Of a stretch of 58,023 nt of DNA, positions 1-58,023 are shown in pieces (the stretch's first letter is position 1; every line of letters starts with the position of its first letter). Where the stretch lies: the IMG/VR virus record IMGVR_UViG_3300030103_005593, positions 1 to 58,023 of that record; one strand, written 5' to 3'. The notes under the pieces are model-generated. The model had not been told where the DNA came from. It saw only the letters and a program-made list of their open reading frames with translations, and did no database searches. The translations under genes and the position numbers were made by a program. The stretch comes from a virus.

Positions 1-255
1 TGTTGTAAATTAAATGGAGAAACATTAACAACAGAGGATAAAATAGTAGAAGGAGTAAGTGAAGTTATGGCTAATGGATTTGGTTTTATGTTAGTTAAGG
101 CAGAGGTATTTGATCGCATAGATAAACCATTTGAATATTTAAATGAGGATCAATGGGAAGATTTTGGTTTTGCAAATAAAGCAAGACAACTAGGATATAA
201 AGTAAACGTTGATTCAAACATAGTGGTGGGTCATGAAAAAAGTCGTATATTATGA
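1..255 (+). CDS. Glycosyltransferase-like protein, C-terminal end (5' truncated)
   Basis: The frame is open from base 1, so the gene begins outside the window; only the last 84 residues are visible. The segment GFMLVKAEVFDRI, followed by an acidic NEDQWEDFGFANKARQLGY stretch and VDSNIVVGHEK, is the arrangement seen at the end of GT-A fold (family 2-like) glycosyltransferases, where an acidic residue before the 'xFxxKAxxxGY' helix acts as catalytic base and a late His helps bind the metal. An internal ATG at base 67 is less likely to be the start because the same frame reads upstream without a stop. The stop overlaps the next start (ATGA-type junction). Donor and acceptor cannot be told. The family call is by pattern recognition on a fragment. 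Confidence 0.55.
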   Translation, partial: CCKLNGETLTTEDKIVEGVSEVMANGFGFMLVKAEVFDRIDKPFEYLNEDQWEDFGFANKARQLGYKVNVDSNIVVGHEKSRIL

Positions 256-392
256 GTGGAGAAGATATTATAGAACGAGTTAACCAAATAAAAGAATTAA
301 TAATTAGGAATCCGGATGGTGGAGATTTAGCTCTAAAGTATTGTGATTACCTAATTGATGATATTTACTTATATAGAAAACAATGTTTATGA
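252..392 (+). CDS. Small hypothetical protein (46 aa)
   Basis: This 46-residue frame starts at an ATG overlapping the stop of the upstream glycosyltransferase fragment (TATGA), and its own TGA overlaps the ATG of the next small gene. The chained overlaps are the main reason to believe it is translated. The product is acidic to neutral with a helical N-terminal half (EDIIERVNQIKELI) and a Tyr/Cys-containing C-terminus (KYCDYLIDDIYLYRKQCL). No family is recognised. Short genes in chains like this are typical of early accessory regions of large phages, where many encode host-modulating factors; nothing here shows such a role. Confidence 0.5.
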   Translation: MSGEDIIERVNQIKELIIRNPDGGDLALKYCDYLIDDIYLYRKQCL

Positions 393-532
393 AAAAAAAG
401 AGAGAATACAATGGCATAGAATTGCAATCACCTTTATATCAACAAGTAGCTAGAGAAATGGCGGCAAAAAGGGGGGATAAAAAAGTGATAAATGAGTATA
501 GAACAAAAAGAGGCAAACGAAGCTCTTTATAA
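389..532 (+). CDS. Small basic hypothetical protein (47 aa)
   Basis: The start ATG overlaps the preceding stop by four bases. The 47-residue product begins MKKKREYNGIELQSPLYQQV and ends in a strongly basic tail (EYRTKRGKRSSL). High Lys/Arg content would suit nucleic acid binding, but no motif supports a function. An alternative 17-codon frame starting at 492 overlaps its end and is too short to call. A gap of 37 bases without a recognisable promoter separates it from the next gene. Confidence 0.5.
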   Translation: MKKKREYNGIELQSPLYQQVAREMAAKRGDKKVINEYRTKRGKRSSL

Positions 533-569
533 CACACATCAATAATTTAATACGTATATACAGGATATA

Positions 570-905
570 ATGTGGAGGGAAAAAAGAAATCATTGTAGTT
601 GGTGTGGTAAACCTACTCATATGGAAGCAATGCAGTTACCAGAGACGCCTATATTGGAATTTATGGAGGAAAAAATAGACGAGCATGGTAGAAATAAAAT
701 ATGGGGTGAAGATGGTGATTGGAGCAGCCAAAACTTGGATTCAGACTTTGAAGCCGAGTTATTAGTGTATGATAATATGTTAAGTTCTATTTCAAGTAAA
801 ATAGTTTGTATAACATGTTTACACGATGATGATAAATTGTGGGAAAAGTATTATGGTGAAGAACCAGATAATGATGTTGAAATAAGATTTGATGCGGATT
901 TTTAA
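570..905 (+). CDS. Hypothetical protein with two CxxC pairs
   Basis: A 111-residue acidic protein. Two cysteine pairs, CSWC near residue 10 and CITC near residue 80, could form one zinc-binding site across about 65 residues. The central part is rich in Asp/Glu/Trp (GEDGDWSSQNLDSDFEAELL) and the C-terminus is very acidic (GEEPDNDVEIRFDADF). The ATG follows an AT-rich, SD-less leader. The 3' end overlaps the next gene by 14 bases in another frame. No family recognised; zinc binding is inferred from cysteine spacing only. Confidence 0.65.
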   Translation: MWREKRNHCSWCGKPTHMEAMQLPETPILEFMEEKIDEHGRNKIWGEDGDWSSQNLDSDFEAELLVYDNMLSSISSKIVCITCLHDDDKLWEKYYGEEPDNDVEIRFDADF

Positions 906-1062
906 ACGTGGTTGGAGATTGTGGGCTAAAGCCTTGGGTGAGAAGCAGGGCAATAATAGGGAAGCAGATAAGATAGCGGCGATGAGAACATTAATAGTAA
1001 TTCAGGCGATAATAACGAACGTTCTGATTGCGATAAACATAATAATAAACTGGATAAAATAA
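892..1062 (+). CDS. Small single-pass membrane protein (56 aa)
   Basis: The start lies inside the preceding gene (14-base overlap). The N-terminal half is basic and amphipathic (MRIFKRGWRLWAKALGEKQG). Residues 33-55 form one long hydrophobic helix rich in Ile/Leu/Val (for example LIVIQAIITNVLIAINIII), so an inner-membrane protein with the basic end inside is expected. Small membrane proteins of this kind in phages can be holins, inhibitors or superinfection factors. No lysis gene is adjacent, so no role is assigned. Confidence 0.5.
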   Translation: MRIFKRGWRLWAKALGEKQGNNREADKIAAMRTLIVIQAIITNVLIAINIIINWIK

Positions 1063-1064
1063 GT

Positions 1065-1226
1065 ATGAGCAAAACATTTAAATTAAAGTACACTGAATTA
1101 ATAGGTGAGGATCAAGAACGTGATGGGGAAATGATCATTAAAACAAAAAATATACAATGGACTATGGAGCAGTTCTGTAGAAATAGACATGTAATAAAAA
1201 TGGATTGGAAACAAATTAAACATTAA
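1065..1226 (+). CDS. Small hypothetical protein (53 aa)
   Basis: A 53-residue frame starting two bases after the preceding stop, beginning MSKTFKLKYTELIGEDQERD and ending MDWKQIKH. Alternating charged and hydrophobic residues suggest a small soluble domain. No family recognised. It belongs to the run of tightly spaced small genes from 252 to 1357 that probably shares a transcript from upstream. Confidence 0.45.
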   Translation: MSKTFKLKYTELIGEDQERDGEMIIKTKNIQWTMEQFCRNRHVIKMDWKQIKH

Positions 1227-1231
1227 ATAAT

Positions 1232-1357
1232 ATGAGTAAAAATAGTCATAAACAAATGTACGAGCAATTGGTACAATGGTTACCTACGTTGAGTAACAAA
1301 CGTAAAAAACGTGTTAAATCAAGGAATACTGGGCAACGCAAAGCGTATAATCGCTAA
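1232..1357 (+). CDS. Small very basic protein (41 aa)
   Basis: A 41-residue frame six bases after the previous stop. The second half is almost entirely Lys/Arg/Asn/Gly (SNKRKKRVKSRNTGQRKAYN), which would suit nucleic acid or ribosome binding. The N-terminal half (MYEQLVQWLPTL) could be a short helix. It is the last gene of the small-gene run; the DNA behind it changes to sparse, repeat-containing sequence. No family recognised. Confidence 0.4.
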   Translation: MSKNSHKQMYEQLVQWLPTLSNKRKKRVKSRNTGQRKAYNR

Positions 1358-1438
1358 GTGTGACAATCGTATTCTAAAGTGTGACATACGAATATAGTAA
1401 TATTCAAATGTACATAAATTTAGATATAATGTGTGACA
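1358..1438 (+). repeat. Three direct copies of GTGTGACA (candidate operator or iteron)
   Basis: GTGTGACA occurs at 1358-1365, 1379-1386 and 1431-1438. The first two copies are 21 bp apart, two helical turns, and share flanking bases (CTAAGTGTGACA and CTAAAGTGTGACA). A short inverted repeat, CGTAT at 1368-1372 and ATACG at 1386-1390, is embedded between them. The array sits at the start of a non-coding stretch upstream of a promoter at 1642. Protein binding is inference. Confidence 0.4.
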
Positions 1439-1641
1439 AAAAATGGTGGTGTTACGTGAACTAAAAACGAGGGGGTATTAACCCCTGTGCATCGCAAGCC
1501 AACCTATTTCGACTCGACGAGTATATATTTGCGAACAATGCAATGTTCATAAGTGATCATAACGTTATCATTGAGGATACGTCAATAAAACATTAGATAC
1601 GTTGTGAATACAACAATAATAATAAAATAATGACGTAAACA
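1439..1641. other. Non-coding stretch before promoter
   Basis: No credible open frame on either strand. One short GC hairpin, GGGG-loop-CCCC, is visible at about 1471-1485. No tRNA-like cloverleaf was found. Together with the GTGTGACA array this makes about 340 bases (1358-1696) without a gene, ending in the promoter and leader of the 1697 gene. Confidence 0.5.
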
Positions 1642-1673
1642 TTTGGATACCAGGGTAATGGTTCGTATATTTA
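1642..1673 (+). promoter_or_regulatory. Bacteroidota-type promoter (TTTG-N20-TATATTTA)
   Basis: TTTG at 1642-1645, a 20-nt spacer, then TATATTTA at 1666-1673. The element resembles the Bacteroidota -33 TTTG / -7 TAnnTTTG consensus and shares the spacer pattern GGATACCAGGG...GGTTCG with the promoters at 5427, 5793 and 46804. The ATG of the downstream gene is 24 bases past the -7 element, behind the leader TTAATAAAGGTTATG. Confidence 0.7.
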
Positions 1674-1696
1674 GGTGTTAATTGTTAATAAAGGTT

Positions 1697-1981
1697 ATGT
1701 ATACAGTAAGAGAATTAGATTTAAGCATGGTAAACGAATTAAAGCAATTCGAGGGTAAAATATTTAGTGATAATTCAAGCAACACCGGTAGTAGCCTGTG
1801 TTTGAAAGTTGACCGTAATGAAGGTAGGGTATATTACCAGGAATGCTATAGTGAATATGCTAATTTCAACGGTAAAAATCGTGACGGTGCTCCTCGCACC
1901 GATAAACTATACCACCCAACACCTGGATTAAATACAATGACGTTAAGCCAATTCTATGGTTGTGCTATAGGTTGGGTATAA
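1697..1981 (+). CDS. Hypothetical protein (94 aa)
   Basis: The frame is open from a TTG at 1682, but the ATG at 1697 is chosen because it directly follows the leader AATAAAGGTT that precedes ATG in three other genes here. The product begins MYTVRELDLSMVNELKQFEG, contains SLCLKVDRNEGRVYY (beta-strand-like) and ends with FYGCAIGWV. It is mixed alpha/beta in composition with no transmembrane segment or recognised motif. It stands alone between a promoter and a long non-coding stretch. Function unknown. Confidence 0.6.
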   Translation: MYTVRELDLSMVNELKQFEGKIFSDNSSNTGSSLCLKVDRNEGRVYYQECYSEYANFNGKNRDGAPRTDKLYHPTPGLNTMTLSQFYGCAIGWV

Positions 1982-2262
1982 ATTAATTAATACAAACATA
2001 TTACTTACCACCATGGTACTCCTTACCGCGGTGGTACTTCCCTACGTATACCTTACTACATACTGGATATATACTTAATATTATAATTACGCCGGTATAC
2101 CGCCATATATATACATACATAATCCCATACGCGTTGGTGTCCATATATGCGTGTATACGCAAAGAAAGGGTGTAGCACAATTTATGGCTCGTACACGATT
2201 TTACACATCGGATTGTATATACTTATATTTGTGTACCTATGTAAATTAAGAGAATTGTCAAT
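1982..2262. other. Structured non-coding region with strong hairpin
   Basis: No convincing gene. A hairpin occupies 2006-2036: TACCACC pairs with GGTGGTA, a 2x2 internal mismatch follows, then GGTA pairs with TACC around the loop CTCCT. Downstream are several short perfect palindromes (GGTATACC, ACGCGT, TACGTA), GCGT-GTAT-ACGC at 2149-2160, and GTACAC/GTGTAC at 2191 and 2231. The base composition is richer in G+C than the neighbouring genes. The stretch runs toward a plus-strand terminator at 2356, so it could be transcribed as an RNA gene; this is inference. Confidence 0.4.
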
Positions 2263-2349
2263 ATGGCTATTAGACACGCCATTGCTAGACTAACACTAGC
2301 CATTAACTTTATTATTAGACCTAATTGTTTTCTATTTTTCATATTATAA
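2263..2349 (+). CDS. Possible 28-aa hydrophobic peptide
   Basis: A short ATG frame encoding MAIRHAIARLTLAINFIIRP and then CFLFFIL-type hydrophobic residues, ending seven bases before the terminator hairpin. The hydrophobic C-terminal half could insert in a membrane. Position just before the terminator is the only support; length and the absence of a leader motif make it doubtful. Confidence 0.2.
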   Translation: MAIRHAIARLTLAINFIIRPNCFLFFIL

Positions 2350-2355
2350 TATTAT

Positions 2356-2379
2356 AGACCCCCCGAAGGGGGTCTTTTT
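2356..2379 (+). terminator. Rho-independent terminator
   Basis: AGACCCCC (2356-2363) pairs perfectly with GGGGGTCT (2368-2375) across the loop CGAA, followed by TTTTT on the plus strand. It closes plus-strand transcription before the convergent minus-strand operon. On the minus strand the loop reads TTCG in a C-G closing pair, a very stable tetraloop, but no T tract follows in that direction. Confidence 0.85.
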
Positions 2380-2462
2380 CCATTTAACGCCAAAATTTAG
2401 AAAATAGTAAAATGGCAACCTTCTTTTTTCAAAACCTTTTTGGCGTCGAGGAAAATATATAC

Positions 2463-3077
2463 TTATCTATACCAACCTTTTTCGGTAGCTAGTTCTACGG
2501 GTATATAGTGTCCAAAACTACACATTAATCTATTTCTGTCACCGTCAATTCTGGATGACCCATGTTCATATAACCCAGCTAATACTACCCAAGGTTCATT
2601 CTCTTCCACATATATTTCTTCACCATCATTTATAGGATTACCTCCACTTTCAGGTTTTTGGATTTGGATATTAAATCTACAGTGAATTTTATCTTTAATT
2701 TGGTATATGTCGTCTACTTTTTCGTATTTTGATTCATCAGGACCATCAGCACATACATTAGGGTCTTTATGCATATGAGTAGAATGACCCTTATAAAATG
2801 ATGCTAACATAAATCCATAATTATCATCAATAGGTAAATCCAGTGGTATGTCGAATGTTTTAAGTATTATATTTCTTAATTCAAAAAACTCATCAAATGG
2901 AAAACCACCATCAATTAAATCTTGAGGTTTTAAATCAACATTAGGCCTTGCTATAACCCTTCCCCCCTCATGTGGAGGTTCTAATGTTAAATACTTTTCT
3001 AGATTTTCTTCTACCGACATCCATTTTAATATAGCTTCGGTATACTTTTTATCTATTATAACCCCACTTCTCATCAA
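2463..3077 (-). CDS. Probable 2OG-Fe(II) oxygenase-like protein
   Basis: A 204-residue protein, last gene of the minus-strand operon; its ATG overlaps the preceding stop by four bases. The pattern fits a double-stranded beta-helix dioxygenase: H103-K-D105 after a beta strand (FMLASFYKGHSTHMHKD), a distal H172 in GLYEHGSSRI, and R181/R183 in GDRNRLMCSFG placed to bind 2-oxoglutarate. Phages of marine hosts often carry such genes, with roles in modifying proteins, nucleotides or lipids. The substrate cannot be read. The insert between the HxD and distal His is longer than usual (residues 106-165). A non-enzymatic cupin-like structural protein is the main alternative. Confidence 0.5.
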   Translation of the reverse strand: MMRSGVIIDKKYTEAILKWMSVEENLEKYLTLEPPHEGGRVIARPNVDLKPQDLIDGGFPFDEFFELRNIILKTFDIPLDLPIDDNYGFMLASFYKGHSTHMHKDPNVCADGPDESKYEKVDDIYQIKDKIHCRFNIQIQKPESGGNPINDGEEIYVEENEPWVVLAGLYEHGSSRIDGDRNRLMCSFGHYIPVELATEKGWYR

Positions 3078-3481
3078 TATCTATTATTAAAATTAGGATC
3101 TTCCTTCAATGCCCTAATCATTCCCTGTGTATTTTGTATCTCGTTATGAAGTTTTTTTATCTCCGCTTCCGTTAAATCTATAAACTGATTTGTCCTCTGT
3201 TGATATCCAATAAATGCCCCTTTATTATTTTCAATCCTTTTTCCTAAATCCGTTATTTCAATATAAGAGTCCTTTTCCATCTTCTCCTTCACATCTCGTA
3301 TATATAAATTCAGCTCATCTAATTTTTCTACGTTCTCCCCATACCTAATAGAGGAGATATTTGATGATGATTGTAGCGACGTCAGTAATTCATTATATTT
3401 AATTTTCACCGAACGTAAGTATACCGCACTGTAAACCGCTATCACCGTAATAATCCCACTAATAAAATATATCAATTCCAT
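3074..3481 (-). CDS. Membrane-anchored coiled-coil protein
   Basis: A 135-residue protein with an N-terminal hydrophobic segment (ELIYFISGIITVIAVYSAVYL, residues 2-22) followed by basic residues and a long helical, heptad-like region (for example EKLDELNLYIRDVKEKMEKD and LTEAEIKKLHNEIQNTQGMI). The expected topology is one N-terminal anchor with a cytoplasmic or periplasmic coiled coil. Its architecture resembles the smaller protein at 9575-9850. It lies between the thioredoxin-like and oxygenase-like genes in one operon. No family recognised; a spanin-like or superinfection role is possible but unsupported. Confidence 0.6.
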   Translation of the reverse strand: MELIYFISGIITVIAVYSAVYLRSVKIKYNELLTSLQSSSNISSIRYGENVEKLDELNLYIRDVKEKMEKDSYIEITDLGKRIENNKGAFIGYQQRTNQFIDLTEAEIKKLHNEIQNTQGMIRALKEDPNFNNRY

Positions 3482-3484
3482 AAT

Positions 3485-3802
3485 TTACAAATATTCATCG
3501 TTAATAATTTTCTCTATATCAAACCAAAGAGTATTATAATCAACTGTTGCCTTATAATATCCTTTTTCAAATAACACTATTGTTGGGTAGTGTGTTATTG
3601 GTTTTGGATATAATTGTGTCGATCTTGGAAACATTGGTGCCTCTATATAAACCATAGGTAATAGATCACTTACGTTTTTTAACATTGGTTTTAGATTAAC
3701 ACAAGTTTTACAACCTCTAGAACCAAAAATTACTAATAATTTAGGTGCTGTAATAAAATTAGAGAGATTATCCCTTGTTAGTTCAATAAAACTTTTACTC
3801 AT
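3485..3802 (-). CDS. Thioredoxin-like protein
   Basis: A 105-residue protein of typical thioredoxin length. The order beta strand (KLLVIFGSRG), C31-K-T-C34 redox motif, long helix, then HYPTIVLFEKG with the cis-Pro at residue 73, matches the thioredoxin fold. The CKTC dipeptide differs from classical CGPC, so redox potential and partner may differ. Phage thioredoxin-like proteins can serve as electron donor for ribonucleotide reductase or as polymerase cofactors, but neither gene lies in this window. It is the first gene of the minus-strand operon and may be translated from a leaderless or nearly leaderless mRNA, given the promoter position. Confidence 0.7.
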   Translation of the reverse strand: MSKSFIELTRDNLSNFITAPKLLVIFGSRGCKTCVNLKPMLKNVSDLLPMVYIEAPMFPRSTQLYPKPITHYPTIVLFEKGYYKATVDYNTLWFDIEKIINDEYL

Positions 3803-3807
3803 GTAGA

Positions 3808-3838
3808 CAATATACGATTCTGTATTGGTTTTTCCACA
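3808..3838 (-). promoter_or_regulatory. Candidate promoter of the minus-strand operon
   Basis: Read on the minus strand: TGTG (plus coordinates 3835-3838), a 20-nt spacer ending AATCG, then TATATTG (3814-3808). It has the same geometry as the plus-strand promoters, with one mismatch in TTTG. The -7 element ends only five bases before the ATG at 3802, so transcription would start at or next to the start codon. Confidence 0.4.
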
Positions 3839-3925
3839 TAATTTTATAAAATATCTTATAATATACTGTATATACGTATTTATAGATTGAATATTGTAAA
3901 AGAGAGTAAGTTTTTAGGACTTTTT

Positions 3926-3942
3926 ATATATTTATAATAAAA
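3926..3942 (+). promoter_or_regulatory. Candidate late promoter TATATTTATAATAAAA
   Basis: The AT-only element found in front of most structural genes here, without any TTTG box 20 nt upstream. It lies about 20 bases before the ATG of the 3963 gene. The core TATTTATAAT is the reverse complement of T4's TATAAATA late motif with added 3' bases. Recurrence before structural genes supports it; the sigma assignment is inference. Confidence 0.6.
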
Positions 3943-3962
3943 CAAATATAATTCAATAAACC

Positions 3963-4952
3963 ATGGTAAACACTCACTTAGTAACTTGGCAAGAATTTCT
4001 AAAAGAGAAGGAAAATAAAAACCTTCCTATTATGGAAGCCAAAGCAAAATATTTAAAACTTCAAAGAAAGTTTAATTTACTTATGGAGGCCGAAGTTGCT
4101 GCTTACAATGCTGTGGCTTTGAATTCTGTAACACATGGATCCCAAGGTGGTGATCCTTCCTTAGTCAACCCAATTAAAAACATCTTTTTCTCGGATATTC
4201 CAACTAAAATAGAGGATGGTAATGATCCTGTAGCAATAACTTTAGTATTTCAATATCCTGTATTAGTTACTGGTAATCCTGCTATTAAAATTGCAAATGG
4301 ACAGCAAGGTGGAGGAACTGAAAATAATATAGTATTAGCATATGATAGTGGAACTGGTACTGATACACTTGTATTTAATTCTACTCAAGTTTCTGCCAAT
4401 GTAGATGGTGATCAACCAATTGGAGCAGGAAAATTATTAGTAGGACAAGATATAGCTAGTATTGTAGTACAAGGAATTACTGGTATTAATGCAGCAGGTA
4501 CAACAACTGGTGTTTCTGGGGTAGCAGCAGCAGCTGGAGGTGGTGCAGGAACAGCTCAACAAGATGTTGTATTAACAATTGTTAATGATGTTGCTGGTAA
4601 CTTTGATTCAGCTACAATTACTTCTATTGCAAGTACTTCTACTGCTTATTATAATGTAGGTGATACAATTACTGTTGCAGCTTCTGAATTATCAGCAGTT
4701 GGTGGATCAGGTGGATCTGCAGTATTTACTATTACAAATGCTACTTTAACAGGTGATACTTTAGGAATACCTAGAGGTATTGAAATTGTAGAAAACCCAG
4801 GAACAGTATCATCCCCATCACTTGGAACAATTGCTTTTGATGCCACTAATTTTATTACCCTTCAATCTGGTGAAAAAATAGGATATGAAAATTATATGAC
4901 ATATTCTAACGCTATAGTAGGAGGTAATGTTAATGCAGAAGCCGACGGATAA
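3963..4952 (+). CDS. Probable virion structural protein (329 aa)
   Basis: The N-terminal 45 residues are helical and charged (TWQEFLKEKENKNLPIMEAK and following). The rest is a Gly/Ala/Thr/Val/Asn-rich beta-type sequence with low-complexity stretches around residues 180-200 (SGVAAAAGGGAGTAQQD). Composition like this is usual in phage decoration, fibre or outer capsid proteins. It has its own late promoter upstream and a strong terminator downstream, so it is a single-gene transcription unit, which fits a protein needed in high copy number. No family recognised. Confidence 0.6.
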   Translation: MVNTHLVTWQEFLKEKENKNLPIMEAKAKYLKLQRKFNLLMEAEVAAYNAVALNSVTHGSQGGDPSLVNPIKNIFFSDIPTKIEDGNDPVAITLVFQYPVLVTGNPAIKIANGQQGGGTENNIVLAYDSGTGTDTLVFNSTQVSANVDGDQPIGAGKLLVGQDIASIVVQGITGINAAGTTTGVSGVAAAAGGGAGTAQQDVVLTIVNDVAGNFDSATITSIASTSTAYYNVGDTITVAASELSAVGGSGGSAVFTITNATLTGDTLGIPRGIEIVENPGTVSSPSLGTIAFDATNFITLQSGEKIGYENYMTYSNAIVGGNVNAEADG

Positions 4953-4973
4953 TAGATAATATTTAAATAAATT

Positions 4974-5005
4974 AAAGGGATAAACGTTAGTTTATCCTTT
5001 TTTTT
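4974..5005 (+). terminator. Rho-independent terminator fused to a late promoter
   Basis: GGATAAAC (4978-4985) pairs with GTTTATCC (4990-4997) around GTTA, with a run of eight T at 4998-5005. The last T is also the first base of the late promoter of the next gene. Confidence 0.85.
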
Positions 5006-5020
5006 ATATTTATAATAAAA
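5005..5020 (+). promoter_or_regulatory. Candidate late promoter TATATTTATAATAAAA
   Basis: The same 16-base element as at 3926, directly abutting the terminator T tract, with the ATG at 5028. Confidence 0.6.
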
Positions 5021-5027
5021 TACTATT

Positions 5028-5408
5028 ATGGCACAAATTTACGATTCAGCAGAATTAAGTGGGGCAGGAACTTTATTAAAAGATAATCTGCCTGTAGGGG
5101 TAAATAAATTTCTGTTTGACACTAGATTTAATGAAGGTACTGTTTATTTTATTTTTGAGACAGTTAGAAATAATGATGGTTTTTATGATTCTAGTTCTTC
5201 TACTAATGCCAGTGGTCTTGTACGTATTGATCTCCCACCTGTGGGGGCAACATTAGTTCCTATTGATCTTATTCAATCTGATTATATTTGGGGTGTTGTA
5301 TTACCACCTGGAGGAACTGTTGGGTTAACATTTATCCCAACAACACAAGTTGATGCTGGGGCAGTATTTTTAAGAGGTACCGGTGAGGTTACATTAACAA
5401 TTTCTTGA
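5028..5408 (+). CDS. Probable small virion protein (126 aa)
   Basis: A 126-residue beta-rich protein, poor in Cys and charged residues. It begins MAQIYDSAELSGAGTLL, has the Pro/Gly-rich LPPGGTVGLTFIPTTQ near residue 100 and ends GTGEVTLTIS. A compact beta-sandwich such as a capsid decoration or fibre knob is plausible. The late promoter immediately upstream and the preceding terminator imply independent strong expression. No family recognised. Confidence 0.6.
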   Translation: MAQIYDSAELSGAGTLLKDNLPVGVNKFLFDTRFNEGTVYFIFETVRNNDGFYDSSSSTNASGLVRIDLPPVGATLVPIDLIQSDYIWGVVLPPGGTVGLTFIPTTQVDAGAVFLRGTGEVTLTIS

Positions 5409-5426
5409 TAATTTCCTGCGCATCTA

Positions 5427-5458
5427 TTTGGCTACCCAGGAAACGGTTCGTATATTTA
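5427..5458 (+). promoter_or_regulatory. Bacteroidota-type promoter inside a stem-loop
   Basis: TTTG (5427-5430), a 20-nt spacer GCTACCCAGGAAACGGTTCG, then TATATTTA (5451-5458). A 7-bp inverted repeat, TTTCCTG at 5412-5418 and CAGGAAA at 5437-5443, encloses the TTTGGCTACC box. The ATG is at 5484 after AATAATAAAGGTT. Confidence 0.75.
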
Positions 5459-5483
5459 CCCCATATTAATAATAATAAAGGTT

Positions 5484-5774
5484 ATGTCAAATTTAAACGA
5501 AGTGTTAGCATTCATTAAAAATGCAAATAGATCCGAATTAAAAGAAATTTATAATGCTTATGCAATTGGAATGTCAGTTGTAAGACACGAGCAAAAAGAA
5601 TCATTTAAAATTGGTGATATTGTTAAAATTAATCATAAAACGGTTAATGATAATGATAGATTTAGAGTAATTAAAATTATGTCTAAAAATATTAAAGTAG
5701 TAAAAACTAATGTTCCTGAAGGTCGTATTGCAGGAGAAATTAGAGTTTCACCAGGTTTATTAGAAGTTGCCTAA
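5484..5774 (+). CDS. Hypothetical protein (96 aa)
   Basis: Residues 1-35 form a predicted helix (NLNEVLAFIKNANRSELKEI). Residues 40-75 (FKIGDIVKINHKTVNDNDRF and on to RVIKIMSKNIKVVKTN) look like a small KOW- or SH3-like beta barrel, a fold often used to bind RNA or proteins. It is a single-gene unit between two closely similar promoters. A role in transcription or translation would fit its expression class, but this is speculative. Confidence 0.65.
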   Translation: MSNLNEVLAFIKNANRSELKEIYNAYAIGMSVVRHEQKESFKIGDIVKINHKTVNDNDRFRVIKIMSKNIKVVKTNVPEGRIAGEIRVSPGLLEVA

Positions 5775-5786
5775 AAAGTAATGCAC

Positions 5787-5824
5787 AGGGAGCTTGGCTA
5801 CCCAGGCTCCCTTTCGTATATTTA
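5787..5824 (+). promoter_or_regulatory. Bacteroidota-type promoter overlapping a terminator-like hairpin
   Basis: CTTG (5793-5796), a 20-nt spacer, TATATTTA (5817-5824). The box lies in the loop of a 7-bp hairpin, AGGGAGC (5787-5793) with GCTCCCT (5806-5812), and an inner TGG/CCA pairing. TTT at 5812-5814 follows the stem, so it could also attenuate readthrough from the 5484 gene. Confidence 0.7.
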
Positions 5825-5860
5825 CCCCATATTAATAATTTAAAAATTAAAATAAGAGTT

Positions 5861-6745
5861 ATGTTAGATTTAAGTAAAAGTCAAGAGTTAAGTAAAGATG
5901 AGTTAAGAGAGATCGCTCCAAGTATCTTCTCAACTAAGCCTTCTCCCGAGGTATCAAAGAAATATTCACATATTCCAACTGATAAGTTAATTGATGATAT
6001 GAAATTATTAGGTTGGAAAGCTATTGATGCTAAGGAAGTTAATGCTAGACAAAAAAGTACTAGAGGTTTCCAAAAACACCTTGTAGTATTTAGAAATCCT
6101 GATATTGTAATTAATCATAATCCAAATGGTTTAACTAAAGATAGTACTTCTCCTACAGGATGGAGAAATTCAGATGGTACTTTCGGTAAGAAAAATAGTG
6201 TTGATACTGTTTTTCCACAAATCCTATTAACTAATTCACATGATGGTAAAAATGCATTTACCTTTACTGCAGGATTATTTAGAATGATCTGTGAAAATGG
6301 TTTAGTTGTTTCTACTAATGAATTTGAAAAAGTAGCAATTAGACATATGGGGTATGATTTTGATGAATTACAAAAGCAAATTACTGAAATGGTTGAAAAA
6401 TTACCATTAACTGTAGAATCAATGAATAAAATGATTGATACTAAAATGGAGCAAAAAGCAATTGTTGATTTTGCTAAAGATATGCTTGCAGTTAGATTCC
6501 CAGAAGAGGAATTAAAAAGAATTACTATTGATATGGATGAATTTATTACTCCAGTTAGACCTGAAGATAAAGGGAAAGATTTATGGAGTGTATTTAATGT
6601 AATTCAAGAAAAAATCATTGAAGGTGATTTTGAGTATACAGTAGGTAGTAAGCATAGAAAAGCTAGACAAATTAAAAACTTTAAACAAGATATGGATTTG
6701 AATAGTAAAATGTTTGATATTGCACTTGAATACGTTAATGCTTAA
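5861..6745 (+). CDS. DUF932-like protein (294 aa)
   Basis: The sequence YSHIPTDKLIDDMKLLGW, then RGFQKHLVVFRNPD, then QILLTNSHDGKNAFTFTAGL with FRMICENGLVV is the usual order of conserved blocks in DUF932 / phage-plasmid-like proteins. Members occur in phages, plasmids and integrative elements and have no established activity. The length of about 290 residues fits the family. It has its own promoter at 5793 and a leader AATAAGAGTTATG resembling those of other middle genes. The stop overlaps the start of the following lipoprotein gene (TAATG), so the two are co-transcribed. Confidence 0.7.
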   Translation: MLDLSKSQELSKDELREIAPSIFSTKPSPEVSKKYSHIPTDKLIDDMKLLGWKAIDAKEVNARQKSTRGFQKHLVVFRNPDIVINHNPNGLTKDSTSPTGWRNSDGTFGKKNSVDTVFPQILLTNSHDGKNAFTFTAGLFRMICENGLVVSTNEFEKVAIRHMGYDFDELQKQITEMVEKLPLTVESMNKMIDTKMEQKAIVDFAKDMLAVRFPEEELKRITIDMDEFITPVRPEDKGKDLWSVFNVIQEKIIEGDFEYTVGSKHRKARQIKNFKQDMDLNSKMFDIALEYVNA

Positions 6746-7377
6746 TGAAAAAGTTTATTTACATAACCTTAATAAGTTTCCTTTGGGCGTGTAGCCCAGA
6801 GGAGCTTATTGAAAATTACCCATGTATAGGGGATTGTGATACAGCTTTTTATATTGATCCTTTAGTATCACCTGGTGTTTATCAAGACGAAAATGGATAT
6901 TGGCATATTGAACATCAAGGATATAATTATTTTACTATTAAAGGTAATACTAGTGAATTGCATCCTGATTATGTTGTTAATGATGTTCCCTTAATTGAAA
7001 CCGTTTTTGATTCTAATTATTGGGTTTGGATTGATAGTATAACATTTACAGTTCCATTATATAGTGTATTAAGTTATTTTACAGATGGTAATTATAATAA
7101 TCCAATTCCTATAGGCAATTTAACATATACTATAGAGGATATGGCTGATGTTCATCCTCCCTTAAATATTGTTGGTTATTCTGTAAACCCCAATCAGTGT
7201 TTTGATTGTCCTTATTCTGAAACACTTATAGGTACTTATAGTAAGTATAATTATACACCTCAACAACAAATATTTTTTGATAATGAAATGGTAGGAGATA
7301 CAGCTACAGTATTTGTAAAAACGGTATTTAATAGTGAAATTGAAGTTGAAAAAGAATTTAATATTATATTTGAATAA
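6745..7377 (+). CDS. Phage-encoded lipoprotein (210 aa)
   Basis: The first 16 residues are a lipoprotein signal peptide: KK, hydrophobic core FIYITLISFL, lipobox LWAC with C16 as lipidation site. The mature protein starts CSPEELIENY; acidic residues just after the Cys resemble the export signals that send Bacteroidota lipoproteins to the cell surface. The remainder is Asn/Tyr/Pro-rich and beta-type, with two further cysteine pairs (YPCIGDC and QCFDC). It is co-transcribed with the DUF932-like gene. A surface lipoprotein made early could block receptor use by competing phages; that role is inference. Confidence 0.75.
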   Translation: MKKFIYITLISFLWACSPEELIENYPCIGDCDTAFYIDPLVSPGVYQDENGYWHIEHQGYNYFTIKGNTSELHPDYVVNDVPLIETVFDSNYWVWIDSITFTVPLYSVLSYFTDGNYNNPIPIGNLTYTIEDMADVHPPLNIVGYSVNPNQCFDCPYSETLIGTYSKYNYTPQQQIFFDNEMVGDTATVFVKTVFNSEIEVEKEFNIIFE

Positions 7378-7514
7378 TGAATTATCAAATTAAAGAACAA
7401 TTGTATTTAAAAATAAATAAAGCCATTGATTCATTGGAATCTAGAGATATAAATGGTACCTTACTAATATTAGAAAGTTTAAGAAAAGAAATACAGGATA
7501 ATATTTACGATTAA
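7377..7514 (+). CDS. Small helical protein (45 aa)
   Basis: Starts at the ATG overlapping the lipoprotein stop (TAATG). The 45 residues are mostly helical (MNYQIKEQLYLKINKAIDSL then LLILESLRKEIQDNIYD). No motif. The overlap and the tight spacing to the next gene support translation. Confidence 0.5.
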   Translation: MNYQIKEQLYLKINKAIDSLESRDINGTLLILESLRKEIQDNIYD

Positions 7515-7518
7515 AATT

Positions 7519-7701
7519 ATGACAAAAGAAGAACAAAAAATAGAATTAATTAATGACCTAATTGCTACTTCAACCGTGTTAGATGAATTATGGAATTATC
7601 ACCCTAATAACCCTGATAGAAAAGATGTGGTTAATGAATATGAAACTCTTAAGAAAATTCAGAGTGATATTGAAAAAGAAATAGCTGAGTTGGAGAAGTA
7701 G
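7519..7701 (+). CDS. Small helical protein (60 aa)
   Basis: A 60-residue charged protein, predicted as a helical hairpin: MTKEEQKIELINDLIATSTV, then YHPNNPDR as a turn, then a Lys/Glu-rich helix ending EKEIAELEK. No family recognised. It ends just before a late-type promoter for the nuclease gene. Confidence 0.55.
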   Translation: MTKEEQKIELINDLIATSTVLDELWNYHPNNPDRKDVVNEYETLKKIQSDIEKEIAELEK

Positions 7702-7705
7702 TACA

Positions 7706-7716
7706 TATTTATAACC
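7706..7716 (+). promoter_or_regulatory. Candidate late promoter TATTTATAACC
   Basis: A late-type core with the ATG of the nuclease gene 11 bases downstream of its end, in the same arrangement as at 10575 and 13754. It lacks the AAAA 3' extension of the strongest copies. Confidence 0.45.
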
Positions 7717-7726
7717 AAACGTTATT

Positions 7727-8071
7727 ATGTACATATATAAAGCAAAATGTTTAAGAGTCGTTGATGGAGATACCGTTGATGCTCAAATAGACTTAGGATT
7801 TGATACCCATAAAGTCATCAGAATAAGATTAGTTGGTGTTAATGCTGCCGAATCTCGTACTCGTGATCTTGAAGAAAAAGCAAGGGGTTTAGCTGCTAAA
7901 CAATTTGTAAAAGATATTTTAAGTAAACATAAAAATGAATTTATTTTGCACTCTCAAGGTGTTGGTAAGTATGGAAGATGTTTAGGAGAAATATTTTTAG
8001 GGGATGTAAAACTAAATGATTTATTAATTACAGAAGGACATGCTGTAGAATATTTTGGAGGTAAAAGATGA
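7727..8071 (+). CDS. Thermonuclease (SNase-like) family protein
   Basis: A 114-residue minimal staphylococcal-nuclease domain (OB fold). The sequence RVVDGDTVDAQIDLGF (D13, D15) is the family's entry motif, RIRLVGVNAAES supplies R34 and E42 at the spacing of R35 and E43 in the S. aureus enzyme, and GKYGR supplies R84. The position matching Asp40 of the S. aureus enzyme is N39. No signal peptide is present, so it should act in the cytoplasm, for example on host DNA or RNA, or be packaged. It overlaps the next gene by four bases. Family call is firm; substrate is not. Confidence 0.85.
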   Translation: MYIYKAKCLRVVDGDTVDAQIDLGFDTHKVIRIRLVGVNAAESRTRDLEEKARGLAAKQFVKDILSKHKNEFILHSQGVGKYGRCLGEIFLGDVKLNDLLITEGHAVEYFGGKR

Positions 8072-8493
8072 TAGATAAGGATAAAATATTTCAATTGTTT
8101 GTTGATGGGAAAGAAATTAGTGATGAAAAAACTAAATCTGAGATAAAAGAATTTATGAACGGCCCATTTGCTAAGATTGGAATGTTTGTTAAATTAATCC
8201 AAAACCATAAAATATTCCATCAAAAACTTGAAAAATTTCTTAAAAAAGAACAACCTAATTATAATGTCCAATCTACTAAAGAAGCATCGGAACATACGAT
8301 TTATAACAGATCGTGGTCATATATTAAAAATATTAGTTTAGATGATAGTGATGATGTAAATGCAATTATAAATTTTGACAATAAGGTATTCAATCAGGCA
8401 TTAGAAGGTGCTATTAGATTTTTTGAACAGTATGAGGAATATGAAAAATGTGCCCATCTCCATAATATTCAGGAAGTAGTTAAAAGAATTTAA
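8068..8493 (+). CDS. Hypothetical protein (141 aa)
   Basis: A soluble, charged, mainly helical protein translationally coupled to the thermonuclease gene (ATGA overlap). Around residues 25-60 it is Lys/Phe-rich (FAKIGMFVKLIQNHKIFHQK). The C-terminal part has an aromatic/acidic stretch (FFEQYEEYEKCAHLHN) with a CxHxH cluster that could bind metal. The coupling suggests a partner or inhibitor of the nuclease; this is inference from position only. Confidence 0.6.
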   Translation: MIDKDKIFQLFVDGKEISDEKTKSEIKEFMNGPFAKIGMFVKLIQNHKIFHQKLEKFLKKEQPNYNVQSTKEASEHTIYNRSWSYIKNISLDDSDDVNAIINFDNKVFNQALEGAIRFFEQYEEYEKCAHLHNIQEVVKRI

Positions 8494-8500
8494 AAAATAA

Positions 8501-8532
8501 TTTGGATTAGTAAAATACTCCACGTACCTTAG
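8501..8532 (+). promoter_or_regulatory. Weak Bacteroidota-type promoter candidate
   Basis: TTTG at 8501-8504, exactly 20 nt, then TACCTTAG at 8525-8532. Spacing is identical to the stronger promoters, but the spacer lacks the GCTACCCAGG box. It would serve the genes at 8627 and 8805. The rest of 8494-8626 holds no gene. Confidence 0.4.
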
Positions 8533-8626
8533 GATTACAGGTTTGTTAGAAAAAAGGGAATAAGAAGGAGTGGGAATAAAGGTAATAAAAGGGTTATGAG
8601 ACACCCTGTTAATCAATAAAATAAAT

Positions 8627-8791
8627 ATGAAAAATCAAGAATACGTTATCAGATTACTTGAAAGGTTAGAAGATAAATTCGCACAATTAGAATTTATAAC
8701 TACCAGACAAGAACCATTAGAAACTTATAAGAAAGTTATTAATGAAAGCAAAGAAATAATATCAGACGTTAAATCAGCAATAGAAAGATAA
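8627..8791 (+). CDS. Small helical protein (54 aa)
   Basis: A 54-residue charged, helix-rich frame (MKNQEYVIRLLERLEDKFAQ then EPLETYKKVINESKEI and VKSAIER). It ends 13 bases before the HD-protein start and shares its transcript. No family recognised; resembles other small coiled-coil proteins in this phage. Confidence 0.5.
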   Translation: MKNQEYVIRLLERLEDKFAQLEFITTRQEPLETYKKVINESKEIISDVKSAIER

Positions 8792-8804
8792 ATAAATAAA
8801 GGTT

Positions 8805-9578
8805 ATGAAATTAACAGCAGAACAAATCCAATCAAATTGGGAAGTATTCCTAAACAATATAAAAGTACACATCCCAGGAAATAGGGGTGAGCAATTGATT
8901 AATTTTTATAAACGTTACGAAGAACGTGTTATATTAATGCCAGCTGCTCATAAAAAAGAATATCATGGGGCATTCCCAGGAGGTTATGTTGCTCATGTAA
9001 ATAGAGTAGTTGATGGATCCCTTAGATTATATGATATGTGGGAAGAAATGGGTTGTGATATGACTACATTTACTAAAGAAGAATTAGTATTCTCTGCTAT
9101 TAATCATGACCTAGGTAAAATGGGAGATAAAGACCATGAATCATATATCCCTCAGACCGACCAATGGAGAAAAGATAAGCTAGGTGAGGATTACATGTTT
9201 AATAAACAATTAGCATTTTGTTCTGTACCTGATAGAGGTTTATTTTTATTACAACAGCATGATATTTCTTATTCATTTAATGAAATGGTAGCCATTCAAA
9301 CTCATGATGGTTTATACGATGATGCTAATGTAAAATATCTTAAAACTTTCTTACCTGAACAAAAACCCCGTACATCACTTCCATATATCTTACACCAGGC
9401 AGATTTAATGGCTGCTCGTATAGAATTTGAACAGGAATGGTTACCTAAATTAAAAGAAAAAAATAGCGTGGAACCACAAAAAAAGAATTTTACCTTAAAG
9501 TCAAAATCAACAGCAAAATCAAAGGCCCTAAATACAGTTTCAAGCCCAGGGTTGAAAAATATGCTAGATAGTTTATGA
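8805..9578 (+). CDS. HD-domain protein (putative phosphohydrolase)
   Basis: A 257-residue protein with an HD-type metal site: H64 in FPGGYVAHVNRVVD, H101-D102 in SAINHDLGKMGD, further H152 and H167-D168, and D200 in LHQADLMAAR. This H...HD...D order is that of metal-dependent phosphohydrolases acting on nucleotides or cyclic nucleotides. A C-terminal tail of about 40 residues is Lys/Ser-rich and probably disordered. The start is fixed by the leader AATAAAGGTTATG. In a phage it could adjust dNTP pools or remove signalling nucleotides used in host defence; neither is shown. It overlaps the next gene by four bases. Confidence 0.75.
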   Translation: MKLTAEQIQSNWEVFLNNIKVHIPGNRGEQLINFYKRYEERVILMPAAHKKEYHGAFPGGYVAHVNRVVDGSLRLYDMWEEMGCDMTTFTKEELVFSAINHDLGKMGDKDHESYIPQTDQWRKDKLGEDYMFNKQLAFCSVPDRGLFLLQQHDISYSFNEMVAIQTHDGLYDDANVKYLKTFLPEQKPRTSLPYILHQADLMAARIEFEQEWLPKLKEKNSVEPQKKNFTLKSKSTAKSKALNTVSSPGLKNMLDSL

Positions 9579-9850
9579 TATTAGAGATTATAATTGGAAT
9601 ATTGGGTTTATTAGTCGTTATCTTAGGGTATACGACTTTTAACCTTTTACGTAAAAATGAAAGAGCAGAAGATATTATAGTTCAGTATAATGATTATTTA
9701 ACTGAATTTAATAAACAGATTTCATTTACAAGTGAACGTTTATCTAAAATAGATGCTAAGGGTACATTTGAAAGTGATGATGAAATTGGTTGGTTTTTTA
9801 AGCAAATAAAAAATTTACAGGAGGGAATAGATAAATTCCGCATTAACTAA
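9575..9850 (+). CDS. Small membrane-anchored coiled-coil protein (91 aa)
   Basis: Residues 2-24 are hydrophobic (ILEIIIGILGLLVVILGYTT), followed by a charged helical region (EDIIVQYNDYLTEFNKQISF and on). This is the same layout as the minus-strand protein at 3074-3481. It is translationally coupled to the HD-domain gene and ends four bases before the sigma-factor gene. No family recognised. Confidence 0.6.
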   Translation: MILEIIIGILGLLVVILGYTTFNLLRKNERAEDIIVQYNDYLTEFNKQISFTSERLSKIDAKGTFESDDEIGWFFKQIKNLQEGIDKFRIN

Positions 9851-9853
9851 CTA

Positions 9854-10558
9854 ATGGTAAGAAAAAGAAGAAAAAAGAGTAAAAATTATTTTACTCAAGA
9901 GACAGAGGACTATATTGTAAAATACAATAATGAACCAGACCCAGAAGTAAGAAGTAAGATATATGAAGAACATATCCATTATCCTTTTTTTAAACTCACC
10001 CAAAATATCATTCATACATTTAAATTTTACCATACAGAAGTAGAAAATTTAGAACATCTTCAACATGAAATAATTACATTTCTTTTATCTAAAATGCATT
10101 TATTTGACCCAGGTAGGGGAGCAAAAGCATATTCTTACTTTGGTACTATAGTAAAACGTTGGTTAATATTATATAATACTAAAAATTATAATAAAAAAAT
10201 TAAAAAAGTTGAGGTTGATATTTTAACCGGTGAAAATTCTACTCATATCTACAATATAGGAGATGATAAAGTAAAAAGTGATTTAGATAAGTATGTTGAT
10301 TTATTTGTAACATACACTAGTGAAAATATTTTAGAATTATTCCCAAAGAAAAATGATGCTCAAATAGCAGATGCAATTTTAGAATTATTTAGAAAAAGGG
10401 AGTCAATAGAAGTATTTAATAAAAAAGCATTATATATCTACATTAGAGAAATGGTAGATGTTAAAACTCCCAAAATTACTAAAATAGCAGACAAACTTCA
10501 CGATATATTTAAATCACAATATATATTTTATTTAGAAAACGGCTACGCTAGATTCTAA
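9854..10558 (+). CDS. Probable late-transcription sigma factor (gp55-like)
   Basis: A 234-residue basic protein. Residues about 36-110 read like sigma-70 region 2: a helix with PFFKLTQNIIHTFKFYH, an acidic helix LEHLQHEIITFLLSKMHLFD, then PGRGAKAYSYFGTIVKRWLI, the equivalent of the 'FDPxxGxxFxxYxxxxxRxxL' segment that melts the -10 region. The C-terminal 90 residues are helical with no clear region 4, as in T4 gp55, which needs only a -10-type element. A very basic N-terminus (MVRKRRKKSK) precedes region 2. Its presence beside recurrent -10-only promoters of structural genes supports the assignment. Alternative: another small phage sigma-like regulator. Confidence 0.6.
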   Translation: MVRKRRKKSKNYFTQETEDYIVKYNNEPDPEVRSKIYEEHIHYPFFKLTQNIIHTFKFYHTEVENLEHLQHEIITFLLSKMHLFDPGRGAKAYSYFGTIVKRWLILYNTKNYNKKIKKVEVDILTGENSTHIYNIGDDKVKSDLDKYVDLFVTYTSENILELFPKKNDAQIADAILELFRKRESIEVFNKKALYIYIREMVDVKTPKITKIADKLHDIFKSQYIFYLENGYARF

Positions 10559-10574
10559 CCCTTTTCTATATCCA

Positions 10575-10588
10575 TATTTATAACAAAA
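10575..10588 (+). promoter_or_regulatory. Candidate late promoter TATTTATAACAAAA
   Basis: A late-type core ending eight bases before the ATG at 10596, the first gene of the baseplate module. Confidence 0.55.
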
Positions 10589-10595
10589 TAACATT

Positions 10596-10952
10596 ATGGG
10601 ATCATTAGATAATATTGTATTTAAAAAGAAAAAATTTTCGGATATATTAAGCGAAATTTACGATAACCAAAAAAGAAAAGAAGCCCAAATCACCGGATTA
10701 ATATCGGAATTAAAACCTTTAATTAATGATATAGGTGATGCTACTTTAATTGTTCCACTTATTAAAGAATATATGGAAATTGGTGTTCGTAACGATGAAC
10801 AATTAATTAAAATGGCTACTATAGTACAGCGTGCGCTTAACAATAGCAGCGGTGAAGATTCACTTGGTATAACGGATGAAGAAAAAAAACAATTAATGGA
10901 AGAATTAGATAAATTAAATTCTAATTTCGAAGAAAAAAAGGATGGCAAATAA
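10596..10952 (+). CDS. Hypothetical protein (118 aa), head of baseplate operon
   Basis: A helical, charged protein (NIVFKKKKFSDILSEIYDNQ near the N-terminus; LIKEYMEIGVRNDEQLIKMA in the middle; Glu/Lys-rich end). It overlaps the gp5-like gene by 11 bases, so the two are coupled. Position and length suggest a baseplate assembly factor or small hub component. No family recognised. Confidence 0.55.
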   Translation: MGSLDNIVFKKKKFSDILSEIYDNQKRKEAQITGLISELKPLINDIGDATLIVPLIKEYMEIGVRNDEQLIKMATIVQRALNNSSGEDSLGITDEEKKQLMEELDKLNSNFEEKKDGK

Positions 10953-12258
10953 TTTAGGATTTAGTGGATTAAATAATACCCTTAATTCTCAAGACCCTAC
11001 CCAAGAAATATTCCAAAATTTAAATATATTAAATAATAAATTTATTTCTGGGAGAGTAGTTGATATTATTATTAGTAACACTCATCCTTTATTTAATGAA
11101 GAAGGAGGTTGGGGAGGCTTAGGTACTATATTTTTTGAATCAACGGATAATTTAACACAAAATAAACCAGAGGTACAATCTTCGGCCCAACCTTTAATAC
11201 CATATTTAAAAAATTATCCTTTAGTAAATGAAATAGTAATAATATTTTCATTACCTTCTAAAAATGTAGATCCCACATCTCAAAATTCATTAATTAATAG
11301 ATATTATTATGTAAACCCAATTAGCCTTTGGAATAGTAATCATCATAATGCATACCCAAACACATATCAACCTAGCACAAACAACCCACCAGAAAAAACA
11401 TACCAAGAAATAGAATCAGGCTCTCCTAGAGTAAATAAACCTAACCAAGAAGAAATTACTTTAAATAGCCCATTAATCGGAGGCACATTTGAAGAAAGAT
11501 CAAACGTTCACCCCATAATGCCATTTGCAGGGGATATAATAAATGAAGGAAGATGGGGTAATTCTATAAGATTAGGAAGTACAGTTACTGGTTCTAATAA
11601 CACAAGTGATTATCAAAGCACATGGTCCGATGTAGGTAATAATGGAGATCCTATTATGATATTTAAAAATGGTCAACCAACAGATTCTGGAGAATCGGGG
11701 TGGTTACCTATAGTAGAAAACATTAAAAAGGATTTATCTTCTATTTATATGACTTCTTATCAAAAGATAAGATTAAGAGCGGCAAGTGAAAACTTCTCAG
11801 CACTATCACCAGAACCCCTTTTACCAAGAGAATATTTTAACCCTCAAATTATTTTAAATTCTGGACGATTAATATTTAACGCTAATGAAGATAGTATTAT
11901 AATTAGTGCTAATGATTCTGTAGCAATATCATCAAATAAACAAATAGGATTAACATCAGATACAGTTAGTATAGTCGCAGATAAAATTAAATTAGGGAAT
12001 GCTGCTGCAGACACACCAGCCATTTTAGGGGGTCCTTTTATAGAGCAATTTAGAGTTTTAGTTGAACAAATTCAAACATTAGGTTTTGCATGTTCAAGTT
12101 TAGAAGGGTATGATCCAACTGCTACTAATATAGAAACAACAGGAATTGATGCTGCGGGTCAAGCTTTGGAAGAAACATGTCAAAATATATTAAATTTACT
12201 ACCTAGTGAAAATAAATCAACTTCACCTTTATTGTCTAATAATATAAGAGTATCATAA
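10942..12258 (+). CDS. Baseplate hub / central spike protein (gp5-like)
   Basis: A 438-residue protein. After about 35 residues comes an OB-fold-like barrel: GRVVDIIISNTHPLF, then YLKNYPLVNEIVIIFSLPS and YYYVNPISLWNSNHHNAYP, the arrangement seen in hub proteins of marine T4-like phages. A central block (MPFAGDIINEGRWGNSIRLG, residues about 193-212) is the typical last strand-rich part of this domain. Residues 305-355 hold strand repeats (IIISANDSVAISSNKQIGL and following), as in the triangular beta-helix of spikes. No lysozyme domain is visible. It would cap the tube and pierce the outer membrane. Confidence 0.6.
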   Translation: MANNLGFSGLNNTLNSQDPTQEIFQNLNILNNKFISGRVVDIIISNTHPLFNEEGGWGGLGTIFFESTDNLTQNKPEVQSSAQPLIPYLKNYPLVNEIVIIFSLPSKNVDPTSQNSLINRYYYVNPISLWNSNHHNAYPNTYQPSTNNPPEKTYQEIESGSPRVNKPNQEEITLNSPLIGGTFEERSNVHPIMPFAGDIINEGRWGNSIRLGSTVTGSNNTSDYQSTWSDVGNNGDPIMIFKNGQPTDSGESGWLPIVENIKKDLSSIYMTSYQKIRLRAASENFSALSPEPLLPREYFNPQIILNSGRLIFNANEDSIIISANDSVAISSNKQIGLTSDTVSIVADKIKLGNAAADTPAILGGPFIEQFRVLVEQIQTLGFACSSLEGYDPTATNIETTGIDAAGQALEETCQNILNLLPSENKSTSPLLSNNIRVS

Positions 12259-13748
12259 TGGAAGAATTAAACCCAAATAATGTTGGTGGAGTTGGTACTC
12301 AAACTTATTTAGCATCAGTTTCGACTATTGTAAATGGAGTAAATGATGTTGCTTACATTAATTTAATAACAATAAATGATGGTTCACTACAAACTGAAAC
12401 CGTTTCTTTATTAGAAGACCCTAGACCCAATAAATTTTCTGAACCTGAATTTAGTTTACCGAATGACCAATTAATACAAAATGCTTTAGAACAACTCCAA
12501 ATTGATGATAATGTAGAAATTGGCACTTACCTAATTCAGGAAACACAATACTTTGAAGTACCTAATACTATAAAGAAGGAATATATTATCCAAGGTACTG
12601 TAATTGACTTTTATAAACAAAAACCCATAAAAGGAGCAAAATTGTTGCTGCCTCTTCCTGGTACTAAATTTGATACCAAAACAGATAAAAATGGTAAATT
12701 TAAAATTAAGGCAACTTATCCTATAGATAAAGATACAGAGAAAGTTACCTTAAGACCTCCAATTTTAGTAACTGCAAATGGTTATATTCCAAAAAAGATA
12801 ACCCCATATGCCCTTGACCAAACAATAAGAGAAGATCTTAGAACTACTGAATTAAAGTCAACAAAAGGGTTAACTGATGAAGCTAAAGCTAAAATAGCAG
12901 CAGTTGGGAAAAAGATAATAGCTTCTATTCAAGCTTTAAAGGCAACAAAAATGTCATTTAAAGTTTTACTTAAAAAATTTGTTAAAATAGTTAAAGAAAG
13001 ATTAATTCCTTTTCTTTTAAACATGTTAGCTGCCTTTTTAATAGGTAAATTAAGTGATATTCTTTCTGGTAAATTATCAATACAAGACGCCCAAGCACCA
13101 TGTCCCACCCCAGAAGAAATAGCAAGATTAATTAATAAAAGAAATAGGGTTGTAAGACAGTTAAACCAAATATATAAAATATTAGATACTGCATTAAAAG
13201 TATCAGGAATTCTTGGTGGTGTAGCAACTATATTTTTAGTAGCAGCTGATATTATTAAAAAGATCCCATTACCTACATCTGTACCACCTGGAGTAGGTAT
13301 CCCAACTTCAGCAATTTTACAATTTCAAGATAAAATTAGCAAATTTGAGGCACTAGCTGAACTTTTACAAGCTATATCCTTTGCTTTAATGGGTGTTCTG
13401 TTTGTATTATTAGCTTTATTAAAACAAGCTATACAATTACTCAAATTGCTAGATTTCCAATTACAAAGATGTAGTGTAGATAATGAAGATTTAGAAAGTT
13501 TGAATTTTATTTTAGCTGATGATGTTGAAGAAGATACTACTCCTGATACATCTGTTAATGGATTTACATTACAAGTAAAAACTGATGTTAAGGGAGGAGT
13601 CGGATCATTAAAAAGAAGATTTGCAGTTGCTTTAAATACTCAAGGAGTACAAGCTTTAAAAGGAGAGCCTTCATTTAGTGCAAGTGAAAAAATACTTATT
13701 GATGAACTTGCATTTTATATCCGATCAAATAATTTAAAAGCTAATTAG
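12258..13748 (+). CDS. Baseplate-region protein with carboxypeptidase-regulatory-like domain and hydrophobic helices
   Basis: A 496-residue protein starting at an ATG overlapping the previous stop. Residues about 110-180 (IIQGTVIDFYKQKPIKGAKL, TKTDKNGKFKIKATYP, then VTANGYIPKK) match the carboxypeptidase-regulatory-like beta-sandwich. Three long hydrophobic helices follow, near residues 245-265, 310-335 and 370-395 (FALMGVLFVLLALLKQAIQL). Such a combination is unusual in a baseplate and would suit a protein that inserts in a membrane during ejection, or a tape-measure-like hub component. Function not established; neighbours place it in the hub or inner baseplate. Confidence 0.6.
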   Translation: MEELNPNNVGGVGTQTYLASVSTIVNGVNDVAYINLITINDGSLQTETVSLLEDPRPNKFSEPEFSLPNDQLIQNALEQLQIDDNVEIGTYLIQETQYFEVPNTIKKEYIIQGTVIDFYKQKPIKGAKLLLPLPGTKFDTKTDKNGKFKIKATYPIDKDTEKVTLRPPILVTANGYIPKKITPYALDQTIREDLRTTELKSTKGLTDEAKAKIAAVGKKIIASIQALKATKMSFKVLLKKFVKIVKERLIPFLLNMLAAFLIGKLSDILSGKLSIQDAQAPCPTPEEIARLINKRNRVVRQLNQIYKILDTALKVSGILGGVATIFLVAADIIKKIPLPTSVPPGVGIPTSAILQFQDKISKFEALAELLQAISFALMGVLFVLLALLKQAIQLLKLLDFQLQRCSVDNEDLESLNFILADDVEEDTTPDTSVNGFTLQVKTDVKGGVGSLKRRFAVALNTQGVQALKGEPSFSASEKILIDELAFYIRSNNLKAN

Positions 13749-13753
13749 TCTAA

Positions 13754-13767
13754 TATTTATAATAAAT
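13754..13767 (+). promoter_or_regulatory. Candidate late promoter TATTTATAATAAAT
   Basis: A late-type core between two structural genes, ending nine bases before the ATG at 13777. Confidence 0.6.
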
Positions 13768-13776
13768 CAATATACT

Positions 13777-14121
13777 ATGAAATTAAGTCAATTAAAATCA
13801 ATTGTAAAAGATGCTGTAAAAGAAGCAATACAAGAAGAAATGAAAGATATTCTTCTTGAAGCAATAAAAGTTCCAAAAACAACTATACAAGAAAACCAAG
13901 TGCAAAAATCTATGCCCCAATCAGATAAAGCTCAACTAAGAGAAAATATGATGAGTGTATTAGATGGAATGAGACCTGGAGCGGATGGAACATTAAATGC
14001 TAATACTTCAAATACACCTTTGGCAGTAAGTGGATTTGGTGATACTACTTCTCCTAATGGTAAATTACCTGAAGGAAATGTTAGTATGGATCAGATAATG
14101 GGTTTAATGAATAAAAGATAA
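13777..14121 (+). CDS. Hypothetical virion-associated protein (114 aa)
   Basis: The N-terminal 40 residues are an amphipathic helix (LSQLKSIVKDAVKEAIQEEM and DILLEAIK). The remainder is Gly/Asn/Ser/Pro-rich and probably extended (GADGTLNANTSNTPLAVSGF). It lies between baseplate genes under a late promoter, four bases before the gp25-like gene. No family recognised. Confidence 0.55.
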   Translation: MKLSQLKSIVKDAVKEAIQEEMKDILLEAIKVPKTTIQENQVQKSMPQSDKAQLRENMMSVLDGMRPGADGTLNANTSNTPLAVSGFGDTTSPNGKLPEGNVSMDQIMGLMNKR

Positions 14122-14125
14122 TTAA

Positions 14126-14533
14126 ATGGCATTTGGAGCAACTAAAATATTCCCCAATGACCAAAGGCCAAGAGTCGCAATTGGTTTTGACCTTCCTTTA
14201 AATGGAGGTGGGGTATTTACTCCAAATTATCAAACAAAAGATGCTATAAAAAGTAATTTAATTAACTATTTTTTAACTAACCCTGGGGAAAGACCTGGTA
14301 ATCCAACATTTGGGGCTGGGTTAAGAGAATTTGTATTTAGTCAAATAGATCAAAAGGATTTTACATTTATAAAAGATGATATTCAAGTAAAATTAACAGC
14401 TTTTTTCCCCAATGTGCTAGTAAAGGAAATATCAGTTTTACCAACAGAAACAGAAAATGAAATTAATATAAACATAACCTATAGTGTAGAAGATACAGGG
14501 ATAAATGATGCACTATCATTAAGCTTTAACTAA
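14126..14533 (+). CDS. 25: Baseplate wedge protein gp25-like
   Basis: A 135-residue protein of the gp25/lysozyme-like wedge family. The diagnostic stretch LINYFLTNPGERPGNPTFGA then GLREFVFSQI is near-canonical (in T4 gp25 and contractile-system homologues, the 'L.T..GER...P.FG..L' motif). The C-terminal strands VLVKEISVLPTETENEININ with ITYSVEDTG complete the fold. The protein bridges the sheath base to the wedge and helps start sheath assembly. It overlaps the gp6-like gene by one base, the usual gp25-gp6 order in T4-like phages. Confidence 0.9.
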   Translation: MAFGATKIFPNDQRPRVAIGFDLPLNGGGVFTPNYQTKDAIKSNLINYFLTNPGERPGNPTFGAGLREFVFSQIDQKDFTFIKDDIQVKLTAFFPNVLVKEISVLPTETENEININITYSVEDTGINDALSLSFN

Positions 14534-16428
14534 TGGCAGTAAGAAGAACAATTAATTATTTAAATAAGGATTTTAGTGATTATAGATCTCAACTTATAGA
14601 TTTTTCACAAACCTATTTTCCTAACACATATACTGATTTTTCCGAAACTTCTCCTGGAATGATGTTTATGGAACAAGCATCTTATGTTGGAGATGTTTTA
14701 TCCTTTTATATAGATAACCAAGTACAAGAAAATTTTGTACAATTTGCTAGACAAACAAGTAATTTATATGATTTATCTTACATGTATGGTTATAAACCAA
14801 AAGTAACAGGATTATCATCAGTTAAATTAGATTTTTATCAATTAATACCTTCAATGCCCTCTTCAAGTGGTGCTGATACTCTTTATGTTCCAAATTATGA
14901 TTATGCCCTTTTTATAGGAGGAAATACTACATCCCAAACAGAAGAAGGAAAATCTTTTGTTATAGAAGATGCCATAGATTTTACAGTATCAAATTCTTTA
15001 GATCCAACAGAAGTTACAATAGCTCAAACAACGGCGGGAGAACCTGATTATTTTTTATTGAAAAAATCAAGAAATGCTTTATCTGGAGAGATAAAATCAG
15101 TAAATTTCCCATTCACAACCCCAACAGAATTTCCAACAGTTGTAATTAGTGACACAAATATTGGTGGTATAATTGATTGCTTTGATACTGATGGTTTCCA
15201 ATGGTATGAAGTAGATTATTTAGGTCAGGAACAAGTATTTACAAATTTAAAAAATACAAATGTTAATGATCCAAATAATTTTTCCGAAAGTGATGATTCT
15301 CCTTACTTACTTCAAACTAAACAAGTACAAAGAAGGTTTAATACTAGATTTTTAAGTAGTACGCAACTGCAACTACAATTTGGATCAGGAAATCCAGCGG
15401 ACACAGATGAAGATATAGTACCCAATCCTATGAATGTTGGTTTAGGTTTACCTTTTGAACGTGATAAATTAACTACAGCATTTAGCCCAACTAATTTTAT
15501 ATTTACAAATACCTATGGTATTGCTCCAAGTAATACTACATTAACTGTAAGATATTTAAGAGGAGGTGGAATTAGTTCTAATGTAGCAGCAAATACTATT
15601 ACTCAATTAAATACTAATTTAAGTAAGTTTTTAAAACAAACTTTAGCTGCAAATACTGCTCAGTATGTTTTTGATTCCCTACAAGTAAATAATCCAAGTG
15701 CCGCTAGTGGGGGTATGGATGGAGATAATGCTGAAGAATTAAGACAAAATTCTATATCACAAATATCAAGTCAATTAAGAAATGTAACTGCTGATGATTA
15801 TCTAGTTAGAGCTTTAAGTATGCCTCCTAAATTTGGTATAATTTCAAAAGCAATAACTCAAAAACCAACAGCCCAACAATCTCAATCAACTTTATGTTTA
15901 TATGTGCTTTCACAAGACTTTAATGGAAATTTAACAACAGCTTCAAATGCCCTAAAACAAAATTTAAAGTCATATATTAATCAATACAGGATGATTGGGG
16001 ATTCTATAGATATAAAAGACGCATTTGTTATTAACATAGGTGTTAATTTTGAAATAATAACCCTTCCTAATTTTAATAATAATCAAGTAATTACAAATTG
16101 TATAGAAAAAATTAAAACATTTTTTAATATAAATAATTGGCAAATAAACCAACCAATAATTTTAAGAGATATAAGTAATTTATTAAATTCAGTTGATGGG
16201 GTACAAACTATAAATAATATAACAATAAATAATAAGGCTGGTACTTCTTCTGGATACTCACAATATGCCTATGATGTAGCTGGAGCTTTACAAAATGGAA
16301 CAATTTTTCCTTCTATTGACCCAATGATATTTGAAGTTAAATACCCAAATGATGATATAATAGGTAGAGTAGTAAGTATTGGACAAGGTGGTGGTAATAC
16401 ATCAAACGGTGGAGGTAGAAATTATTAA
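14533..16428 (+). CDS. 6: Baseplate wedge protein gp6-like
   Basis: A 631-residue protein, close to T4 gp6 in length. The N-terminus INYLNKDFSDYRSQLIDFSQ, then TSPGMMFMEQASYVGDVLSF and YIDNQVQENF, is the characteristic start of gp6/baseplate-J-like wedge proteins. Residues 400-430 (DNAEELRQNSISQISSQLRN then VTADDYLVRAL) are the second conserved block. gp6 dimers form the inner iris of the baseplate. The order gp25-gp6 agrees with T4-like phages. Adjacent genes differ from T4's gp7-gp8-gp10, so the periphery of this baseplate is probably different. Confidence 0.85.
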   Translation: MAVRRTINYLNKDFSDYRSQLIDFSQTYFPNTYTDFSETSPGMMFMEQASYVGDVLSFYIDNQVQENFVQFARQTSNLYDLSYMYGYKPKVTGLSSVKLDFYQLIPSMPSSSGADTLYVPNYDYALFIGGNTTSQTEEGKSFVIEDAIDFTVSNSLDPTEVTIAQTTAGEPDYFLLKKSRNALSGEIKSVNFPFTTPTEFPTVVISDTNIGGIIDCFDTDGFQWYEVDYLGQEQVFTNLKNTNVNDPNNFSESDDSPYLLQTKQVQRRFNTRFLSSTQLQLQFGSGNPADTDEDIVPNPMNVGLGLPFERDKLTTAFSPTNFIFTNTYGIAPSNTTLTVRYLRGGGISSNVAANTITQLNTNLSKFLKQTLAANTAQYVFDSLQVNNPSAASGGMDGDNAEELRQNSISQISSQLRNVTADDYLVRALSMPPKFGIISKAITQKPTAQQSQSTLCLYVLSQDFNGNLTTASNALKQNLKSYINQYRMIGDSIDIKDAFVINIGVNFEIITLPNFNNNQVITNCIEKIKTFFNINNWQINQPIILRDISNLLNSVDGVQTINNITINNKAGTSSGYSQYAYDVAGALQNGTIFPSIDPMIFEVKYPNDDIIGRVVSIGQGGGNTSNGGGRNY

Positions 16429-16439
16429 AATTTAAAAAA

Positions 16440-17591
16440 ATGGCAATATATAAAATTTTCCCACTTCAAGATACAACATTATATTCAGGATATCCTGATA
16501 TGAATACTGGAATAGATGCTATTTTAGAAATATCTAATTCTTATCCTTCTACTGTAGCTAATCCTATAGTAGCTAGACCTCTAATACAATTTGATCAATC
16601 TCAAATTAATAATGTTATAGATACTTTAAATACTGGTTCAACTGCTATTTCTGCTAGTTTAAAAGCATTTATAGCAGATGCAAGTGGGGTAGTAATGCAG
16701 TCTGAAATTTATGCATACCCCGTTTCTGGGTCTTGGAATAATGGTAGTGGAGAATTTTTAGATAATCCTCCTACTATTAATGGTTCAAGTTGGGTATTTA
16801 GAGCAAATAGTGGATCAACCCCTTGGCTATTAGATAATTTTACAGAAAATGTAACTGGTTCATATATAGCTGCCTCACCAGGAGGTGGAAATTGGTATAC
16901 TGCATCTTCGGATACAAGCTTAAATTTAGAATATTCTCAATCCTTTAATTTAAGAACAGAAAAGGATATAAATATGGATGTAACTGATATTGTAAAAACT
17001 TGGTACTCAAGTTCAAATTCAATAGGTGGTACTTATACTTCTATAGAAAATAATGGGTTTATTTTAAAGTGGGAAGATGAGGTTGAATTTAGTACAAACT
17101 TATCAATCCAACCTAAAATGCAATTCTACTCTATTGATACTAATACTATTTATCCCCCACAATTAGAAATTAAATGGAGGGATTTTGATTATACTTCATC
17201 AGGGCTTCAAATTATTGACACACCAGATTTATATCTTGCTATTGATAATAACCCCGGAGTGTTTTATAGTGAAAGTATTAATCAATTTAGAATAAATTGT
17301 AGACCAGAATTTCCAGTTAGAAGATTTTTAACATCTTCAGTGTACACTACAAACCATGCCTTACCATCAGAATCGTATTATGCTATAAAAGATTTAGATA
17401 CAAATGAGTTTGTTATTGATTTTGATAGTGAATTTACCCAAATTAGTTGTGATACAACTGGAAGTTATTTTACAATTTATATGAATGGTTTGGAACCAGA
17501 AAGATATTATGAAATATTAGTTCAAACTACTGTAGATGGTAATACTATAGTAAAAGATGATCAATATTATTTTAAAGTTGTTAATGGTTAA
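16440..17591 (+). CDS. DNRLRE-domain-like tail structural protein
   Basis: A 383-residue beta-rich protein. It opens with IYKIFPLQDTTLYSGYPDMN then TGIDAILEI, matching the start of DNRLRE-type domains (a conserved 'D.tl....p..N.G....L.v' pattern), followed by PLIQFDQSQI and the paired motif SGSWNNGSGEFLDNPP. The last 100 residues (FRINCRPEFPVRRFLTSSVY and beyond) appear to be a second beta domain ending in EPERYYEILVQTTVDG. Similar proteins are found in tail regions of marine phages. Likely a peripheral baseplate or tail protein. Confidence 0.6.
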   Translation: MAIYKIFPLQDTTLYSGYPDMNTGIDAILEISNSYPSTVANPIVARPLIQFDQSQINNVIDTLNTGSTAISASLKAFIADASGVVMQSEIYAYPVSGSWNNGSGEFLDNPPTINGSSWVFRANSGSTPWLLDNFTENVTGSYIAASPGGGNWYTASSDTSLNLEYSQSFNLRTEKDINMDVTDIVKTWYSSSNSIGGTYTSIENNGFILKWEDEVEFSTNLSIQPKMQFYSIDTNTIYPPQLEIKWRDFDYTSSGLQIIDTPDLYLAIDNNPGVFYSESINQFRINCRPEFPVRRFLTSSVYTTNHALPSESYYAIKDLDTNEFVIDFDSEFTQISCDTTGSYFTIYMNGLEPERYYEILVQTTVDGNTIVKDDQYYFKVVNG

Positions 17592-17593
17592 TT

Positions 17594-18061
17594 ATGTCGC
17601 AAACAAGAAATGTTGATTTACAAAAAGAGACTTTTAATAAAGCTCAATATGAACAAGTAATTGATACCACTTTTTCACAATTAGGGGTACCATCAATTAG
17701 TGCAAGTGCTGAGAATCAAATAAGTATTGAAGAATTCTTTGGATATTACAATGAGCTTTTTTATGATATACCCCCAACTGGTGAATCTAATTCACATGAA
17801 TTTTTGGTTAAAAGTAGTGGGGAATATATTAATTTTGATCAAATAGCAGAAGAAATTATAGCATTACAGAACGAAATAACAGGATTAAGAGAAGAATTAC
17901 TAGCAGAACAAATTAAAGTAGTAGAATTAGAATCTGGAATAACATTAGATACAGGGTCATTGAATTTAGGAAACGATACAAGCATTCCTTCTTCGGGTGG
18001 AGGAAATGCAATGATATCCACTTCTAATAGTTCATCTCCTGTATCATCTAATTCCTATTAA
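17594..18061 (+). CDS. Coiled-coil tail protein (155 aa)
   Basis: A short protein between two large tail genes. Residues 85-120 form a coiled coil (FDQIAEEIIALQNEITGLRE then ELLAEQIKVVELES). The C-terminal 30 residues are Ser/Asn/Gly-rich and probably disordered. It could connect the DNRLRE-like protein and the giant protein, or serve in assembly. No family recognised. Confidence 0.6.
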   Translation: MSQTRNVDLQKETFNKAQYEQVIDTTFSQLGVPSISASAENQISIEEFFGYYNELFYDIPPTGESNSHEFLVKSSGEYINFDQIAEEIIALQNEITGLREELLAEQIKVVELESGITLDTGSLNLGNDTSIPSSGGGNAMISTSNSSSPVSSNSY

Positions 18062-18072
18062 TATAAGCATAA

Positions 18073-21000
18073 ATGGAAGAAAAAATTATAATCCAACCAG
18101 TATCTCCAGATACTTTTGAATTTCAAGATTACTCTAATAGTGATCAAGATTTGCTGGTTACCAACCAATTAGATACTGTATTCTCGGGATCTACAGATTA
18201 TATTGAAGCTTACATCTACGATGCTAATAAAAGTCAAATAACTAGTGCTATTCCCTTTACAAATTATAAAGTTGTAGAAGGAAATGTTGTAATTAGTCCA
18301 TCAAACGATTTAGAAAGATTAGGATTTGATCAGGGAGAATATTTTATCTCTTATGAATTTTACAAACCTAGATTAGGATCTACTTTAAACACTAGATATT
18401 ATATTAGTGAAATTAGTTCTGATAGAACAGAAATTAGACTAGATACTACACAAATTGATAATGCTTTAGTAATAAGTTCAAGTTTAGAGTTTATTCAATA
18501 TAGAGATGAAGCTAATTATTTTGTAGATTTTTATCTTAATTTTGGTGATAATCAACAAATTATAGCTAATAATCTAGAAATAGATACGACGGATGAAAAT
18601 AACCCTACATTATTAATTAAATTATATGATCCTCTTCCTAGTGAATTTGATCTAAAAGCACAATGTTCTGTAGTTGAAGAAATCTCTACTCCACAATCAT
18701 ATAATGTAGTTTTTCCACCATTAAATTTTAGTGCAGATGACTTTAATTATATATCAGGTCCAAATTATAATTTATCAGTTACAAATCAATCTGGCACTCC
18801 AGGATTAGATTATTCCTATAATACTTTATTATCTTCTGATATAACAAGTTCTACAACTCAAATTAAAAGTTTATTAAATAAAAAAGAAATAGAAATTAGT
18901 GTTAATTATGAAGATTATAATGATTTTATATATTTTTCTTCTGCATTTACTAGACTTCAAAACTTTTATTATAAAGTAGGACTAATTCAATCTGCTAGTG
19001 CCCAATTAGGAACTTTAACATCAGCAACAACTGGTTCAGTAGTTTATAGTGCTAGTCAAGCATCTTTAACAAATATAATTGATACCACTATTGAAAATTT
19101 TGATGGATATGAATATTTTTTATATTTTAATAGTGGTTCAGATCAATCATACCCTAAATCAAATACTGAACCTCCATTTATTTTATATCCAACAGGAAGT
19201 ACAGAAGTCTTAAATTGGCTAGGATCTACTGTTATTGGTAATGCATATTATGGTGGTCAGGCTCTATCAGCTTCTAACTATGATGAAAATAACCAAAATT
19301 CTTTATATTATGCTATCCCCGAATATTTGAGAAGTGACCCTCAAAATGTTAAATATGAATTATTTGTTGATATGGTGGGCCAACATTATGATAATGTATG
19401 GCTTTATACTAAAAATATTACAACTAGATTTGACGCGGATAATCGTTTAGATTATGGTATAGCAAAGGATATGGTCGCAGATGCTATTAGAGATTTTGGT
19501 GTAAAATTATATTCTAATAACTTTAATACAGATGACTTATATACATCCTTTTTAGGATTAACACCATCAGGTAGTTCTTTCCCATTCCCAAATATGACAG
19601 GATCTATTGGTGGAGTAGTTAATACACCTTCCGGGTTTGAGTATGTAGATTCAACAATATCAGCTTCAAATGATATAATCCCATTGGATGATGTAAATAA
19701 ACGTTTATATAAACGAATTTACCATAATATACCATATTTACTTAAAACTAAAGGTACAATAGCTGGTCTAAGGGCATTAATAACATCATATGGTATCCCT
19801 GATACTATTTTAAGAATAAATGAATTTGGAGGTAAAGATAGAAATAACTCTCAAGATTGGGATTTAAAGCAGGATTTTTATAATTTAGGCTTAAACACAA
19901 CTAGTTCAGGATTTACATCTTCTTTCTCTCTTAATACAGATTGGGGAGCTAATGAAAATTCACCCTCAAGCATTCAATTTAGATTTAAAACAAATGGTAT
20001 CCCCTCATCATCTAATACTCCAACAACCCAATCCATTTTTGAATCTAATTTAAATGTTGGAAGTGGTGGCCCATTAAGTAGAATTGCAATGGGACTTGAT
20101 TATGACGAATCATTGTTAACTACAGGTACATATTCGGGATCAGTTGAAAGTAAATTTAAAGAATACGGTACTTTAAAATTTTGGCCTAACATAAATACAA
20201 ACCCTGAAAATTCGGCATCATTATATCTTCCATTTTGGGATGGTAATTGGTGGTCAGTTCAGGTAGATAGAGATATTAATGTAGGAAATGATGGTGGTTT
20301 TACTTTAAGAGCTGCTAATAATATTGGAGAAAACTTAGGTTTTACTGGTAGTGATACTATTGAAGGTAACGTTACATTATGGGAAAATTCTACTGAAATA
20401 TATTGGTTACCTCAAAATTTCTCTACATTTGCAGGAATTAATTATTTTGCCCTATCTGGTTCATTACAAGAAGTAAGATATTATACAGATGTAATAAGTG
20501 AAAGTGTATTTTATGATTACACAATGAACCCTTATTCATTTGAGGGTAATCAAATTAATAGTGCACCCGACCAATTAGCATTTAGGCTTTCTTTAGGAAG
20601 CTTATTAAACACAGGATCTTTTAATAATTCAATTCATCCTAAAGTAACAGGTTCTTTTATAACAACCTCATCATTTAGTACCAATAGTTCTGCATCTTTT
20701 AATGCAACACCAACATGGTTAAACAATACAGAAGATATATACTCAGACCAAACCCCATCTGGGATAAGGAATAGAGTAACAGATAAAATTCAAATAGAAA
20801 ATTTAATACTCCCAGAAGGAGATACCTTATCTGGATTTAGATCTATACAACAAACTTCTTATGTAAGTGAAAGCTTTACTCCTGATGTTAATTATTTAGA
20901 AGTAGCATATTCACCTCAAAATCAAATTAATGATGATATTATAGGACAATTAGGATATTTTAATATTGGAGATTATATTGGGGATCCAAGACTTATATCA

Positions 21001-24000
21001 TCATCGGATAAAAGTTACCCTGATTTAGATTTATTAAGAGATGCTTATTTTGAAAAGTATATAACTAATTATGATGTAACTGATTTTATTAGATTAATTA
21101 AATTCTTTGATAATTCATTATTTAAAATGATAGAAGATTTTACTCCAGCAAGAACTAGTTTATCATCTGGGGTAGTTATTAAACAACATTTATTAGAAAG
21201 AAACAGACAAAGACCAGCTCAGGTTACTTCTTCTTTAGAACAATATTCTGGATCAGTTAGTAATTTACCAAAAGATTATTCAACTGGTTCTAGTGATTTC
21301 CCACAGTATGATTTTAGTGGTTCATCAATTTATGTTTTTAAAGCCGGCACTGGTGGATCGTTTGAACCATTTAATGGGTTACAAACATACCCCTCTGGTA
21401 CTTTAGGTGATGGTCCTGATAATAGATATTTTTTAACACAAAGTTGGAGTGAATCTATTTCAACATTTGATGGTATAGCACCCTTACCAAGGGTTGACCA
21501 AAGAGAATTTTACAATGGAGAATTTAGTGGATCAAATATACCAGTAGAACTTGAGGATATATGCAGCGCTTATTTCAAAGTAGGGAATACAGTATACACT
21601 TATGTTCCTGTTTTTTGGAGTGCAGATGGTAATAATAATACTCAAACAATAACGGAGCAAGCTTTCTTAGATCCAACAAATCAACCCCCAGCTAAATATG
21701 CTTGGTTTTGGAATGATGGTTCTAATGTATTATATATTAAAATGTCCCTCGAAAGTTATAATGGGGTCATAATATCCAGTTTTATACAAACTGTAGAGTG
21801 GATTATATTTGCATTTACAAATCCTATAGATGCTAATGGTGCTATTTTACAAGGAACCCAAACTTATTATTTAGAAGATGTAGCCCTTCAACCTGAAACT
21901 GCAGCATCAAACCCAGAAAGCGTTGGGTCTGCCTTATGTTACACAATACCAGGTGAATCTTCAACAGCAGTAAGTTCAGCTGATGCTTCTTTTTATGATT
22001 TTAACTTCTCAGCAAGTGGGGATTATCAATGGCATGCAACACAAGATACATCTGCAGATCCAAATCCTGTATTAGACACAGGTATATCAGCATCAGTACC
22101 ACAAGGTTATTTTCCATTAACATCTACTTATCCTACTGAGTCCTTCTTTAGTGGGTGGGCCTCATCTAATTTTTATACTAATGGTACTTATAATGCTTTT
22201 AGTGGGATATTAAGTGATCCATTAAATAATTTTAACACTGGATCTCACGAAGTAGATAATACAGATACTACATTGGTATCAGGAATTGACCCTCAAAGTA
22301 ACCATCCATGGTTTATGAATGCATCTCCAGAGGGAGAAAACCAAAGTTGGATAAAAATACCATCAGAATCATTTTTAGATTATGCAAATATACCAGATTC
22401 ATCAGTAGGTCCTGTTGCTACAAATAATTATTTTAATATAGCATGGACAAGTGCAAGTTCAGTAGAACCACAAGCGGTTCAAGGAGTTAATTACTATTAT
22501 AATGCCAGTAATAATGCTATCTATATGTCTGGTTCAGAATTTCAAAATGAATTAAAATTTCTAAACCCTTTATATTCTAGTAGTTTAGTACATAAAATTA
22601 GTGGAACTGATCAACTTGGAACATCTGGAACATCTTATACTCCCCCAGGACAAAGTAACTTATCTATTCCAATAGACCCATCAAGAGGTCAAGAATTATG
22701 GGTTTATAGAGGTGAATCAAGTGCTAATGTTGCAGATTCAAACACTTATAGATATAATAGATATATTCATAGACCTTTTAAAATATACTACTTAACAGAA
22801 ACAGGATCGGGTATACCAGGAATACCCTACAATTTATATGATCCAATGACATATGAAGGGATAGATAGTTCAACAGCAGGTTTACAATCAATTGATGCAG
22901 TTGTCCCTCCTTATTATGATAACCAAAATGTTTCCTTTGCCACAATGTTAGGAACACAAGGTGACATATCATTTAATGCTCCAACTTACGCACGACCCTT
23001 AAATGATACCGCAACATTACCTTCACTAGGAGCAGTTTCTGGTAGTTTTGAAATATTTAATGAAGCTAGACAAGTTAGACCTTTTATATTTACTACATAT
23101 AGAAATAACCCATCAACATCAGGTCCTAATCCAGCAAGAGGTAGTGGCTCATTTGTAGCAATTTCCCAATCAGATGGTACTCCATTCGCTTTATTAAGAA
23201 TGTACCAAAACCAAACTCCAAACTTACCATCAGCTACAACAACACCATTTCTTGTAACATGTAATAATACTCAAGGAGCTCCTTTTTGTGCTGTCATTTA
23301 TTATGGTTTGAATGATGAGGTAACCACACAATTATTAAATGCTGGGCAAAGTGCAGTTATTTGTGGAGATAGTTCTAGAACTTCTAATTCAAATAGTCCA
23401 AATTATGTTCTTACACCCTCTAGTATTGGAACCATAGCAGTATCAACAAATTTAAATGGCAACGCAGACCCATGTATAAACTTAGACCCAAGTGGAGGTG
23501 GAGGTATAGGTGGGAATCAAAATAGTTCAGTTGGGAAAAATCAAATTCCTTATTTTTATACCTTTAATGCATCAGGTCCTAGTGTTGGAAATCAAGCACT
23601 TCAAGAATATCAAATACCATATGGAGAATTTTTTAATGGAGAAAATACATCTTCACTTAGTTTAACAACAGGAACACAACCTGGGGGCGGGGATGATGAT
23701 ACAGAAATAGTATTCCCAGAAGGAGGTTATATCTTTACAATGAGTGCCTTTGATGATACAACTTTTACAAATGGTAGAACTGAATTTGGGTTATGGACTA
23801 CTTATGGTGATTATGTTAGATATGATTTTGATAACCAAGCAGGATCAAATGCCAACCCAGTTACAATAGATTATATAGATAATCAGTATCAAAATACTTC
23901 TGTTGATGTTTATAATGTTGCACTTGAAGAATTTGATAAATCCTCAAATGTTGGAAGTGCTAATAATTCTAACACAGGTACGGGTAATACTGATTCTATA

Positions 24001-27000
24001 TCCTATCCAAAAATATTTGTTAATGAAGAAGGTGGTAGTGCTTCATCTGGATTAGGATATATTAGATTTAATGTAGTAGCAGGAGGTGAATTAAATATTA
24101 ATGTATCTAAAAATAAAAATGCATTTGTTACTGTTAAAATATTTGTAGGGGATGATCAAACAGCCACAGGCAGTACACCCTCAGGTATGACTCAAATTGC
24201 TGAATTACCATCATCTTTTACAGTCTCTACTACAGGACCAACTAATTTTACCTCTACAGTAACTAACACACAACAAGTGATGGTTCTAGTATCAACAAAT
24301 CAAGATGTTGATAACTGGGGTCAAATAAATGCTTTATTTATTAATCTACCTTCTCCTTCAGTAATAGCTAATATGGGGTCTCCTGAAGCACAACCATCAT
24401 TTACAGATCCTTTTGTTATAACGGGATCAATATCAGAAAAATATGCTAATGGAGTAGAGGTACCTGGGTCATTTGCTACTAAAGTAACAGAAGCTTATAT
24501 TCTTTATACATCTTCATTATCTTCAAGTTTAGCTGGGGCTTATGTATTTGATGTAACTCCAACATTTGGTATATTACATGTCACAGCTTCAGTAGTAGTT
24601 AGTTCATTTACAGATACACAAGCAGCCCTTTATGGAAATGCAATTTATGGTTCATCGGAATACGGAGGAGGAAACTCAGGAGGAGGTACTACTTGGACAA
24701 CAGCTTCACTAATATTATATACAGGCTCTGCTAATAATTTCCCTAACGAAATGCCTCAAATAGGTGGTGATATTTTTGCTATAACAAGTTCTCATAGTAC
24801 AACTCATAATACAGGTGAAAGAATAACATTAATGACTACAATTTCACCGGGAGAATTAGCATACAATGATGTAATAAAAATGGCTCTAAGAGTAGGAAGT
24901 GGTTCGGATGCCTCCTCAGTAGTACAAAATTCATTAATTGTAACAGAATATAGTATGAGTTTTTCTTCATCGATAGATGCATCTGTAGACCCATCTATAC
25001 CAACTATTTTTAGTGATGATCAAAACTTTAACTATGCATATGATTGTCAACCTTTATTAAATAACTATAGTGCTGCAAGAATTAATAATAGATTACAAAA
25101 TGTAGATTATACAACGGGGTTAGTAATTCCAACTAACTGGCAACAAGTTATAGATTTTTCAGCATCAAGAGCATCAGTTCCAGAATCTAATTATAGTAAA
25201 ACTAATATAATTAATGGTAGATATGATGGTTCTAATATTACATCTCAAAAATATAATATTTGGACACCTGGTGATGCTGGTGGATTTGGTAAGTTACCAT
25301 CTATTGATGTAAATAAGACACATTTAGCTTATTTTAACACTGTATATGATGGTTATCCATTATTAAATAATAAAACTTTATATAATGTTCAATATCTAAT
25401 AGACCAGGAGGGCCAAGCAACCCAACCAAAACTATCGGATATAACCTTCTTTGACGTTCAAGGTACATTTGAACCTTTACCAGAATGGAATGGGGATGAA
25501 TTTGAGTATGTAAATAATGCCATTATATCATTAGCGGGTGATGCTAAAGAACAACTATTCCCACTTCAGGGAGAGTTTCCATTTTATAAAACACAAGCAA
25601 GACCAGAACCTGTTTTATATTCTCAAAAATCAGGTATTTTCCCAGTCAATAAAAATGCTACTGAACCACAAGGTATAGAATTAGTAGGTAATCAACCTAT
25701 TGATGCTAATATTGTACCTAATTTTAATAATTATACTTTTGAAGCTTTTGGTGAAACAGAAATATTTACCTCAACTAGAAATATTAATTCAACAACTCAA
25801 ATCTTAGAATCTAAAACACCAGTTCAGGATGGTGATGGACTTCCAGTTGGTGGACAAAATAATATTACAGCCTCGGCAGCAAACACAGGAACTTCTTTAC
25901 CTATATATCAAAATGATAAAAATGTTGATGAAGCTGGATTTACAACAATACCAATCTTAGATGGAGGAAGTGGATTTGCCGTAGACAATACACAAGGTTT
26001 AGGTAATAATACATCTCAGGCATATGATTTAGACTTTGAATTTTTTGTAGATTCGGACCCAACAGATACTAGGTTAAGAACAAGAGATCATGAAGGTGGC
26101 TGGAAAGGACATAGTCCCATTGATAGTCCTTTGATTGGAGAATTTGAACTAAGATTCCAAAGAAGGAATTTTAATGCTAGTACTGATGCAGAAGTAGGTT
26201 GGGGTTCACAAGCAATTAAAGGTGTAAAGGTAGAAATAATTGAATATTTTAGTTCAACTAACGCAGCAGGAACAAATTTCTTAGTTATAGATTATAATAG
26301 TGTAGGAGCCTCTTATATATCTACACAACAAAGTAATGGTCTTGTTCAAGTAAATTTCCACACTGATACAATTCGAGATGCTTATCAAAATGCAGGATAT
26401 GCAAGTCCAATAAAACAAAGACTTAAAATATCAGGAAAACATTCAACTACCTCTACAGGTTTTGGTGGGGGAAATAGACCTATAAGACAGGGTGACCAGT
26501 TTAGAGTAAGATATAATGGTAATATAATTACCAATACAAGTGGAAATGGCCCAGTATTTTTCCCACAAGGAATTCAATCATTTACAGGAGGTAGAATATT
26601 AATGCAGGGTCAAAATTCAAACCCTGTTACTGCAGCAACTGCTTCATTTTGGGATTTTTCTGGAAGTGGAACCTCTCAAGCGGGTAATGTATTACATTGT
26701 GTAAGTCCCCAATTAAATAAAGCATATGCTAGAGATTTTGTACAAAAAGATTTAATATATACTGCTAGTTTTAATAAAGACTTCCCAGGTGGTAGAGAAC
26801 CTTTTTATACAACAATGCCCCCTGTTACATTACCTTGGGAATTACAAATAAATGATGAAATTAGATTTGATAATAATGAGGATAATGCTTATAAAATAAT
26901 AAACATTATACCACCTAGCGAAAATAATGATCCTAATTTAACGAGTAGTGATAATTTAACCCCATCTCTTGTAATAGAATTAGATGGCTCTGTACCTATA

Positions 27001-27324
27001 AACTTTGGTTCTGAGAAAACCAGTACTGGAGGAGGTAGTGGAACTGCTTTAGAATATACTACATCATCAATAACTTTTGAAACAGTTGCATCCTATGTGA
27101 AAGTTGATTTTCCAGAACAATCATTTAGACCAATAGATAATTTTGTTATTCGCAGATATTTGCAAGATGCTGGTGGAATGATTGTAGATCAAAGTTTTCC
27201 ATATTCATCAAACCCAGAAAAAATTACATCAGCTGGATTTCTAAAACCTCCATTTACAACCCCAGATTTAGAAACATCACCAGATGTTATATTACAAGAC
27301 TTAATTGATAAAAAACTTATTTAA
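18073..27324 (+). CDS. Giant tail/baseplate protein (3083 aa)
   Basis: One uninterrupted frame of 3083 residues. The first 650 residues resemble large baseplate-associated proteins seen in marine T4-like phages: DQGEYFISYEFYKPRLGS, then YELFVDMVGQHYDNVWLYTK and YKRIYHNIPYLLKTKGTIAG then LRALITSYGIPDTIL. A LamG-like or galactose-binding-like beta domain may follow (about 660-830). The rest is Ser/Thr/Asn/Gly-rich beta sequence with many tyrosines, without obvious short repeats, probably a chain of carbohydrate-binding or Ig-like domains. It lies where T4 carries gp7-gp12 and may replace several peripheral wedge and short-fibre proteins. Precise domain limits cannot be set by eye. Confidence 0.75.
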   Translation: MEEKIIIQPVSPDTFEFQDYSNSDQDLLVTNQLDTVFSGSTDYIEAYIYDANKSQITSAIPFTNYKVVEGNVVISPSNDLERLGFDQGEYFISYEFYKPRLGSTLNTRYYISEISSDRTEIRLDTTQIDNALVISSSLEFIQYRDEANYFVDFYLNFGDNQQIIANNLEIDTTDENNPTLLIKLYDPLPSEFDLKAQCSVVEEISTPQSYNVVFPPLNFSADDFNYISGPNYNLSVTNQSGTPGLDYSYNTLLSSDITSSTTQIKSLLNKKEIEISVNYEDYNDFIYFSSAFTRLQNFYYKVGLIQSASAQLGTLTSATTGSVVYSASQASLTNIIDTTIENFDGYEYFLYFNSGSDQSYPKSNTEPPFILYPTGSTEVLNWLGSTVIGNAYYGGQALSASNYDENNQNSLYYAIPEYLRSDPQNVKYELFVDMVGQHYDNVWLYTKNITTRFDADNRLDYGIAKDMVADAIRDFGVKLYSNNFNTDDLYTSFLGLTPSGSSFPFPNMTGSIGGVVNTPSGFEYVDSTISASNDIIPLDDVNKRLYKRIYHNIPYLLKTKGTIAGLRALITSYGIPDTILRINEFGGKDRNNSQDWDLKQDFYNLGLNTTSSGFTSSFSLNTDWGANENSPSSIQFRFKTNGIPSSSNTPTTQSIFESNLNVGSGGPLSRIAMGLDYDESLLTTGTYSGSVESKFKEYGTLKFWPNINTNPENSASLYLPFWDGNWWSVQVDRDINVGNDGGFTLRAANNIGENLGFTGSDTIEGNVTLWENSTEIYWLPQNFSTFAGINYFALSGSLQEVRYYTDVISESVFYDYTMNPYSFEGNQINSAPDQLAFRLSLGSLLNTGSFNNSIHPKVTGSFITTSSFSTNSSASFNATPTWLNNTEDIYSDQTPSGIRNRVTDKIQIENLILPEGDTLSGFRSIQQTSYVSESFTPDVNYLEVAYSPQNQINDDIIGQLGYFNIGDYIGDPRLISSSDKSYPDLDLLRDAYFEKYITNYDVTDFIRLIKFFDNSLFKMIEDFTPARTSLSSGVVIKQHLLERNRQRPAQVTSSLEQYSGSVSNLPKDYSTGSSDFPQYDFSGSSIYVFKAGTGGSFEPFNGLQTYPSGTLGDGPDNRYFLTQSWSESISTFDGIAPLPRVDQREFYNGEFSGSNIPVELEDICSAYFKVGNTVYTYVPVFWSADGNNNTQTITEQAFLDPTNQPPAKYAWFWNDGSNVLYIKMSLESYNGVIISSFIQTVEWIIFAFTNPIDANGAILQGTQTYYLEDVALQPETAASNPESVGSALCYTIPGESSTAVSSADASFYDFNFSASGDYQWHATQDTSADPNPVLDTGISASVPQGYFPLTSTYPTESFFSGWASSNFYTNGTYNAFSGILSDPLNNFNTGSHEVDNTDTTLVSGIDPQSNHPWFMNASPEGENQSWIKIPSESFLDYANIPDSSVGPVATNNYFNIAWTSASSVEPQAVQGVNYYYNASNNAIYMSGSEFQNELKFLNPLYSSSLVHKISGTDQLGTSGTSYTPPGQSNLSIPIDPSRGQELWVYRGESSANVADSNTYRYNRYIHRPFKIYYLTETGSGIPGIPYNLYDPMTYEGIDSSTAGLQSIDAVVPPYYDNQNVSFATMLGTQGDISFNAPTYARPLNDTATLPSLGAVSGSFEIFNEARQVRPFIFTTYRNNPSTSGPNPARGSGSFVAISQSDGTPFALLRMYQNQTPNLPSATTTPFLVTCNNTQGAPFCAVIYYGLNDEVTTQLLNAGQSAVICGDSSRTSNSNSPNYVLTPSSIGTIAVSTNLNGNADPCINLDPSGGGGIGGNQNSSVGKNQIPYFYTFNASGPSVGNQALQEYQIPYGEFFNGENTSSLSLTTGTQPGGGDDDTEIVFPEGGYIFTMSAFDDTTFTNGRTEFGLWTTYGDYVRYDFDNQAGSNANPVTIDYIDNQYQNTSVDVYNVALEEFDKSSNVGSANNSNTGTGNTDSISYPKIFVNEEGGSASSGLGYIRFNVVAGGELNINVSKNKNAFVTVKIFVGDDQTATGSTPSGMTQIAELPSSFTVSTTGPTNFTSTVTNTQQVMVLVSTNQDVDNWGQINALFINLPSPSVIANMGSPEAQPSFTDPFVITGSISEKYANGVEVPGSFATKVTEAYILYTSSLSSSLAGAYVFDVTPTFGILHVTASVVVSSFTDTQAALYGNAIYGSSEYGGGNSGGGTTWTTASLILYTGSANNFPNEMPQIGGDIFAITSSHSTTHNTGERITLMTTISPGELAYNDVIKMALRVGSGSDASSVVQNSLIVTEYSMSFSSSIDASVDPSIPTIFSDDQNFNYAYDCQPLLNNYSAARINNRLQNVDYTTGLVIPTNWQQVIDFSASRASVPESNYSKTNIINGRYDGSNITSQKYNIWTPGDAGGFGKLPSIDVNKTHLAYFNTVYDGYPLLNNKTLYNVQYLIDQEGQATQPKLSDITFFDVQGTFEPLPEWNGDEFEYVNNAIISLAGDAKEQLFPLQGEFPFYKTQARPEPVLYSQKSGIFPVNKNATEPQGIELVGNQPIDANIVPNFNNYTFEAFGETEIFTSTRNINSTTQILESKTPVQDGDGLPVGGQNNITASAANTGTSLPIYQNDKNVDEAGFTTIPILDGGSGFAVDNTQGLGNNTSQAYDLDFEFFVDSDPTDTRLRTRDHEGGWKGHSPIDSPLIGEFELRFQRRNFNASTDAEVGWGSQAIKGVKVEIIEYFSSTNAAGTNFLVIDYNSVGASYISTQQSNGLVQVNFHTDTIRDAYQNAGYASPIKQRLKISGKHSTTSTGFGGGNRPIRQGDQFRVRYNGNIITNTSGNGPVFFPQGIQSFTGGRILMQGQNSNPVTAATASFWDFSGSGTSQAGNVLHCVSPQLNKAYARDFVQKDLIYTASFNKDFPGGREPFYTTMPPVTLPWELQINDEIRFDNNEDNAYKIINIIPPSENNDPNLTSSDNLTPSLVIELDGSVPINFGSEKTSTGGGSGTALEYTTSSITFETVASYVKVDFPEQSFRPIDNFVIRRYLQDAGGMIVDQSFPYSSNPEKITSAGFLKPPFTTPDLETSPDVILQDLIDKKLI

Positions 27325-27340
27325 TAAAATAATAATTTAA

Positions 27341-27374
27341 TATATTTATAACATATAACAATATTTATATAAAA
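27341..27374 (+). promoter_or_regulatory. Two tandem late-type promoter elements
   Basis: TATATTTATAACATA at 27341-27355 and TATTTATATAAAA at 27362-27374 precede the ATG at 27383. The first is the better match to the late consensus; the second may be a spare or chance AT-rich copy. Confidence 0.5.
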
Positions 27375-27382
27375 ATAAAACA

Positions 27383-28048
27383 ATGGGATACTTAAATAAC
27401 GCAGTAATTACAGTTGATGCAATTTTAACTACTAAAGGTAGAGAAGCATTAGCTGCTAATGATGGTTCATTTCAAATTACCCAATTTGCATTAGCTGATG
27501 ATGAAATAGATTATACATTATATAATCCATCCCACCCATCTGGTTCTGCATATTATGGTGAAGCAATTGTAAATCAACCATTACTAGAGGCTTTTCCTTT
27601 AGAAAGCCAAATAATGAAATATAAGTTAACTACTCTACCTAGAGGTACAGCTAAAATGCCAGTATTAAATCTTGGATATGCTGCAATTACACTTCAACAA
27701 GGAGCACAGTTAGCAATCACACCACAAACCTTAAATTACTTAGGTAATGACCAAACATTTGAAACTAGTGGTTATACTGCTACAATTGCTGATGTAAGAA
27801 CACTATCTAGCTTTGAAGGAATTGGTATTCAAAGTACAGCTACAACAACAGCTAATGCAACTGCAACCCAAACAATTGGAACTAATGTATCTTCAACAGT
27901 AACAGGAACTCAAATAAACTTAAGAGCAACTACAGTTAATACTTTATTTGGAAGTAATTCAACTTTAGTAACAACTTTAACTGTAACGGGATTAGATAGT
28001 GGAGCTAGATTAACAGTTCCTGTAACCATAACAAAAACTGCTATATAA
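27383..28048 (+). CDS. Probable tail structural protein (221 aa)
   Basis: The N-terminus YLNNAVITVDAILTTKGREA then LAANDGSFQITQFALADDEI is a pattern found in tail/fibre-network proteins of marine phages ('lTkkGRe.la..g..f.I.kFalaDdeIdY'). The middle has YKLTTLPRGTAKMPVL. The C-terminal 90 residues are Thr/Val-rich beta sequence (TVTGTQINLRATTV). It starts a run of four tail genes ahead of the giant fibre, under tandem late elements. No experimentally known homologue recognised. Confidence 0.6.
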   Translation: MGYLNNAVITVDAILTTKGREALAANDGSFQITQFALADDEIDYTLYNPSHPSGSAYYGEAIVNQPLLEAFPLESQIMKYKLTTLPRGTAKMPVLNLGYAAITLQQGAQLAITPQTLNYLGNDQTFETSGYTATIADVRTLSSFEGIGIQSTATTTANATATQTIGTNVSSTVTGTQINLRATTVNTLFGSNSTLVTTLTVTGLDSGARLTVPVTITKTAI

Positions 28049-28059
28049 AAAAATAAAAA

Positions 28060-29130
28060 ATGAGCTTTAAAAGATTAGACCCAGAAGATTTTGTAGTAAG
28101 TGCTGATGCTGTTTCATCCACAGTTTGGACAGGAAATGAACCTATTTTAACAACATTCTTTACTTCTTCTGCCCAAGAAAATGGAGCATCGGGAAAATTT
28201 TATCTTGATGTATATAACACAGAATCAAATTTGGCAAATAACCAAATACAATTTGCTATTGCGTATGCAGATGAAACAGGAGGTGGAGCAATTGCATACA
28301 ATTCAGCAGTAAATAATTATTCTCCTTCAACTACAATGTATGGTTCTTATAGAACATTAGTATTAGAAGATGAAAATTCAAGTTTTACATTTGGAGATGT
28401 TACAAGTAGTTATTTTTATGCTATAAGTGTAGAAAGAGCTAGATATAAAGAAACTTTATTTCCTGGTTCTTTAAACTTAAAATTATCAAGTAGCTCACCA
28501 GGTGCTACGGGTCCAATAGAATTAACAGATAATTCTCAAGATGTTACAATTCCTCAGTATTTTGGTACAATGAGGGCTTACCAAATAATTAGTGGTTCAA
28601 ATGGTACAGCTTATAATAAACTTACAGGAGAAAATGGTAATAATACAGGATTTACTACAAATAGTGGTTCTTATGGGTTATTCTTACCAGATATTTCAAC
28701 TATATTACTAAATGGTCTTGCTTTAGATTTAGATAATGCTGAAGGAATTAACTTAGACCCAGCAGGTACTAATAGAACAATTAATTCAGATCAAAATAAT
28801 CCACAAAAATTATATGAACACATGTCAGCAAGTGTTGGAGTTGGGGCAGCAGCTAATTTTGAATTAGGATGTCAAGAAACAATAACATCAGATTATGTAT
28901 TTGTAAGAGCAAGAAGCTCTGAATTTAATTATTCTGAAAATCCATCATTTATATCGGGTTCAACAGGTGAAGTAATTTATTCTTATTTTATTAATAACCC
29001 TAATGTATTCCCAACAACAGTTGGATTATATAATGATAGTAATGATTTACTTGCAGTAGCAAAATTATCAAAACCAATTTTAAAAGATTTTACAAAAGAA
29101 GCTCTAATACGAGTAAAACTAGATTTCTAA
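28060..29130 (+). CDS. Tail structural protein, paralogue A (356 aa)
   Basis: A 356-residue beta-rich protein starting MSFKRLDPEDFVVSADAVSS. Its C-terminal 85 residues (EFNYSENPSFISGS, then TTVGLYNDSNDLLAVAKL, then KPI...IRVKLDF) match the same part of the next gene's product (EFNFSQNPSIISGS, TTVGMYNNDHELLAVGKL), so the two share a domain. Short N-terminal similarity also exists (both have F-x-P/S-x-D-hydrophobic-V-S). It may be a fibre-network or fibre-attachment protein. No family name assigned. Confidence 0.65.
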   Translation: MSFKRLDPEDFVVSADAVSSTVWTGNEPILTTFFTSSAQENGASGKFYLDVYNTESNLANNQIQFAIAYADETGGGAIAYNSAVNNYSPSTTMYGSYRTLVLEDENSSFTFGDVTSSYFYAISVERARYKETLFPGSLNLKLSSSSPGATGPIELTDNSQDVTIPQYFGTMRAYQIISGSNGTAYNKLTGENGNNTGFTTNSGSYGLFLPDISTILLNGLALDLDNAEGINLDPAGTNRTINSDQNNPQKLYEHMSASVGVGAAANFELGCQETITSDYVFVRARSSEFNYSENPSFISGSTGEVIYSYFINNPNVFPTTVGLYNDSNDLLAVAKLSKPILKDFTKEALIRVKLDF

Positions 29131-29135
29131 AATGA

Positions 29136-30107
29136 ATGGCGGCTTTCAAACAATTCAATTCTCAAGATATAATTGTATCGCCGTTAGAAGTAAATAAATC
29201 GTTTACTTTTAAAGGCGACGGCGAGCTCTCTGCTTCCAATGCTGATGTTAATAGATTTTTAGGAAAAAATGTAAATTTTACTTCTTCTACAAATTATCAA
29301 ACTGGTTTTAACTCAGGTAGTTTAATTTTATCTCAATCCTCAATATATGATTCAGTAAAAGAATTATATTATTCTAATTTTTTAACTTCAAGTTTTGGCG
29401 ATGATGCAATAACTGCTAGTGTAGTTCTTGGGTCTGACCCATCTGGGGATGTATTAATAGGTCCACCTGGATCTAACGGAAGATACGTAAATTATTTACA
29501 ATCTTCATTAACCCAATCACGTAATTTCCCTACAGATGAAGATGATTATATTTTGGTATTTTCAATACCTTCTAAATTATTTGGTGATTATATTCAACCT
29601 GAATCATTTGTATTAAATTTAAATAATGATAGTTCTTCATGGCTTATATCAGCAGAAATCACAGACGATGGAGAAGGTAATTTACTATCTGGAAGTGTTA
29701 ATGTTGGACAAATATTTTACCCTCATGGTATTGCAGTTTTAACACAACAAGATTGGGGATCGTTAGGATCATCTAAATTACCAAGTGCGTATTCAGGTTC
29801 ACAAATATCTTGTTCATTTTCAAGTTCATATACAATTTATGAAACACAATATAAATGTACAATAAATGAAAGTGAATTTAATTTTTCACAAAACCCAAGT
29901 ATAATATCTGGAAGTATAACGGATAACATAACTACTTCTAGTGGAATTGTTTATGATTTTGCAACAAGTTCTTATTTTAGTCCCTATGTAACAACTGTTG
30001 GTATGTATAATAACGATCATGAATTATTAGCTGTAGGTAAATTAGCTCAACCCTTACCTACTTCACAAACCACTGATACAACAATTTTAGTAAATATAGA
30101 TAGATAA
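29136..30107 (+). CDS. Tail structural protein, paralogue B (323 aa)
   Basis: A 323-residue protein with N-terminus MAAFKQFNSQDIIVSPLEVN and the same C-terminal domain as paralogue A (FNFSQNPSIISGS, VGMYNNDHELLAVGKLAQP). Middle regions of the two differ strongly, as expected if the shared end binds a common scaffold and the variable part has a separate task. A second ATG at 29132 is out of frame and is not used. Its stop overlaps the next ATG by one base. Confidence 0.65.
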   Translation: MAAFKQFNSQDIIVSPLEVNKSFTFKGDGELSASNADVNRFLGKNVNFTSSTNYQTGFNSGSLILSQSSIYDSVKELYYSNFLTSSFGDDAITASVVLGSDPSGDVLIGPPGSNGRYVNYLQSSLTQSRNFPTDEDDYILVFSIPSKLFGDYIQPESFVLNLNNDSSSWLISAEITDDGEGNLLSGSVNVGQIFYPHGIAVLTQQDWGSLGSSKLPSAYSGSQISCSFSSSYTIYETQYKCTINESEFNFSQNPSIISGSITDNITTSSGIVYDFATSSYFSPYVTTVGMYNNDHELLAVGKLAQPLPTSQTTDTTILVNIDR

Positions 30108-31261
30108 TGGCATGTACACTTTCAAATTTAGGAATACAAACGGGATGTGTAATACAGGCATCTCAAGTATCTCAATCTATTGATGCTTTTACCAAAGCTG
30201 AAGAGTATGATGTTTCATTATCTGGTTCATTAACTATTACAGGTAGTTTATTATTTTCAGGATCAGAAGCATCGTCAGTACAATTCCAACAACTTCCAAA
30301 TTTAACCCAAAACCATCTACTAAATTATAATTGTAACACAGGAGGAGTTGGGTTTGTTTGTGTAGATAGTTTTGTAGTAACTCCATCAGAAGGACCATAT
30401 TTTACAAGTAGTAATTCTGGTTATGCTTTTGAAATTCAACCCCATGATACTCTTAATAAGGCTACTGGTTCTTATTCTGTAATTTCAGGAGGTAATAAAA
30501 ATGAAATTTCTAATCAATCTTGCACATCAATTGTAGGGGGATTTTGTAATACTATAACATCTTCTAGGAGTTCAGCTAATAATTTTATAGGTGGAGGTAG
30601 CCATAATAATATGAATAATACATATTTATGTCGCAATTCAATACTTGGGGGATGTTTAAATGAAATATGTGGACCTGTAGATGCACCTAGTACTATTGGA
30701 GCTAATACAAGCCAAAATGTTATAGGAGGGGGTTGTAAAAATATTATATCCGGTTCATCTGTAAATTCAATAATAGGGTCTGGTACTAATAATTTAATAT
30801 GTGGGTGTATTAATTCTCCTGGTTTAGCTTTTATAGGAGGTGGTAATTGTAACGTAATACAAGGTTGCGCACATTATGGTAATTCAATTGTAGGTGGGTG
30901 TAAAAATACTATTGATCCGAGTTTTAACATTTCACCTTCATGTCAAACTGATGTTAGACACTCAGCAATTTTAGGTGGTATAAATAATACAGCTTCTGCT
31001 TGTGAATCCTATATTATAGGAGGATGTGAAAATTTTGCTAAACATGAATGTTCTTTTATTGTTGGTTCAAATATTACGAGTTCTGCTGTTTGTACTACCT
31101 ACGTAAATAATTTAAATGTAGGATGTACAGTGCACATGCTATTAAGAAAAACTATTGGTACGGGTCAAGCAGGGATGTTAGTAGCTTGTGAAACACCTGG
31201 TGGGTTAGCAGAGTTATATTTTCATGATGGGAATGGATATAAAAAAGTTTGTTTAATATAA
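30107..31261 (+). CDS. Short tail fibre with beta-roll repeats (384 aa)
   Basis: Residues 15-50 (IQASQVSQSIDAFTKAEEYD then VSLSGSLTITGS and LFSGS) match the N-terminus of the giant fibre downstream, suggesting a common attachment domain. From about residue 120 on, repeats of the form (S/I)-hydrophobic-I-x-GG-x-x-N-x-I run to about residue 325 (VISGGNKNEI, IVGGFCNTI, FIGGGSHNN, IIGGCENFA). This is the left-handed beta-roll type of trimeric adhesin heads. Many repeats carry cysteine. The last 45 residues form a different end domain (GTGQAGMLVACETPGGLAEL). It probably forms a trimeric receptor-binding fibre. Confidence 0.7.
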   Translation: MACTLSNLGIQTGCVIQASQVSQSIDAFTKAEEYDVSLSGSLTITGSLLFSGSEASSVQFQQLPNLTQNHLLNYNCNTGGVGFVCVDSFVVTPSEGPYFTSSNSGYAFEIQPHDTLNKATGSYSVISGGNKNEISNQSCTSIVGGFCNTITSSRSSANNFIGGGSHNNMNNTYLCRNSILGGCLNEICGPVDAPSTIGANTSQNVIGGGCKNIISGSSVNSIIGSGTNNLICGCINSPGLAFIGGGNCNVIQGCAHYGNSIVGGCKNTIDPSFNISPSCQTDVRHSAILGGINNTASACESYIIGGCENFAKHECSFIVGSNITSSAVCTTYVNNLNVGCTVHMLLRKTIGTGQAGMLVACETPGGLAELYFHDGNGYKKVCLI

Positions 31262-31279
31262 TAATTGTTTTTAATTTAA

Positions 31280-31293
31280 TATTTATAATAAAA
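31280..31293 (+). promoter_or_regulatory. Candidate late promoter TATTTATAATAAAA
   Basis: A perfect copy of the late core with the AAAA extension, ending five bases before the ATG of the giant fibre gene. Confidence 0.65.
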
Positions 31294-31297
31294 CCTG

Positions 31298-34200
31298 ATG
31301 GCTAAACAGTTAGAAAATATTTTTAATCCAAATGTTGATGAAATATCACAAGGGTTTACAATTAATTCTTGGCATGTTTCTCAATCAGTAGATGCATTTA
31401 CAGCTCAGGATGCTTATGATATTTCAATATCAGGTTCTCTTAATAATACAGGTTCAGCAAGTTTTTCAGGTAGTGTATTTACCCCAGATTTAACTGATAC
31501 ATCAGCCGATTTTGAAGTAGTTGTTGTTGATAATACTACAAAAGAATTAAAAAAAACAACATCATTAGCAGCAGGTTCTTCTGGTTCATCAGGTTCATCT
31601 GGTACAAGTGGCACAAGTGGTACTTCGGGTACAAGTGGTTCTTCAGGAACAAGTGGAACCTCAGGTTCATCAGGTAATAGTGGATCATCTGGTTCATCAG
31701 GTGCAGACGGAGATAGATATGCTACAACTTCAGGTACATCAGAAACACTAGGGGATGGAAATAAATGTATAAATATTGAATTAGGTTTAGCTTATACTGC
31801 AGGTCAAGAAATGATAATGGCTAACAGTGATACTGCTTTTCAAACAGCTTTAGTTGTTAGTTATAACCCTGTAACTGGAATTTTATGTTATGGCGATATT
31901 ATAACTCAGGAAGGAACTGGAACCTATAGTAGTTGGCAAGTTAACCTTTCAGGAAATGTAGCAGGATCTTCAGGTACTTCTGGAACTTCGGGTACTAGTG
32001 GTACCTCAGGAACTTCTGGTGGTATAGGAGAAGCTGGTTCATCAGGTTCATCGGGTTCATCTGGTACAAGTGGTACTTCGGGTTCAAGTGGGACAAGTGG
32101 TTCATCAGGTACTTCAGATAAGTACGCAACAACTTCAGGCACCACTTATCAATTAGGAGCTTCAACTCCTTGTCTTACAGTTGAAACCGGATTAGCGTAT
32201 ACAACTGCTCAATCCATAATTATAGTACATGATATTGATAATTTCCAAGAATGTGAAGTTAGCTCTTATAATTCAGCAACTGGTGAATTATGTTTTACAA
32301 ATATAACAAGACAAGTAGGATCAGGAACTTATTCAACTTGGACAGTCAATCTAGACGGTGCTTCGGGTGGAGATGGATCTTCGGGTTCTAGTGGTACATC
32401 AGGAACAAGCGGTTCTTCAGGTACATCGGGTACAAGCGGTTCTTCGGGAACAAGTGGAACTAGTGGATCTTCAGGAGCTAGTGGTTCTTCTGGTTCATCT
32501 GGTACAAGCGGAACTTCGGGTACAAGTGGTACTTCTGGTTCAAGTGGTGAAGATGGATCATCTGGTTCTTCAGGCACAAGCGGAACTTCAGGAACAAGTG
32601 GAACCTCAGGTTCTTCAGGTACATCTGGCACATCAGGTTCTTCAGGTACATCAGGTTCTTCAGGCACATCTGGTACTAGTGGTACTTCTGGTTCAAGTGG
32701 AACATCAGGAACTTCAGGAACAAGTGGTTCTTCAGGTACATCTGGTACATCAGGATCATCTGGTACTAGTGGTACAAGTGGATCATCTGGAACAAGCGGA
32801 ACTTCAGGTTCAAGCGGAACTTCTGGTACATCGGGTACATCAGGTACATCAGGTTCAAGTGGTGAAGATGGATCATCGGGTTCAAGTGGTACTTCAGGCA
32901 CAAGTGGTTCAAGTGGTACTTCAGGTTCAAGTGGTACTAGTGGCTCATCAGGTACAAGCGGAACTTCTGGTTCATCAGGTACTAGTGGTACAAGTGGAAC
33001 TTCAGGAACAAGTGGCTCATCAGGAACAAGTGGAACATCTGGTTCAAGTGGTACAAGTGGAACTTCAGGCACAAGCGGAACTTCAGGTACTAGTGGTACT
33101 AGTGGCTCATCAGGATCAAGTGGTACAAGTGGCTCATCAGGATCTTCAGGTACATCAGGAACTTCTGGTTCAAGTGGAACATCAGGAACAAGCGGTTCTT
33201 CAGGAACAAGCGGTTCTTCTGGAACATCTGGTACTTCAGGTACTTCTGGAACATCTGGTTCAAGTGGTACAAGTGGCTCATCAGGATCTTCAGGTACTTC
33301 TGGTTCAAGTGGTACAAGTGGAACGTCAGGTTCAAGTGGATCAAGTGGAACATCGGGTACAAGTGGCTCATCTGGTACAAGTGGAACATCAGGAACAAGC
33401 GGAACATCAGGCACTTCAGGAACAAGTGGTAATGATGGTTCATCTGGATCTTCAGGTACCTCAGGAACTAGTGGTACTAGTGGAACATCAGGATCAAGTG
33501 GTTCAAGTGGAACTTCAGGTTCATCTGGAACTTCTGGATCAAGTGGCTCTTCAGGTACAAGCGGAACTTCTGGTTCATCAGGTACTTCAGGTACCTCAGG
33601 TACATCTGGTACTAGCGGTACTAGTGGTTCTAGTGGTACATCAGGTTTATCAGATAGATATGCAACAACCTCAGGAACTTCTTTTGCACTAAATAATTCA
33701 ATTAATACTACAATAACTGTAGAAACGGGCCTTGCTTATACTCCTGCACAATCTATTATCATAGTACATGACGTAGATAATTTCCAAGAGTGTGAAGTTG
33801 TAACCTACGACAGTGGTACAGGAGCATTGACTTTTGCTCCACCAACTAGGGTTGTAGGGAGTGGAACTTATTCAACTTGGACAGTTAATCTAGATGGTGC
33901 TTCAGGTGGAGATGGATCTTCAGGTTCATCAGGTACAAGCGGAACTGCTGGTTCATCAGGTACAAGTGGTTCATCTGGTACTTCGGGGACAAGTGGAACA
34001 TCAGGAACTTCAGGAACAAGTGGTTCTTCAGGAACTTCAGGAACAAGTGGTTCTTCAGGAACAAGCGGAACTTCTGGTTCATCAGGTACTAGTGGAACAT
34101 CAGGTTCATCAGGTACTTCAGGAACATCAGGCACTTCAGGTACATCAGGAACACAAGGTGAAGATGGTTCATCAGGATCTTCAGGAACATCAGGAACATC

Positions 34201-37200
34201 TGGTACTTCAGGCACAAGTGGTTCATCAGGAACAAGCGGAACTTCAGGTTCAAGCGGTACATCGGGTACAAGTGGTTCATCTGGTACTTCTGGTACAAGT
34301 GGAACATCAGGCACTTCAGGAACAAGTGGTAATGATGGTTCATCTGGTTCTTCTGGTACTTCAGGTACATCAGGTACTTCTGGATCAAGTGGAACATCAG
34401 GAACATCAGGTTCAAGTGGAACGAGTGGTTCATCCGGAACAAGTGGTACTAGTGGAACTAGTGGCTCCTCTGGAACAAGTGGAACAAGCGGTTCATCAGG
34501 TACATCAGGTACAAGTGGTGAAGATGGATCTTCGGGATCATCAGGAACTTCAGGTTCAAGTGGTACAAGCGGTTCTTCTGGCACATCAGGAACTTCAGGT
34601 ACAAGTGGTTCATCTGGTACTAGTGGTTCAAGTGGTACTTCTGGTACATCAGGTACTAGTGGTACGAGTGGAACTTCTGGTTCATCAGGTACTAGTGGTA
34701 CAAGTGGAAGTTCTGGTACATCAGGTTCTTCTGGTACATCTGGTTCAAGTGGAACTTCGGGAACAAGCGGAACTTCGGGTACAAGTGGAACTTCAGGTTC
34801 AAGTGGTGAAGCAGGTTCTTCAGGTTCTTCAGGTACAAGTGGAACATCTGGTACCAGTGGCTCTTCAGGCACAAGTGGTTCATCAGGAACAAGTGGAACT
34901 AGTGGCACATCAGGTACTTCAGGAACTTCAGGTACAAGTGGTTCAAGTGGAACATCGGGAACTTCAGGTACAAGTGGCTCAAGTGGAACAAGTGGTTCTT
35001 CAGGAACAAGTGGTACTTCAGGCACTTCAGGAACAAGTGGTACTTCAGGAACTTCAGGAACAAGTGGCTCATCAGGAACAAGTGGCTCATCAGGATCAAG
35101 TGGAACAAGCGGTTCATCTGGTTCTTCAGGTACAAGTGGTACATCAGGAACTTCAGGGTCATCTGGTTCTTCAGGAACTTCAGGTACATCAGGTACTTCA
35201 GGTACAAGTGGCTCCTCTGGTTCTAGTGGCTCTTCAGGTACAAGTGGTACATCAGGTTCAAGTGGTACATCTGGTACTTCGGGCTCCTCTGGTTCTTCAG
35301 GCACTTCAGGTTCATCGGGTACATCAGACAAATATGCTACCACTTCAGGTACATCTTTTGCATTAAATAATTCAATTGATGCCACGATAACAGTTGAAAC
35401 AGGTTTAGCTTATACTCCTGCACAATCTATTATTATTGTACACGATGTAGATAATTTCCAAGAATGTGAAGTTGTAACTTATGATGATTCAACAGGTGCA
35501 TTAACTTTTTCACCTCCAACAAGAGTTGTGGGTAGTGGAACTTATTCAACTTGGACAGTTAACTTAGATGGTGCCTCAGGTGGGGATGGTTCTTCAGGTT
35601 CAAGTGGAACTTCAGGAACAAGTGGTTCATCAGGATCAAGTGGTACAAGTGGATCATCTGGTACTTCTGGTTCAAGTGGTACAAGCGGTTCTTCTGGTAC
35701 AAGCGGAACATCTGGTACAAGTGGAACAAGTGGAACATCAGGTTCAAGTGGAACTTCAGGCTCTTCAGGAACTTCGGGTACAAGTGGAACATCAGGAACT
35801 TCGGGTACAAGTGGAAGTTCTGGAACATCAGGTTCTTCTGGTGTATCAGGAACTGCTGGTTCATCAGGTACAAGTGGTTCATCTGGTACTAGTGGCTCTT
35901 CAGGATCTTCAGGAACAAGTGGTACAAGTGGTACTTCAGGTACTTCAGGTTCAAGTGGTTCTTCAGGAACAAGTGGAACAAGTGGTACTTCTGGTTCATC
36001 TGGTACTTCTGGATCAAGTGGTACAAGTGGTACTTCAGGTACTTCAGGCACCTCGGGTACATCAGGTTCAAGTGGTACTTCTGGATCAAGTGGTACAAGT
36101 GGTACAAGTGGGACTTCAGGTACAAGTGGTGAAGCAGGTTCTTCAGGTTCTTCAGGTACAAGTGGTTCATCTGGTACAAGTGGTTCTTCAGGAACAAGTG
36201 GAACAAGTGGCTCATCAGGATCAAGTGGAACAAGTGGTTCATCTGGTACATCAGGTTCTTCAGGCACAAGTGGTACTTCGGGTACTAGTGGAACAAGTGG
36301 ATCATCTGGTACTTCTGGTTCAAGTGGTACAAGCGGTTCTTCTGGTTCCTCGGGATCAAGTGGATCATCTGGTACTAGTGGGGCAGCAACGATTTTAGAT
36401 GAAGGAAATAATAGAGTTACTACTTCAACAGGAAACCCTGGTGAATTACAAGCTGAAGAATATTTCTTATTTAATTCTGATAGAAGAGGAGTTTGTATAG
36501 GTTCATCTCAAGGAATGACAGGTAACCTTAACTCAAGTATTTTAGGGGGTGATGGTAACTGTATAACAATTTGTTCAAACGCGTCAACAATAGCAGGTGG
36601 TAAAGCAAACTGTATAAGTAATTCAAGTTGTTATTCTTTTATTGGAGGGGGACGTAATAATGAAGTTTGTGAAGACGATGCAAGTGTGGTTGGCGGTAGA
36701 GCAAATACCGCTTCAGCAGATTCAAGTTTTATTGGAGGTGGATGTAAGAATAGTATAAGTGCAAATAGTAATTGTTCTTTAATTGGTGGTGGTTTTTGTA
36801 ATACTATAAAAGATCATTCTAGTGGTTTTCAATGTAGTAGTGCAATAGTTGGAGGATTTGATAATGTTGTTTGTAGTCTTGGTAGTACCATAGCTGGTGG
36901 GGAAAAAAATGAAATAAAAAATCATAGAAATTTTATTGGTGCTGGAGCCTGTAATATTATTTCTGGTAGCTCAGCATTTATTGGAAGTGGTTTTTGCAAT
37001 CAACAAGAAGGTGCTTATGGAGTAATAGCAGGAGGTGCTGAAAATTGTATCGATACAACAGCGGGAACTATTGCAGGTGGATGTAAAAATATAATTGATG
37101 ATGCATCCCATGGAGCCACCTATAGCTTTATAGGAGGTGGTCGTAGTAATTTTATTAGTGGATCTTCAAGGAGTGGTATTTTAGGAGGTTGTCAGAACCT

Positions 37201-40200
37201 TATTCAATCTCCACAAGTTATTGGTGGATTAAACACTGCAGTTAATGATACATTTATTATTGGTAGTGATATTACAGCATCTTGTGGATGTTCAACTTAT
37301 GTAAATCAACTTAACATTGGTACAGTTAATACAGGTACAGAAGACGATGTATTAATTATTGATTCTGATGGTTTTGTTAAAAAGAAAACAGCTGCAGCAA
37401 GCTCAGGCTCTTCAGGTTCAAGTGGTACTTCTGGTTCATCTGGTACTTCTGGATCAAGTGGTACAAGTGGATCATCAGGTTCTTCAGGTACTTCTGGATC
37501 AAGTGGTACAAGTGGGACTTCAGGAACTTCAGGTTCTTCAGGAACTAGTGGAACATCTGGTTCTTCAGGTACATCGGGCTCAAGTGGTTCTTCAGGAACT
37601 TCAGGTTCTTCAGGTACATCAGGTTCAAGTGGAACATCAGGTACAAGTGGAACATCAGGTACATCTGGTTCATCTGGTACTAGTGGCTCTTCAGGTTCAT
37701 CAGGTTCTTCAGGAACTAGTGGCTCTTCAGGTTCAAGTGGTACAAGTGGATCAAGTGGTACTTCAGATAAATATGCTACTACTTCAGGTACATCTTTTGC
37801 ATTAAACAATTCAACTAACGCTACAATAACAGTTGAAACTGGTCTTGCATATACACCCGCTCAATCTATTATTATAGTACATGACGTAGATAATTTTCAA
37901 GAGTGTGAAGTTGTAACTTATGATGATTCAACAGGAGCATTGACTTTTGCCCCACCAACTAGGGTTGTAGGTAGTGGAACTTATTCTACTTGGACAGTTA
38001 ACTTAGACGGTGCCTCAGGTGGAGATGGAAGTTCAGGATCAAGTGGTTCTTCAGGTACATCTGGTTCTTCAGGTTCTTCAGGTACATCTGGTTCATCTGG
38101 TACTAGTGGTTCTTCGGGTTCATCTGGTACTTCAGGTAGTTCAGGTACAAGTGGAACAAGTGGTTCATCCGGTACTTCTGGATCATCAGGTACAAGTGGT
38201 TCATCAGGTACTTCAGGTACTTCAGGTTCAAGTGGAACAAGTGGAACATCAGGTTCTAGTGGTACTTCAGGAACTTCTGGTTCAAGTGGTACTAGTGGTT
38301 CAAGTGGTTCTTCAGGTTCATCCGGTACTTCTGGATCAAGTGGTACATCGGGTACAAGTGGTTCATCAGGAACATCAGGAACTTCTGGTTCTAGTGGAAC
38401 AAGTGGTTCATCAGGTACTTCAGGTTCAAGTGGAACAAGTGGATCATCAGGTTCATCAGGAACAAGTGGTTCATCTGGTTCAAGTGGTTCAAGTGGTACA
38501 AGTGGTGCAGCAACAATTTTAGATGAAGGAGATGATAGAGTTACTACTTCAACAGGAAATGCTGGTGAATTACAAGCAGAGGAATATTTCTTATTTAATT
38601 CAGGTAAAAGAGGAGTTTGTATTGGTACTTCTCAATCAATGACTGGTAATTTAAATTCTAGTATTTTAGGTGGTCAAGGTAATTGTATAACAGTTTGTTC
38701 AAACGCGTCAACAATTGGAGGAGGTACTGGAAACTGTGTAACTAATTCTTCTTGCTATTCATTTGTAGGAGCTGGTGTTGGTAATGAAGCTACCTGTGAT
38801 AAAGTATTTATAGGAGGAGGTTGTTGTAATACAGGTTCTGGAGAATTTTCTGCTATTGCTGGAGGTTGCTTTAATGTTGCTTCAAATATAGGAACATTTA
38901 TTGGTGGAGGAAAACAAAATGAAACTAAAAGATGTTTTTCTGCAATTGCCGGTGGAACAATAAACTGTACTAATTCTTCTTATGGGCATGATTTTATTGG
39001 TGGAGGTAGAAATAATACAATTAACACCTCTCTTTCGGGTTATAGTAGTATAGCTGGTGGCTCTTCAAACTCTATTTCTAATACCTACTCAGGTTATAGT
39101 TTTATTGGAGGTGGTGCGAGTAATAAAACTTGTGCTTGTTACGCTTCTATAATTGGTGGTGGAAATAATATTATTTTGAAAAATCATTCTGTAATTGGAG
39201 GAGGTTTTAAAAACACTGGATCATCAGCATGTAGTTTTATAGGAGGTGGTTGTAATAATGAAATATCTTCTAGTTTTAATGCTTGTGGTATAGAAGAGTT
39301 TTCATTTATAGGTGGTGGTAGAGACAATTGCATAACCTCACGTACATTTTGTATGGGTACTTGTTGTGTAGGCTACAATGTAATAGTAGGTGGACGATGT
39401 AATCAACTAAAATGTGTTAAGTCAGATGGATCAGTTGAAATTGGATGCTCTGTAATTGTAGGAGGATTTATAAATACAGGTTCAAAAGCTAATACTTTTA
39501 TAGGGGCTGGAAAATGTAATTATACTGCTGGTCAAAACTCTAGTGTTGTTGGAGGGTTAAGTAATAAAGCTTCTGGATTTAACGGTGTTGTTGCAGGTGG
39601 TTGTTGTAATGTAGCTGGTTCACATTCATTTATAGGAGCAGGAAAGAGTAATACTGCTACTTGTATTGATGGTGGTATAGTAGCAGGACAGAGTAATACT
39701 GCTGGTGGTTGCCAATCTTTTATAGGAGCAGGTACTTCTAATATTATAGGTGGTGGTTCAAAAAATAGTATAGTTGGAGGTGGTGGAAATATAATTTGTA
39801 ATGGAGCTAGCCTACCATCTTATCCTTCTTGCGGTGTGTTTATTGGAGGGGGATGTTTAAATCAAATAAATAACTGTAGTGCAGTTGCACAGTTTGTAAC
39901 TGTAGTTGGTGGGTGTCGAAATTTTGCACATGGATGTGCCTCAGTTATTGTAGGTGGTAATTGTAACTGTGTACTTACAAATCGTTCATTTGTTGGAGGA
40001 GGATGTTGTAATACTATATCTTCTCATATAACTGCTGTTATCGCTGGAGGTTGTTGTAATAGTATTGCTGGTTCAGGAGGTAGTGGATTTATAGGAGGTG
40101 GAGCTTCCAATGCTATTTGTTCTAGTACAAATTCCGGTCATATAATAGTAGGAGGTTCAGAAAATAAATCATGCAATACAAGTACTGGTGGAGGTCATAC

Positions 40201-41395
40201 TATCGTAGTAGGAGGATGTTGTAATTGTGCTCTTGGAAGTTATTCAATAGTAGTAGGTGGTAAATGTAATAAAGCTTGTGGAAATTGTAGTTTTATAGGA
40301 GGTGGTGTTAATCATTGTGCTATAGGATGTTGTTCTGCAATAGTAAGTGGATGTTGTAATAGGGTTTGTGAGATAGAAGGGTTTATAGGATCTGGTAACT
40401 GTAATGAAATTACTGCTGCGGGTTGTGCTCGGTCAAGTTTTATTGGTAGTGGTTTTAATAATAAAGTTTATGGTAACTGTGGTTTTATAGGAGGAGGAAG
40501 TGGTAATGGAATTGCATTCCAACAAAGTATAGGAACAATTGGTGGTGGAAGTAGTAATTTGGTTAATGCAATCGGTGGATTTGTTGGAGGTGGATGTGAC
40601 AATCATGTTGAAAGAAACATAATGAGTGCTACTGGATGTTATGGAGCTATAGTAGGTGGTTGTAGTAATAATGTACAAGGTAATTGTGGTTTTATTGGAG
40701 GAGGTTTTAACAATGATGTAACATGTAATGGAAACTTTGGAGCAGTTTTAGGTGGTTGTTGTAATTGTGTAAACCATTCTAACTCACATATTATTGGATC
40801 AGATTTAACTTCTTGTACTTCTTGTACTACTCATGTTAACTGTCTTAACATTAAATCAACTTGCGGAGGAAGTAACGGTGCTAAACAAGTTAGTATAATA
40901 CCTGGAATTTCATCAAATGGTAGTGTTGTTACAGACATGCAAGAAATTGTAATAGCTTATAATAATACCCAAATATCAGGAATCCAGGGATCAAATGGAG
41001 CTTGTGTAATTTTAGCAGCTCCTGGGGCAAATAAAACAATAGTACTTTATGAAGCTGCATTCCAAATCACAACTTCAGGTACAAACACAACACAAGGATT
41101 CCAAAGAAGTTTAAATGTAATTACTCCTGCATTTAATTGTAATAATACAAACATAAATCCTAATGCTACAGCAGCATTAGTACCTGCAAATGTATTGCAA
41201 AATGCAATGAGAAATGGTCAATGTCGTACAACTTACCAAAGGGATACACCTACAGATGGTAGAATATATTCTACAAATCAATGTGTTTACTTTGGATGGA
41301 GTGGTGCAAATGCTTACCCATCTGGTTTACCATCACAATGGACTTGTTTAAAAGCTAGAATTAGATATAAAATTTATTGTGACACAGCATTCTAA
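31298..41395 (+). CDS. Giant tail fibre with Gly-X-Ser triplets, globular modules and Cys-rich beta-roll (3365 aa)
   Basis: One continuous frame. Order by residue: 1-92 attachment domain shared with the preceding fibre (NSWHVSQSVDAFTAQDAYDI); Gly-Thr-Ser/Gly-Ser-Ser triplet blocks from 93 on, broken by five copies of an ~85-residue module starting (D)(K/R)YATTSGT at residues 139, 274, 786, 1344 and 2157; beta-roll A at 1696-2033; more triplets and the fifth module; beta-roll B at 2404 to about 3188, with about 68 cysteines; tip domain 3189-3365 (SIIPGISSNGSVVTDMQEIV, ending KARIRYKIYCDTAF). Glycine at every third place is collagen-like, but proline is absent. A trimeric long fibre is expected, with the tip as likely receptor contact. 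Confidence 0.8.
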   Translation: MAKQLENIFNPNVDEISQGFTINSWHVSQSVDAFTAQDAYDISISGSLNNTGSASFSGSVFTPDLTDTSADFEVVVVDNTTKELKKTTSLAAGSSGSSGSSGTSGTSGTSGTSGSSGTSGTSGSSGNSGSSGSSGADGDRYATTSGTSETLGDGNKCINIELGLAYTAGQEMIMANSDTAFQTALVVSYNPVTGILCYGDIITQEGTGTYSSWQVNLSGNVAGSSGTSGTSGTSGTSGTSGGIGEAGSSGSSGSSGTSGTSGSSGTSGSSGTSDKYATTSGTTYQLGASTPCLTVETGLAYTTAQSIIIVHDIDNFQECEVSSYNSATGELCFTNITRQVGSGTYSTWTVNLDGASGGDGSSGSSGTSGTSGSSGTSGTSGSSGTSGTSGSSGASGSSGSSGTSGTSGTSGTSGSSGEDGSSGSSGTSGTSGTSGTSGSSGTSGTSGSSGTSGSSGTSGTSGTSGSSGTSGTSGTSGSSGTSGTSGSSGTSGTSGSSGTSGTSGSSGTSGTSGTSGTSGSSGEDGSSGSSGTSGTSGSSGTSGSSGTSGSSGTSGTSGSSGTSGTSGTSGTSGSSGTSGTSGSSGTSGTSGTSGTSGTSGTSGSSGSSGTSGSSGSSGTSGTSGSSGTSGTSGSSGTSGSSGTSGTSGTSGTSGSSGTSGSSGSSGTSGSSGTSGTSGSSGSSGTSGTSGSSGTSGTSGTSGTSGTSGTSGNDGSSGSSGTSGTSGTSGTSGSSGSSGTSGSSGTSGSSGSSGTSGTSGSSGTSGTSGTSGTSGTSGSSGTSGLSDRYATTSGTSFALNNSINTTITVETGLAYTPAQSIIIVHDVDNFQECEVVTYDSGTGALTFAPPTRVVGSGTYSTWTVNLDGASGGDGSSGSSGTSGTAGSSGTSGSSGTSGTSGTSGTSGTSGSSGTSGTSGSSGTSGTSGSSGTSGTSGSSGTSGTSGTSGTSGTQGEDGSSGSSGTSGTSGTSGTSGSSGTSGTSGSSGTSGTSGSSGTSGTSGTSGTSGTSGNDGSSGSSGTSGTSGTSGSSGTSGTSGSSGTSGSSGTSGTSGTSGSSGTSGTSGSSGTSGTSGEDGSSGSSGTSGSSGTSGSSGTSGTSGTSGSSGTSGSSGTSGTSGTSGTSGTSGSSGTSGTSGSSGTSGSSGTSGSSGTSGTSGTSGTSGTSGSSGEAGSSGSSGTSGTSGTSGSSGTSGSSGTSGTSGTSGTSGTSGTSGSSGTSGTSGTSGSSGTSGSSGTSGTSGTSGTSGTSGTSGTSGSSGTSGSSGSSGTSGSSGSSGTSGTSGTSGSSGSSGTSGTSGTSGTSGSSGSSGSSGTSGTSGSSGTSGTSGSSGSSGTSGSSGTSDKYATTSGTSFALNNSIDATITVETGLAYTPAQSIIIVHDVDNFQECEVVTYDDSTGALTFSPPTRVVGSGTYSTWTVNLDGASGGDGSSGSSGTSGTSGSSGSSGTSGSSGTSGSSGTSGSSGTSGTSGTSGTSGTSGSSGTSGSSGTSGTSGTSGTSGTSGSSGTSGSSGVSGTAGSSGTSGSSGTSGSSGSSGTSGTSGTSGTSGSSGSSGTSGTSGTSGSSGTSGSSGTSGTSGTSGTSGTSGSSGTSGSSGTSGTSGTSGTSGEAGSSGSSGTSGSSGTSGSSGTSGTSGSSGSSGTSGSSGTSGSSGTSGTSGTSGTSGSSGTSGSSGTSGSSGSSGSSGSSGTSGAATILDEGNNRVTTSTGNPGELQAEEYFLFNSDRRGVCIGSSQGMTGNLNSSILGGDGNCITICSNASTIAGGKANCISNSSCYSFIGGGRNNEVCEDDASVVGGRANTASADSSFIGGGCKNSISANSNCSLIGGGFCNTIKDHSSGFQCSSAIVGGFDNVVCSLGSTIAGGEKNEIKNHRNFIGAGACNIISGSSAFIGSGFCNQQEGAYGVIAGGAENCIDTTAGTIAGGCKNIIDDASHGATYSFIGGGRSNFISGSSRSGILGGCQNLIQSPQVIGGLNTAVNDTFIIGSDITASCGCSTYVNQLNIGTVNTGTEDDVLIIDSDGFVKKKTAAASSGSSGSSGTSGSSGTSGSSGTSGSSGSSGTSGSSGTSGTSGTSGSSGTSGTSGSSGTSGSSGSSGTSGSSGTSGSSGTSGTSGTSGTSGSSGTSGSSGSSGSSGTSGSSGSSGTSGSSGTSDKYATTSGTSFALNNSTNATITVETGLAYTPAQSIIIVHDVDNFQECEVVTYDDSTGALTFAPPTRVVGSGTYSTWTVNLDGASGGDGSSGSSGSSGTSGSSGSSGTSGSSGTSGSSGSSGTSGSSGTSGTSGSSGTSGSSGTSGSSGTSGTSGSSGTSGTSGSSGTSGTSGSSGTSGSSGSSGSSGTSGSSGTSGTSGSSGTSGTSGSSGTSGSSGTSGSSGTSGSSGSSGTSGSSGSSGSSGTSGAATILDEGDDRVTTSTGNAGELQAEEYFLFNSGKRGVCIGTSQSMTGNLNSSILGGQGNCITVCSNASTIGGGTGNCVTNSSCYSFVGAGVGNEATCDKVFIGGGCCNTGSGEFSAIAGGCFNVASNIGTFIGGGKQNETKRCFSAIAGGTINCTNSSYGHDFIGGGRNNTINTSLSGYSSIAGGSSNSISNTYSGYSFIGGGASNKTCACYASIIGGGNNIILKNHSVIGGGFKNTGSSACSFIGGGCNNEISSSFNACGIEEFSFIGGGRDNCITSRTFCMGTCCVGYNVIVGGRCNQLKCVKSDGSVEIGCSVIVGGFINTGSKANTFIGAGKCNYTAGQNSSVVGGLSNKASGFNGVVAGGCCNVAGSHSFIGAGKSNTATCIDGGIVAGQSNTAGGCQSFIGAGTSNIIGGGSKNSIVGGGGNIICNGASLPSYPSCGVFIGGGCLNQINNCSAVAQFVTVVGGCRNFAHGCASVIVGGNCNCVLTNRSFVGGGCCNTISSHITAVIAGGCCNSIAGSGGSGFIGGGASNAICSSTNSGHIIVGGSENKSCNTSTGGGHTIVVGGCCNCALGSYSIVVGGKCNKACGNCSFIGGGVNHCAIGCCSAIVSGCCNRVCEIEGFIGSGNCNEITAAGCARSSFIGSGFNNKVYGNCGFIGGGSGNGIAFQQSIGTIGGGSSNLVNAIGGFVGGGCDNHVERNIMSATGCYGAIVGGCSNNVQGNCGFIGGGFNNDVTCNGNFGAVLGGCCNCVNHSNSHIIGSDLTSCTSCTTHVNCLNIKSTCGGSNGAKQVSIIPGISSNGSVVTDMQEIVIAYNNTQISGIQGSNGACVILAAPGANKTIVLYEAAFQITTSGTNTTQGFQRSLNVITPAFNCNNTNINPNATAALVPANVLQNAMRNGQCRTTYQRDTPTDGRIYSTNQCVYFGWSGANAYPSGLPSQWTCLKARIRYKIYCDTAF
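31712..38027 (+). repeat. Five copies of an ~85-residue globular fibre module
   Basis: Copies begin at 31712, 32117, 33653, 35327 and 37766. Shared features are YATTSGT, an ETGLAYT-type strand (ELGLAYT in copy 1), IIIVHDxDNFQECEV in copies 2-5, GSGTYSTWTVNLDGASGGDG at the end of copies 2-5, and GTGTYSSWQVNLSG in copy 1. Copies 3, 4 and 5 are nearly identical in protein but differ at many third codon positions; copy 1 is most divergent. Confidence 0.85.
36383..37396 (+). repeat. Beta-roll repeat region A of the giant fibre
   Basis: Starts with AATILDEGNNRVTTSTGNPG, which also introduces region B. About sixteen repeats of the (S/F)-I-x-GG-x-x-N type follow (SSILGGDGNC, STIAGGKANC, SFIGGGRNNE). 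It ends with a domain YVNQLNIGTVNTGTEDDVLI before the triplets resume. It matches the short fibre at 30107 in repeat type and end sequence (TTYVNNLNVG). Confidence 0.75.
38507..40860 (+). repeat. Cysteine-rich beta-roll repeat region B
   Basis: Begins AATILDEGDDRVTTSTGNAG and runs for about 785 residues of repeats of the type FIGGGCCNxx and IVGGCxNxx. Cys occupies the two places after GG(G) in many repeats, and another Cys often sits at the start of the following turn (CGNCSFIGGG, YGNCGFIGGG). About 68 Cys were counted by hand. Asn follows the Cys pair almost always. Confidence 0.8.
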
Positions 41396-41407
41396 ATAAA
41401 AATATAA

Positions 41408-41420
41408 TATTTATAATAAA
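41408..41420 (+). promoter_or_regulatory. Candidate late promoter TATTTATAATAAA
   Basis: A late core between the giant fibre and the small downstream gene; ATG at 41432. Confidence 0.6.
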
Positions 41421-41431
41421 CATAAAAATAT

Positions 41432-41746
41432 ATGGAACATATTTGGAAAATTTACGATCTTAAAAGAATTATTACCAGTGGTGTAGTAAATAATATTACT
41501 TATGCCTGCGAGTCTAATTTAGATGAGATATTTGTAAGGCAAATTGGAGATGTAAGTATTACAGGATCCCCTTCAGATGAAGGTTTTATTGAATATGATG
41601 AATTAACAGAAAATATTGTTTTAGGTTGGGTACAAGCTAATGTAGACCAATCAGCTATTGAAACATCCCTTTCGGCTTCTATTGCCCAAGATGTTATTGC
41701 TAAAGAAGCTATTACTGAATCGAATGGCAAGCCTTGGGATAATTAG
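41432..41746 (+). CDS. Small fibre-associated protein (104 aa)
   Basis: The pattern HIWKIYDLKRIITSGVVNNI then TYACESNLDE, with EYDELTENIVLGWVQANV and the end SNGKPWDN, resembles small proteins found next to tail genes of many marine phages ('W.i..l......v......W......Y..vte..vl.Wv.......E..L...I......P......PW'). Their function is unknown; a fibre assembly or capping role is plausible by position. It has its own late promoter. Confidence 0.6.
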   Translation: MEHIWKIYDLKRIITSGVVNNITYACESNLDEIFVRQIGDVSITGSPSDEGFIEYDELTENIVLGWVQANVDQSAIETSLSASIAQDVIAKEAITESNGKPWDN

Positions 41747-41774
41747 GAATAGTTAATTTTATTTTGTATATTAG
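41743..41774 (+). promoter_or_regulatory. Candidate promoter of the enzyme cassette
   Basis: TTAG (41743-41746), 20 nt, then TATATTAG (41767-41774), with the ATG at 41793. Geometry agrees with the Bacteroidota-type promoters, but TTTG has one mismatch and the GCTACCCAGG box is absent. Confidence 0.35.
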
Positions 41775-41792
41775 TTGTAATTAAATAATGTT

Positions 41793-42668
41793 ATGAATGT
41801 AATCTTTCAAATAGACGGAGGTCTAGGTAAATCTATTATGGCAACTGCCATGGTTAAAGTTTTAAGAAAACGTTATAAAAATGCTCACATTGTAGTTGTT
41901 ACCCCTTATTCTGATGTATTTTTAAATAATCCTCACATTAACGAATGTATTAGACCAGATAATATGAATGGGGCTTACTTAAAGTATATTAAGGATCAGA
42001 ATTGTAAAATTTTTATAGAGGATCCTTATCGTAATACTTCGTTTTTAACAGATAAGGAACATTTACTTAAAACTTGGTGTAAAATTTATGGGCTTCATTA
42101 TAATAATGAACAACCTGAACTTTATCTTACTCAACCTGAAATAGATTATTTCAAACCTTTTTATGAAACTGAAAAACCTATTTTAGCAATTCAACCCCAT
42201 GGAGGACCTCAAGAACAAGGATTTAAATATTCTTGGACAAGAGATATTCCAAATCCAACAGTTGAACAAATAATTGAACATTATGTAAATGATTATACAA
42301 TTATTCATATAAAAAGACAAGACCAACATATTTACCCCAATACGATGCAAGCTTTAGATGGATTTAGGAGTATAGCTATATTATTACAATTATCTAAAAA
42401 ACGTTTATTGATAGATTCTTTTGGACAACATTTATCAGCTTCTTTGGGAATAAAATCTACAGTTTGTTGGGTTACTACTAAACCTAAAGTATTTGGTTAT
42501 AAATTACATGATAATATAATATCAAATTCCTTTACAAAAGACCCTCAAATACAAAATTCTGTTTATCAACCCTTTAATTTAGCACAAGATATTTCATCTA
42601 TTCCCTATAATGATTTAAATGAAGTATTTGATGTAGATAAAATTATAGAGTCTATAAATAAACAATAA
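41793..42668 (+). CDS. Glycosyltransferase family 9-like (heptosyltransferase-type) protein
   Basis: A 291-residue GT-B-like protein. The N-terminus NVIFQIDGGLGKSIMATAMV (GGLGKSI, residues 9-15) followed by KVLRKRYKNAHIVVVTPYSD then VFLNNPHINE is typical of ADP-heptose:LPS heptosyltransferase-like proteins. The second half has ILAIQPHGG, TIIHIKRQDQ and LLIDSFGQHLSASLGIKSTV, the region that binds the sugar nucleotide in this fold. It is somewhat shorter than bacterial enzymes (about 330-350). It could modify host surface glycan or the Ser/Thr-rich fibre. The stop overlaps the sulfotransferase start (TAATG), so the two are coupled. Confidence 0.7.
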   Translation: MNVIFQIDGGLGKSIMATAMVKVLRKRYKNAHIVVVTPYSDVFLNNPHINECIRPDNMNGAYLKYIKDQNCKIFIEDPYRNTSFLTDKEHLLKTWCKIYGLHYNNEQPELYLTQPEIDYFKPFYETEKPILAIQPHGGPQEQGFKYSWTRDIPNPTVEQIIEHYVNDYTIIHIKRQDQHIYPNTMQALDGFRSIAILLQLSKKRLLIDSFGQHLSASLGIKSTVCWVTTKPKVFGYKLHDNIISNSFTKDPQIQNSVYQPFNLAQDISSIPYNDLNEVFDVDKIIESINKQ

Positions 42669-43483
42669 TGGAAAAAATTTTTTTTCAATCCTCTTTACCT
42701 AGAGCAGGTAGTACATTATTACAAAATATTTTAGGACAAAATCCTGATTTTTATGTTACACCAACTTCTGGTGTATTAGAGTTACTATTTGCTGCTAGAA
42801 CTAATTACACAAATGATAAAGCCTTCCAAGCTCAAGACTCAGAATTAATGAAAAAAGGATGGCTTAATTTTTGCCGCCAAGGAGTAGAAGGATTTTTTAA
42901 TGGTATTACAGATAAAAAATATATAGTTGATAAATCTAGGGGATGGGGAATACATTATGATTTTTTAAATTCTTTTTATCCTAATCCTAAAATAGTTTGT
43001 ATGGTTAGAGATTTAAGGTCTATCTATGCTTCTATGGAAAAAAACTTTAGAAAAAACCCAGATAAAGATAGTGGTATAGTCAATTGGGGTAAAATGGAAG
43101 GAACTACTACATTTAAAAGAGTAGATATATGGGCTCAAAATCCCCCAATCGGTATTGCTGTAGAAAGATTACAACAAATGATAAATGAAGGTATAGATAA
43201 AAATATTTTATTTATACGATTTGAAGATTTAACTTCTAATCCCCAAATAGAATTAGATAAAGTATATGATTTTTTTGAAGTGGGGAAATACCAACATGAT
43301 TTTCAAAATGTAGAACAGTTAACACAAGAAGATGATACAGTACATGGTATATTTGGTGATCATACAATCCGTAAAGAAGTTAAACCTGTTCCTAAAACAT
43401 ATAATCAATATTTAGGTGAAGATTTATCCCAATCTATAGTTAATACATACCCTTGGTTTTACGATTATTTTCAATATTTATAA
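42668..43483 (+). CDS. Sulfotransferase family protein
   Basis: A 271-residue PAPS-dependent sulfotransferase-like protein. PRAGSTLL (residues 11-18) is the 5'-phosphosulfate loop. KIVCMVRDLRSIYASMEKNF, with R114 and S118, is the 3'-phosphate-binding segment. A late RFEDLTSNPQIELDKVYDFF is the usual conserved helix. The protein should transfer sulfate from PAPS to a hydroxyl or amine of a glycan, lipid or peptide. It is coupled to the glycosyltransferase gene, so a sulfated glycan is a natural product hypothesis. No signal peptide is present; the acceptor is unknown. Confidence 0.8.
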   Translation: MEKIFFQSSLPRAGSTLLQNILGQNPDFYVTPTSGVLELLFAARTNYTNDKAFQAQDSELMKKGWLNFCRQGVEGFFNGITDKKYIVDKSRGWGIHYDFLNSFYPNPKIVCMVRDLRSIYASMEKNFRKNPDKDSGIVNWGKMEGTTTFKRVDIWAQNPPIGIAVERLQQMINEGIDKNILFIRFEDLTSNPQIELDKVYDFFEVGKYQHDFQNVEQLTQEDDTVHGIFGDHTIRKEVKPVPKTYNQYLGEDLSQSIVNTYPWFYDYFQYL

Positions 43484-43502
43484 TTAACTTTAAAATAAAA
43501 AT

Positions 43503-43985
43503 ATGAGTTGGACCTATAAAACCCACACAATAGGCGATATTACTCAATTCCCAGAAAATACATTTGGTTTTGTTTATATAGTTACACATAAACCTACTGG
43601 AAAATCTTACATAGGAAAAAAGGTCTTATTTCATAATAAAAAAAAGCGACTTGGTAAAAAAGAGTTAGAAGCATTAACTGGGATTGTTGGACGTCGTCCT
43701 ACCTATAAATTAGAAGTTAAAGAATCGGATTGGATGAATTATTATGGTTCCCAAAAAGATATTAAACAACTACTTTTAGAAGGAAAAAAAGATGAATTTG
43801 AACGTACAATTTTAAAAATGTGTCCAGATAAAAAATCAATGACATATTTTGAAATCAAATATCAGATGATATACCAAGTATTAGAAAAACCAGATGAATT
43901 TTTTAATGATAATATTTTAGGTAAATTTTTTACTAAAGATTTAAAAGACATTGAATTTGAAGATTTCGTGTCTAATGAAATATAA
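43503..43985 (+). CDS. GIY-YIG-like endonuclease
   Basis: A 160-residue protein. GFVYIVTHKPTGKSYIGKK is the GIY-YIG motif in its VYI...YIG form. DWMNYYGSQKDIKQLL is the usual second block in phage members, and YFEIKYQMIY provides the catalytic Glu helix. A basic stretch KKKRLGKKE lies between. Such genes are often free-standing homing endonucleases in T4-like phages, placed between unrelated genes, and this one lies between the sulfotransferase and halogenase-like genes. No C-terminal DNA-binding repeats are apparent. Confidence 0.7.
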   Translation: MSWTYKTHTIGDITQFPENTFGFVYIVTHKPTGKSYIGKKVLFHNKKKRLGKKELEALTGIVGRRPTYKLEVKESDWMNYYGSQKDIKQLLLEGKKDEFERTILKMCPDKKSMTYFEIKYQMIYQVLEKPDEFFNDNILGKFFTKDLKDIEFEDFVSNEI

Positions 43986-44003
43986 TTTCATACATTACAT
44001 ATA

Positions 44004-45113
44004 ATGGGAAATAAGTTATCAATAATAGGCCGTGGAACGGTTGGGTGTTTAACTGCTTTAAAATTTAGTAATAAAGGCTTTGATATCGATTGGTATCAAG
44101 ACCCCCACATACAACCCCTATCAGTTGGGGAAGGTGCGGATTTATCATTACCTTATTTTCTAACTAATGAATTAAAATTTAGTTATGAAGATTTAATTGA
44201 TATTGGGGGATATTATAAACATGGTATTGAAAAAATAAATTGGACTAAAAAACCATTTACACATTGGTTTGAATTAGGAAGAACTTCTATCCATATTAAT
44301 TCAGTTAATTTACAAAATTTTATAATAAATAAAATATCTTCTAAAGTAAATATTATTGAAAAAAACATTCAAAGTAACAAATTAAAATCTTATGTAATTG
44401 ATTGCTCTGGTGCACCACCACCAACAGAAGAAAGATATGAAACCCCAATCCCAGTTAATAATGCTTATGTAACTCAATGTCCTTGGAAGCAACCTAAATT
44501 TAATAAAACATTATGTATAGCACAAAAATATGGATGGGTATTTTTAATTCCGTTACAAAATAGATGTTCAGTAGGTTACTTATATAATAGTGATTATTCT
44601 GATTTAGACTTAATAAAATCATCAGTAAAATCTATTTTTAAAAAATATAATCTAAAACCCCAAGAAAGTAAAAATTTATCTTTTAATAATTTTTATAGAA
44701 AAACAAATTTTAAAAATAACATATGTTATAATGGTAATTCTTCATTTTTCTTAGAACCTATAGAAGCAACATCACTAAATACTTCAATAACAGTAATAAA
44801 ACAAATTGATAAACTTTTTAGCGGTGATATGGATTTAAATGAAACTAATGATAAATACAAAAAGTTTTTGGAAGAAACAATTGATATTATTATGTTACAT
44901 TATTTAGTAGACCCACCTTATAAAACGGAATTTTGGGAAATGGCACATACTAAAGCAAAAGATTGGCTTACTAATCGTGTTAAAAATTATCCAAGGATAA
45001 GAATAATAAATCAAGAAGGTGTATATGATTATTCTACATGGTATGAAGATAGCTTTAAACAAAACCTAACGGGTTTAAATTTATATGGTAAACTAAAAGA
45101 ACTAGGATGGTAA
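44004..45113 (+). CDS. Flavin-dependent halogenase-like protein
   Basis: A 369-residue protein of the tryptophan halogenase-like flavoprotein family. The dinucleotide motif is IIGRGTVGCLTALKF (GxGxxG, residues 9-14). SVGEGADLSLP (40-50) matches the family's 'VGE.t.P'. K72 in YKHGIEKINW sits where the catalytic Lys of PrnA/RebH lies. The WxWxIP signature appears as W178-V-F180-L-I-P183, with the second Trp replaced by Phe. FFLEPIEATSLNTSI (248-262) is the conserved FAD/halide-site block. Bacterial Trp halogenases are over 500 residues, so this is a short form. Halogenase-like genes are known from marine cyanophages. Substrate unknown; a flavin monooxygenase without halogenation is the alternative. 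Confidence 0.75.
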   Translation: MGNKLSIIGRGTVGCLTALKFSNKGFDIDWYQDPHIQPLSVGEGADLSLPYFLTNELKFSYEDLIDIGGYYKHGIEKINWTKKPFTHWFELGRTSIHINSVNLQNFIINKISSKVNIIEKNIQSNKLKSYVIDCSGAPPPTEERYETPIPVNNAYVTQCPWKQPKFNKTLCIAQKYGWVFLIPLQNRCSVGYLYNSDYSDLDLIKSSVKSIFKKYNLKPQESKNLSFNNFYRKTNFKNNICYNGNSSFFLEPIEATSLNTSITVIKQIDKLFSGDMDLNETNDKYKKFLEETIDIIMLHYLVDPPYKTEFWEMAHTKAKDWLTNRVKNYPRIRIINQEGVYDYSTWYEDSFKQNLTGLNLYGKLKELGW

Positions 45114-46036
45114 ATCAACTGTTAGTTACATTAGTAAATTCTGTATTAGGATCAGGAAAAGCAACTGCCAGAAATAATTATGCCTATCATTGTCCTTTTT
45201 GTAATCACCATAAACCTAAATTAGAGGTTAATTTAACAGAAAATAAAGAAGGTAAAAACCCTTGGCATTGTTGGGCATGTGATGTTAGAGGAACTAATAT
45301 ATATGGTTTATTCAAACAACTTAAAGTAGAAGCGGGGAAATTTACTGAACTTAAATCCTTAGTTAAAACTTCAAAATCAATAAAAGAAACACAAATTATT
45401 AGTAGTGTATCACTACCAAATGAATATATTAGTTTATATGACGGTGATAATAGCGATATTATGGCTAGGCACGCGCTAGCATACCTAAAAAATAGACACG
45501 TAAGTAAATACGATATACTTAAATATAATATAGGTTATTGTAAAGAAGGTTTATACAAAAATATGATTATATTACCAACTTATGATAAAGATGGAAATCT
45601 AAATTATTATACCGCCCGTTCATTTGAAAAAGAGCCCTATGTTAAGTATAGAAACCCACCAGCTAGTAGAGATATAATCCCAAATGAACATTTAATAAAT
45701 TGGAATGTACCTGTTATTTTATGTGAAGGGTTATTTGATGCAATGGCTATAAAAAGAAATGCTATTCCTTTATTAGGAAAAAATATTCAAAGTAGCTTAA
45801 TGAAAAAAATAGTTACCTCTGTAGTAAATAAAATTTATATTGCATTAGATAGGGATGCAATTAAACAAGCTTTAAAATTCTGTGAAAGATTAATGGCAGA
45901 AGGAAAAGAAGTCTACCTTGTAGATTTACAAGATAAGGATCCGAGTGAAATGGGTTTTAAAAATTTCACAAAACTGATACAAAAAACAGTTCCACTTACC
46001 TATTATAATTTAATGGAACATAAATTATCTTTATGA
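45107..46036 (+). CDS. 61: DNA primase (gp61-like)
   Basis: A 309-residue protein with an N-terminal zinc-binding domain (C29-P-F-C32 and C55-W-A-C58, with HH at 34-35), a middle RNA polymerase domain, and a Toprim part with VILCEGLFDAMAI (E207) and IYIALDRDA (D248, D250). This is the DnaG-type layout in the compact form used by T4-like phages, where it works with a separate helicase (gp41-like) not in this window. The first codons overlap the halogenase-like gene by seven bases. Assignment of the Toprim and zinc motifs is firm. Confidence 0.8.
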   Translation: MVNQLLVTLVNSVLGSGKATARNNYAYHCPFCNHHKPKLEVNLTENKEGKNPWHCWACDVRGTNIYGLFKQLKVEAGKFTELKSLVKTSKSIKETQIISSVSLPNEYISLYDGDNSDIMARHALAYLKNRHVSKYDILKYNIGYCKEGLYKNMIILPTYDKDGNLNYYTARSFEKEPYVKYRNPPASRDIIPNEHLINWNVPVILCEGLFDAMAIKRNAIPLLGKNIQSSLMKKIVTSVVNKIYIALDRDAIKQALKFCERLMAEGKEVYLVDLQDKDPSEMGFKNFTKLIQKTVPLTYYNLMEHKLSL

Positions 46037-46800
46037 TTAAAAAATCATACAATAGAATACTAGAGATCTCAGAAGATCATAGACAGATTACTCTACCTGA
46101 TTCAAGGTATTACAGACGTAATGGTGAATATTATCCATCTATTACTTATGTTTTAAATTCTTACCCAAAAGGTAAGCATTTTCAAGACTGGCTTAAAAAA
46201 GTAGGCCATAGTGCAGATTGGATTGTAAAAAAAGCAGCCGAAGAAGGTACTGCTGTACATGAAATGATTGAAAAGTACTTTGAAGGTAAAGAGTTAACAT
46301 ATCTGAATAAAGAAGGTTACCCAAAAATGGATCCTAAAATATGGCAAATGTTTTTACGTTTTGTTGATTTTTGGGAAACTTATAAGCCTACGCTAATTGA
46401 AACTGAAGTACATTTATTTAGTGAAGAACTTAAAGTAGCTGGTACCTGTGATTTAATTTGTGAAATTGATGATGAATTATGGGTTATTGATTTTAAAACA
46501 TCAAATCATTTACAAACAACATATGATTTACAGGGAGCTGCCTATGCTCAATGTTATAAAGAATGTTTTGGTAAAACAGCTGATCGTATAGGTGTATTAT
46601 GGTTGAAATCAAAGTCTAGAGGTCAGGATAAGTCTGGTAAAAGACTAAAAGGTAAAAATTGGGAAATGTATGAATCTCCAAGATCACAAGAAGAAAATAT
46701 AGACATTTATAAATCAGTAAAACGTTTATTTGATCTTGAAAATCCTAAACATAAACCAGCAACAACTTCATTTAAAACGACTGTAAAGAGAACCGTGTAA
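46033..46800 (+). CDS. PD-(D/E)XK nuclease
   Basis: A 255-residue RecB-family-like nuclease. H76 in GTAVHEMIEKYF, E125 in LIETEVHLF, D140 in AGTCDLICEI, D153-F-K155 in WVIDFKTS, and Q167/Y171 in LQGAAYAQCY make the complete motif set of RecB-like exonucleases. The ATG overlaps the primase stop by four bases, linking it to replication. It may process recombination or replication intermediates. The C-terminus is basic (KHKPATTSFKTTVKRTV). Confidence 0.8.
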   Translation: MIKKSYNRILEISEDHRQITLPDSRYYRRNGEYYPSITYVLNSYPKGKHFQDWLKKVGHSADWIVKKAAEEGTAVHEMIEKYFEGKELTYLNKEGYPKMDPKIWQMFLRFVDFWETYKPTLIETEVHLFSEELKVAGTCDLICEIDDELWVIDFKTSNHLQTTYDLQGAAYAQCYKECFGKTADRIGVLWLKSKSRGQDKSGKRLKGKNWEMYESPRSQEENIDIYKSVKRLFDLENPKHKPATTSFKTTVKRTV

Positions 46801-46803
46801 AAA

Positions 46804-46835
46804 TTTGGCTACCTGGGATATCCTTCGTATATTTA
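46804..46835 (+). promoter_or_regulatory. Bacteroidota-type promoter (TTTG-N20-TATATTTA)
   Basis: TTTG at 46804-46807, a 20-nt spacer starting GCTACCTGGGA and ending CCTTCG, then TATATTTA at 46828-46835. It is the fourth clear copy of the TTTGGCTACC...TTCG promoter class, immediately after the nuclease stop. Confidence 0.75.
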
Positions 46836-46837
46836 CC

Positions 46838-46859
46838 ATGTTGATAATTAAGTCAACAT
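46838..46859 (+). promoter_or_regulatory. 5'-UTR hairpin
   Basis: ATGTTGA (46838-46844) pairs with TCAACAT (46853-46859) around an 8-nt loop. It begins about two bases after the -7 element, so it would form the 5' end of the mRNA, just before AAATAAAGGTTATG. It may stabilise the transcript or control start-codon access. Confidence 0.5.
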
Positions 46860-46873
46860 ATTAAATAAAGGTT

Positions 46874-47143
46874 ATGTCTGATTTAAGTAAAAAAATCAAA
46901 AATTTAAAAGGAGAAGGAGATAAGTTCTTATTTACCTATAATGATAAAGATTATGAATTTTATTGTCATTCATATTCAGAAGAATTTGGTCCTAATTTCT
47001 CAATTCATGAAGCTAATAGTTTCTTAGGTCGATCAATGAATGTTGAAAAAGTTACTAAAAAGTATATAACATTATATGATTATAATTTATTTTCAGTTAG
47101 ATCAACATTTAAAATTCCAATTAATAAAATAGAGATTATTTAA
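46874..47143 (+). CDS. Hypothetical protein (89 aa)
   Basis: A small beta-rich protein (DKFLFTYNDKDYEFYCHSYS, then SVRSTFKIPINKIEII). The start is set by the leader AATAAAGGTTATG. It overlaps the esterase-like gene by one base (TAATG), so both are translated from the transcript of the 46804 promoter. No family recognised. Confidence 0.6.
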   Translation: MSDLSKKIKNLKGEGDKFLFTYNDKDYEFYCHSYSEEFGPNFSIHEANSFLGRSMNVEKVTKKYITLYDYNLFSVRSTFKIPINKIEII

Positions 47144-47610
47144 TGAAAAAAATAGTATATTTACACGGTTTAGAAAGTGAAGCAGGAGGTCCAAAAGTGT
47201 CTTTCCTTGCTGAAAAAGGTATGGTTTATGCTCCTGCTATGGATTATGAAACATTAGATTTAGATGAATTCATTTATACTTTAGGTATGCCTGATTTGAT
47301 TATTGGTTCTAGTATGGGTGGTTATATTGCTGATATTATTGGTTCACATTTAGGAGTAGATGTTTTATTATTTAATCCTGCTTTACATAGTAGAAGTATA
47401 GATTTTGATTTTGATAATGGTACTCCTTATGGTAATGAAGATTATAAACGTACTATTATTTTAGGTACAGAAGATGATGTTATTAATCCTGAAATTACTA
47501 AAAACATTAAACCAAAATGGGATAATAATGCAATATTTGATGAAGTAGAAGGTATGGGTCATAGAACATCACTTGATGTGTTTGTTAATATGTATAATAA
47601 ACATGTTTAA
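47143..47610 (+). CDS. YqiA-like alpha/beta-hydrolase (esterase)
   Basis: A 155-residue protein of the UPF0227/YqiA type. It begins MKKIVYLHGLESEAGGPKVS, with the oxyanion-forming HG. The nucleophile elbow is GSSMGG (S57), the acid is in GTEDDVI (D111 or D112), and the catalytic His is H140 in GMGHRTS. The short length fits this minimal hydrolase family, whose bacterial members cleave short acyl or thioester substrates. Its use in a phage is unclear; removal of acyl groups from surface polysaccharide or of CoA thioesters is possible. It is separated from the next gene by two bases. Confidence 0.7.
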   Translation: MKKIVYLHGLESEAGGPKVSFLAEKGMVYAPAMDYETLDLDEFIYTLGMPDLIIGSSMGGYIADIIGSHLGVDVLLFNPALHSRSIDFDFDNGTPYGNEDYKRTIILGTEDDVINPEITKNIKPKWDNNAIFDEVEGMGHRTSLDVFVNMYNKHV

Positions 47611-47612
47611 TA

Positions 47613-48146
47613 ATGATCAAATTAGTAGATATTCTTAATGAAATAGTTCCACCTAAGAATACTTGGTTTCCTTTATCAAAAGTGGAAGTAAAAGATGTTG
47701 AAAAAGAAATTTTAGATTTAATTAATAATGCTTATAGTTCAATTGGGGGCCATCCTAATTATAAATCAGTTAATGATTTAGCAGGCTCGGAGTATGAAAT
47801 TATTGATTTAGATGATGATCCTGAATTAGATGCTGTAACAGTAACAAAACAAAGAGCGGGTGGTACTAAACATGTGGGCATAGGACATGATGGAACTAGC
47901 CCAGGTAAAAGAGGAGCAATAGGTCGTACTATAGATAAATTAAATGAACCCTCAAATTATATTGAAGCATCAGGTGCTATAGAAAATATTTTACGTAAAG
48001 CCAATGTAACACAAGTTACGGATGAAGAAACAATTCGTAAAGCACTTAAAGGTAAAGAAATAAAAATGTATGATGATGGTTCATATGATCGAGTTTTAGG
48101 AGGAAAAAAATATAGAAAAACAATGTGGGGAAAACCAACAGTATGA
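47613..48146 (+). CDS. Hypothetical protein with capsid-targeting-like N-terminus (177 aa)
   Basis: The N-terminus MIKLVDILNEIVPPK has Leu at position 8 and Glu at position 10, as the T4 internal-protein targeting peptide has Ile8 and Glu10 before its cleavage point. The rest is acidic in the first half (NDLAGSEYEIIDLDDDPELD) and Gly/Lys-rich in the second (GHDGTSPGKRGAIGRTIDKL). The C-terminus is basic (LGGKKYRKTMWGKPTV). It overlaps the following gene by four bases. No family recognised; packaging into the head is an inference from the N-terminus and from neighbours. Confidence 0.55.
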   Translation: MIKLVDILNEIVPPKNTWFPLSKVEVKDVEKEILDLINNAYSSIGGHPNYKSVNDLAGSEYEIIDLDDDPELDAVTVTKQRAGGTKHVGIGHDGTSPGKRGAIGRTIDKLNEPSNYIEASGAIENILRKANVTQVTDEETIRKALKGKEIKMYDDGSYDRVLGGKKYRKTMWGKPTV

Positions 48147-48943
48147 TAAGTTTAATGCAATTATTAAAAGAAGCACAAGGTAATCCAAAAGCAATTATCT
48201 TAGCAGGAGCACCTGGAGCAGGTAAAGGATATATTTTACGTGGTTTAGACTTAGGAGGTCTAAAAGTAATGAATGTAGATGATATATTTGTTGAAAAATT
48301 AAAACAAGCTAATGTTACTTTAGATTTAAAAAATGCAACACCCGAAGAACGAAGTGAACAAGCTAAACAAATGGCAGCTTCAAATAAAGAATTTAAAGGT
48401 AAACTGCAAGATATAATAGATGGTAAACAATCATTTATCCTAGATGGTACCGCAGCTTCAATTAAAACTACCACTAAACTACAATCTGAATTAAAGGCAG
48501 CAGGATATGATGTATTTATGCTTTATGTTTATACTGATTTAGAACGTTCATTAATGCAAAACCAAGATAGATTTGAAAAATCAGGTGGTAAAGATAGAAG
48601 TTTAGCACCTGCTATTGTAATGAGAACATGGGCATCTGTAACAGATAACTTTGGGGCATATCAAGCAATGTTTAAACCTAATTTTGTTTCAGTTGCTAAT
48701 ACTTTAGAAGATGAAAAATTAACAGACGTAGAAGATATAATAAAAAAATATTTAGATCCTTTTAAACCTACAGGAACTAAACCAAAGGATGCAAAGGCAC
48801 AAGCAAGATCAGATAAATCCAAAGCCGCATTAAATGCTAAATTAAAAGATTTATTATCTGATTCTGAAGCTGAAATAATAATAAAAAACTCAGTATCAAA
48901 AGAAGAGGCACAATCTAAAATTAAACAATTTTTAAGTTCATGA
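48143..48943 (+). CDS. P-loop kinase-like (zeta-toxin-like) protein
   Basis: The ATG at 48143 (ATGA overlap with the previous stop) is preferred to an upstream in-frame GTG. The protein has 266 residues. MISLMQLLKE|AQ resembles a cleavable capsid-targeting peptide (L8-x-E10). Walker A is GAPGAGKG (22-29), followed by LKVMNVDDIFVEKL and an ILDGTAASIKTTTKLQSELK block, in the order of zeta-toxin/AAA-type small-molecule or protein kinases. The C-terminal 60 residues are Lys/Ala/Ser-rich and probably extended. Substrate unknown. If packaged, it could be injected to phosphorylate host targets. Confidence 0.65.
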   Translation: MISLMQLLKEAQGNPKAIILAGAPGAGKGYILRGLDLGGLKVMNVDDIFVEKLKQANVTLDLKNATPEERSEQAKQMAASNKEFKGKLQDIIDGKQSFILDGTAASIKTTTKLQSELKAAGYDVFMLYVYTDLERSLMQNQDRFEKSGGKDRSLAPAIVMRTWASVTDNFGAYQAMFKPNFVSVANTLEDEKLTDVEDIIKKYLDPFKPTGTKPKDAKAQARSDKSKAALNAKLKDLLSDSEAEIIIKNSVSKEEAQSKIKQFLSS

Positions 48944-50859
48944 GTTTAGTTAAAGAACTAATTAAAGATTTACTACCTGAACAAAAATATAAAAAAACGG
49001 TAGCTGTATATGGAGGTGGTTTTAAACCACCCACCAAAGGTCACTTTGAAGTTGTAAAACAAGCAATTAAGGAAAATCCTGATATTGATGAATTTATAAT
49101 TAATATAGGGGGTAAAGCAAGAGATGGTGTTACTCCTGAAGAAGCAATTCAAATTTGGGATATCTACAAACAATACCTCCCAGTTTCTGCTAATATTAAT
49201 ATTCAATATAGTAGCACTCCTCCCATTAAGGCAACTTATGATTATGCTAAAAATCATCCTGATGAAGAAGTATTATTTATTTTAGGTGCTAGAGAAGGAA
49301 ATGATGATGATTTTAAAGATATATCTTCTAGAACTAAATCTTTAGATAAATACCCTAATTTAAATTTACGTACTATAGTAACCCAAGGCGGAGTATCAGG
49401 AACAGCAGCTAGGAATGCTGGTAAAATAAGTTCTGAAAAATTAAGACGCTTTTTACCTGATGAATTAAGTAATGAAGAAGTAGAACAAGTATACCAAATG
49501 ATTTCAGACAAATTAACTGAAGGTAGAAAAAAGAAGAAAGACCCTAAAAAAGGCACAGGTAAAAAACCAAAAAAATCTGGGCGTAGACTATACACAGATG
49601 AAGACCCAAAAGACACAGTTGGTATTAAATTTAGTACTAGACAAGATATAGTAGATACATTAAGTAAAAAATCATTTAAAGCTAAATCACATGCTAGACA
49701 ATCCCAAATTATTAATTTAATTCATCAAAGAGTAAGGGCAGCATTAGGTAGAACTAAAGATCCAAAGAAAAAAGCTAAATTGCAATCTGGATTTAAATAT
49801 ATTAAAAAACGTAAGGAAGCATCTAAAGCTAAAACACAACGTTTAAAAAAACAAAAACTAAAAGAGCAAATAGATTCTAGTAAGTTTAATTACCAACCTT
49901 ATATCATGTCGCTTACGCAACATATGATAGATAATGGCTTAAAATTAGAACCATTACCTAAAATTCAAATGATACATGATGATTATGAAAATGGAGAAGA
50001 TTTATTTGGTAAAACAGCATATTATGCACCTGCAACCAACTTAGTAGTACTTTATACTTACGGTAGGCACCCTAAAGATATTTTACGATCTTATGCCCAT
50101 GAATTAATTCATGTACATCAGAATATGGAAGATAGATTAAGTAATATTAATACTACTAATGTAAATGATGATGATTATTTAGAGCAATTAGAAAGGGAAG
50201 CATATGAAACTGGTAATATAATGTTTAGAAGTTGGACTGATTCACTTACTGGTAATAAACTAGAAGAATCAGTAAAAAAATTAATCACTGAAAAAAAGAA
50301 AAAAGATCCATTTGGGTTAAATGCTTATGCTATGGAACTAGCTAAGGGTTTAGAAGAACAAACAAGTGAATATAAAGTATACCTTGATATGGATGGGGTA
50401 CTAGCTGATTTTGACCAACGTTTTAAAGATATATCAGGTATGGAACCTAAGGAATTTGAAGCTAAATATGGTACTAAAGAATTTTGGAATCTTATAGATG
50501 AAGAAAATAAAATCAGTTTTTGGGTAGGTATCCCTGAAATGCCAGGGGCTAAAGCATTAGTTGATGCTGTTAAAAAATATAATTATGAATTATTAACTTC
50601 ACCATCAGCTAAAAAACAATCTTATTTAGGTAAAATACTTTGGGTAAGAAATCATAGCAACTTGTTTGGTGGAAAACCTCGTATTAATTTTAAGCGAGCT
50701 AAAGAAAAGCATGAAGTTAAACCTGAATTAACTAAAACTGATATTCTAATTGATGATAGAGAAGACACAATTGGGAGATGGAACGCAGCAGGTGGTACAG
50801 GTATAGTATATAAAAATGTAGGTCAAGTATTAAATGATCTTAAAAAATTAGGTTTATGA
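48940..50859 (+). CDS. Three-domain fusion: nucleotidyltransferase, zincin-like protease, HAD phosphatase
   Basis: A 639-residue protein. Residues 18-190 form a cytidylyltransferase-like domain with VYGGGFKPPTKGH (T32-K-G-H35 as HxGH variant) and GVSGTAAR (ISSTxxR-type). Residues 195-310 are a Lys-rich linker or basic domain. Residues 315-440 hold a metalloprotease-like H387-E-L-I-H391 with a later E in LEREAYETG. Residues 478-639 are a 5'-nucleotidase-like HAD domain with D483-M-D485-G-V-L-A-D, LLTSPS and DILIDDRED. The sequence L/I-x-E occurs at 12-14, 192-194, 307-309, 449-451 and 471-473, that is, at the N-terminus and each domain border. Both ends overlap neighbouring genes by four bases. 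Confidence 0.75.
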   Translation: MSLVKELIKDLLPEQKYKKTVAVYGGGFKPPTKGHFEVVKQAIKENPDIDEFIINIGGKARDGVTPEEAIQIWDIYKQYLPVSANINIQYSSTPPIKATYDYAKNHPDEEVLFILGAREGNDDDFKDISSRTKSLDKYPNLNLRTIVTQGGVSGTAARNAGKISSEKLRRFLPDELSNEEVEQVYQMISDKLTEGRKKKKDPKKGTGKKPKKSGRRLYTDEDPKDTVGIKFSTRQDIVDTLSKKSFKAKSHARQSQIINLIHQRVRAALGRTKDPKKKAKLQSGFKYIKKRKEASKAKTQRLKKQKLKEQIDSSKFNYQPYIMSLTQHMIDNGLKLEPLPKIQMIHDDYENGEDLFGKTAYYAPATNLVVLYTYGRHPKDILRSYAHELIHVHQNMEDRLSNINTTNVNDDDYLEQLEREAYETGNIMFRSWTDSLTGNKLEESVKKLITEKKKKDPFGLNAYAMELAKGLEEQTSEYKVYLDMDGVLADFDQRFKDISGMEPKEFEAKYGTKEFWNLIDEENKISFWVGIPEMPGAKALVDAVKKYNYELLTSPSAKKQSYLGKILWVRNHSNLFGGKPRINFKRAKEKHEVKPELTKTDILIDDREDTIGRWNAAGGTGIVYKNVGQVLNDLKKLGL

Positions 50860-51434
50860 GTCAAAAAGTAGCGGGACTAAAAAAAGAATTTCAAGAAAAG
50901 GACGTTGAACGTTTAAGAAATTTAATAACTGGAAAGCATAATAATAAAACTCGCTCCAGTGTAGGGTTTAAAAAAGCAGATGAATTCCATGCCGAAGGAG
51001 ATGTTTGGGAAATAGATGGTCGTACTTGGACTATTAAAGATGGTATTAAACAAAACATTACTAAATTGGATAAAGCTAAAAAAGCTCATATAATGCCCCT
51101 ACTTTGTCCTTGTTGTAAAAAAGTAATGAAAAAAAGAATTGATAAACCTACTTATAACTTACATAAAAAATGTTTTAATTGTGTTGCTGAAATGGAACAT
51201 CAAATTAGATTAGAAGGTAAGTGGGAGGAATATACCCATAACCTCCATAACCAACAAATTGACCATAATTTAGAACAATTTAAAAATTTTGTAAAAGAAA
51301 AATTAGAAGAATCAAACAATTCATTTATATCAGAAGATGGGGATGTTGAACGCTGGGTAGGCAAATTGGATACAGATAAAGTTAATAAATATTTAAAATC
51401 TGTAGAAGAATATGCTAAGGCACTTAAAAAATAA
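50856..51434 (+). CDS. Zinc-ribbon hypothetical protein (192 aa)
   Basis: A 192-residue basic protein. [20 protein letters not shown], then [20 protein letters not shown], provides CxCC...CxxC cysteines for one zinc site (about residues 85-107). The N-terminal part has [20 protein letters not shown], then [13 protein letters not shown], a block that seems common in large marine phages. Long helices follow ([20 protein letters not shown]). Function unknown; the combination of a zinc ribbon and basic surface suggests nucleic acid binding. It is coupled to the fusion gene by a four-base overlap. Confidence 0.65.
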
Positions 51435-51439
51435 CTTTA

Positions 51440-51454
51440 TATATTTATAATAAA
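51440..51454 (+). promoter_or_regulatory. Candidate late promoter TATATTTATAATAAA
   Basis: A late-type core with full AT extension between the zinc-ribbon gene and the next gene; ATG at 51464. Confidence 0.6.
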
Positions 51455-51463
51455 CATTCTATT

Positions 51464-52729
51464 ATGAAAGATAATTTTGACCTTTATTCTTGGAATAAAA
51501 ATCGTTATTTAGGAAAAGCTAAAATGGCTAAAGAAACTGAAAAAAAAGATTTTAATTTACGAGAATGGAATAAAAAACGCTATTTAGGCGAATTAGATAT
51601 CAACACAACAGGGGGTGATACTAATGTTGATAATCTAAATATAGATAAAGGTGGAGATGATCCCAAGATGGGAGCAGAATTAGAATCTGATGCTAATGTA
51701 GTAGGTGAAAACCAATCACATTTAGAATTTTTATCTAAGTATTTAGAAAAAATGCATCCTGGTTTAAGATTTGATGTTAGAAAAGAACCTTTTGATAGAA
51801 TTGATGTAATGGGTTCTCAACAAGATTTAGCTAATTTTGGTAGAGAAATGCATGGTAAAAAATTTGGCGAATATGAAGTATTTGCTGTTGATGATGATGA
51901 TAGAGGAGAAATTGTTCGTATAGTTAAATCTTCAAGTATTGCAAGAGGCAAATTAGAAGAGGGTGTAGTTAAAGACATGCATACCTTTTTAAATGACTTA
52001 AGAGACTCAGGCGTAACTAATATGTTTGGTGCTGCTCCTTATCTACAAAAAGAATTTGGCATAGACCAAAAATCGGCAAGAGAAGTATTAGCTAATTGGA
52101 TGCAATCATTTAGTGAAAATCTAGAATATAAAGGTAGAAAATTTAGTAGTGAAGAAGAAGATAGATTAGATTTAATTGCACATAAAGAATTTAATGGTAA
52201 AGATTTTAGTAAATTATCTGATGAGGATAAAGCTAAAGTATTTGCAAAAAGAGATCAAGTTGGTGTTAGAGAAATGATTGATTACGATGAAGCTTTAACA
52301 TTAAGGGGTATGAAAGCTGAATTAGAAGATCAAATTGCTCAATTATTCAGAGACATGGAGCAAGAAGCTGAACCAGAAGGTGGACCAATTGCAGATAGAT
52401 ATGGTGATGAATTAAATAAATTAGAAGACCGTTTATATAAAATCAATAAACAACTTCGTGATTATGATATGAATGAAAGTAAAAAATCAATTAAGGAAAC
52501 ACTACGTTTTATTAAAGAAAACAATCCAGAATTTACTAATGAAGAAATTAAAGCTGAATTAAAAGAAATTAAAGAATTAGGCAGTCAATTAAACGAAAAA
52601 CTTTGCAAAAAAGGAGAAGCATATCGTAAACGTAGAATGGCTGCTGGTGAAAAATCATCTGCTTATTTATCTGGTCGTGCTGTTAAAGTATGTAAAGGTC
52701 AAATGAGTGGTAAGAAAAAGAAAAAATAA
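51464..52729 (+). CDS. Probable head-associated protein with duplicated WNKxRYLG motif (421 aa)
   Basis: The N-terminus carries a tandem motif: [14 protein letters not shown] (residues 5-18) and [14 protein letters not shown] (about 29-42). A mixed alpha/beta region follows ([20 protein letters not shown]-like; [20 protein letters not shown]). The C-terminal 90 residues are helical and Lys/Glu-rich with a basic end ([14 protein letters not shown]) and two Cys. The start 'M-x-D-N-F-D' recurs in the protein at 54314. Late promoter upstream. Composition suggests a scaffold, core or internal head protein. No family recognised. Confidence 0.55.
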
Positions 52730-53466
52730 TGGCATTAAACGAAATAGGACCTTCAAGTAGAGAAAGACTTACTACCTTAGCTAAAAGTATAGGTAGAGAG
52801 GAATTTGCTATGAATGTACTAGAAATACCAGATGAAAATGTATTAGATCAATTAGCTGATGAATTATCTAAATTATATGATATGAGAACAGTTAATGAAA
52901 ATGAAGATAGTGATAATAATAGAGTACCCGAAGCGGCTTTAATTTTACCTAGAGGTAAAGAGGTTATATTACAAGCCGAAGAACAGGATTATAAAAGAGG
53001 ATTAAAAGTAACTTTATTAGAAAGTGGAGGATATAAAGTAAAATACTGGTATGGAGATGATGTAAAAACATATCCTGTTGAAGTAGAAGTTGATGGTGTA
53101 TCTATAAAAAAAGATGCTAGAGAAGTTGACATATTATTCCACCCAGAATTAAAAGAAAATGTAGCTCCTAACCATAATGGTAAATCATCTCCATTTGGTT
53201 CTGGATATAAAAAAGCAGTTATAGAATCATTGCGTGATTGGTTTAAAAAAGAAGATTGGGTAAGAATTAATACATCAGGTAATATCGCAGGTAAATGTGG
53301 TACAATGAAAAAAGGTAAAGCTACAACCAGATGTTTGCCTAGAAAAAAGGCACAATCTCTTACAAAAGCAGAACGTAAAGCTACTGTAGCTAAAAAAGTA
53401 CGTGGTAGTAAAAAAGGCAAACAGTTTGTGAAAAACACAGACAAAGCCGAATTTAAAAAGAAATAA
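52729..53466 (+). CDS. Hypothetical protein with basic CGTMKKGKATTRCLPRKKA-type C-terminal domain (245 aa)
   Basis: Two parts are visible. Residues 1-145 are mixed alpha/beta (VILQAEEQDYKRGLKVTLLE with VKYWYGDDVKTYPVEVEVDG). Residues 160-245 form a basic domain: ESLRDWFKKEDWVRINTSGN, IAGKCGTMKKGKATTRCLPR, KKAQSLTKAERKATVAKKVR. The second part is a recognisable conserved unit in many phages and some bacteria, of unknown function, with two conserved Cys. It is coupled to the preceding gene (TAATG) and followed directly by a lipoprotein gene. Confidence 0.6.
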   Translation: MALNEIGPSSRERLTTLAKSIGREEFAMNVLEIPDENVLDQLADELSKLYDMRTVNENEDSDNNRVPEAALILPRGKEVILQAEEQDYKRGLKVTLLESGGYKVKYWYGDDVKTYPVEVEVDGVSIKKDAREVDILFHPELKENVAPNHNGKSSPFGSGYKKAVIESLRDWFKKEDWVRINTSGNIAGKCGTMKKGKATTRCLPRKKAQSLTKAERKATVAKKVRGSKKGKQFVKNTDKAEFKKK

Positions 53467-54288
53467 ATGAAGTTAATATATTCATTATTAATACTACTTC
53501 TTACTAGTTGTGGTGTCCAATGGCAATACACAACACTAAACCATGCTGCTCAAATAGATTCAATTTATAGATCAAATGATTACCAAGTAGATACTATAAC
53601 TTCAGTGTCTGATTTAAGATGGAAATTAAGAACAGACTTTAATTTTAGATATGACTTTGCTCAATATGCAATGAATCAACCTTATTCTTGGTATTGGAAT
53701 AATCCAAGATTAGAGGGCATTTGGAGACCTTATAATAGATTTGATGTTTATTTTTATAGCAATTGGTTCTGGAATGATTGGGCTTTTAATTATCCTTTAC
53801 ATCATACTTGGGGATGGAACAATTGGTATAATTGGAATAGACCTTATCACTATTATGGATGGAATAGACCCTATAACCCTTGGAATAACTGGTATCAAGG
53901 ACCATTTAATAATTTAGGGTATAATGTGGTATATAATGCAAGTAGAAGAGGAGCTTTAACCACTAACTTAAATAGAAATTTTAATAGAATATCTAACAAA
54001 TTAACAGTAAATAGAAATAAACCTAGAGTAAATGTTAATAAACCTATTAATATACCTAATATTAATAACAATTCTAAACCAAATATAAATAACAATACAA
54101 TTAGAATTAATAAACCAAGAATTAATAATAACTCTAGACCAAGAATTAATAATAACTCTAGACCAAGAATAAACAATAATTCTAGACCAAGTTATGTACC
54201 TTCTTCAACTATAAGAACGGCTCCTAGCAGTAATTCAAGATCTAGTAATATTAGTATATCAAGAGGTAATTCTAGAGGAAAAAACTAA
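53467..54288 (+). CDS. Tyr/Trp/Asn-rich lipoprotein with C-terminal Asn-Arg repeats (273 aa)
   Basis: Signal peptide and lipobox: MKLIYSLLILLLTSC, with C15 as lipid site. Residues 60-160 are extremely rich in Trp, Tyr, Asn and Pro (WRPYNRFDVYFYSNWFWNDW; WNRPYHYYGWNRPYNPWNNW). Residues 175-250 contain basic Asn repeats, with PRINNNSR appearing in tandem. Ser-rich end. Proteins of this look are found in Flavobacteriia as outer-membrane lipoproteins. In a phage it may be a host-derived surface factor for exclusion or host remodelling. It lies under the late promoter at 51440, between head-type genes, an unexpected place for an exported protein. Confidence 0.7.
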   Translation: MKLIYSLLILLLTSCGVQWQYTTLNHAAQIDSIYRSNDYQVDTITSVSDLRWKLRTDFNFRYDFAQYAMNQPYSWYWNNPRLEGIWRPYNRFDVYFYSNWFWNDWAFNYPLHHTWGWNNWYNWNRPYHYYGWNRPYNPWNNWYQGPFNNLGYNVVYNASRRGALTTNLNRNFNRISNKLTVNRNKPRVNVNKPINIPNINNNSKPNINNNTIRINKPRINNNSRPRINNNSRPRINNNSRPSYVPSSTIRTAPSSNSRSSNISISRGNSRGKN

Positions 54289-54304
54289 TATTTATAAATA
54301 AAAA
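54289..54304 (+). promoter_or_regulatory. Candidate late promoter TATTTATAAATAAAAA
   Basis: This copy contains both the local core TATTTATAA and an exact T4-type TATAAATA in the plus orientation (54293-54300). ATG at 54314. Confidence 0.6.
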
Positions 54305-54313
54305 TATATTACA

Positions 54314-55042
54314 ATGGACAACTTTGACTATCAAGCTTATCTTAAAAGTGGCAAAATCCACGGAGAAAGCACACAAATAATTTCAGAATCACAAAAAGTG
54401 ACTGAAGAAAAAGAAGATATCGATGAAGTAGGTAAAGGCTACTTTAAAAAAGAACATGGTATCGGAAAAAAAGAATTAAAAGAAACTATTGCTGAAATTA
54501 AAACTAAACTTGATGAGGGTCCTTACCCATTTGATCAGTGTTTAGCTGATAACGAGGGCAAGTATGGAAAAAAAGGGGCTGCCAAAGTATGTGGTGCTAT
54601 TAGAGCTGCTTATGGTGAAGGTATTGTTAATGAAGATGCCAGAACTGATGCCGAGCAAGAAGGGTATAAAGATGGATTTGAAGATGCTAAAGAAGATGTT
54701 GAAGATGTTCTTAAAAAAATGAAAGTATCTGAATTAAAAGATAAAATCAGAGAGGATATTATTGAATTTTTATCAGAAGCTGAAGAAGATGTTGATGTTG
54801 ATATTGATGTTAAAGATGAAGTAGAAGTAGAAGCAGGTGCAGACGATATAGAAATTGAAAGACCAGGAGTAAAAGCTAAAGTAGAAGTTGGGTTATCTCC
54901 CGAAGAAGAAATAGTTCAAGATTCTTTAAAAGCAGCAATGGATGCGGCTGATGCTTTGGGCAGTCAAAAATTAGCTGATCAAATTGGAAATACAATTACA
55001 TTTTTTACAAGAGAATTTGTAGTGGGTAATAATACTGATTAG
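54314..55042 (+). CDS. Acidic probable head/core protein (242 aa)
   Basis: It begins MDNFDYQAYLKSGKIHGEST, similar to the start of the 51464 protein. A central block EGPYPFDQCLADNEGKYGKK, then GAAKVCGAIRAAYGEG, holds two Cys in a pattern seen in several phage structural proteins. The C-terminal half is very acidic (EDVDVDIDVKDEVEVEAGAD), as in scaffold/core proteins. Late promoter directly upstream. No family name assigned. Confidence 0.55.
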   Translation: MDNFDYQAYLKSGKIHGESTQIISESQKVTEEKEDIDEVGKGYFKKEHGIGKKELKETIAEIKTKLDEGPYPFDQCLADNEGKYGKKGAAKVCGAIRAAYGEGIVNEDARTDAEQEGYKDGFEDAKEDVEDVLKKMKVSELKDKIREDIIEFLSEAEEDVDVDIDVKDEVEVEAGADDIEIERPGVKAKVEVGLSPEEEIVQDSLKAAMDAADALGSQKLADQIGNTITFFTREFVVGNNTD

Positions 55043-55045
55043 TAC

Positions 55046-56842
55046 ATGCTTAATGAACGTAAACTAACGGAAAGAGAACTAGATAAACGTGCTGAAGCCA
55101 TTCAGGGTTTGTTGTCCAATAAACGCACACTAGTTAAAAAGTACGGTAAGGATGCGGAAAAAGTTATGTATGGTATTGCAACTAAACAAGCTAAATCTAA
55201 AGTAGAAAACATGAATAAAGAAAAAATTAAAGAATTAATTCAACAAGCCATAACTATACCTCCAACCCCTTCTTTAGAAGAAGGTCATGGTTTAGATCAA
55301 AAGGATTTAGATACCCTAGAATCACTCAGAAATCAAATAGAACAAGGAATATTAGATAAGAAAAATAGAATCAAATTCGTTAAAGTTCTTGATTTTCTAA
55401 TTAAATCAAATATACAACCTGGTGATCTAAAAGAAGATAAAGTTAACGAAAATATTGAAGAGTCTGAAGTTGATGAAGCTATAATGGATCTTAGAAATTT
55501 AGTTGACCAAATAGAAGATACAGCAGATGACGCTAGAGAAATAGTTAGAAAAGTATTTCCAAGTGAATTATCAAGATTAGATGGTTATGGTGCATTTAAT
55601 GCTATGTACTCAGCTAATAGATATGATGTTACTTTAGGTGGATTTGTAGATAGATTAGAGGAAGAAGGATATGAAATTGAAGACGGATTAGCTTATGTAA
55701 ATGAAGATTTAGATGTGGGGCATCAAGATGATGAACCAGGTATGTTAAAAGCTGAATTAGCTAGAGCAGGTAAAATGGTTCAAATGCTTTATAGAGCAAT
55801 TGATAAATATGATGATCAAGGTGAAGTAGATTTTCCACAATGGTGGCAGAAAAAAATTATTAAAGCTAACTCAATGTTAGATAGTGCCTTTGATTATTTA
55901 GATGGTCAAGAGAGTGTAGCTAAAATAGATGCTATGATAGATACTATCAACGAGGAAGAAGATGAAGTTAAAAAAAGATTAGCTGTAGATAAGGCAGTTA
56001 AATCAACTTTAAAAGATGAAGGTGGAGCTGCTGGTTTAGACCCATTAGCAAAAGCTGTTAAAAAATTAGGTGTTAGCAAAGATGAATTAAAATCTATGAT
56101 TAAGAAAATTGTAGGTGTTGCTAAACATAAACATGGAGATTATATTTCAACTCCTATAAACGAAGCAATGGATGGTGGTCAATTATTTGATTACTTTAAT
56201 AATAAAGGATACGACATAACTGAACGTAGCTTAGATGGTAGAAAACCTGGATTTGAAGGGTATATGGTAAGTAAAGGAGATGGTCCATATCCTCAATCAG
56301 TAATATTCCAACACAACAAAGATACTGATCAATTTACGATTAGTAGAATGGGTGGTTATAAAATCGATCAAAAAGAAGCTATAAAAGCAGGGATGAGAGA
56401 AGCAGGCTCCTCTGGCATTGTTGGTAGAGATGCTTACATTACAGATGGCAACTATACTCCAGTTAGTATTTCAGTTGATGGTTTAAAAAGAGCCGTTGAT
56501 CACGTGATGGGTGGTTTAGAAAGAGAAGCATCAGCACAAGCGGACTTTTATCGTGCTAGAGGACGTACATCAGGTACTATAGATGAAAAAGAATTATCTA
56601 AAAAAGATGTAAAAGATCTTAAAAAAATATCTAAACAATTAGATAAATCAGTTAAAGCACATGATACCCAAGCTAAAAGAATCTCTAAAATAGTTAAAGA
56701 AAAATTAACTAAAAGATCTAAAGTAGATGATTTTGTAGATGATTTTAAAAAATCAGATGCAAAACAATTTAAAGGCAAATCTGCAGAGAAAAAAAGAAAA
56801 ATGGCTGTAGCGGCTTATTTAGCAAAACAAAATGATAAATAA
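55046..56842 (+). CDS. Probable prohead core / head-associated protein (598 aa)
   Basis: The N-terminus RKLTERELDKRAEAIQGLLS then NKRTLVKKYGKDAEKVMYGI is a block widespread in marine T4-like phages. Near residues 235-290, MLKAELARAGKMVQMLYRAI then DFPQWWQKKIIKANSMLDSA resembles the 'LPxWVQxKI..A.DYI' repeat of phage core-type proteins. Residues 365-480 form a different domain (GQLFDYFNNKGYDITERSLD, PGFEGYMVSKGDGPYPQSVI). The C-terminus is basic (KGKSAEKKRKMAVAAYLAKQ). It overlaps the following gene by one base. Structural role is inferred. Confidence 0.55.
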   Translation: MLNERKLTERELDKRAEAIQGLLSNKRTLVKKYGKDAEKVMYGIATKQAKSKVENMNKEKIKELIQQAITIPPTPSLEEGHGLDQKDLDTLESLRNQIEQGILDKKNRIKFVKVLDFLIKSNIQPGDLKEDKVNENIEESEVDEAIMDLRNLVDQIEDTADDAREIVRKVFPSELSRLDGYGAFNAMYSANRYDVTLGGFVDRLEEEGYEIEDGLAYVNEDLDVGHQDDEPGMLKAELARAGKMVQMLYRAIDKYDDQGEVDFPQWWQKKIIKANSMLDSAFDYLDGQESVAKIDAMIDTINEEEDEVKKRLAVDKAVKSTLKDEGGAAGLDPLAKAVKKLGVSKDELKSMIKKIVGVAKHKHGDYISTPINEAMDGGQLFDYFNNKGYDITERSLDGRKPGFEGYMVSKGDGPYPQSVIFQHNKDTDQFTISRMGGYKIDQKEAIKAGMREAGSSGIVGRDAYITDGNYTPVSISVDGLKRAVDHVMGGLEREASAQADFYRARGRTSGTIDEKELSKKDVKDLKKISKQLDKSVKAHDTQAKRISKIVKEKLTKRSKVDDFVDDFKKSDAKQFKGKSAEKKRKMAVAAYLAKQNDK

Positions 56843-57309
56843 TGACCAAAGCAGAATTAAGAGAAAAAATTAAAGTCCTAGCTGTACAAGTTATGACAGA
56901 AAAATCTAAGACAGATGATGCGGCATTAGCATATGATGAATTAGTTAAATTTCCTGCTCTTAAAGATATTATAGTGGATCTAATGACAGATCAATTTGAT
57001 TCATTTTTAGAATCAGTTGATTGGGTAGCTCCACGTCCTACAACTTTTCGTATAAATTTGTTGAATGGTGAAAATTTTCTTCTTATGTTTACGAACAGAA
57101 GTTGGATAGGACAAGTACAAGGAAAAAAATATTATCTACTAAACCTTGATGAGGAAGAAAGATGTGCTCTAGCGATTAACAGACTTCTAAGAGTAGGACC
57201 CGCTAGTGGTGCTGAAATGGAAGGTGAAGCAAGTGAAACTGATACAACAGACACAGCTGATACCGAAGTTGAAGATGAAGTAGATGTTAACGTAGATGTA
57301 GAAGCATAA
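56842..57309 (+). CDS. Hypothetical head-associated protein (155 aa)
   Basis: N-terminal helices (AELREKIKVLAVQVMTEKSK), then a beta domain VAPRPTTFRINLLNGENFLL, with SWIGQVQGKKYYLLNLDEEE then RCALAINRLLRVGP, a pattern common in large phages. The tail is acidic (TDTADTEVEDEVDVNVDVEA), similar in type to the acidic tail of the 54314 protein. Both flanking genes overlap it by one base (TAATG junctions), so it is part of a coupled set. Function unknown. Confidence 0.55.
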   Translation: MTKAELREKIKVLAVQVMTEKSKTDDAALAYDELVKFPALKDIIVDLMTDQFDSFLESVDWVAPRPTTFRINLLNGENFLLMFTNRSWIGQVQGKKYYLLNLDEEERCALAINRLLRVGPASGAEMEGEASETDTTDTADTEVEDEVDVNVDVEA

Positions 57310-58023
57310 TGGAATTATTCGATAAATTTTTTACAAAATTCGCTTATAAATTTGAAAAAGGTTATCCTGATATGGATAATCCTACAGATGTGGCTTTACT
57401 TGAATCTTTAATTAGTGAAGCTATAGGAGAAAATTTTAGCTTAAAAGAAGCTACTGATGCAGAAGCGGGTATTGAAATCCTAAAAAAAGAATTCCCATTA
57501 AAAGATGAAGATTTTAAAAGACAATCATCTGTAACTTACAAATTATTAGTTCCCAGAGCAGAAAGATTTGACTATGCTCAAAAAATAGATGCTATTGAAG
57601 ATTTTGAATATGATCCTAATATGAAGGGTTCTTCTATAGGAGGAATAAAATATAAAGGAGCTAAATTTTTAATTAAGCCAACTGGAGTACAAGGTAGAGC
57701 ATCTGCAGGTACAGAAAATGAGGATATTTTAGTTAATGAATTAAAAAAATACCTAGAAGATGGTCCTAAAAATGTAGTATTTGTAGGTTCTAATAAAAAT
57801 TATTCTACTAGTGGTATTAAAGATGTTTTAGATGTTGGATATGATACAGCATCAGGTAAAAAAGCTGATGTTGTTTTAATTGGTGATAAAAAATATCCTA
57901 TATCAATAAAAAAAGATAATGCTGGATTTTGGGAAAGTTCGGATTCTAGATATAAAGATGTAGTAAATAAACTATCAGAAAAAATTAAAAATGGAGATTT
58001 TGCTCCTAAATTAATATTTAAAC
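57309..58023 (+). CDS. Possible PD-(D/E)XK-like nuclease or head protein, 3' truncated
   Basis: The gene runs off the right end; 238 residues are visible. The start overlaps the previous stop. The N-terminus MELFDKFFTKFAYKFEKGYP then MDNPTDVALLESLISEAIGE is helical. Further on, SGKKADVVLIGDKKYPISIK with K-D-N-A following gives D...(S)xK spacing resembling a restriction-like nuclease core, preceded by GRASAGTENEDILVNELKKY, where a Glu could complete the site. The nuclease reading is tentative. No stop in the window. Confidence 0.4.
   Translation, partial: MELFDKFFTKFAYKFEKGYPDMDNPTDVALLESLISEAIGENFSLKEATDAEAGIEILKKEFPLKDEDFKRQSSVTYKLLVPRAERFDYAQKIDAIEDFEYDPNMKGSSIGGIKYKGAKFLIKPTGVQGRASAGTENEDILVNELKKYLEDGPKNVVFVGSNKNYSTSGIKDVLDVGYDTASGKKADVVLIGDKKYPISIKKDNAGFWESSDSRYKDVVNKLSEKIKNGDFAPKLIFK

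What the first reader, a model, noticed from the sequence alone, without database searches (positions are those of the whole stretch)
47613..48970. Adjacent proteins with T4-like capsid-targeting N-termini
The starts MIKLVDILNE|I and MISLMQLLKE|A each place L at position 8 and E at position 10. T4 internal proteins start with a ten-residue peptide, also hydrophobic-x-Glu at positions 8-10, removed by gp21. The third gene in the row starts with a 14-residue version ending LPE|Q. Three consecutive genes (unknown protein, P-loop kinase-like, fusion enzyme) may thus form a set of injected effectors.
Basis: partly seen in the sequence, partly recalled or inferred. Interest (0 to 1): 0.72.

Follow-up and report, generated by a model that had tools for sequence, protein, structure and literature searches.

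The report
Virion-packaged enzymes with T4-type propeptides
Three neighbouring phage genes carry the short start peptide that phage T4 uses to load proteins into its head, and the third gene looks like a string of different enzymes joined by the same cut site, so this marine phage probably loads its particle with a kit of enzymes and injects it with its DNA.

Summary
Only the two adjacent genes 47613 and 48143, of 53 in the window, match the full T4 capsid-targeting register (hydrophobic 4, 7, 8; Glu 10); an adjacent pair arises in 0.06% of shuffles. The Glu is invariant in 24 aligned kinase homologues. All 56 distinct N-termini in a second homologue set of the first gene end in an [LI]xE peptide, of several unrelated types, before the same body. 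Neighbouring families lack it (primase 3% of 76, nuclease 0 of 75). The first peptide is predicted disordered; bodies are a GNAT, a Zeta-toxin-type kinase, and a PPAT/NadD-like nucleotidyltransferase-zincin-NT5C fusion. Complete relatives encode a gp21-type protease, which in T4 cuts after L/I-x-E.

Beyond the finding, the fusion belongs to a polyprotein family (553-1322 aa) whose domains are exchanged as cassettes bordered by LxE (38% of module borders within 3 residues, against 8-9% by chance). Several cassettes also occur as separate genes with a terminal LxE peptide. Best reading: effectors loaded by a T4-type signal and cut apart in the head by the prohead protease. Packaging, cleavage and injection are inferred, not shown. 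New variant of a known kind.

The parts
47613..47642 (+). Predicted capsid-targeting propeptide MIKLVDILNE| of the GNAT-like protein
   Evidence: exact T4 register; residues 1-9 have pLDDT under 50; swapped for unrelated LxE peptides in homologues
47643..48146 (+). Mature body of protein 1: GNAT-fold acetyltransferase-like domain (residues 14-177)
   Evidence: AlphaFold pLDDT 91.7; GNAT folds, VIA-align Z 10.0, Foldseek E 2.7e-4
48143..48172 (+). Predicted capsid-targeting propeptide MISLMQLLKE| of the kinase
   Evidence: exact T4 register; E10 invariant in 24 homologues
48173..48943 (+). Zeta-toxin-type P-loop kinase body (Walker A GAPGAGKG)
   Evidence: Pfam Zeta_toxin E 1.5e-18, 67.4 bits against cut-off 22.3
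48940..48981 (+). 14-residue N-terminal peptide MSLVKELIKDLLPE| of the polyprotein
   Evidence: same motif with E at 14; in a low-pLDDT segment
48991..49521 (+). PPAT/NadD-like nucleotidyltransferase domain, residues 18-194, ending at the internal site KLTE|
   Evidence: VIA-align Z 16.7 to E. coli CoaD residues 1-160; LxE at 194
49522..49866 (+). Basic module GRKKKKDPKKGTGKKP..., bordered by KLTE| and KLKE|
   Evidence: LxE at 194 and 309, both in low-pLDDT segments; module preceded by [LIVM]xE in 21 of 21 occurrences
49867..50268 (+). Zincin-like domain with HELIH (HExxH) at residue 387, bordered by KLKE| and KLEE|
   Evidence: motif by sequence; preceded by [LIVM]xE in 34 of 34 occurrences; fold not matched separately
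50269..50358 (+). Disordered linker with further sites LITE| and GLEE|, following KLEE|
   Evidence: pLDDT under 50 at residues 438-475; LxE at 443, 451, 473
50359..50859 (+). 5'(3')-deoxyribonucleotidase (NT5C, HAD fold) domain, residues 475-638
   Evidence: phrog_2643 E 5e-24; VIA-align Z 15.2 to 3bwv
51464..52729 (+). Candidate further member: cassette border [16 protein letters not shown], also found as a separate gene and as a polyprotein cassette
52729..53466 (+). Candidate further member: C-terminal cassette AVIE|SLRDWFKKEDWVRIN; a complete relative has this cassette as a separate gene starting MITEERVYEIVKE|SLRDWFKK

Best explanation
The three genes encode proteins that are loaded into the assembling head by a cleavable N-terminal signal equivalent to the T4 internal-protein capsid-targeting sequence. 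Residues 4 and 7 dock the protein to the prohead core; the phage's gp21-type protease then cuts after L/I-x-E, releasing the mature GNAT, kinase and nucleotidyltransferase polyprotein inside the head. The third protein is a modular polyprotein whose enzymes (PPAT/NadD-like nucleotidyltransferase, basic module, zincin, NT5C; in relatives also ADP-ribosyltransferases, superoxide dismutase and zinc ribbons) are separated by the same L-x-E sites, so the protease probably also cuts it into single enzymes. These are then injected with the DNA and act early on host nucleotide, NAD or CoA metabolism, host proteins or defences. Shown by computation: the peptides, their conservation and swapping, the domain folds, the cassette borders, and the protease family in relatives. 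Inferred: packaging, cleavage, injection and the targets in the host.
For: Register identical to the functionally mapped T4 positions. E10 invariant in the kinase family, including Pelagibacter phage HTVC008M and Methylophilales phage Melnitz. Every one of 56 distinct GNAT N-termini in the last set ends in hydrophobic-x-E with several unrelated peptide types, and the kinase also has MDNFNLKKYLAEGILLKE| in L064. Peptide disordered, fold starts at residue 14. Family control: motif rate 93%, 78% and 72% in kinase, GNAT and SLRDWF families; 3% of 76 primases, 0 of 75 nucleases, 0 of 65 GIY-YIG proteins, 0 of 45 esterases. In immuto, 15 of 31 genes at 102-127 kb against 1.8 expected, 13 of 151 early genes against 8.7. 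Peptidase_S77 in five large relatives, in immuto and in HTVC008M. Polyprotein: 38% of module borders within 3 residues of [LI]xE against 8% for random places and 9% for local shuffles; cassettes preceded by [LIVM]xE in 107 of 109 occurrences against 26% background; 6 of 10 LxE sites of the window protein lie in the 13% of residues with low pLDDT; nucleotidyltransferase fold spans 18-194 and NT5C 475-638, sites at 14, 194, 473. Same cassette as separate gene with terminal peptide: immuto MIKLIDLLTE|SLFPF, L077 [12 protein letters not shown]5C LLLE|ESDF; Atu_ph07 SEVTE|GVNDKHIFKAIFTAGGPGSGKT inside a chain against Melnitz MKTFAELQE|GVYDPNIFKAIFLAGGPGSGKS as a gene start.
Against: No virion proteome of a close relative was found; nothing here shows packaging or cleavage. 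The window record is a fragment without the protease gene. Some polyprotein homologues (L025, L032, L039, complete relative G001) start directly at the nucleotidyltransferase with no peptide, and the HTVC008M homologue has K instead of E at position 10, so the signal is not universal for the third protein. In complete relative G001 the strict motif by itself is only modestly above shuffles. The embedded HExxH domain could be the processing protease instead.
Confidence: 0.78

Rival explanations
1. The proteins are loaded through the N-terminal peptides, but the polyprotein stays one chain, or is cut by its own zincin (HExxH) domain, as suggested for other polyvalent proteins; LxE sites at the borders are only flexible, charged linkers.
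For: A zincin domain is embedded in the window protein and in many homologues; Iyer et al. 2017 propose self-cleavage by such domains in polyvalent proteins (PMC5512222). Linkers are generally rich in Lys and Glu.
Against: Local-composition shuffles give 9% against 38% observed, and the related patterns [LI]xD, [LI]xK and [LI]xxE showed little or no enrichment in the first border test. The same LxE ends the terminal peptides of separate proteins without a zincin. L-x-E is the published gp21 specificity.
Confidence: 0.13
2. The N-terminal peptides are conserved for another reason, such as docking to a non-head partner or a membrane, and the L-x-E match is coincidental; the enzymes act in the infected cell as ordinary late or auxiliary metabolic genes.
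For: No proteomic proof of packaging; the window genes lie next to a primase and a nuclease gene as well as to late genes; amphipathic N-terminal helices can serve many purposes.
Against: Several unrelated peptide types all keep hydrophobic-x-E at the end and are swapped in front of the same body; the mapped T4 positions match; the peptides concentrate between the tail-fibre and capsid genes of immuto.
Confidence: 0.07
3. Chance resemblance plus homology: a few N-termini happen to fit a loose motif.
For: The loose motif is not rare: 6 window genes against 3.1 expected, and 13 of 151 immuto early genes.
Against: Exact adjacent pair 0.06% by shuffle; invariance of E10 across 28-98% identity; border and cassette statistics.
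Confidence: 0.02

Closest known systems
T4 internal proteins IPI, IPII, IPIII and Alt with capsid-targeting sequence, cut by gp21 (PMC9026906)
   Same: Ten-residue N-terminal peptide with hydrophobic 4, 7, 8 and Glu 10; gp21-family protease in relatives; unrelated bodies share one signal
   Different: Bodies are a GNAT, a Zeta-type kinase and a multi-enzyme chain; several peptide types; LxE sites also separate the domains of one long chain. Packaging not shown here
Polyvalent proteins of phages and conjugative elements (Iyer et al. 2017, PMC5512222)
   Same: Many unrelated enzyme domains in one exchangeable chain, including zincin, ADP-ribosyltransferase and, in MuF fusions, Zeta-like kinase domains; thought to be injected
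   Different: That paper predicts self-cleavage by embedded peptidases; here the borders carry the site of a separate prohead protease, and a T4-type signal starts the chain
Phage P1 DarB capsid-targeting sequence (PMC9024508)
   Same: N-terminal signal that directs a large defence-blocking protein into the head
   Different: 30 N-terminal residues suffice, with residues 6-10 implicated; no L-x-E peptide in the passages read
SPN3US ejection and head proteins cut by a prohead protease (PMC5694885, PMC10052503)
   Same: Head proteins trimmed by a phage prohead protease during assembly
   Different: Another phage group and protease; only the abstracts were seen here, and they do not mention multi-enzyme cassettes

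Membership tests
T4 capsid-targeting sequence (internal protein type) | N-terminal 10-19 residue peptide with targeting residues 4 and 7 and processing residues 8 and 10 (L/I-x-E) | tested here: met
T4 capsid-targeting sequence (internal protein type) | gp21-type prohead protease (Peptidase_S77) in the same phage | tested here: inconclusive
   absent from the 58.5 kb fragment, present over cut-off in five relatives, immuto and HTVC008M
T4 capsid-targeting sequence (internal protein type) | Peptide is separate from the fold of the body | tested here: met
   residues 1-9 pLDDT under 50, GNAT aligns from residue 14
T4 capsid-targeting sequence (internal protein type) | Protein packaged in the head, peptide removed, body injected | not testable with these tools
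   needs virion proteomics and infection assays
T4 internal proteins as homologous families (IPI-III, Alt) | Sequence similarity of the mature bodies | tested here: not met
   no IP or Alt family among the Pfam or PHROGs hits of the three proteins at E 0.01
Polyvalent proteins | Two or more unrelated effector-type domains in one chain, exchanged between relatives | tested here: met
Polyvalent proteins | Domains of the published polyvalent families | tested here: inconclusive
   ART-PolyVal E 1.2e-4 in one homologue; the zincin domain of the window gave no Pfam hit
Polyvalent proteins | Delivered into the host with the DNA | not testable with these tools
   needs infection assays
Zeta toxin kinase | Zeta_toxin profile match over the curated cut-off | tested here: met
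   67.4 bits against 22.3; note that Walker A ends GKG; activity not testable
GNAT acetyltransferase | GNAT fold | tested here: met
   Z 10.0, rmsd 3.7, 149 aligned; activity not testable

The most novel reading that the evidence does not exclude
A tailed phage makes a true effector polyprotein: enzymes are strung together with the cut site of the head-maturation protease between them, loaded by one T4-type signal, and released as separate enzymes inside the head before injection; the protease site doubles as the recombination border through which phages exchange injected enzymes, including a whole superoxide dismutase in some relatives.
Probability: 0.6. Interest if true: 0.87.

Novelty: new variant of a known kind. 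Interest (0 to 1): 0.76.

Why it matters
It gives a simple sequence rule for predicting which phage proteins travel in the particle and are injected, in large groups of marine phages where such proteins are hardly known, and it suggests that tailed phages use a polyprotein strategy for their injected enzymes, with the head protease as the processing enzyme. Both can be tested at once on an isolated phage (Flavobacterium phage immuto) by virion proteomics.

Tried and rejected
The GTG start at 48125 for the kinase was rejected because the ATG at 48143 overlaps the previous stop and homologues start there. The loose motif by itself was rejected as evidence: it is only twice as common as chance in the window and only modestly raised in complete relative G001. 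A sequence search of solved structures with the GNAT alignment gave only designed proteins; the fold search settled it. Pfam gave nothing for the window polyprotein as a whole. Virion proteomics: no paper on immuto virions was found; for Atu_ph07 the text places 29 virion proteins in CDS 31-76, where the kinase-bearing gp053 lies, but its table is a supplement I could not read, so gp053 is not claimed as a virion protein. I did not run the motif test on the T4 genome itself as a positive control. Library searches joining 'cyanophage' with 'capsid targeting' and 'prohead protease' with 'polyvalent protein' found no earlier description; the library lacks most subscription journals. The zincin domain was not folded and searched alone.

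Full report
Setting. The window is most of a 58.5 kb linear IMG/VR virus record, a fragment of a T4-like phage. Its nearest isolated relative by protein comparison is Flavobacterium phage immuto, followed by Pelagibacter phage HTVC008M and Methylophilales phage Melnitz. Relatives among IMG/VR contigs include long ones of 158-164 kb, called complete relatives here because of their length.

The observation. Published work on T4 IPIII maps targeting mainly to residues 4 and 7 and processing to residues 8 and 10 of the ten-residue signal, and gp21 cuts after L/I-x-E (PMC9026906). Of 53 window genes only these two fit; shuffled N-termini give an adjacent pair in 0.06% of trials. The looser motif anywhere near the start is not selective (6 against 3.1), so the case rests on homologues.

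Homologues of the first two genes. In the kinase family, Glu 10 is among 22 invariant columns across 24 sequences, 28-98% identical to the window protein, including HTVC008M (MIPFILKE|G) and Melnitz (MKTFAELQE|G). In the GNAT family the peptide is replaced wholesale: MIKLVDLLNE|, MISLVQLLKE|, MSFDLKKYLAEGKLFE|, MSFNLHGWFKKQYLKE|, MKLTRILLE|, MKSMYQLFLE| stand in front of the same body, and 56 of 56 distinct N-termini in the last set carry a hydrophobic-x-E there. One kinase homologue carries the second peptide type too (L064). Swapping of unrelated peptides that keep only the end of the motif is what a modular, removable signal would show.

Over 31 families of at least six ORFs from these loci, the strict motif occurs in 93% of the kinases, 78% of the GNATs and 72% of a small SLRDWF family, but in 3% of 76 primases, 0 of 75 PD-(D/E)XK nucleases, 0 of 65 GIY-YIG proteins, 0 of 45 esterases and almost none of the tail families. 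The polyprotein and two small unrelated families reach 50% of six members; the latter two may be chance. In the annotated genome of immuto it marks 15 of 31 genes at 102-127 kb, between the tail-fibre and capsid genes, against 1.8 expected, and 13 of 151 early-region genes against 8.7. The immuto protease itself has LLTE|S near its start, and the capsid proteins of immuto and G001 have hydrophobic-x-E near the expected gp23 cut (by eye).

Structure. AlphaFold on the first protein gives mean pLDDT 91.7, with residues 1-9 under 50; the body is a GNAT fold whose known structures align from residue 14 on. In the third protein the low-confidence segments contain six of the ten L-x-E sites though they are 13% of the residues. 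A PPAT/NadD-like fold spans residues 18-194 (Z 16.7) and an NT5C fold 475-638 (Z 15.2), so the sites at 14, 194 and 473 sit at the domain borders. The zincin is assigned by HExxH only.

The polyprotein. The third gene belongs to a family of 553-1322 aa whose domains come and go. Members carry ADP-ribosyltransferase-like domains (Tox-ART-HYD1, ART-PolyVal, weak scores), a whole Fe/Mn superoxide dismutase (E 4e-30), HAD and zinc-ribbon cassettes (some by eye). Module borders, taken from ends of local alignments between members, lie within three residues of [LI]xE in 38% of 366 cases, against 8% for random places and 9% after local shuffling; in the first, coarser test the patterns [LI]xD, [LI]xK and [LI]xxE were at or near their random level. 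The alignments share ancestry, so the 366 cases are not independent. Six cassette types are preceded by [LIVM]xE within 22 residues in 107 of 109 occurrences against 26% background. The same cassette can be a separate gene: immuto MIKLIDLLTE|SLFPF matches a cassette that follows PLNE| in L062; L077 has [11 protein letters not shown] as a gene start where L078 has DLTE| inside a chain; the NT5C of immuto starts MKKVMGNLADLLLE|ESDF. In jumbo phage Atu_ph07 the kinase sits inside a chain as SEVTE|GVNDKHIFKAIFTAGGPGSGKT, while Melnitz has MKTFAELQE|GVYDPNIFKAIFLAGGPGSGKS at a gene start.

Mechanism. The best reading is a T4-type signal that loads each protein into the prohead core, followed by cutting after L/I-x-E by the gp21-type protease, which is present in the long relatives tested but lies outside this fragment. 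The polyprotein would be cut into single enzymes at the same step, and the enzymes injected with the DNA. Packaging, cutting and injection are inferred. What the enzymes do in the host is open; a nucleotidyltransferase of the NadD/PPAT fold, a nucleotidase, an acetyltransferase and a kinase fit early control of cofactors, host proteins or defence signals, but no test here bears on that.

What speaks against. Some polyprotein homologues, including that of G001, have no N-terminal peptide, and that of HTVC008M has Lys at position 10. The embedded zincin could be the processing enzyme, as Iyer et al. propose for polyvalent proteins (PMC5512222). No virion proteome of a close relative was found.

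Known and new. The signal is of the T4 internal-protein type and the chain is of the polyvalent-protein type; both kinds are known. Their combination, with the prohead protease site as border between exchangeable injected enzymes, was not found described in the library searched. I file it as a new variant of a known kind.

Noticed in passing
window 44004-45113: Tryptophan-halogenase family protein (PF04820, E 5e-32), near a sulfotransferase gene at 42668-43483 (PF13469, E 3e-18); unexpected cargo for a phage late region.
   Followed up: partly
window 31298-41395: Single ORF of 3365 aa with thousands of bases of degenerate GTSGTSG-type repeats (about 32.4-38.5 kb), presumably a fibre protein; a second giant ORF of 3083 aa lies at 18073-27324.
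   Followed up: no
window 53467-54288: Lipoprotein-like protein (MKLIYSLLILLLTSCG) with tandem RPRINNNS repeats; a second lipoprotein-like gene at 6745-7377.
   Followed up: no
window 3963-4952: N-terminus MVNTHLVTWQEFLKE| resembles T4 MKTYQEFIAE|, followed by LLME|AEVAAYN similar to the gp23 cut site, but the rest is not gp23-like and has no Pfam or PHROGs hit.
   Followed up: partly
L035:6044-9085 and L021:3071-6829: Phage polyprotein homologues carrying a whole Fe/Mn superoxide dismutase between LxE sites (Pfam E 4e-30 in L035); L021 also has a cupredoxin-like cassette, seen by eye.
   Followed up: partly
L155 24569-24994 (immuto early region): An early-region gene starts MIKLIDLLTE|, so a capsid-targeting peptide may also sit on genes far from the head cluster.
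   Followed up: no
L002, L154, L155 (immuto): Recurring N-terminal peptides on unrelated immuto proteins: MENFDLKKFLVENKLT type (4 genes), MKKSQLR.IIKEAL type, MKKQILSEQFRRMQKLAGIITE|S (2 genes); these may be further signal types.
   Followed up: partly

Follow-up and report, generated by a model that had tools for sequence, protein, structure and literature searches.

Organization of the locus

The window, i.e. the whole stretch of DNA analysed here, is a virus record of about 58.5 kb from a marine phage, and all ORF coordinates refer to it. On its plus strand the ORF at 48940..50859 encodes a protein of 639 aa, a candidate virion-cargo polyprotein. The chain begins with an N-terminal leader, MSLVKELIKDLLPE (aa 1-14, 48940..48981), which is a proposed capsid-targeting sequence and ends in the putative cut site LPE. 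It is followed by a nucleotidyltransferase of the NadD/PPAT fold (aa 15-194, 48982..49521) that carries the motifs GGGFKPPTKGH and GVSGTAAR and ends in LTE. A basic module beginning with GRKKKKDPKKGTGKKP comes next (aa 195-309, 49522..49866; end LKE) and then a zincin metallopeptidase module (aa 310-451, 49867..50292; end ITE), in which the active-site motif HELIH occupies aa 387-391 (50098..50112). A helical spacer, KKKKDPFGLNAYAMELAKGLEE (aa 452-473, 50293..50358; end LEE), which is also found before other modules, leads to the C-terminal HAD 5'(3')-deoxyribonucleotidase module (aa 474-639, 50359..50856). The first-pass annotation had described a fusion of three enzymes. Adenylyltransferase, zincin and HAD nucleotidase are indeed present, but the protein consists of four modules plus a leader, the stretch 195-309 being a module of its own.

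The two genes directly upstream lie on the same strand. The product of 47613..48146 starts with the leader-like sequence MIKLVDILNE, and that of 48143..48943, a zeta-toxin-like P-loop kinase (PF06414, E 1.5e-18), with MISLMQLLKE. The kinase gene overlaps the polyprotein gene, and this adjacency is conserved in contigs G026 and L118. Downstream, the ORF at 51464-52729 carries at its C-terminus a further module, KLC (52595..52726, plus strand), directly after an LNE; the same module occurs inside polyproteins of relatives. KLC is basic, roughly 45 aa long and present in more than 50 uncultured phage proteins, fused or stand-alone, nearly always just after [LIV]xE. Among the cultured phages of the collection it had no match, also not in its stand-alone form.

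Elsewhere in the window we found a gene of the tryptophan halogenase family (44004-45113; PF04820, E 5e-32) just upstream of a primase gene, as well as two very large ORFs of 3083 and 3365 aa (18073-27324 and 31298-41395), the second of which contains SGS-rich stretches and probably encodes a tail fibre. Far from the cluster, the protein encoded at 3963-4952 has a cargo-like leader at its N-terminus, MVNTHLVTWQEFLKE.

Identity of the modules

An AlphaFold model of the 639-aa protein was built from 20 homologues and had a mean pLDDT of 76 and a pTM of 0.35, such that the relative placement of the domains is undefined. Within the model, folded blocks alternate with segments of pLDDT below 50 (3-14, 193-206, 208-233, 305-310 and 438-475). 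Foldseek matched the folded blocks to bacterial NadD, to phosphopantetheine adenylyltransferases and to HAD hydrolases. Sequence profiles place the adenylyltransferase at the N-terminus (PPAT, E 1.5e-3) and the nucleotidase at the C-terminus (mitochondrial 5'-nucleotidase, PDB 4mum, E 1e-4; phrog_2643 5'-3' deoxyribonucleotidase, E 5e-24). The nucleotidyltransferase and HAD phosphatase proposed before are thus of the NadD/PPAT and HAD/NT5C types by both fold and profile. From its sequence the adenylyltransferase would putatively act on NMN, NaMN or phosphopantetheine.

The zincin, also predicted previously from its HELIH motif, is a HEXXH zincin of the IrrE-like type. Modelled alone with AF2 it reached a pLDDT of 91 with IrrE-like neighbours, and all 33 sequences compared keep the H, E and H of the motif. 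Among solved structures none is close to this module (IrrE/PprI, E 0.05), and its nearest predicted relatives come mostly from uncultured phages. The stretch aa 195-309 is lysine-rich, and gp40 of Pelagibacter phage HTVC033P is a related protein that occurs by itself. Pfam gave nothing above cut-off for the basic module or the zincin of the window protein. At least two enzymatic domains of unrelated activity share the chain (adenylyltransferase, zincin and 5'-nucleotidase), and an ART domain is added in relatives.

L/I-x-E motifs at the predicted domain borders

The tripeptide L/I-x-E had been reported at five positions, all of which we confirmed: LPE at 12-14, LTE at 192-194, LKE at 307-309, ITE at 449-451 and LEE at 471-473. 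The list was selective, however: the protein contains ten such tripeptides, the others starting at 43, 49, 441, 519 and 531. The residues E14, E194, E309, E451 and E473, and in addition E443, all fall within the segments of pLDDT below 50, which make up 15% of the chain. Six of the ten possible cut points therefore lie in the unstructured 15% (binomial p = 0.0014), while the other four are inside folded domains. Structure prediction thus puts the five named sites into linkers, with no predicted domain spanning any of them, as expected if they mark domain borders. They fit the L/I-X-E rule, and the linkers are predicted to be exposed.

Among homologues, [LIV]xE is kept at site 12 in 13/14, at site 192 in 18/18, at site 449 in 10/12 and at site 471 in 12/14 sequences. 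For site 307 the count is 10/16 as aligned, the rest reading KEN or NEN, which is the motif shifted by one column (LKEN, LNEN, INEN). E194 is invariant, and P3 alternates there between L, I and V. The remaining sites are less conserved (531 in 2/16, 43 in 9/17, 519 in 11/16 and 441 in 10/14), apart from site 49, which is conserved (16/17) yet located inside the folded adenylyltransferase. The overall density of [LI]xE in the family is about 0.012 per residue.

Modules are exchanged at [LIV]-x-E joints

The relatives of the protein in viral contigs are between 131 and 1,337 aa long. In the polyprotein forms the leader and the adenylyltransferase at the start and the nucleotidase at the end are usually common, while the middle varies: it may hold an ART-like domain (Tox-ART-HYD1; L005, L013, L064), a second zincin, a cupredoxin (L034), a zinc ribbon or small basic modules, and relatives also gave weak matches to Pfam M91 and DUF6782. 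L118 (515 aa) represents a natural deletion that lacks the basic module, its joint reading KITE directly followed by NATYS.

We located the breakpoints of similarity by an all-against-all comparison of 50 family proteins. After de-duplication, 141 of 415 breakpoints had [LIV]xE at the edge where 37 were expected (3.8x), and this held for module starts (59/191, expected 15.6) and for module ends (82/224, expected 21.8). The control classes [LIV]xK, [LIV]xD, [AG]xE and [DE]xE were found at 0.4-1.6x expectation. About two thirds of the raw breakpoints carry no motif, in part owing to imprecise alignment edges. A non-cargo control from tail genes comprised only 78 breakpoints, too few to weigh either way; it gave 9 motif matches where 2.3 were expected, and almost all of them came from a single conserved stretch of tail proteins.

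Counted by distinct upstream contexts, [LIV]xE precedes the module start in 34/34 cases for KLC, 24/24 for the basic module, 9/9 for the first zincin and 21/24 for the 5'-nucleotidase. The motif was absent nearby in the other 3/24 nucleotidase contexts and in 5/18 spacer contexts; contexts of the second zincin that lack it look like chance, unrelated matches of a short pattern. A logo of KLC starts, for which the motif was not required, shows L, I or V at P3 in 87% and Glu at P1 in 94% of the cases with P2, P4 and P5 open, in agreement with the gp21 rule L/I-X-E (PMC9026906). At P3 the codons differ between joints and follow normal usage, which places the constraint on the protein and argues against DNA recombination sites as the origin of the joints.

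Leaders and the head-gene cluster

Capsid-targeting leaders of T4 are 10-19 aa long and direct proteins to the prohead core, and T4 gp21 cleaves after L/I-X-E (PMC9026906). The leader MSLVKELIKDLLPE, which lies in a segment of pLDDT below 50, is kept in 13/14 aligned homologues. Some distant homologues (L017, L103, L105, L046-L049) start straight at the adenylyltransferase, and in Flavobacterium phage immuto, a cultured relative of 160 kb, gp088 has another domain ahead of it, such that leader use is not universal. In immuto the polyprotein is split: gp088 comprises adenylyltransferase and zincin, and directly after it the nucleotidase forms its own gene, gp087, whose product starts with MKKVMGNLADLLLE followed by ESDF. 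Several contigs likewise have separate nucleotidase genes with the N-termini MYKLTDLYKQLKE followed by E.

Such N-termini are concentrated in the head-gene cluster of immuto: 19/33 of its proteins have an L/I-x-E ending at residues 7-24, compared to 6.2 expected from their own interiors. Outside the cluster the count was 30/145 with 32 expected. We found no proteomic data for immuto; PMC7077304, which covers other phages of the same host, holds none of this kind. Contig G026 contains six tandem genes (L115-L117, 61961-64458) that have a common 15-aa leader, MDNFDLKKYLAEGRL, in front of bodies without significant similarity; codon differences within the six leaders are 57 synonymous versus 18 non-synonymous. 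Two adjacent genes of contig G002 (24507 and 24779) carry the same leader type. A different pattern, R-[MW]-[QR]-K-L-A-G-[IL]-I, was seen at scaffold C-termini (L020 37620-38861; G026 76125) and, in immuto gp083, close to the N-terminus (L020 23669-24133; RMQKLAGIITE), and is possibly a core-binding signal common to scaffold and cargo.

A gp21-family protease in a near-identical contig

The search for a gp21-like protease suggested by the first-pass annotation was successful in part. In the window's own contig there is no PF03420 match, the contig stopping short of the head genes. Contig G002, however, equals the window at 99.5% identity over 21.5 kb and continues for 15 kb beyond it. This extension encodes terminase, portal, a gp21-family (S77) protease and the start of the scaffold. 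The protease matches PF03420 (E 1.6e-30) and the phrog_207 head maturation protease (E 9e-59), and carries the motifs GELDHP and GVSSRG. In G002 the polyprotein gene ends about 13 kb before the terminase gene, which is followed by portal, protease and scaffold; the order is the same in G026 and immuto. The protease lies about 20 kb downstream of the polyprotein gene. The same protease family is encoded in 12 of the 20 long contigs that contain the polyprotein family or modules of it. A further nucleotidyltransferase and a P-loop kinase of the AAA_28 type are also encoded in the G002 cluster, which would be compatible with a NadR-like salvage.

Discussion

We consider it quite likely that the 639-aa protein is a head-cargo polyprotein cleaved by a gp21-type prohead protease. 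The motifs with their linker positions and conservation, the exchange of modules at specific joints, the split form in immuto, the leader enrichment in the head cluster and the protease gene of G002 support the polyprotein packaged, cut and injected that was originally suggested, from which we infer the packaging, cleavage and injection steps. The source phage would be a T4-related marine myovirus, with a host that is probably from the Bacteroidota, since Flavobacterium is the host of the sole cultured full-length relative. The leader of 14 residues, which ends in LPE, would act as a T4-like capsid-targeting sequence and carry the precursor into the prohead core, where the S77 protease would cut after [LIV]-x-E. 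The cuts would take the leader off and free adenylyltransferase, basic module, zincin and 5'-nucleotidase, which would remain in the head alongside the DNA and be injected at infection. Within the phage group the polyprotein may serve as a cassette holder that acquires, drops and swaps modules at the protease joints. For the cargo we can only guess roles from the enzyme families: salvage of NAD or coenzymes to withstand NAD-depleting defence, the recycling of nucleotides and attack on host proteins. NAD synthesis by phages is regarded as a countermeasure to NAD-depleting defences (PMC9503650), and an adenylyltransferase packaged in the head would be active immediately upon entry.

The same arrangement could have arisen if cargo genes with L-x-E leaders were fused by loss of stop codons, in which case the internal motifs would be relics and the chain would work uncut. 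Both the nucleotidase and the KLC module are indeed found as separate genes with L-x-E leaders, which makes fusion a natural origin. A relic leader would, however, be retained or lost in its entirety, whereas the internal joints constrain P3 and P1 while P2, P4 and P5 vary, and E194 stays invariant with L, I or V at P3. This pattern points to selection on the cut motif, and we regard uncut relics as unlikely. That the protein is an ordinary multidomain enzyme of the infected cell, with border motifs that are merely helix ends in Leu/Glu-rich linkers, is very unlikely: [LI]xE is common in the family and many domains end in helices, but the other helix-end motifs used as controls are not enriched at the module edges of the family, and the N-terminal enrichment is limited to the head cluster.

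Alternatively, the domains could be freed by the embedded zincin rather than by a gp21-type protease, a mode of release suggested for polyvalent proteins (PMC5512222), in which zincin-like peptidases are the commonest domain and for which autoprocessing has been proposed. The invariant HEXXH of the present family would suit such a role. The same [LIV]xE joints and leaders are found, however, in zincin-free proteins (immuto gp087, KLC proteins and the genes with NFDL leaders), and both joints and leaders match gp21 specificity, which leaves release by the zincin with a slim chance.

Cleavage by the prohead protease would relate the protein to the T4 internal proteins and Alt (PMC9026906, PMC3012670), with which it has in common a short L/I-x-E leader, the use of one leader on unrelated proteins, a gp21-family protease in the head operon and, as we infer here, a place as head cargo. 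Processed cargo of T4 sheds terminal propeptides, and its scaffold and core proteins are cleaved into several fragments, whereas here one chain holds several enzymes with joints at which modules are swapped. In SPN3US and phiKZ many head and ejection proteins are cut after a short Glu-ending motif by gp245 and gp175, respectively, also within multi-site propeptides (PMC10052503, PMC9026906), but these cuts strip propeptides and do not separate enzyme domains. Polyvalent proteins (Iyer et al. 2017, PMC5512222) are likewise large, of the injected-effector type, composed of unrelated enzymes including zincin and ART, and subject to rapid domain shuffling; processing is ascribed there to the embedded zincin or to C-terminal assemblin-like peptidases, and a prohead-protease motif at domain borders is not reported in the passages considered. 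The P1 defence-against-restriction protein DarB is also large, injected and equipped with an N-terminal capsid-targeting signal, but it is a single 250-kDa protein for which the passages of PMC9024508 considered describe no modular array of protease joints. In the literature covered, largely open-access papers, we came across no description of prohead-protease joints that connect swappable enzyme modules.

More generally, it seems fairly probable that the prohead-protease motif is used as a universal joint: varied enzyme cassettes would be placed between [LIV]-x-E sites behind one leader, cut in the prohead and delivered together. If true, T4-related phages would load many different enzymes into the head by one signal, which extends T4 protein delivery from one cargo per leader to several. 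It would also provide a sequence rule for injected effectors, by which head-cluster proteins are split at [LIV]-x-E and each piece is read as a separate cargo enzyme, and which would make a large unannotated set of marine-phage head-cluster proteins readable. T4-related marine phages would then possess a general and evolvable system for loading effectors.
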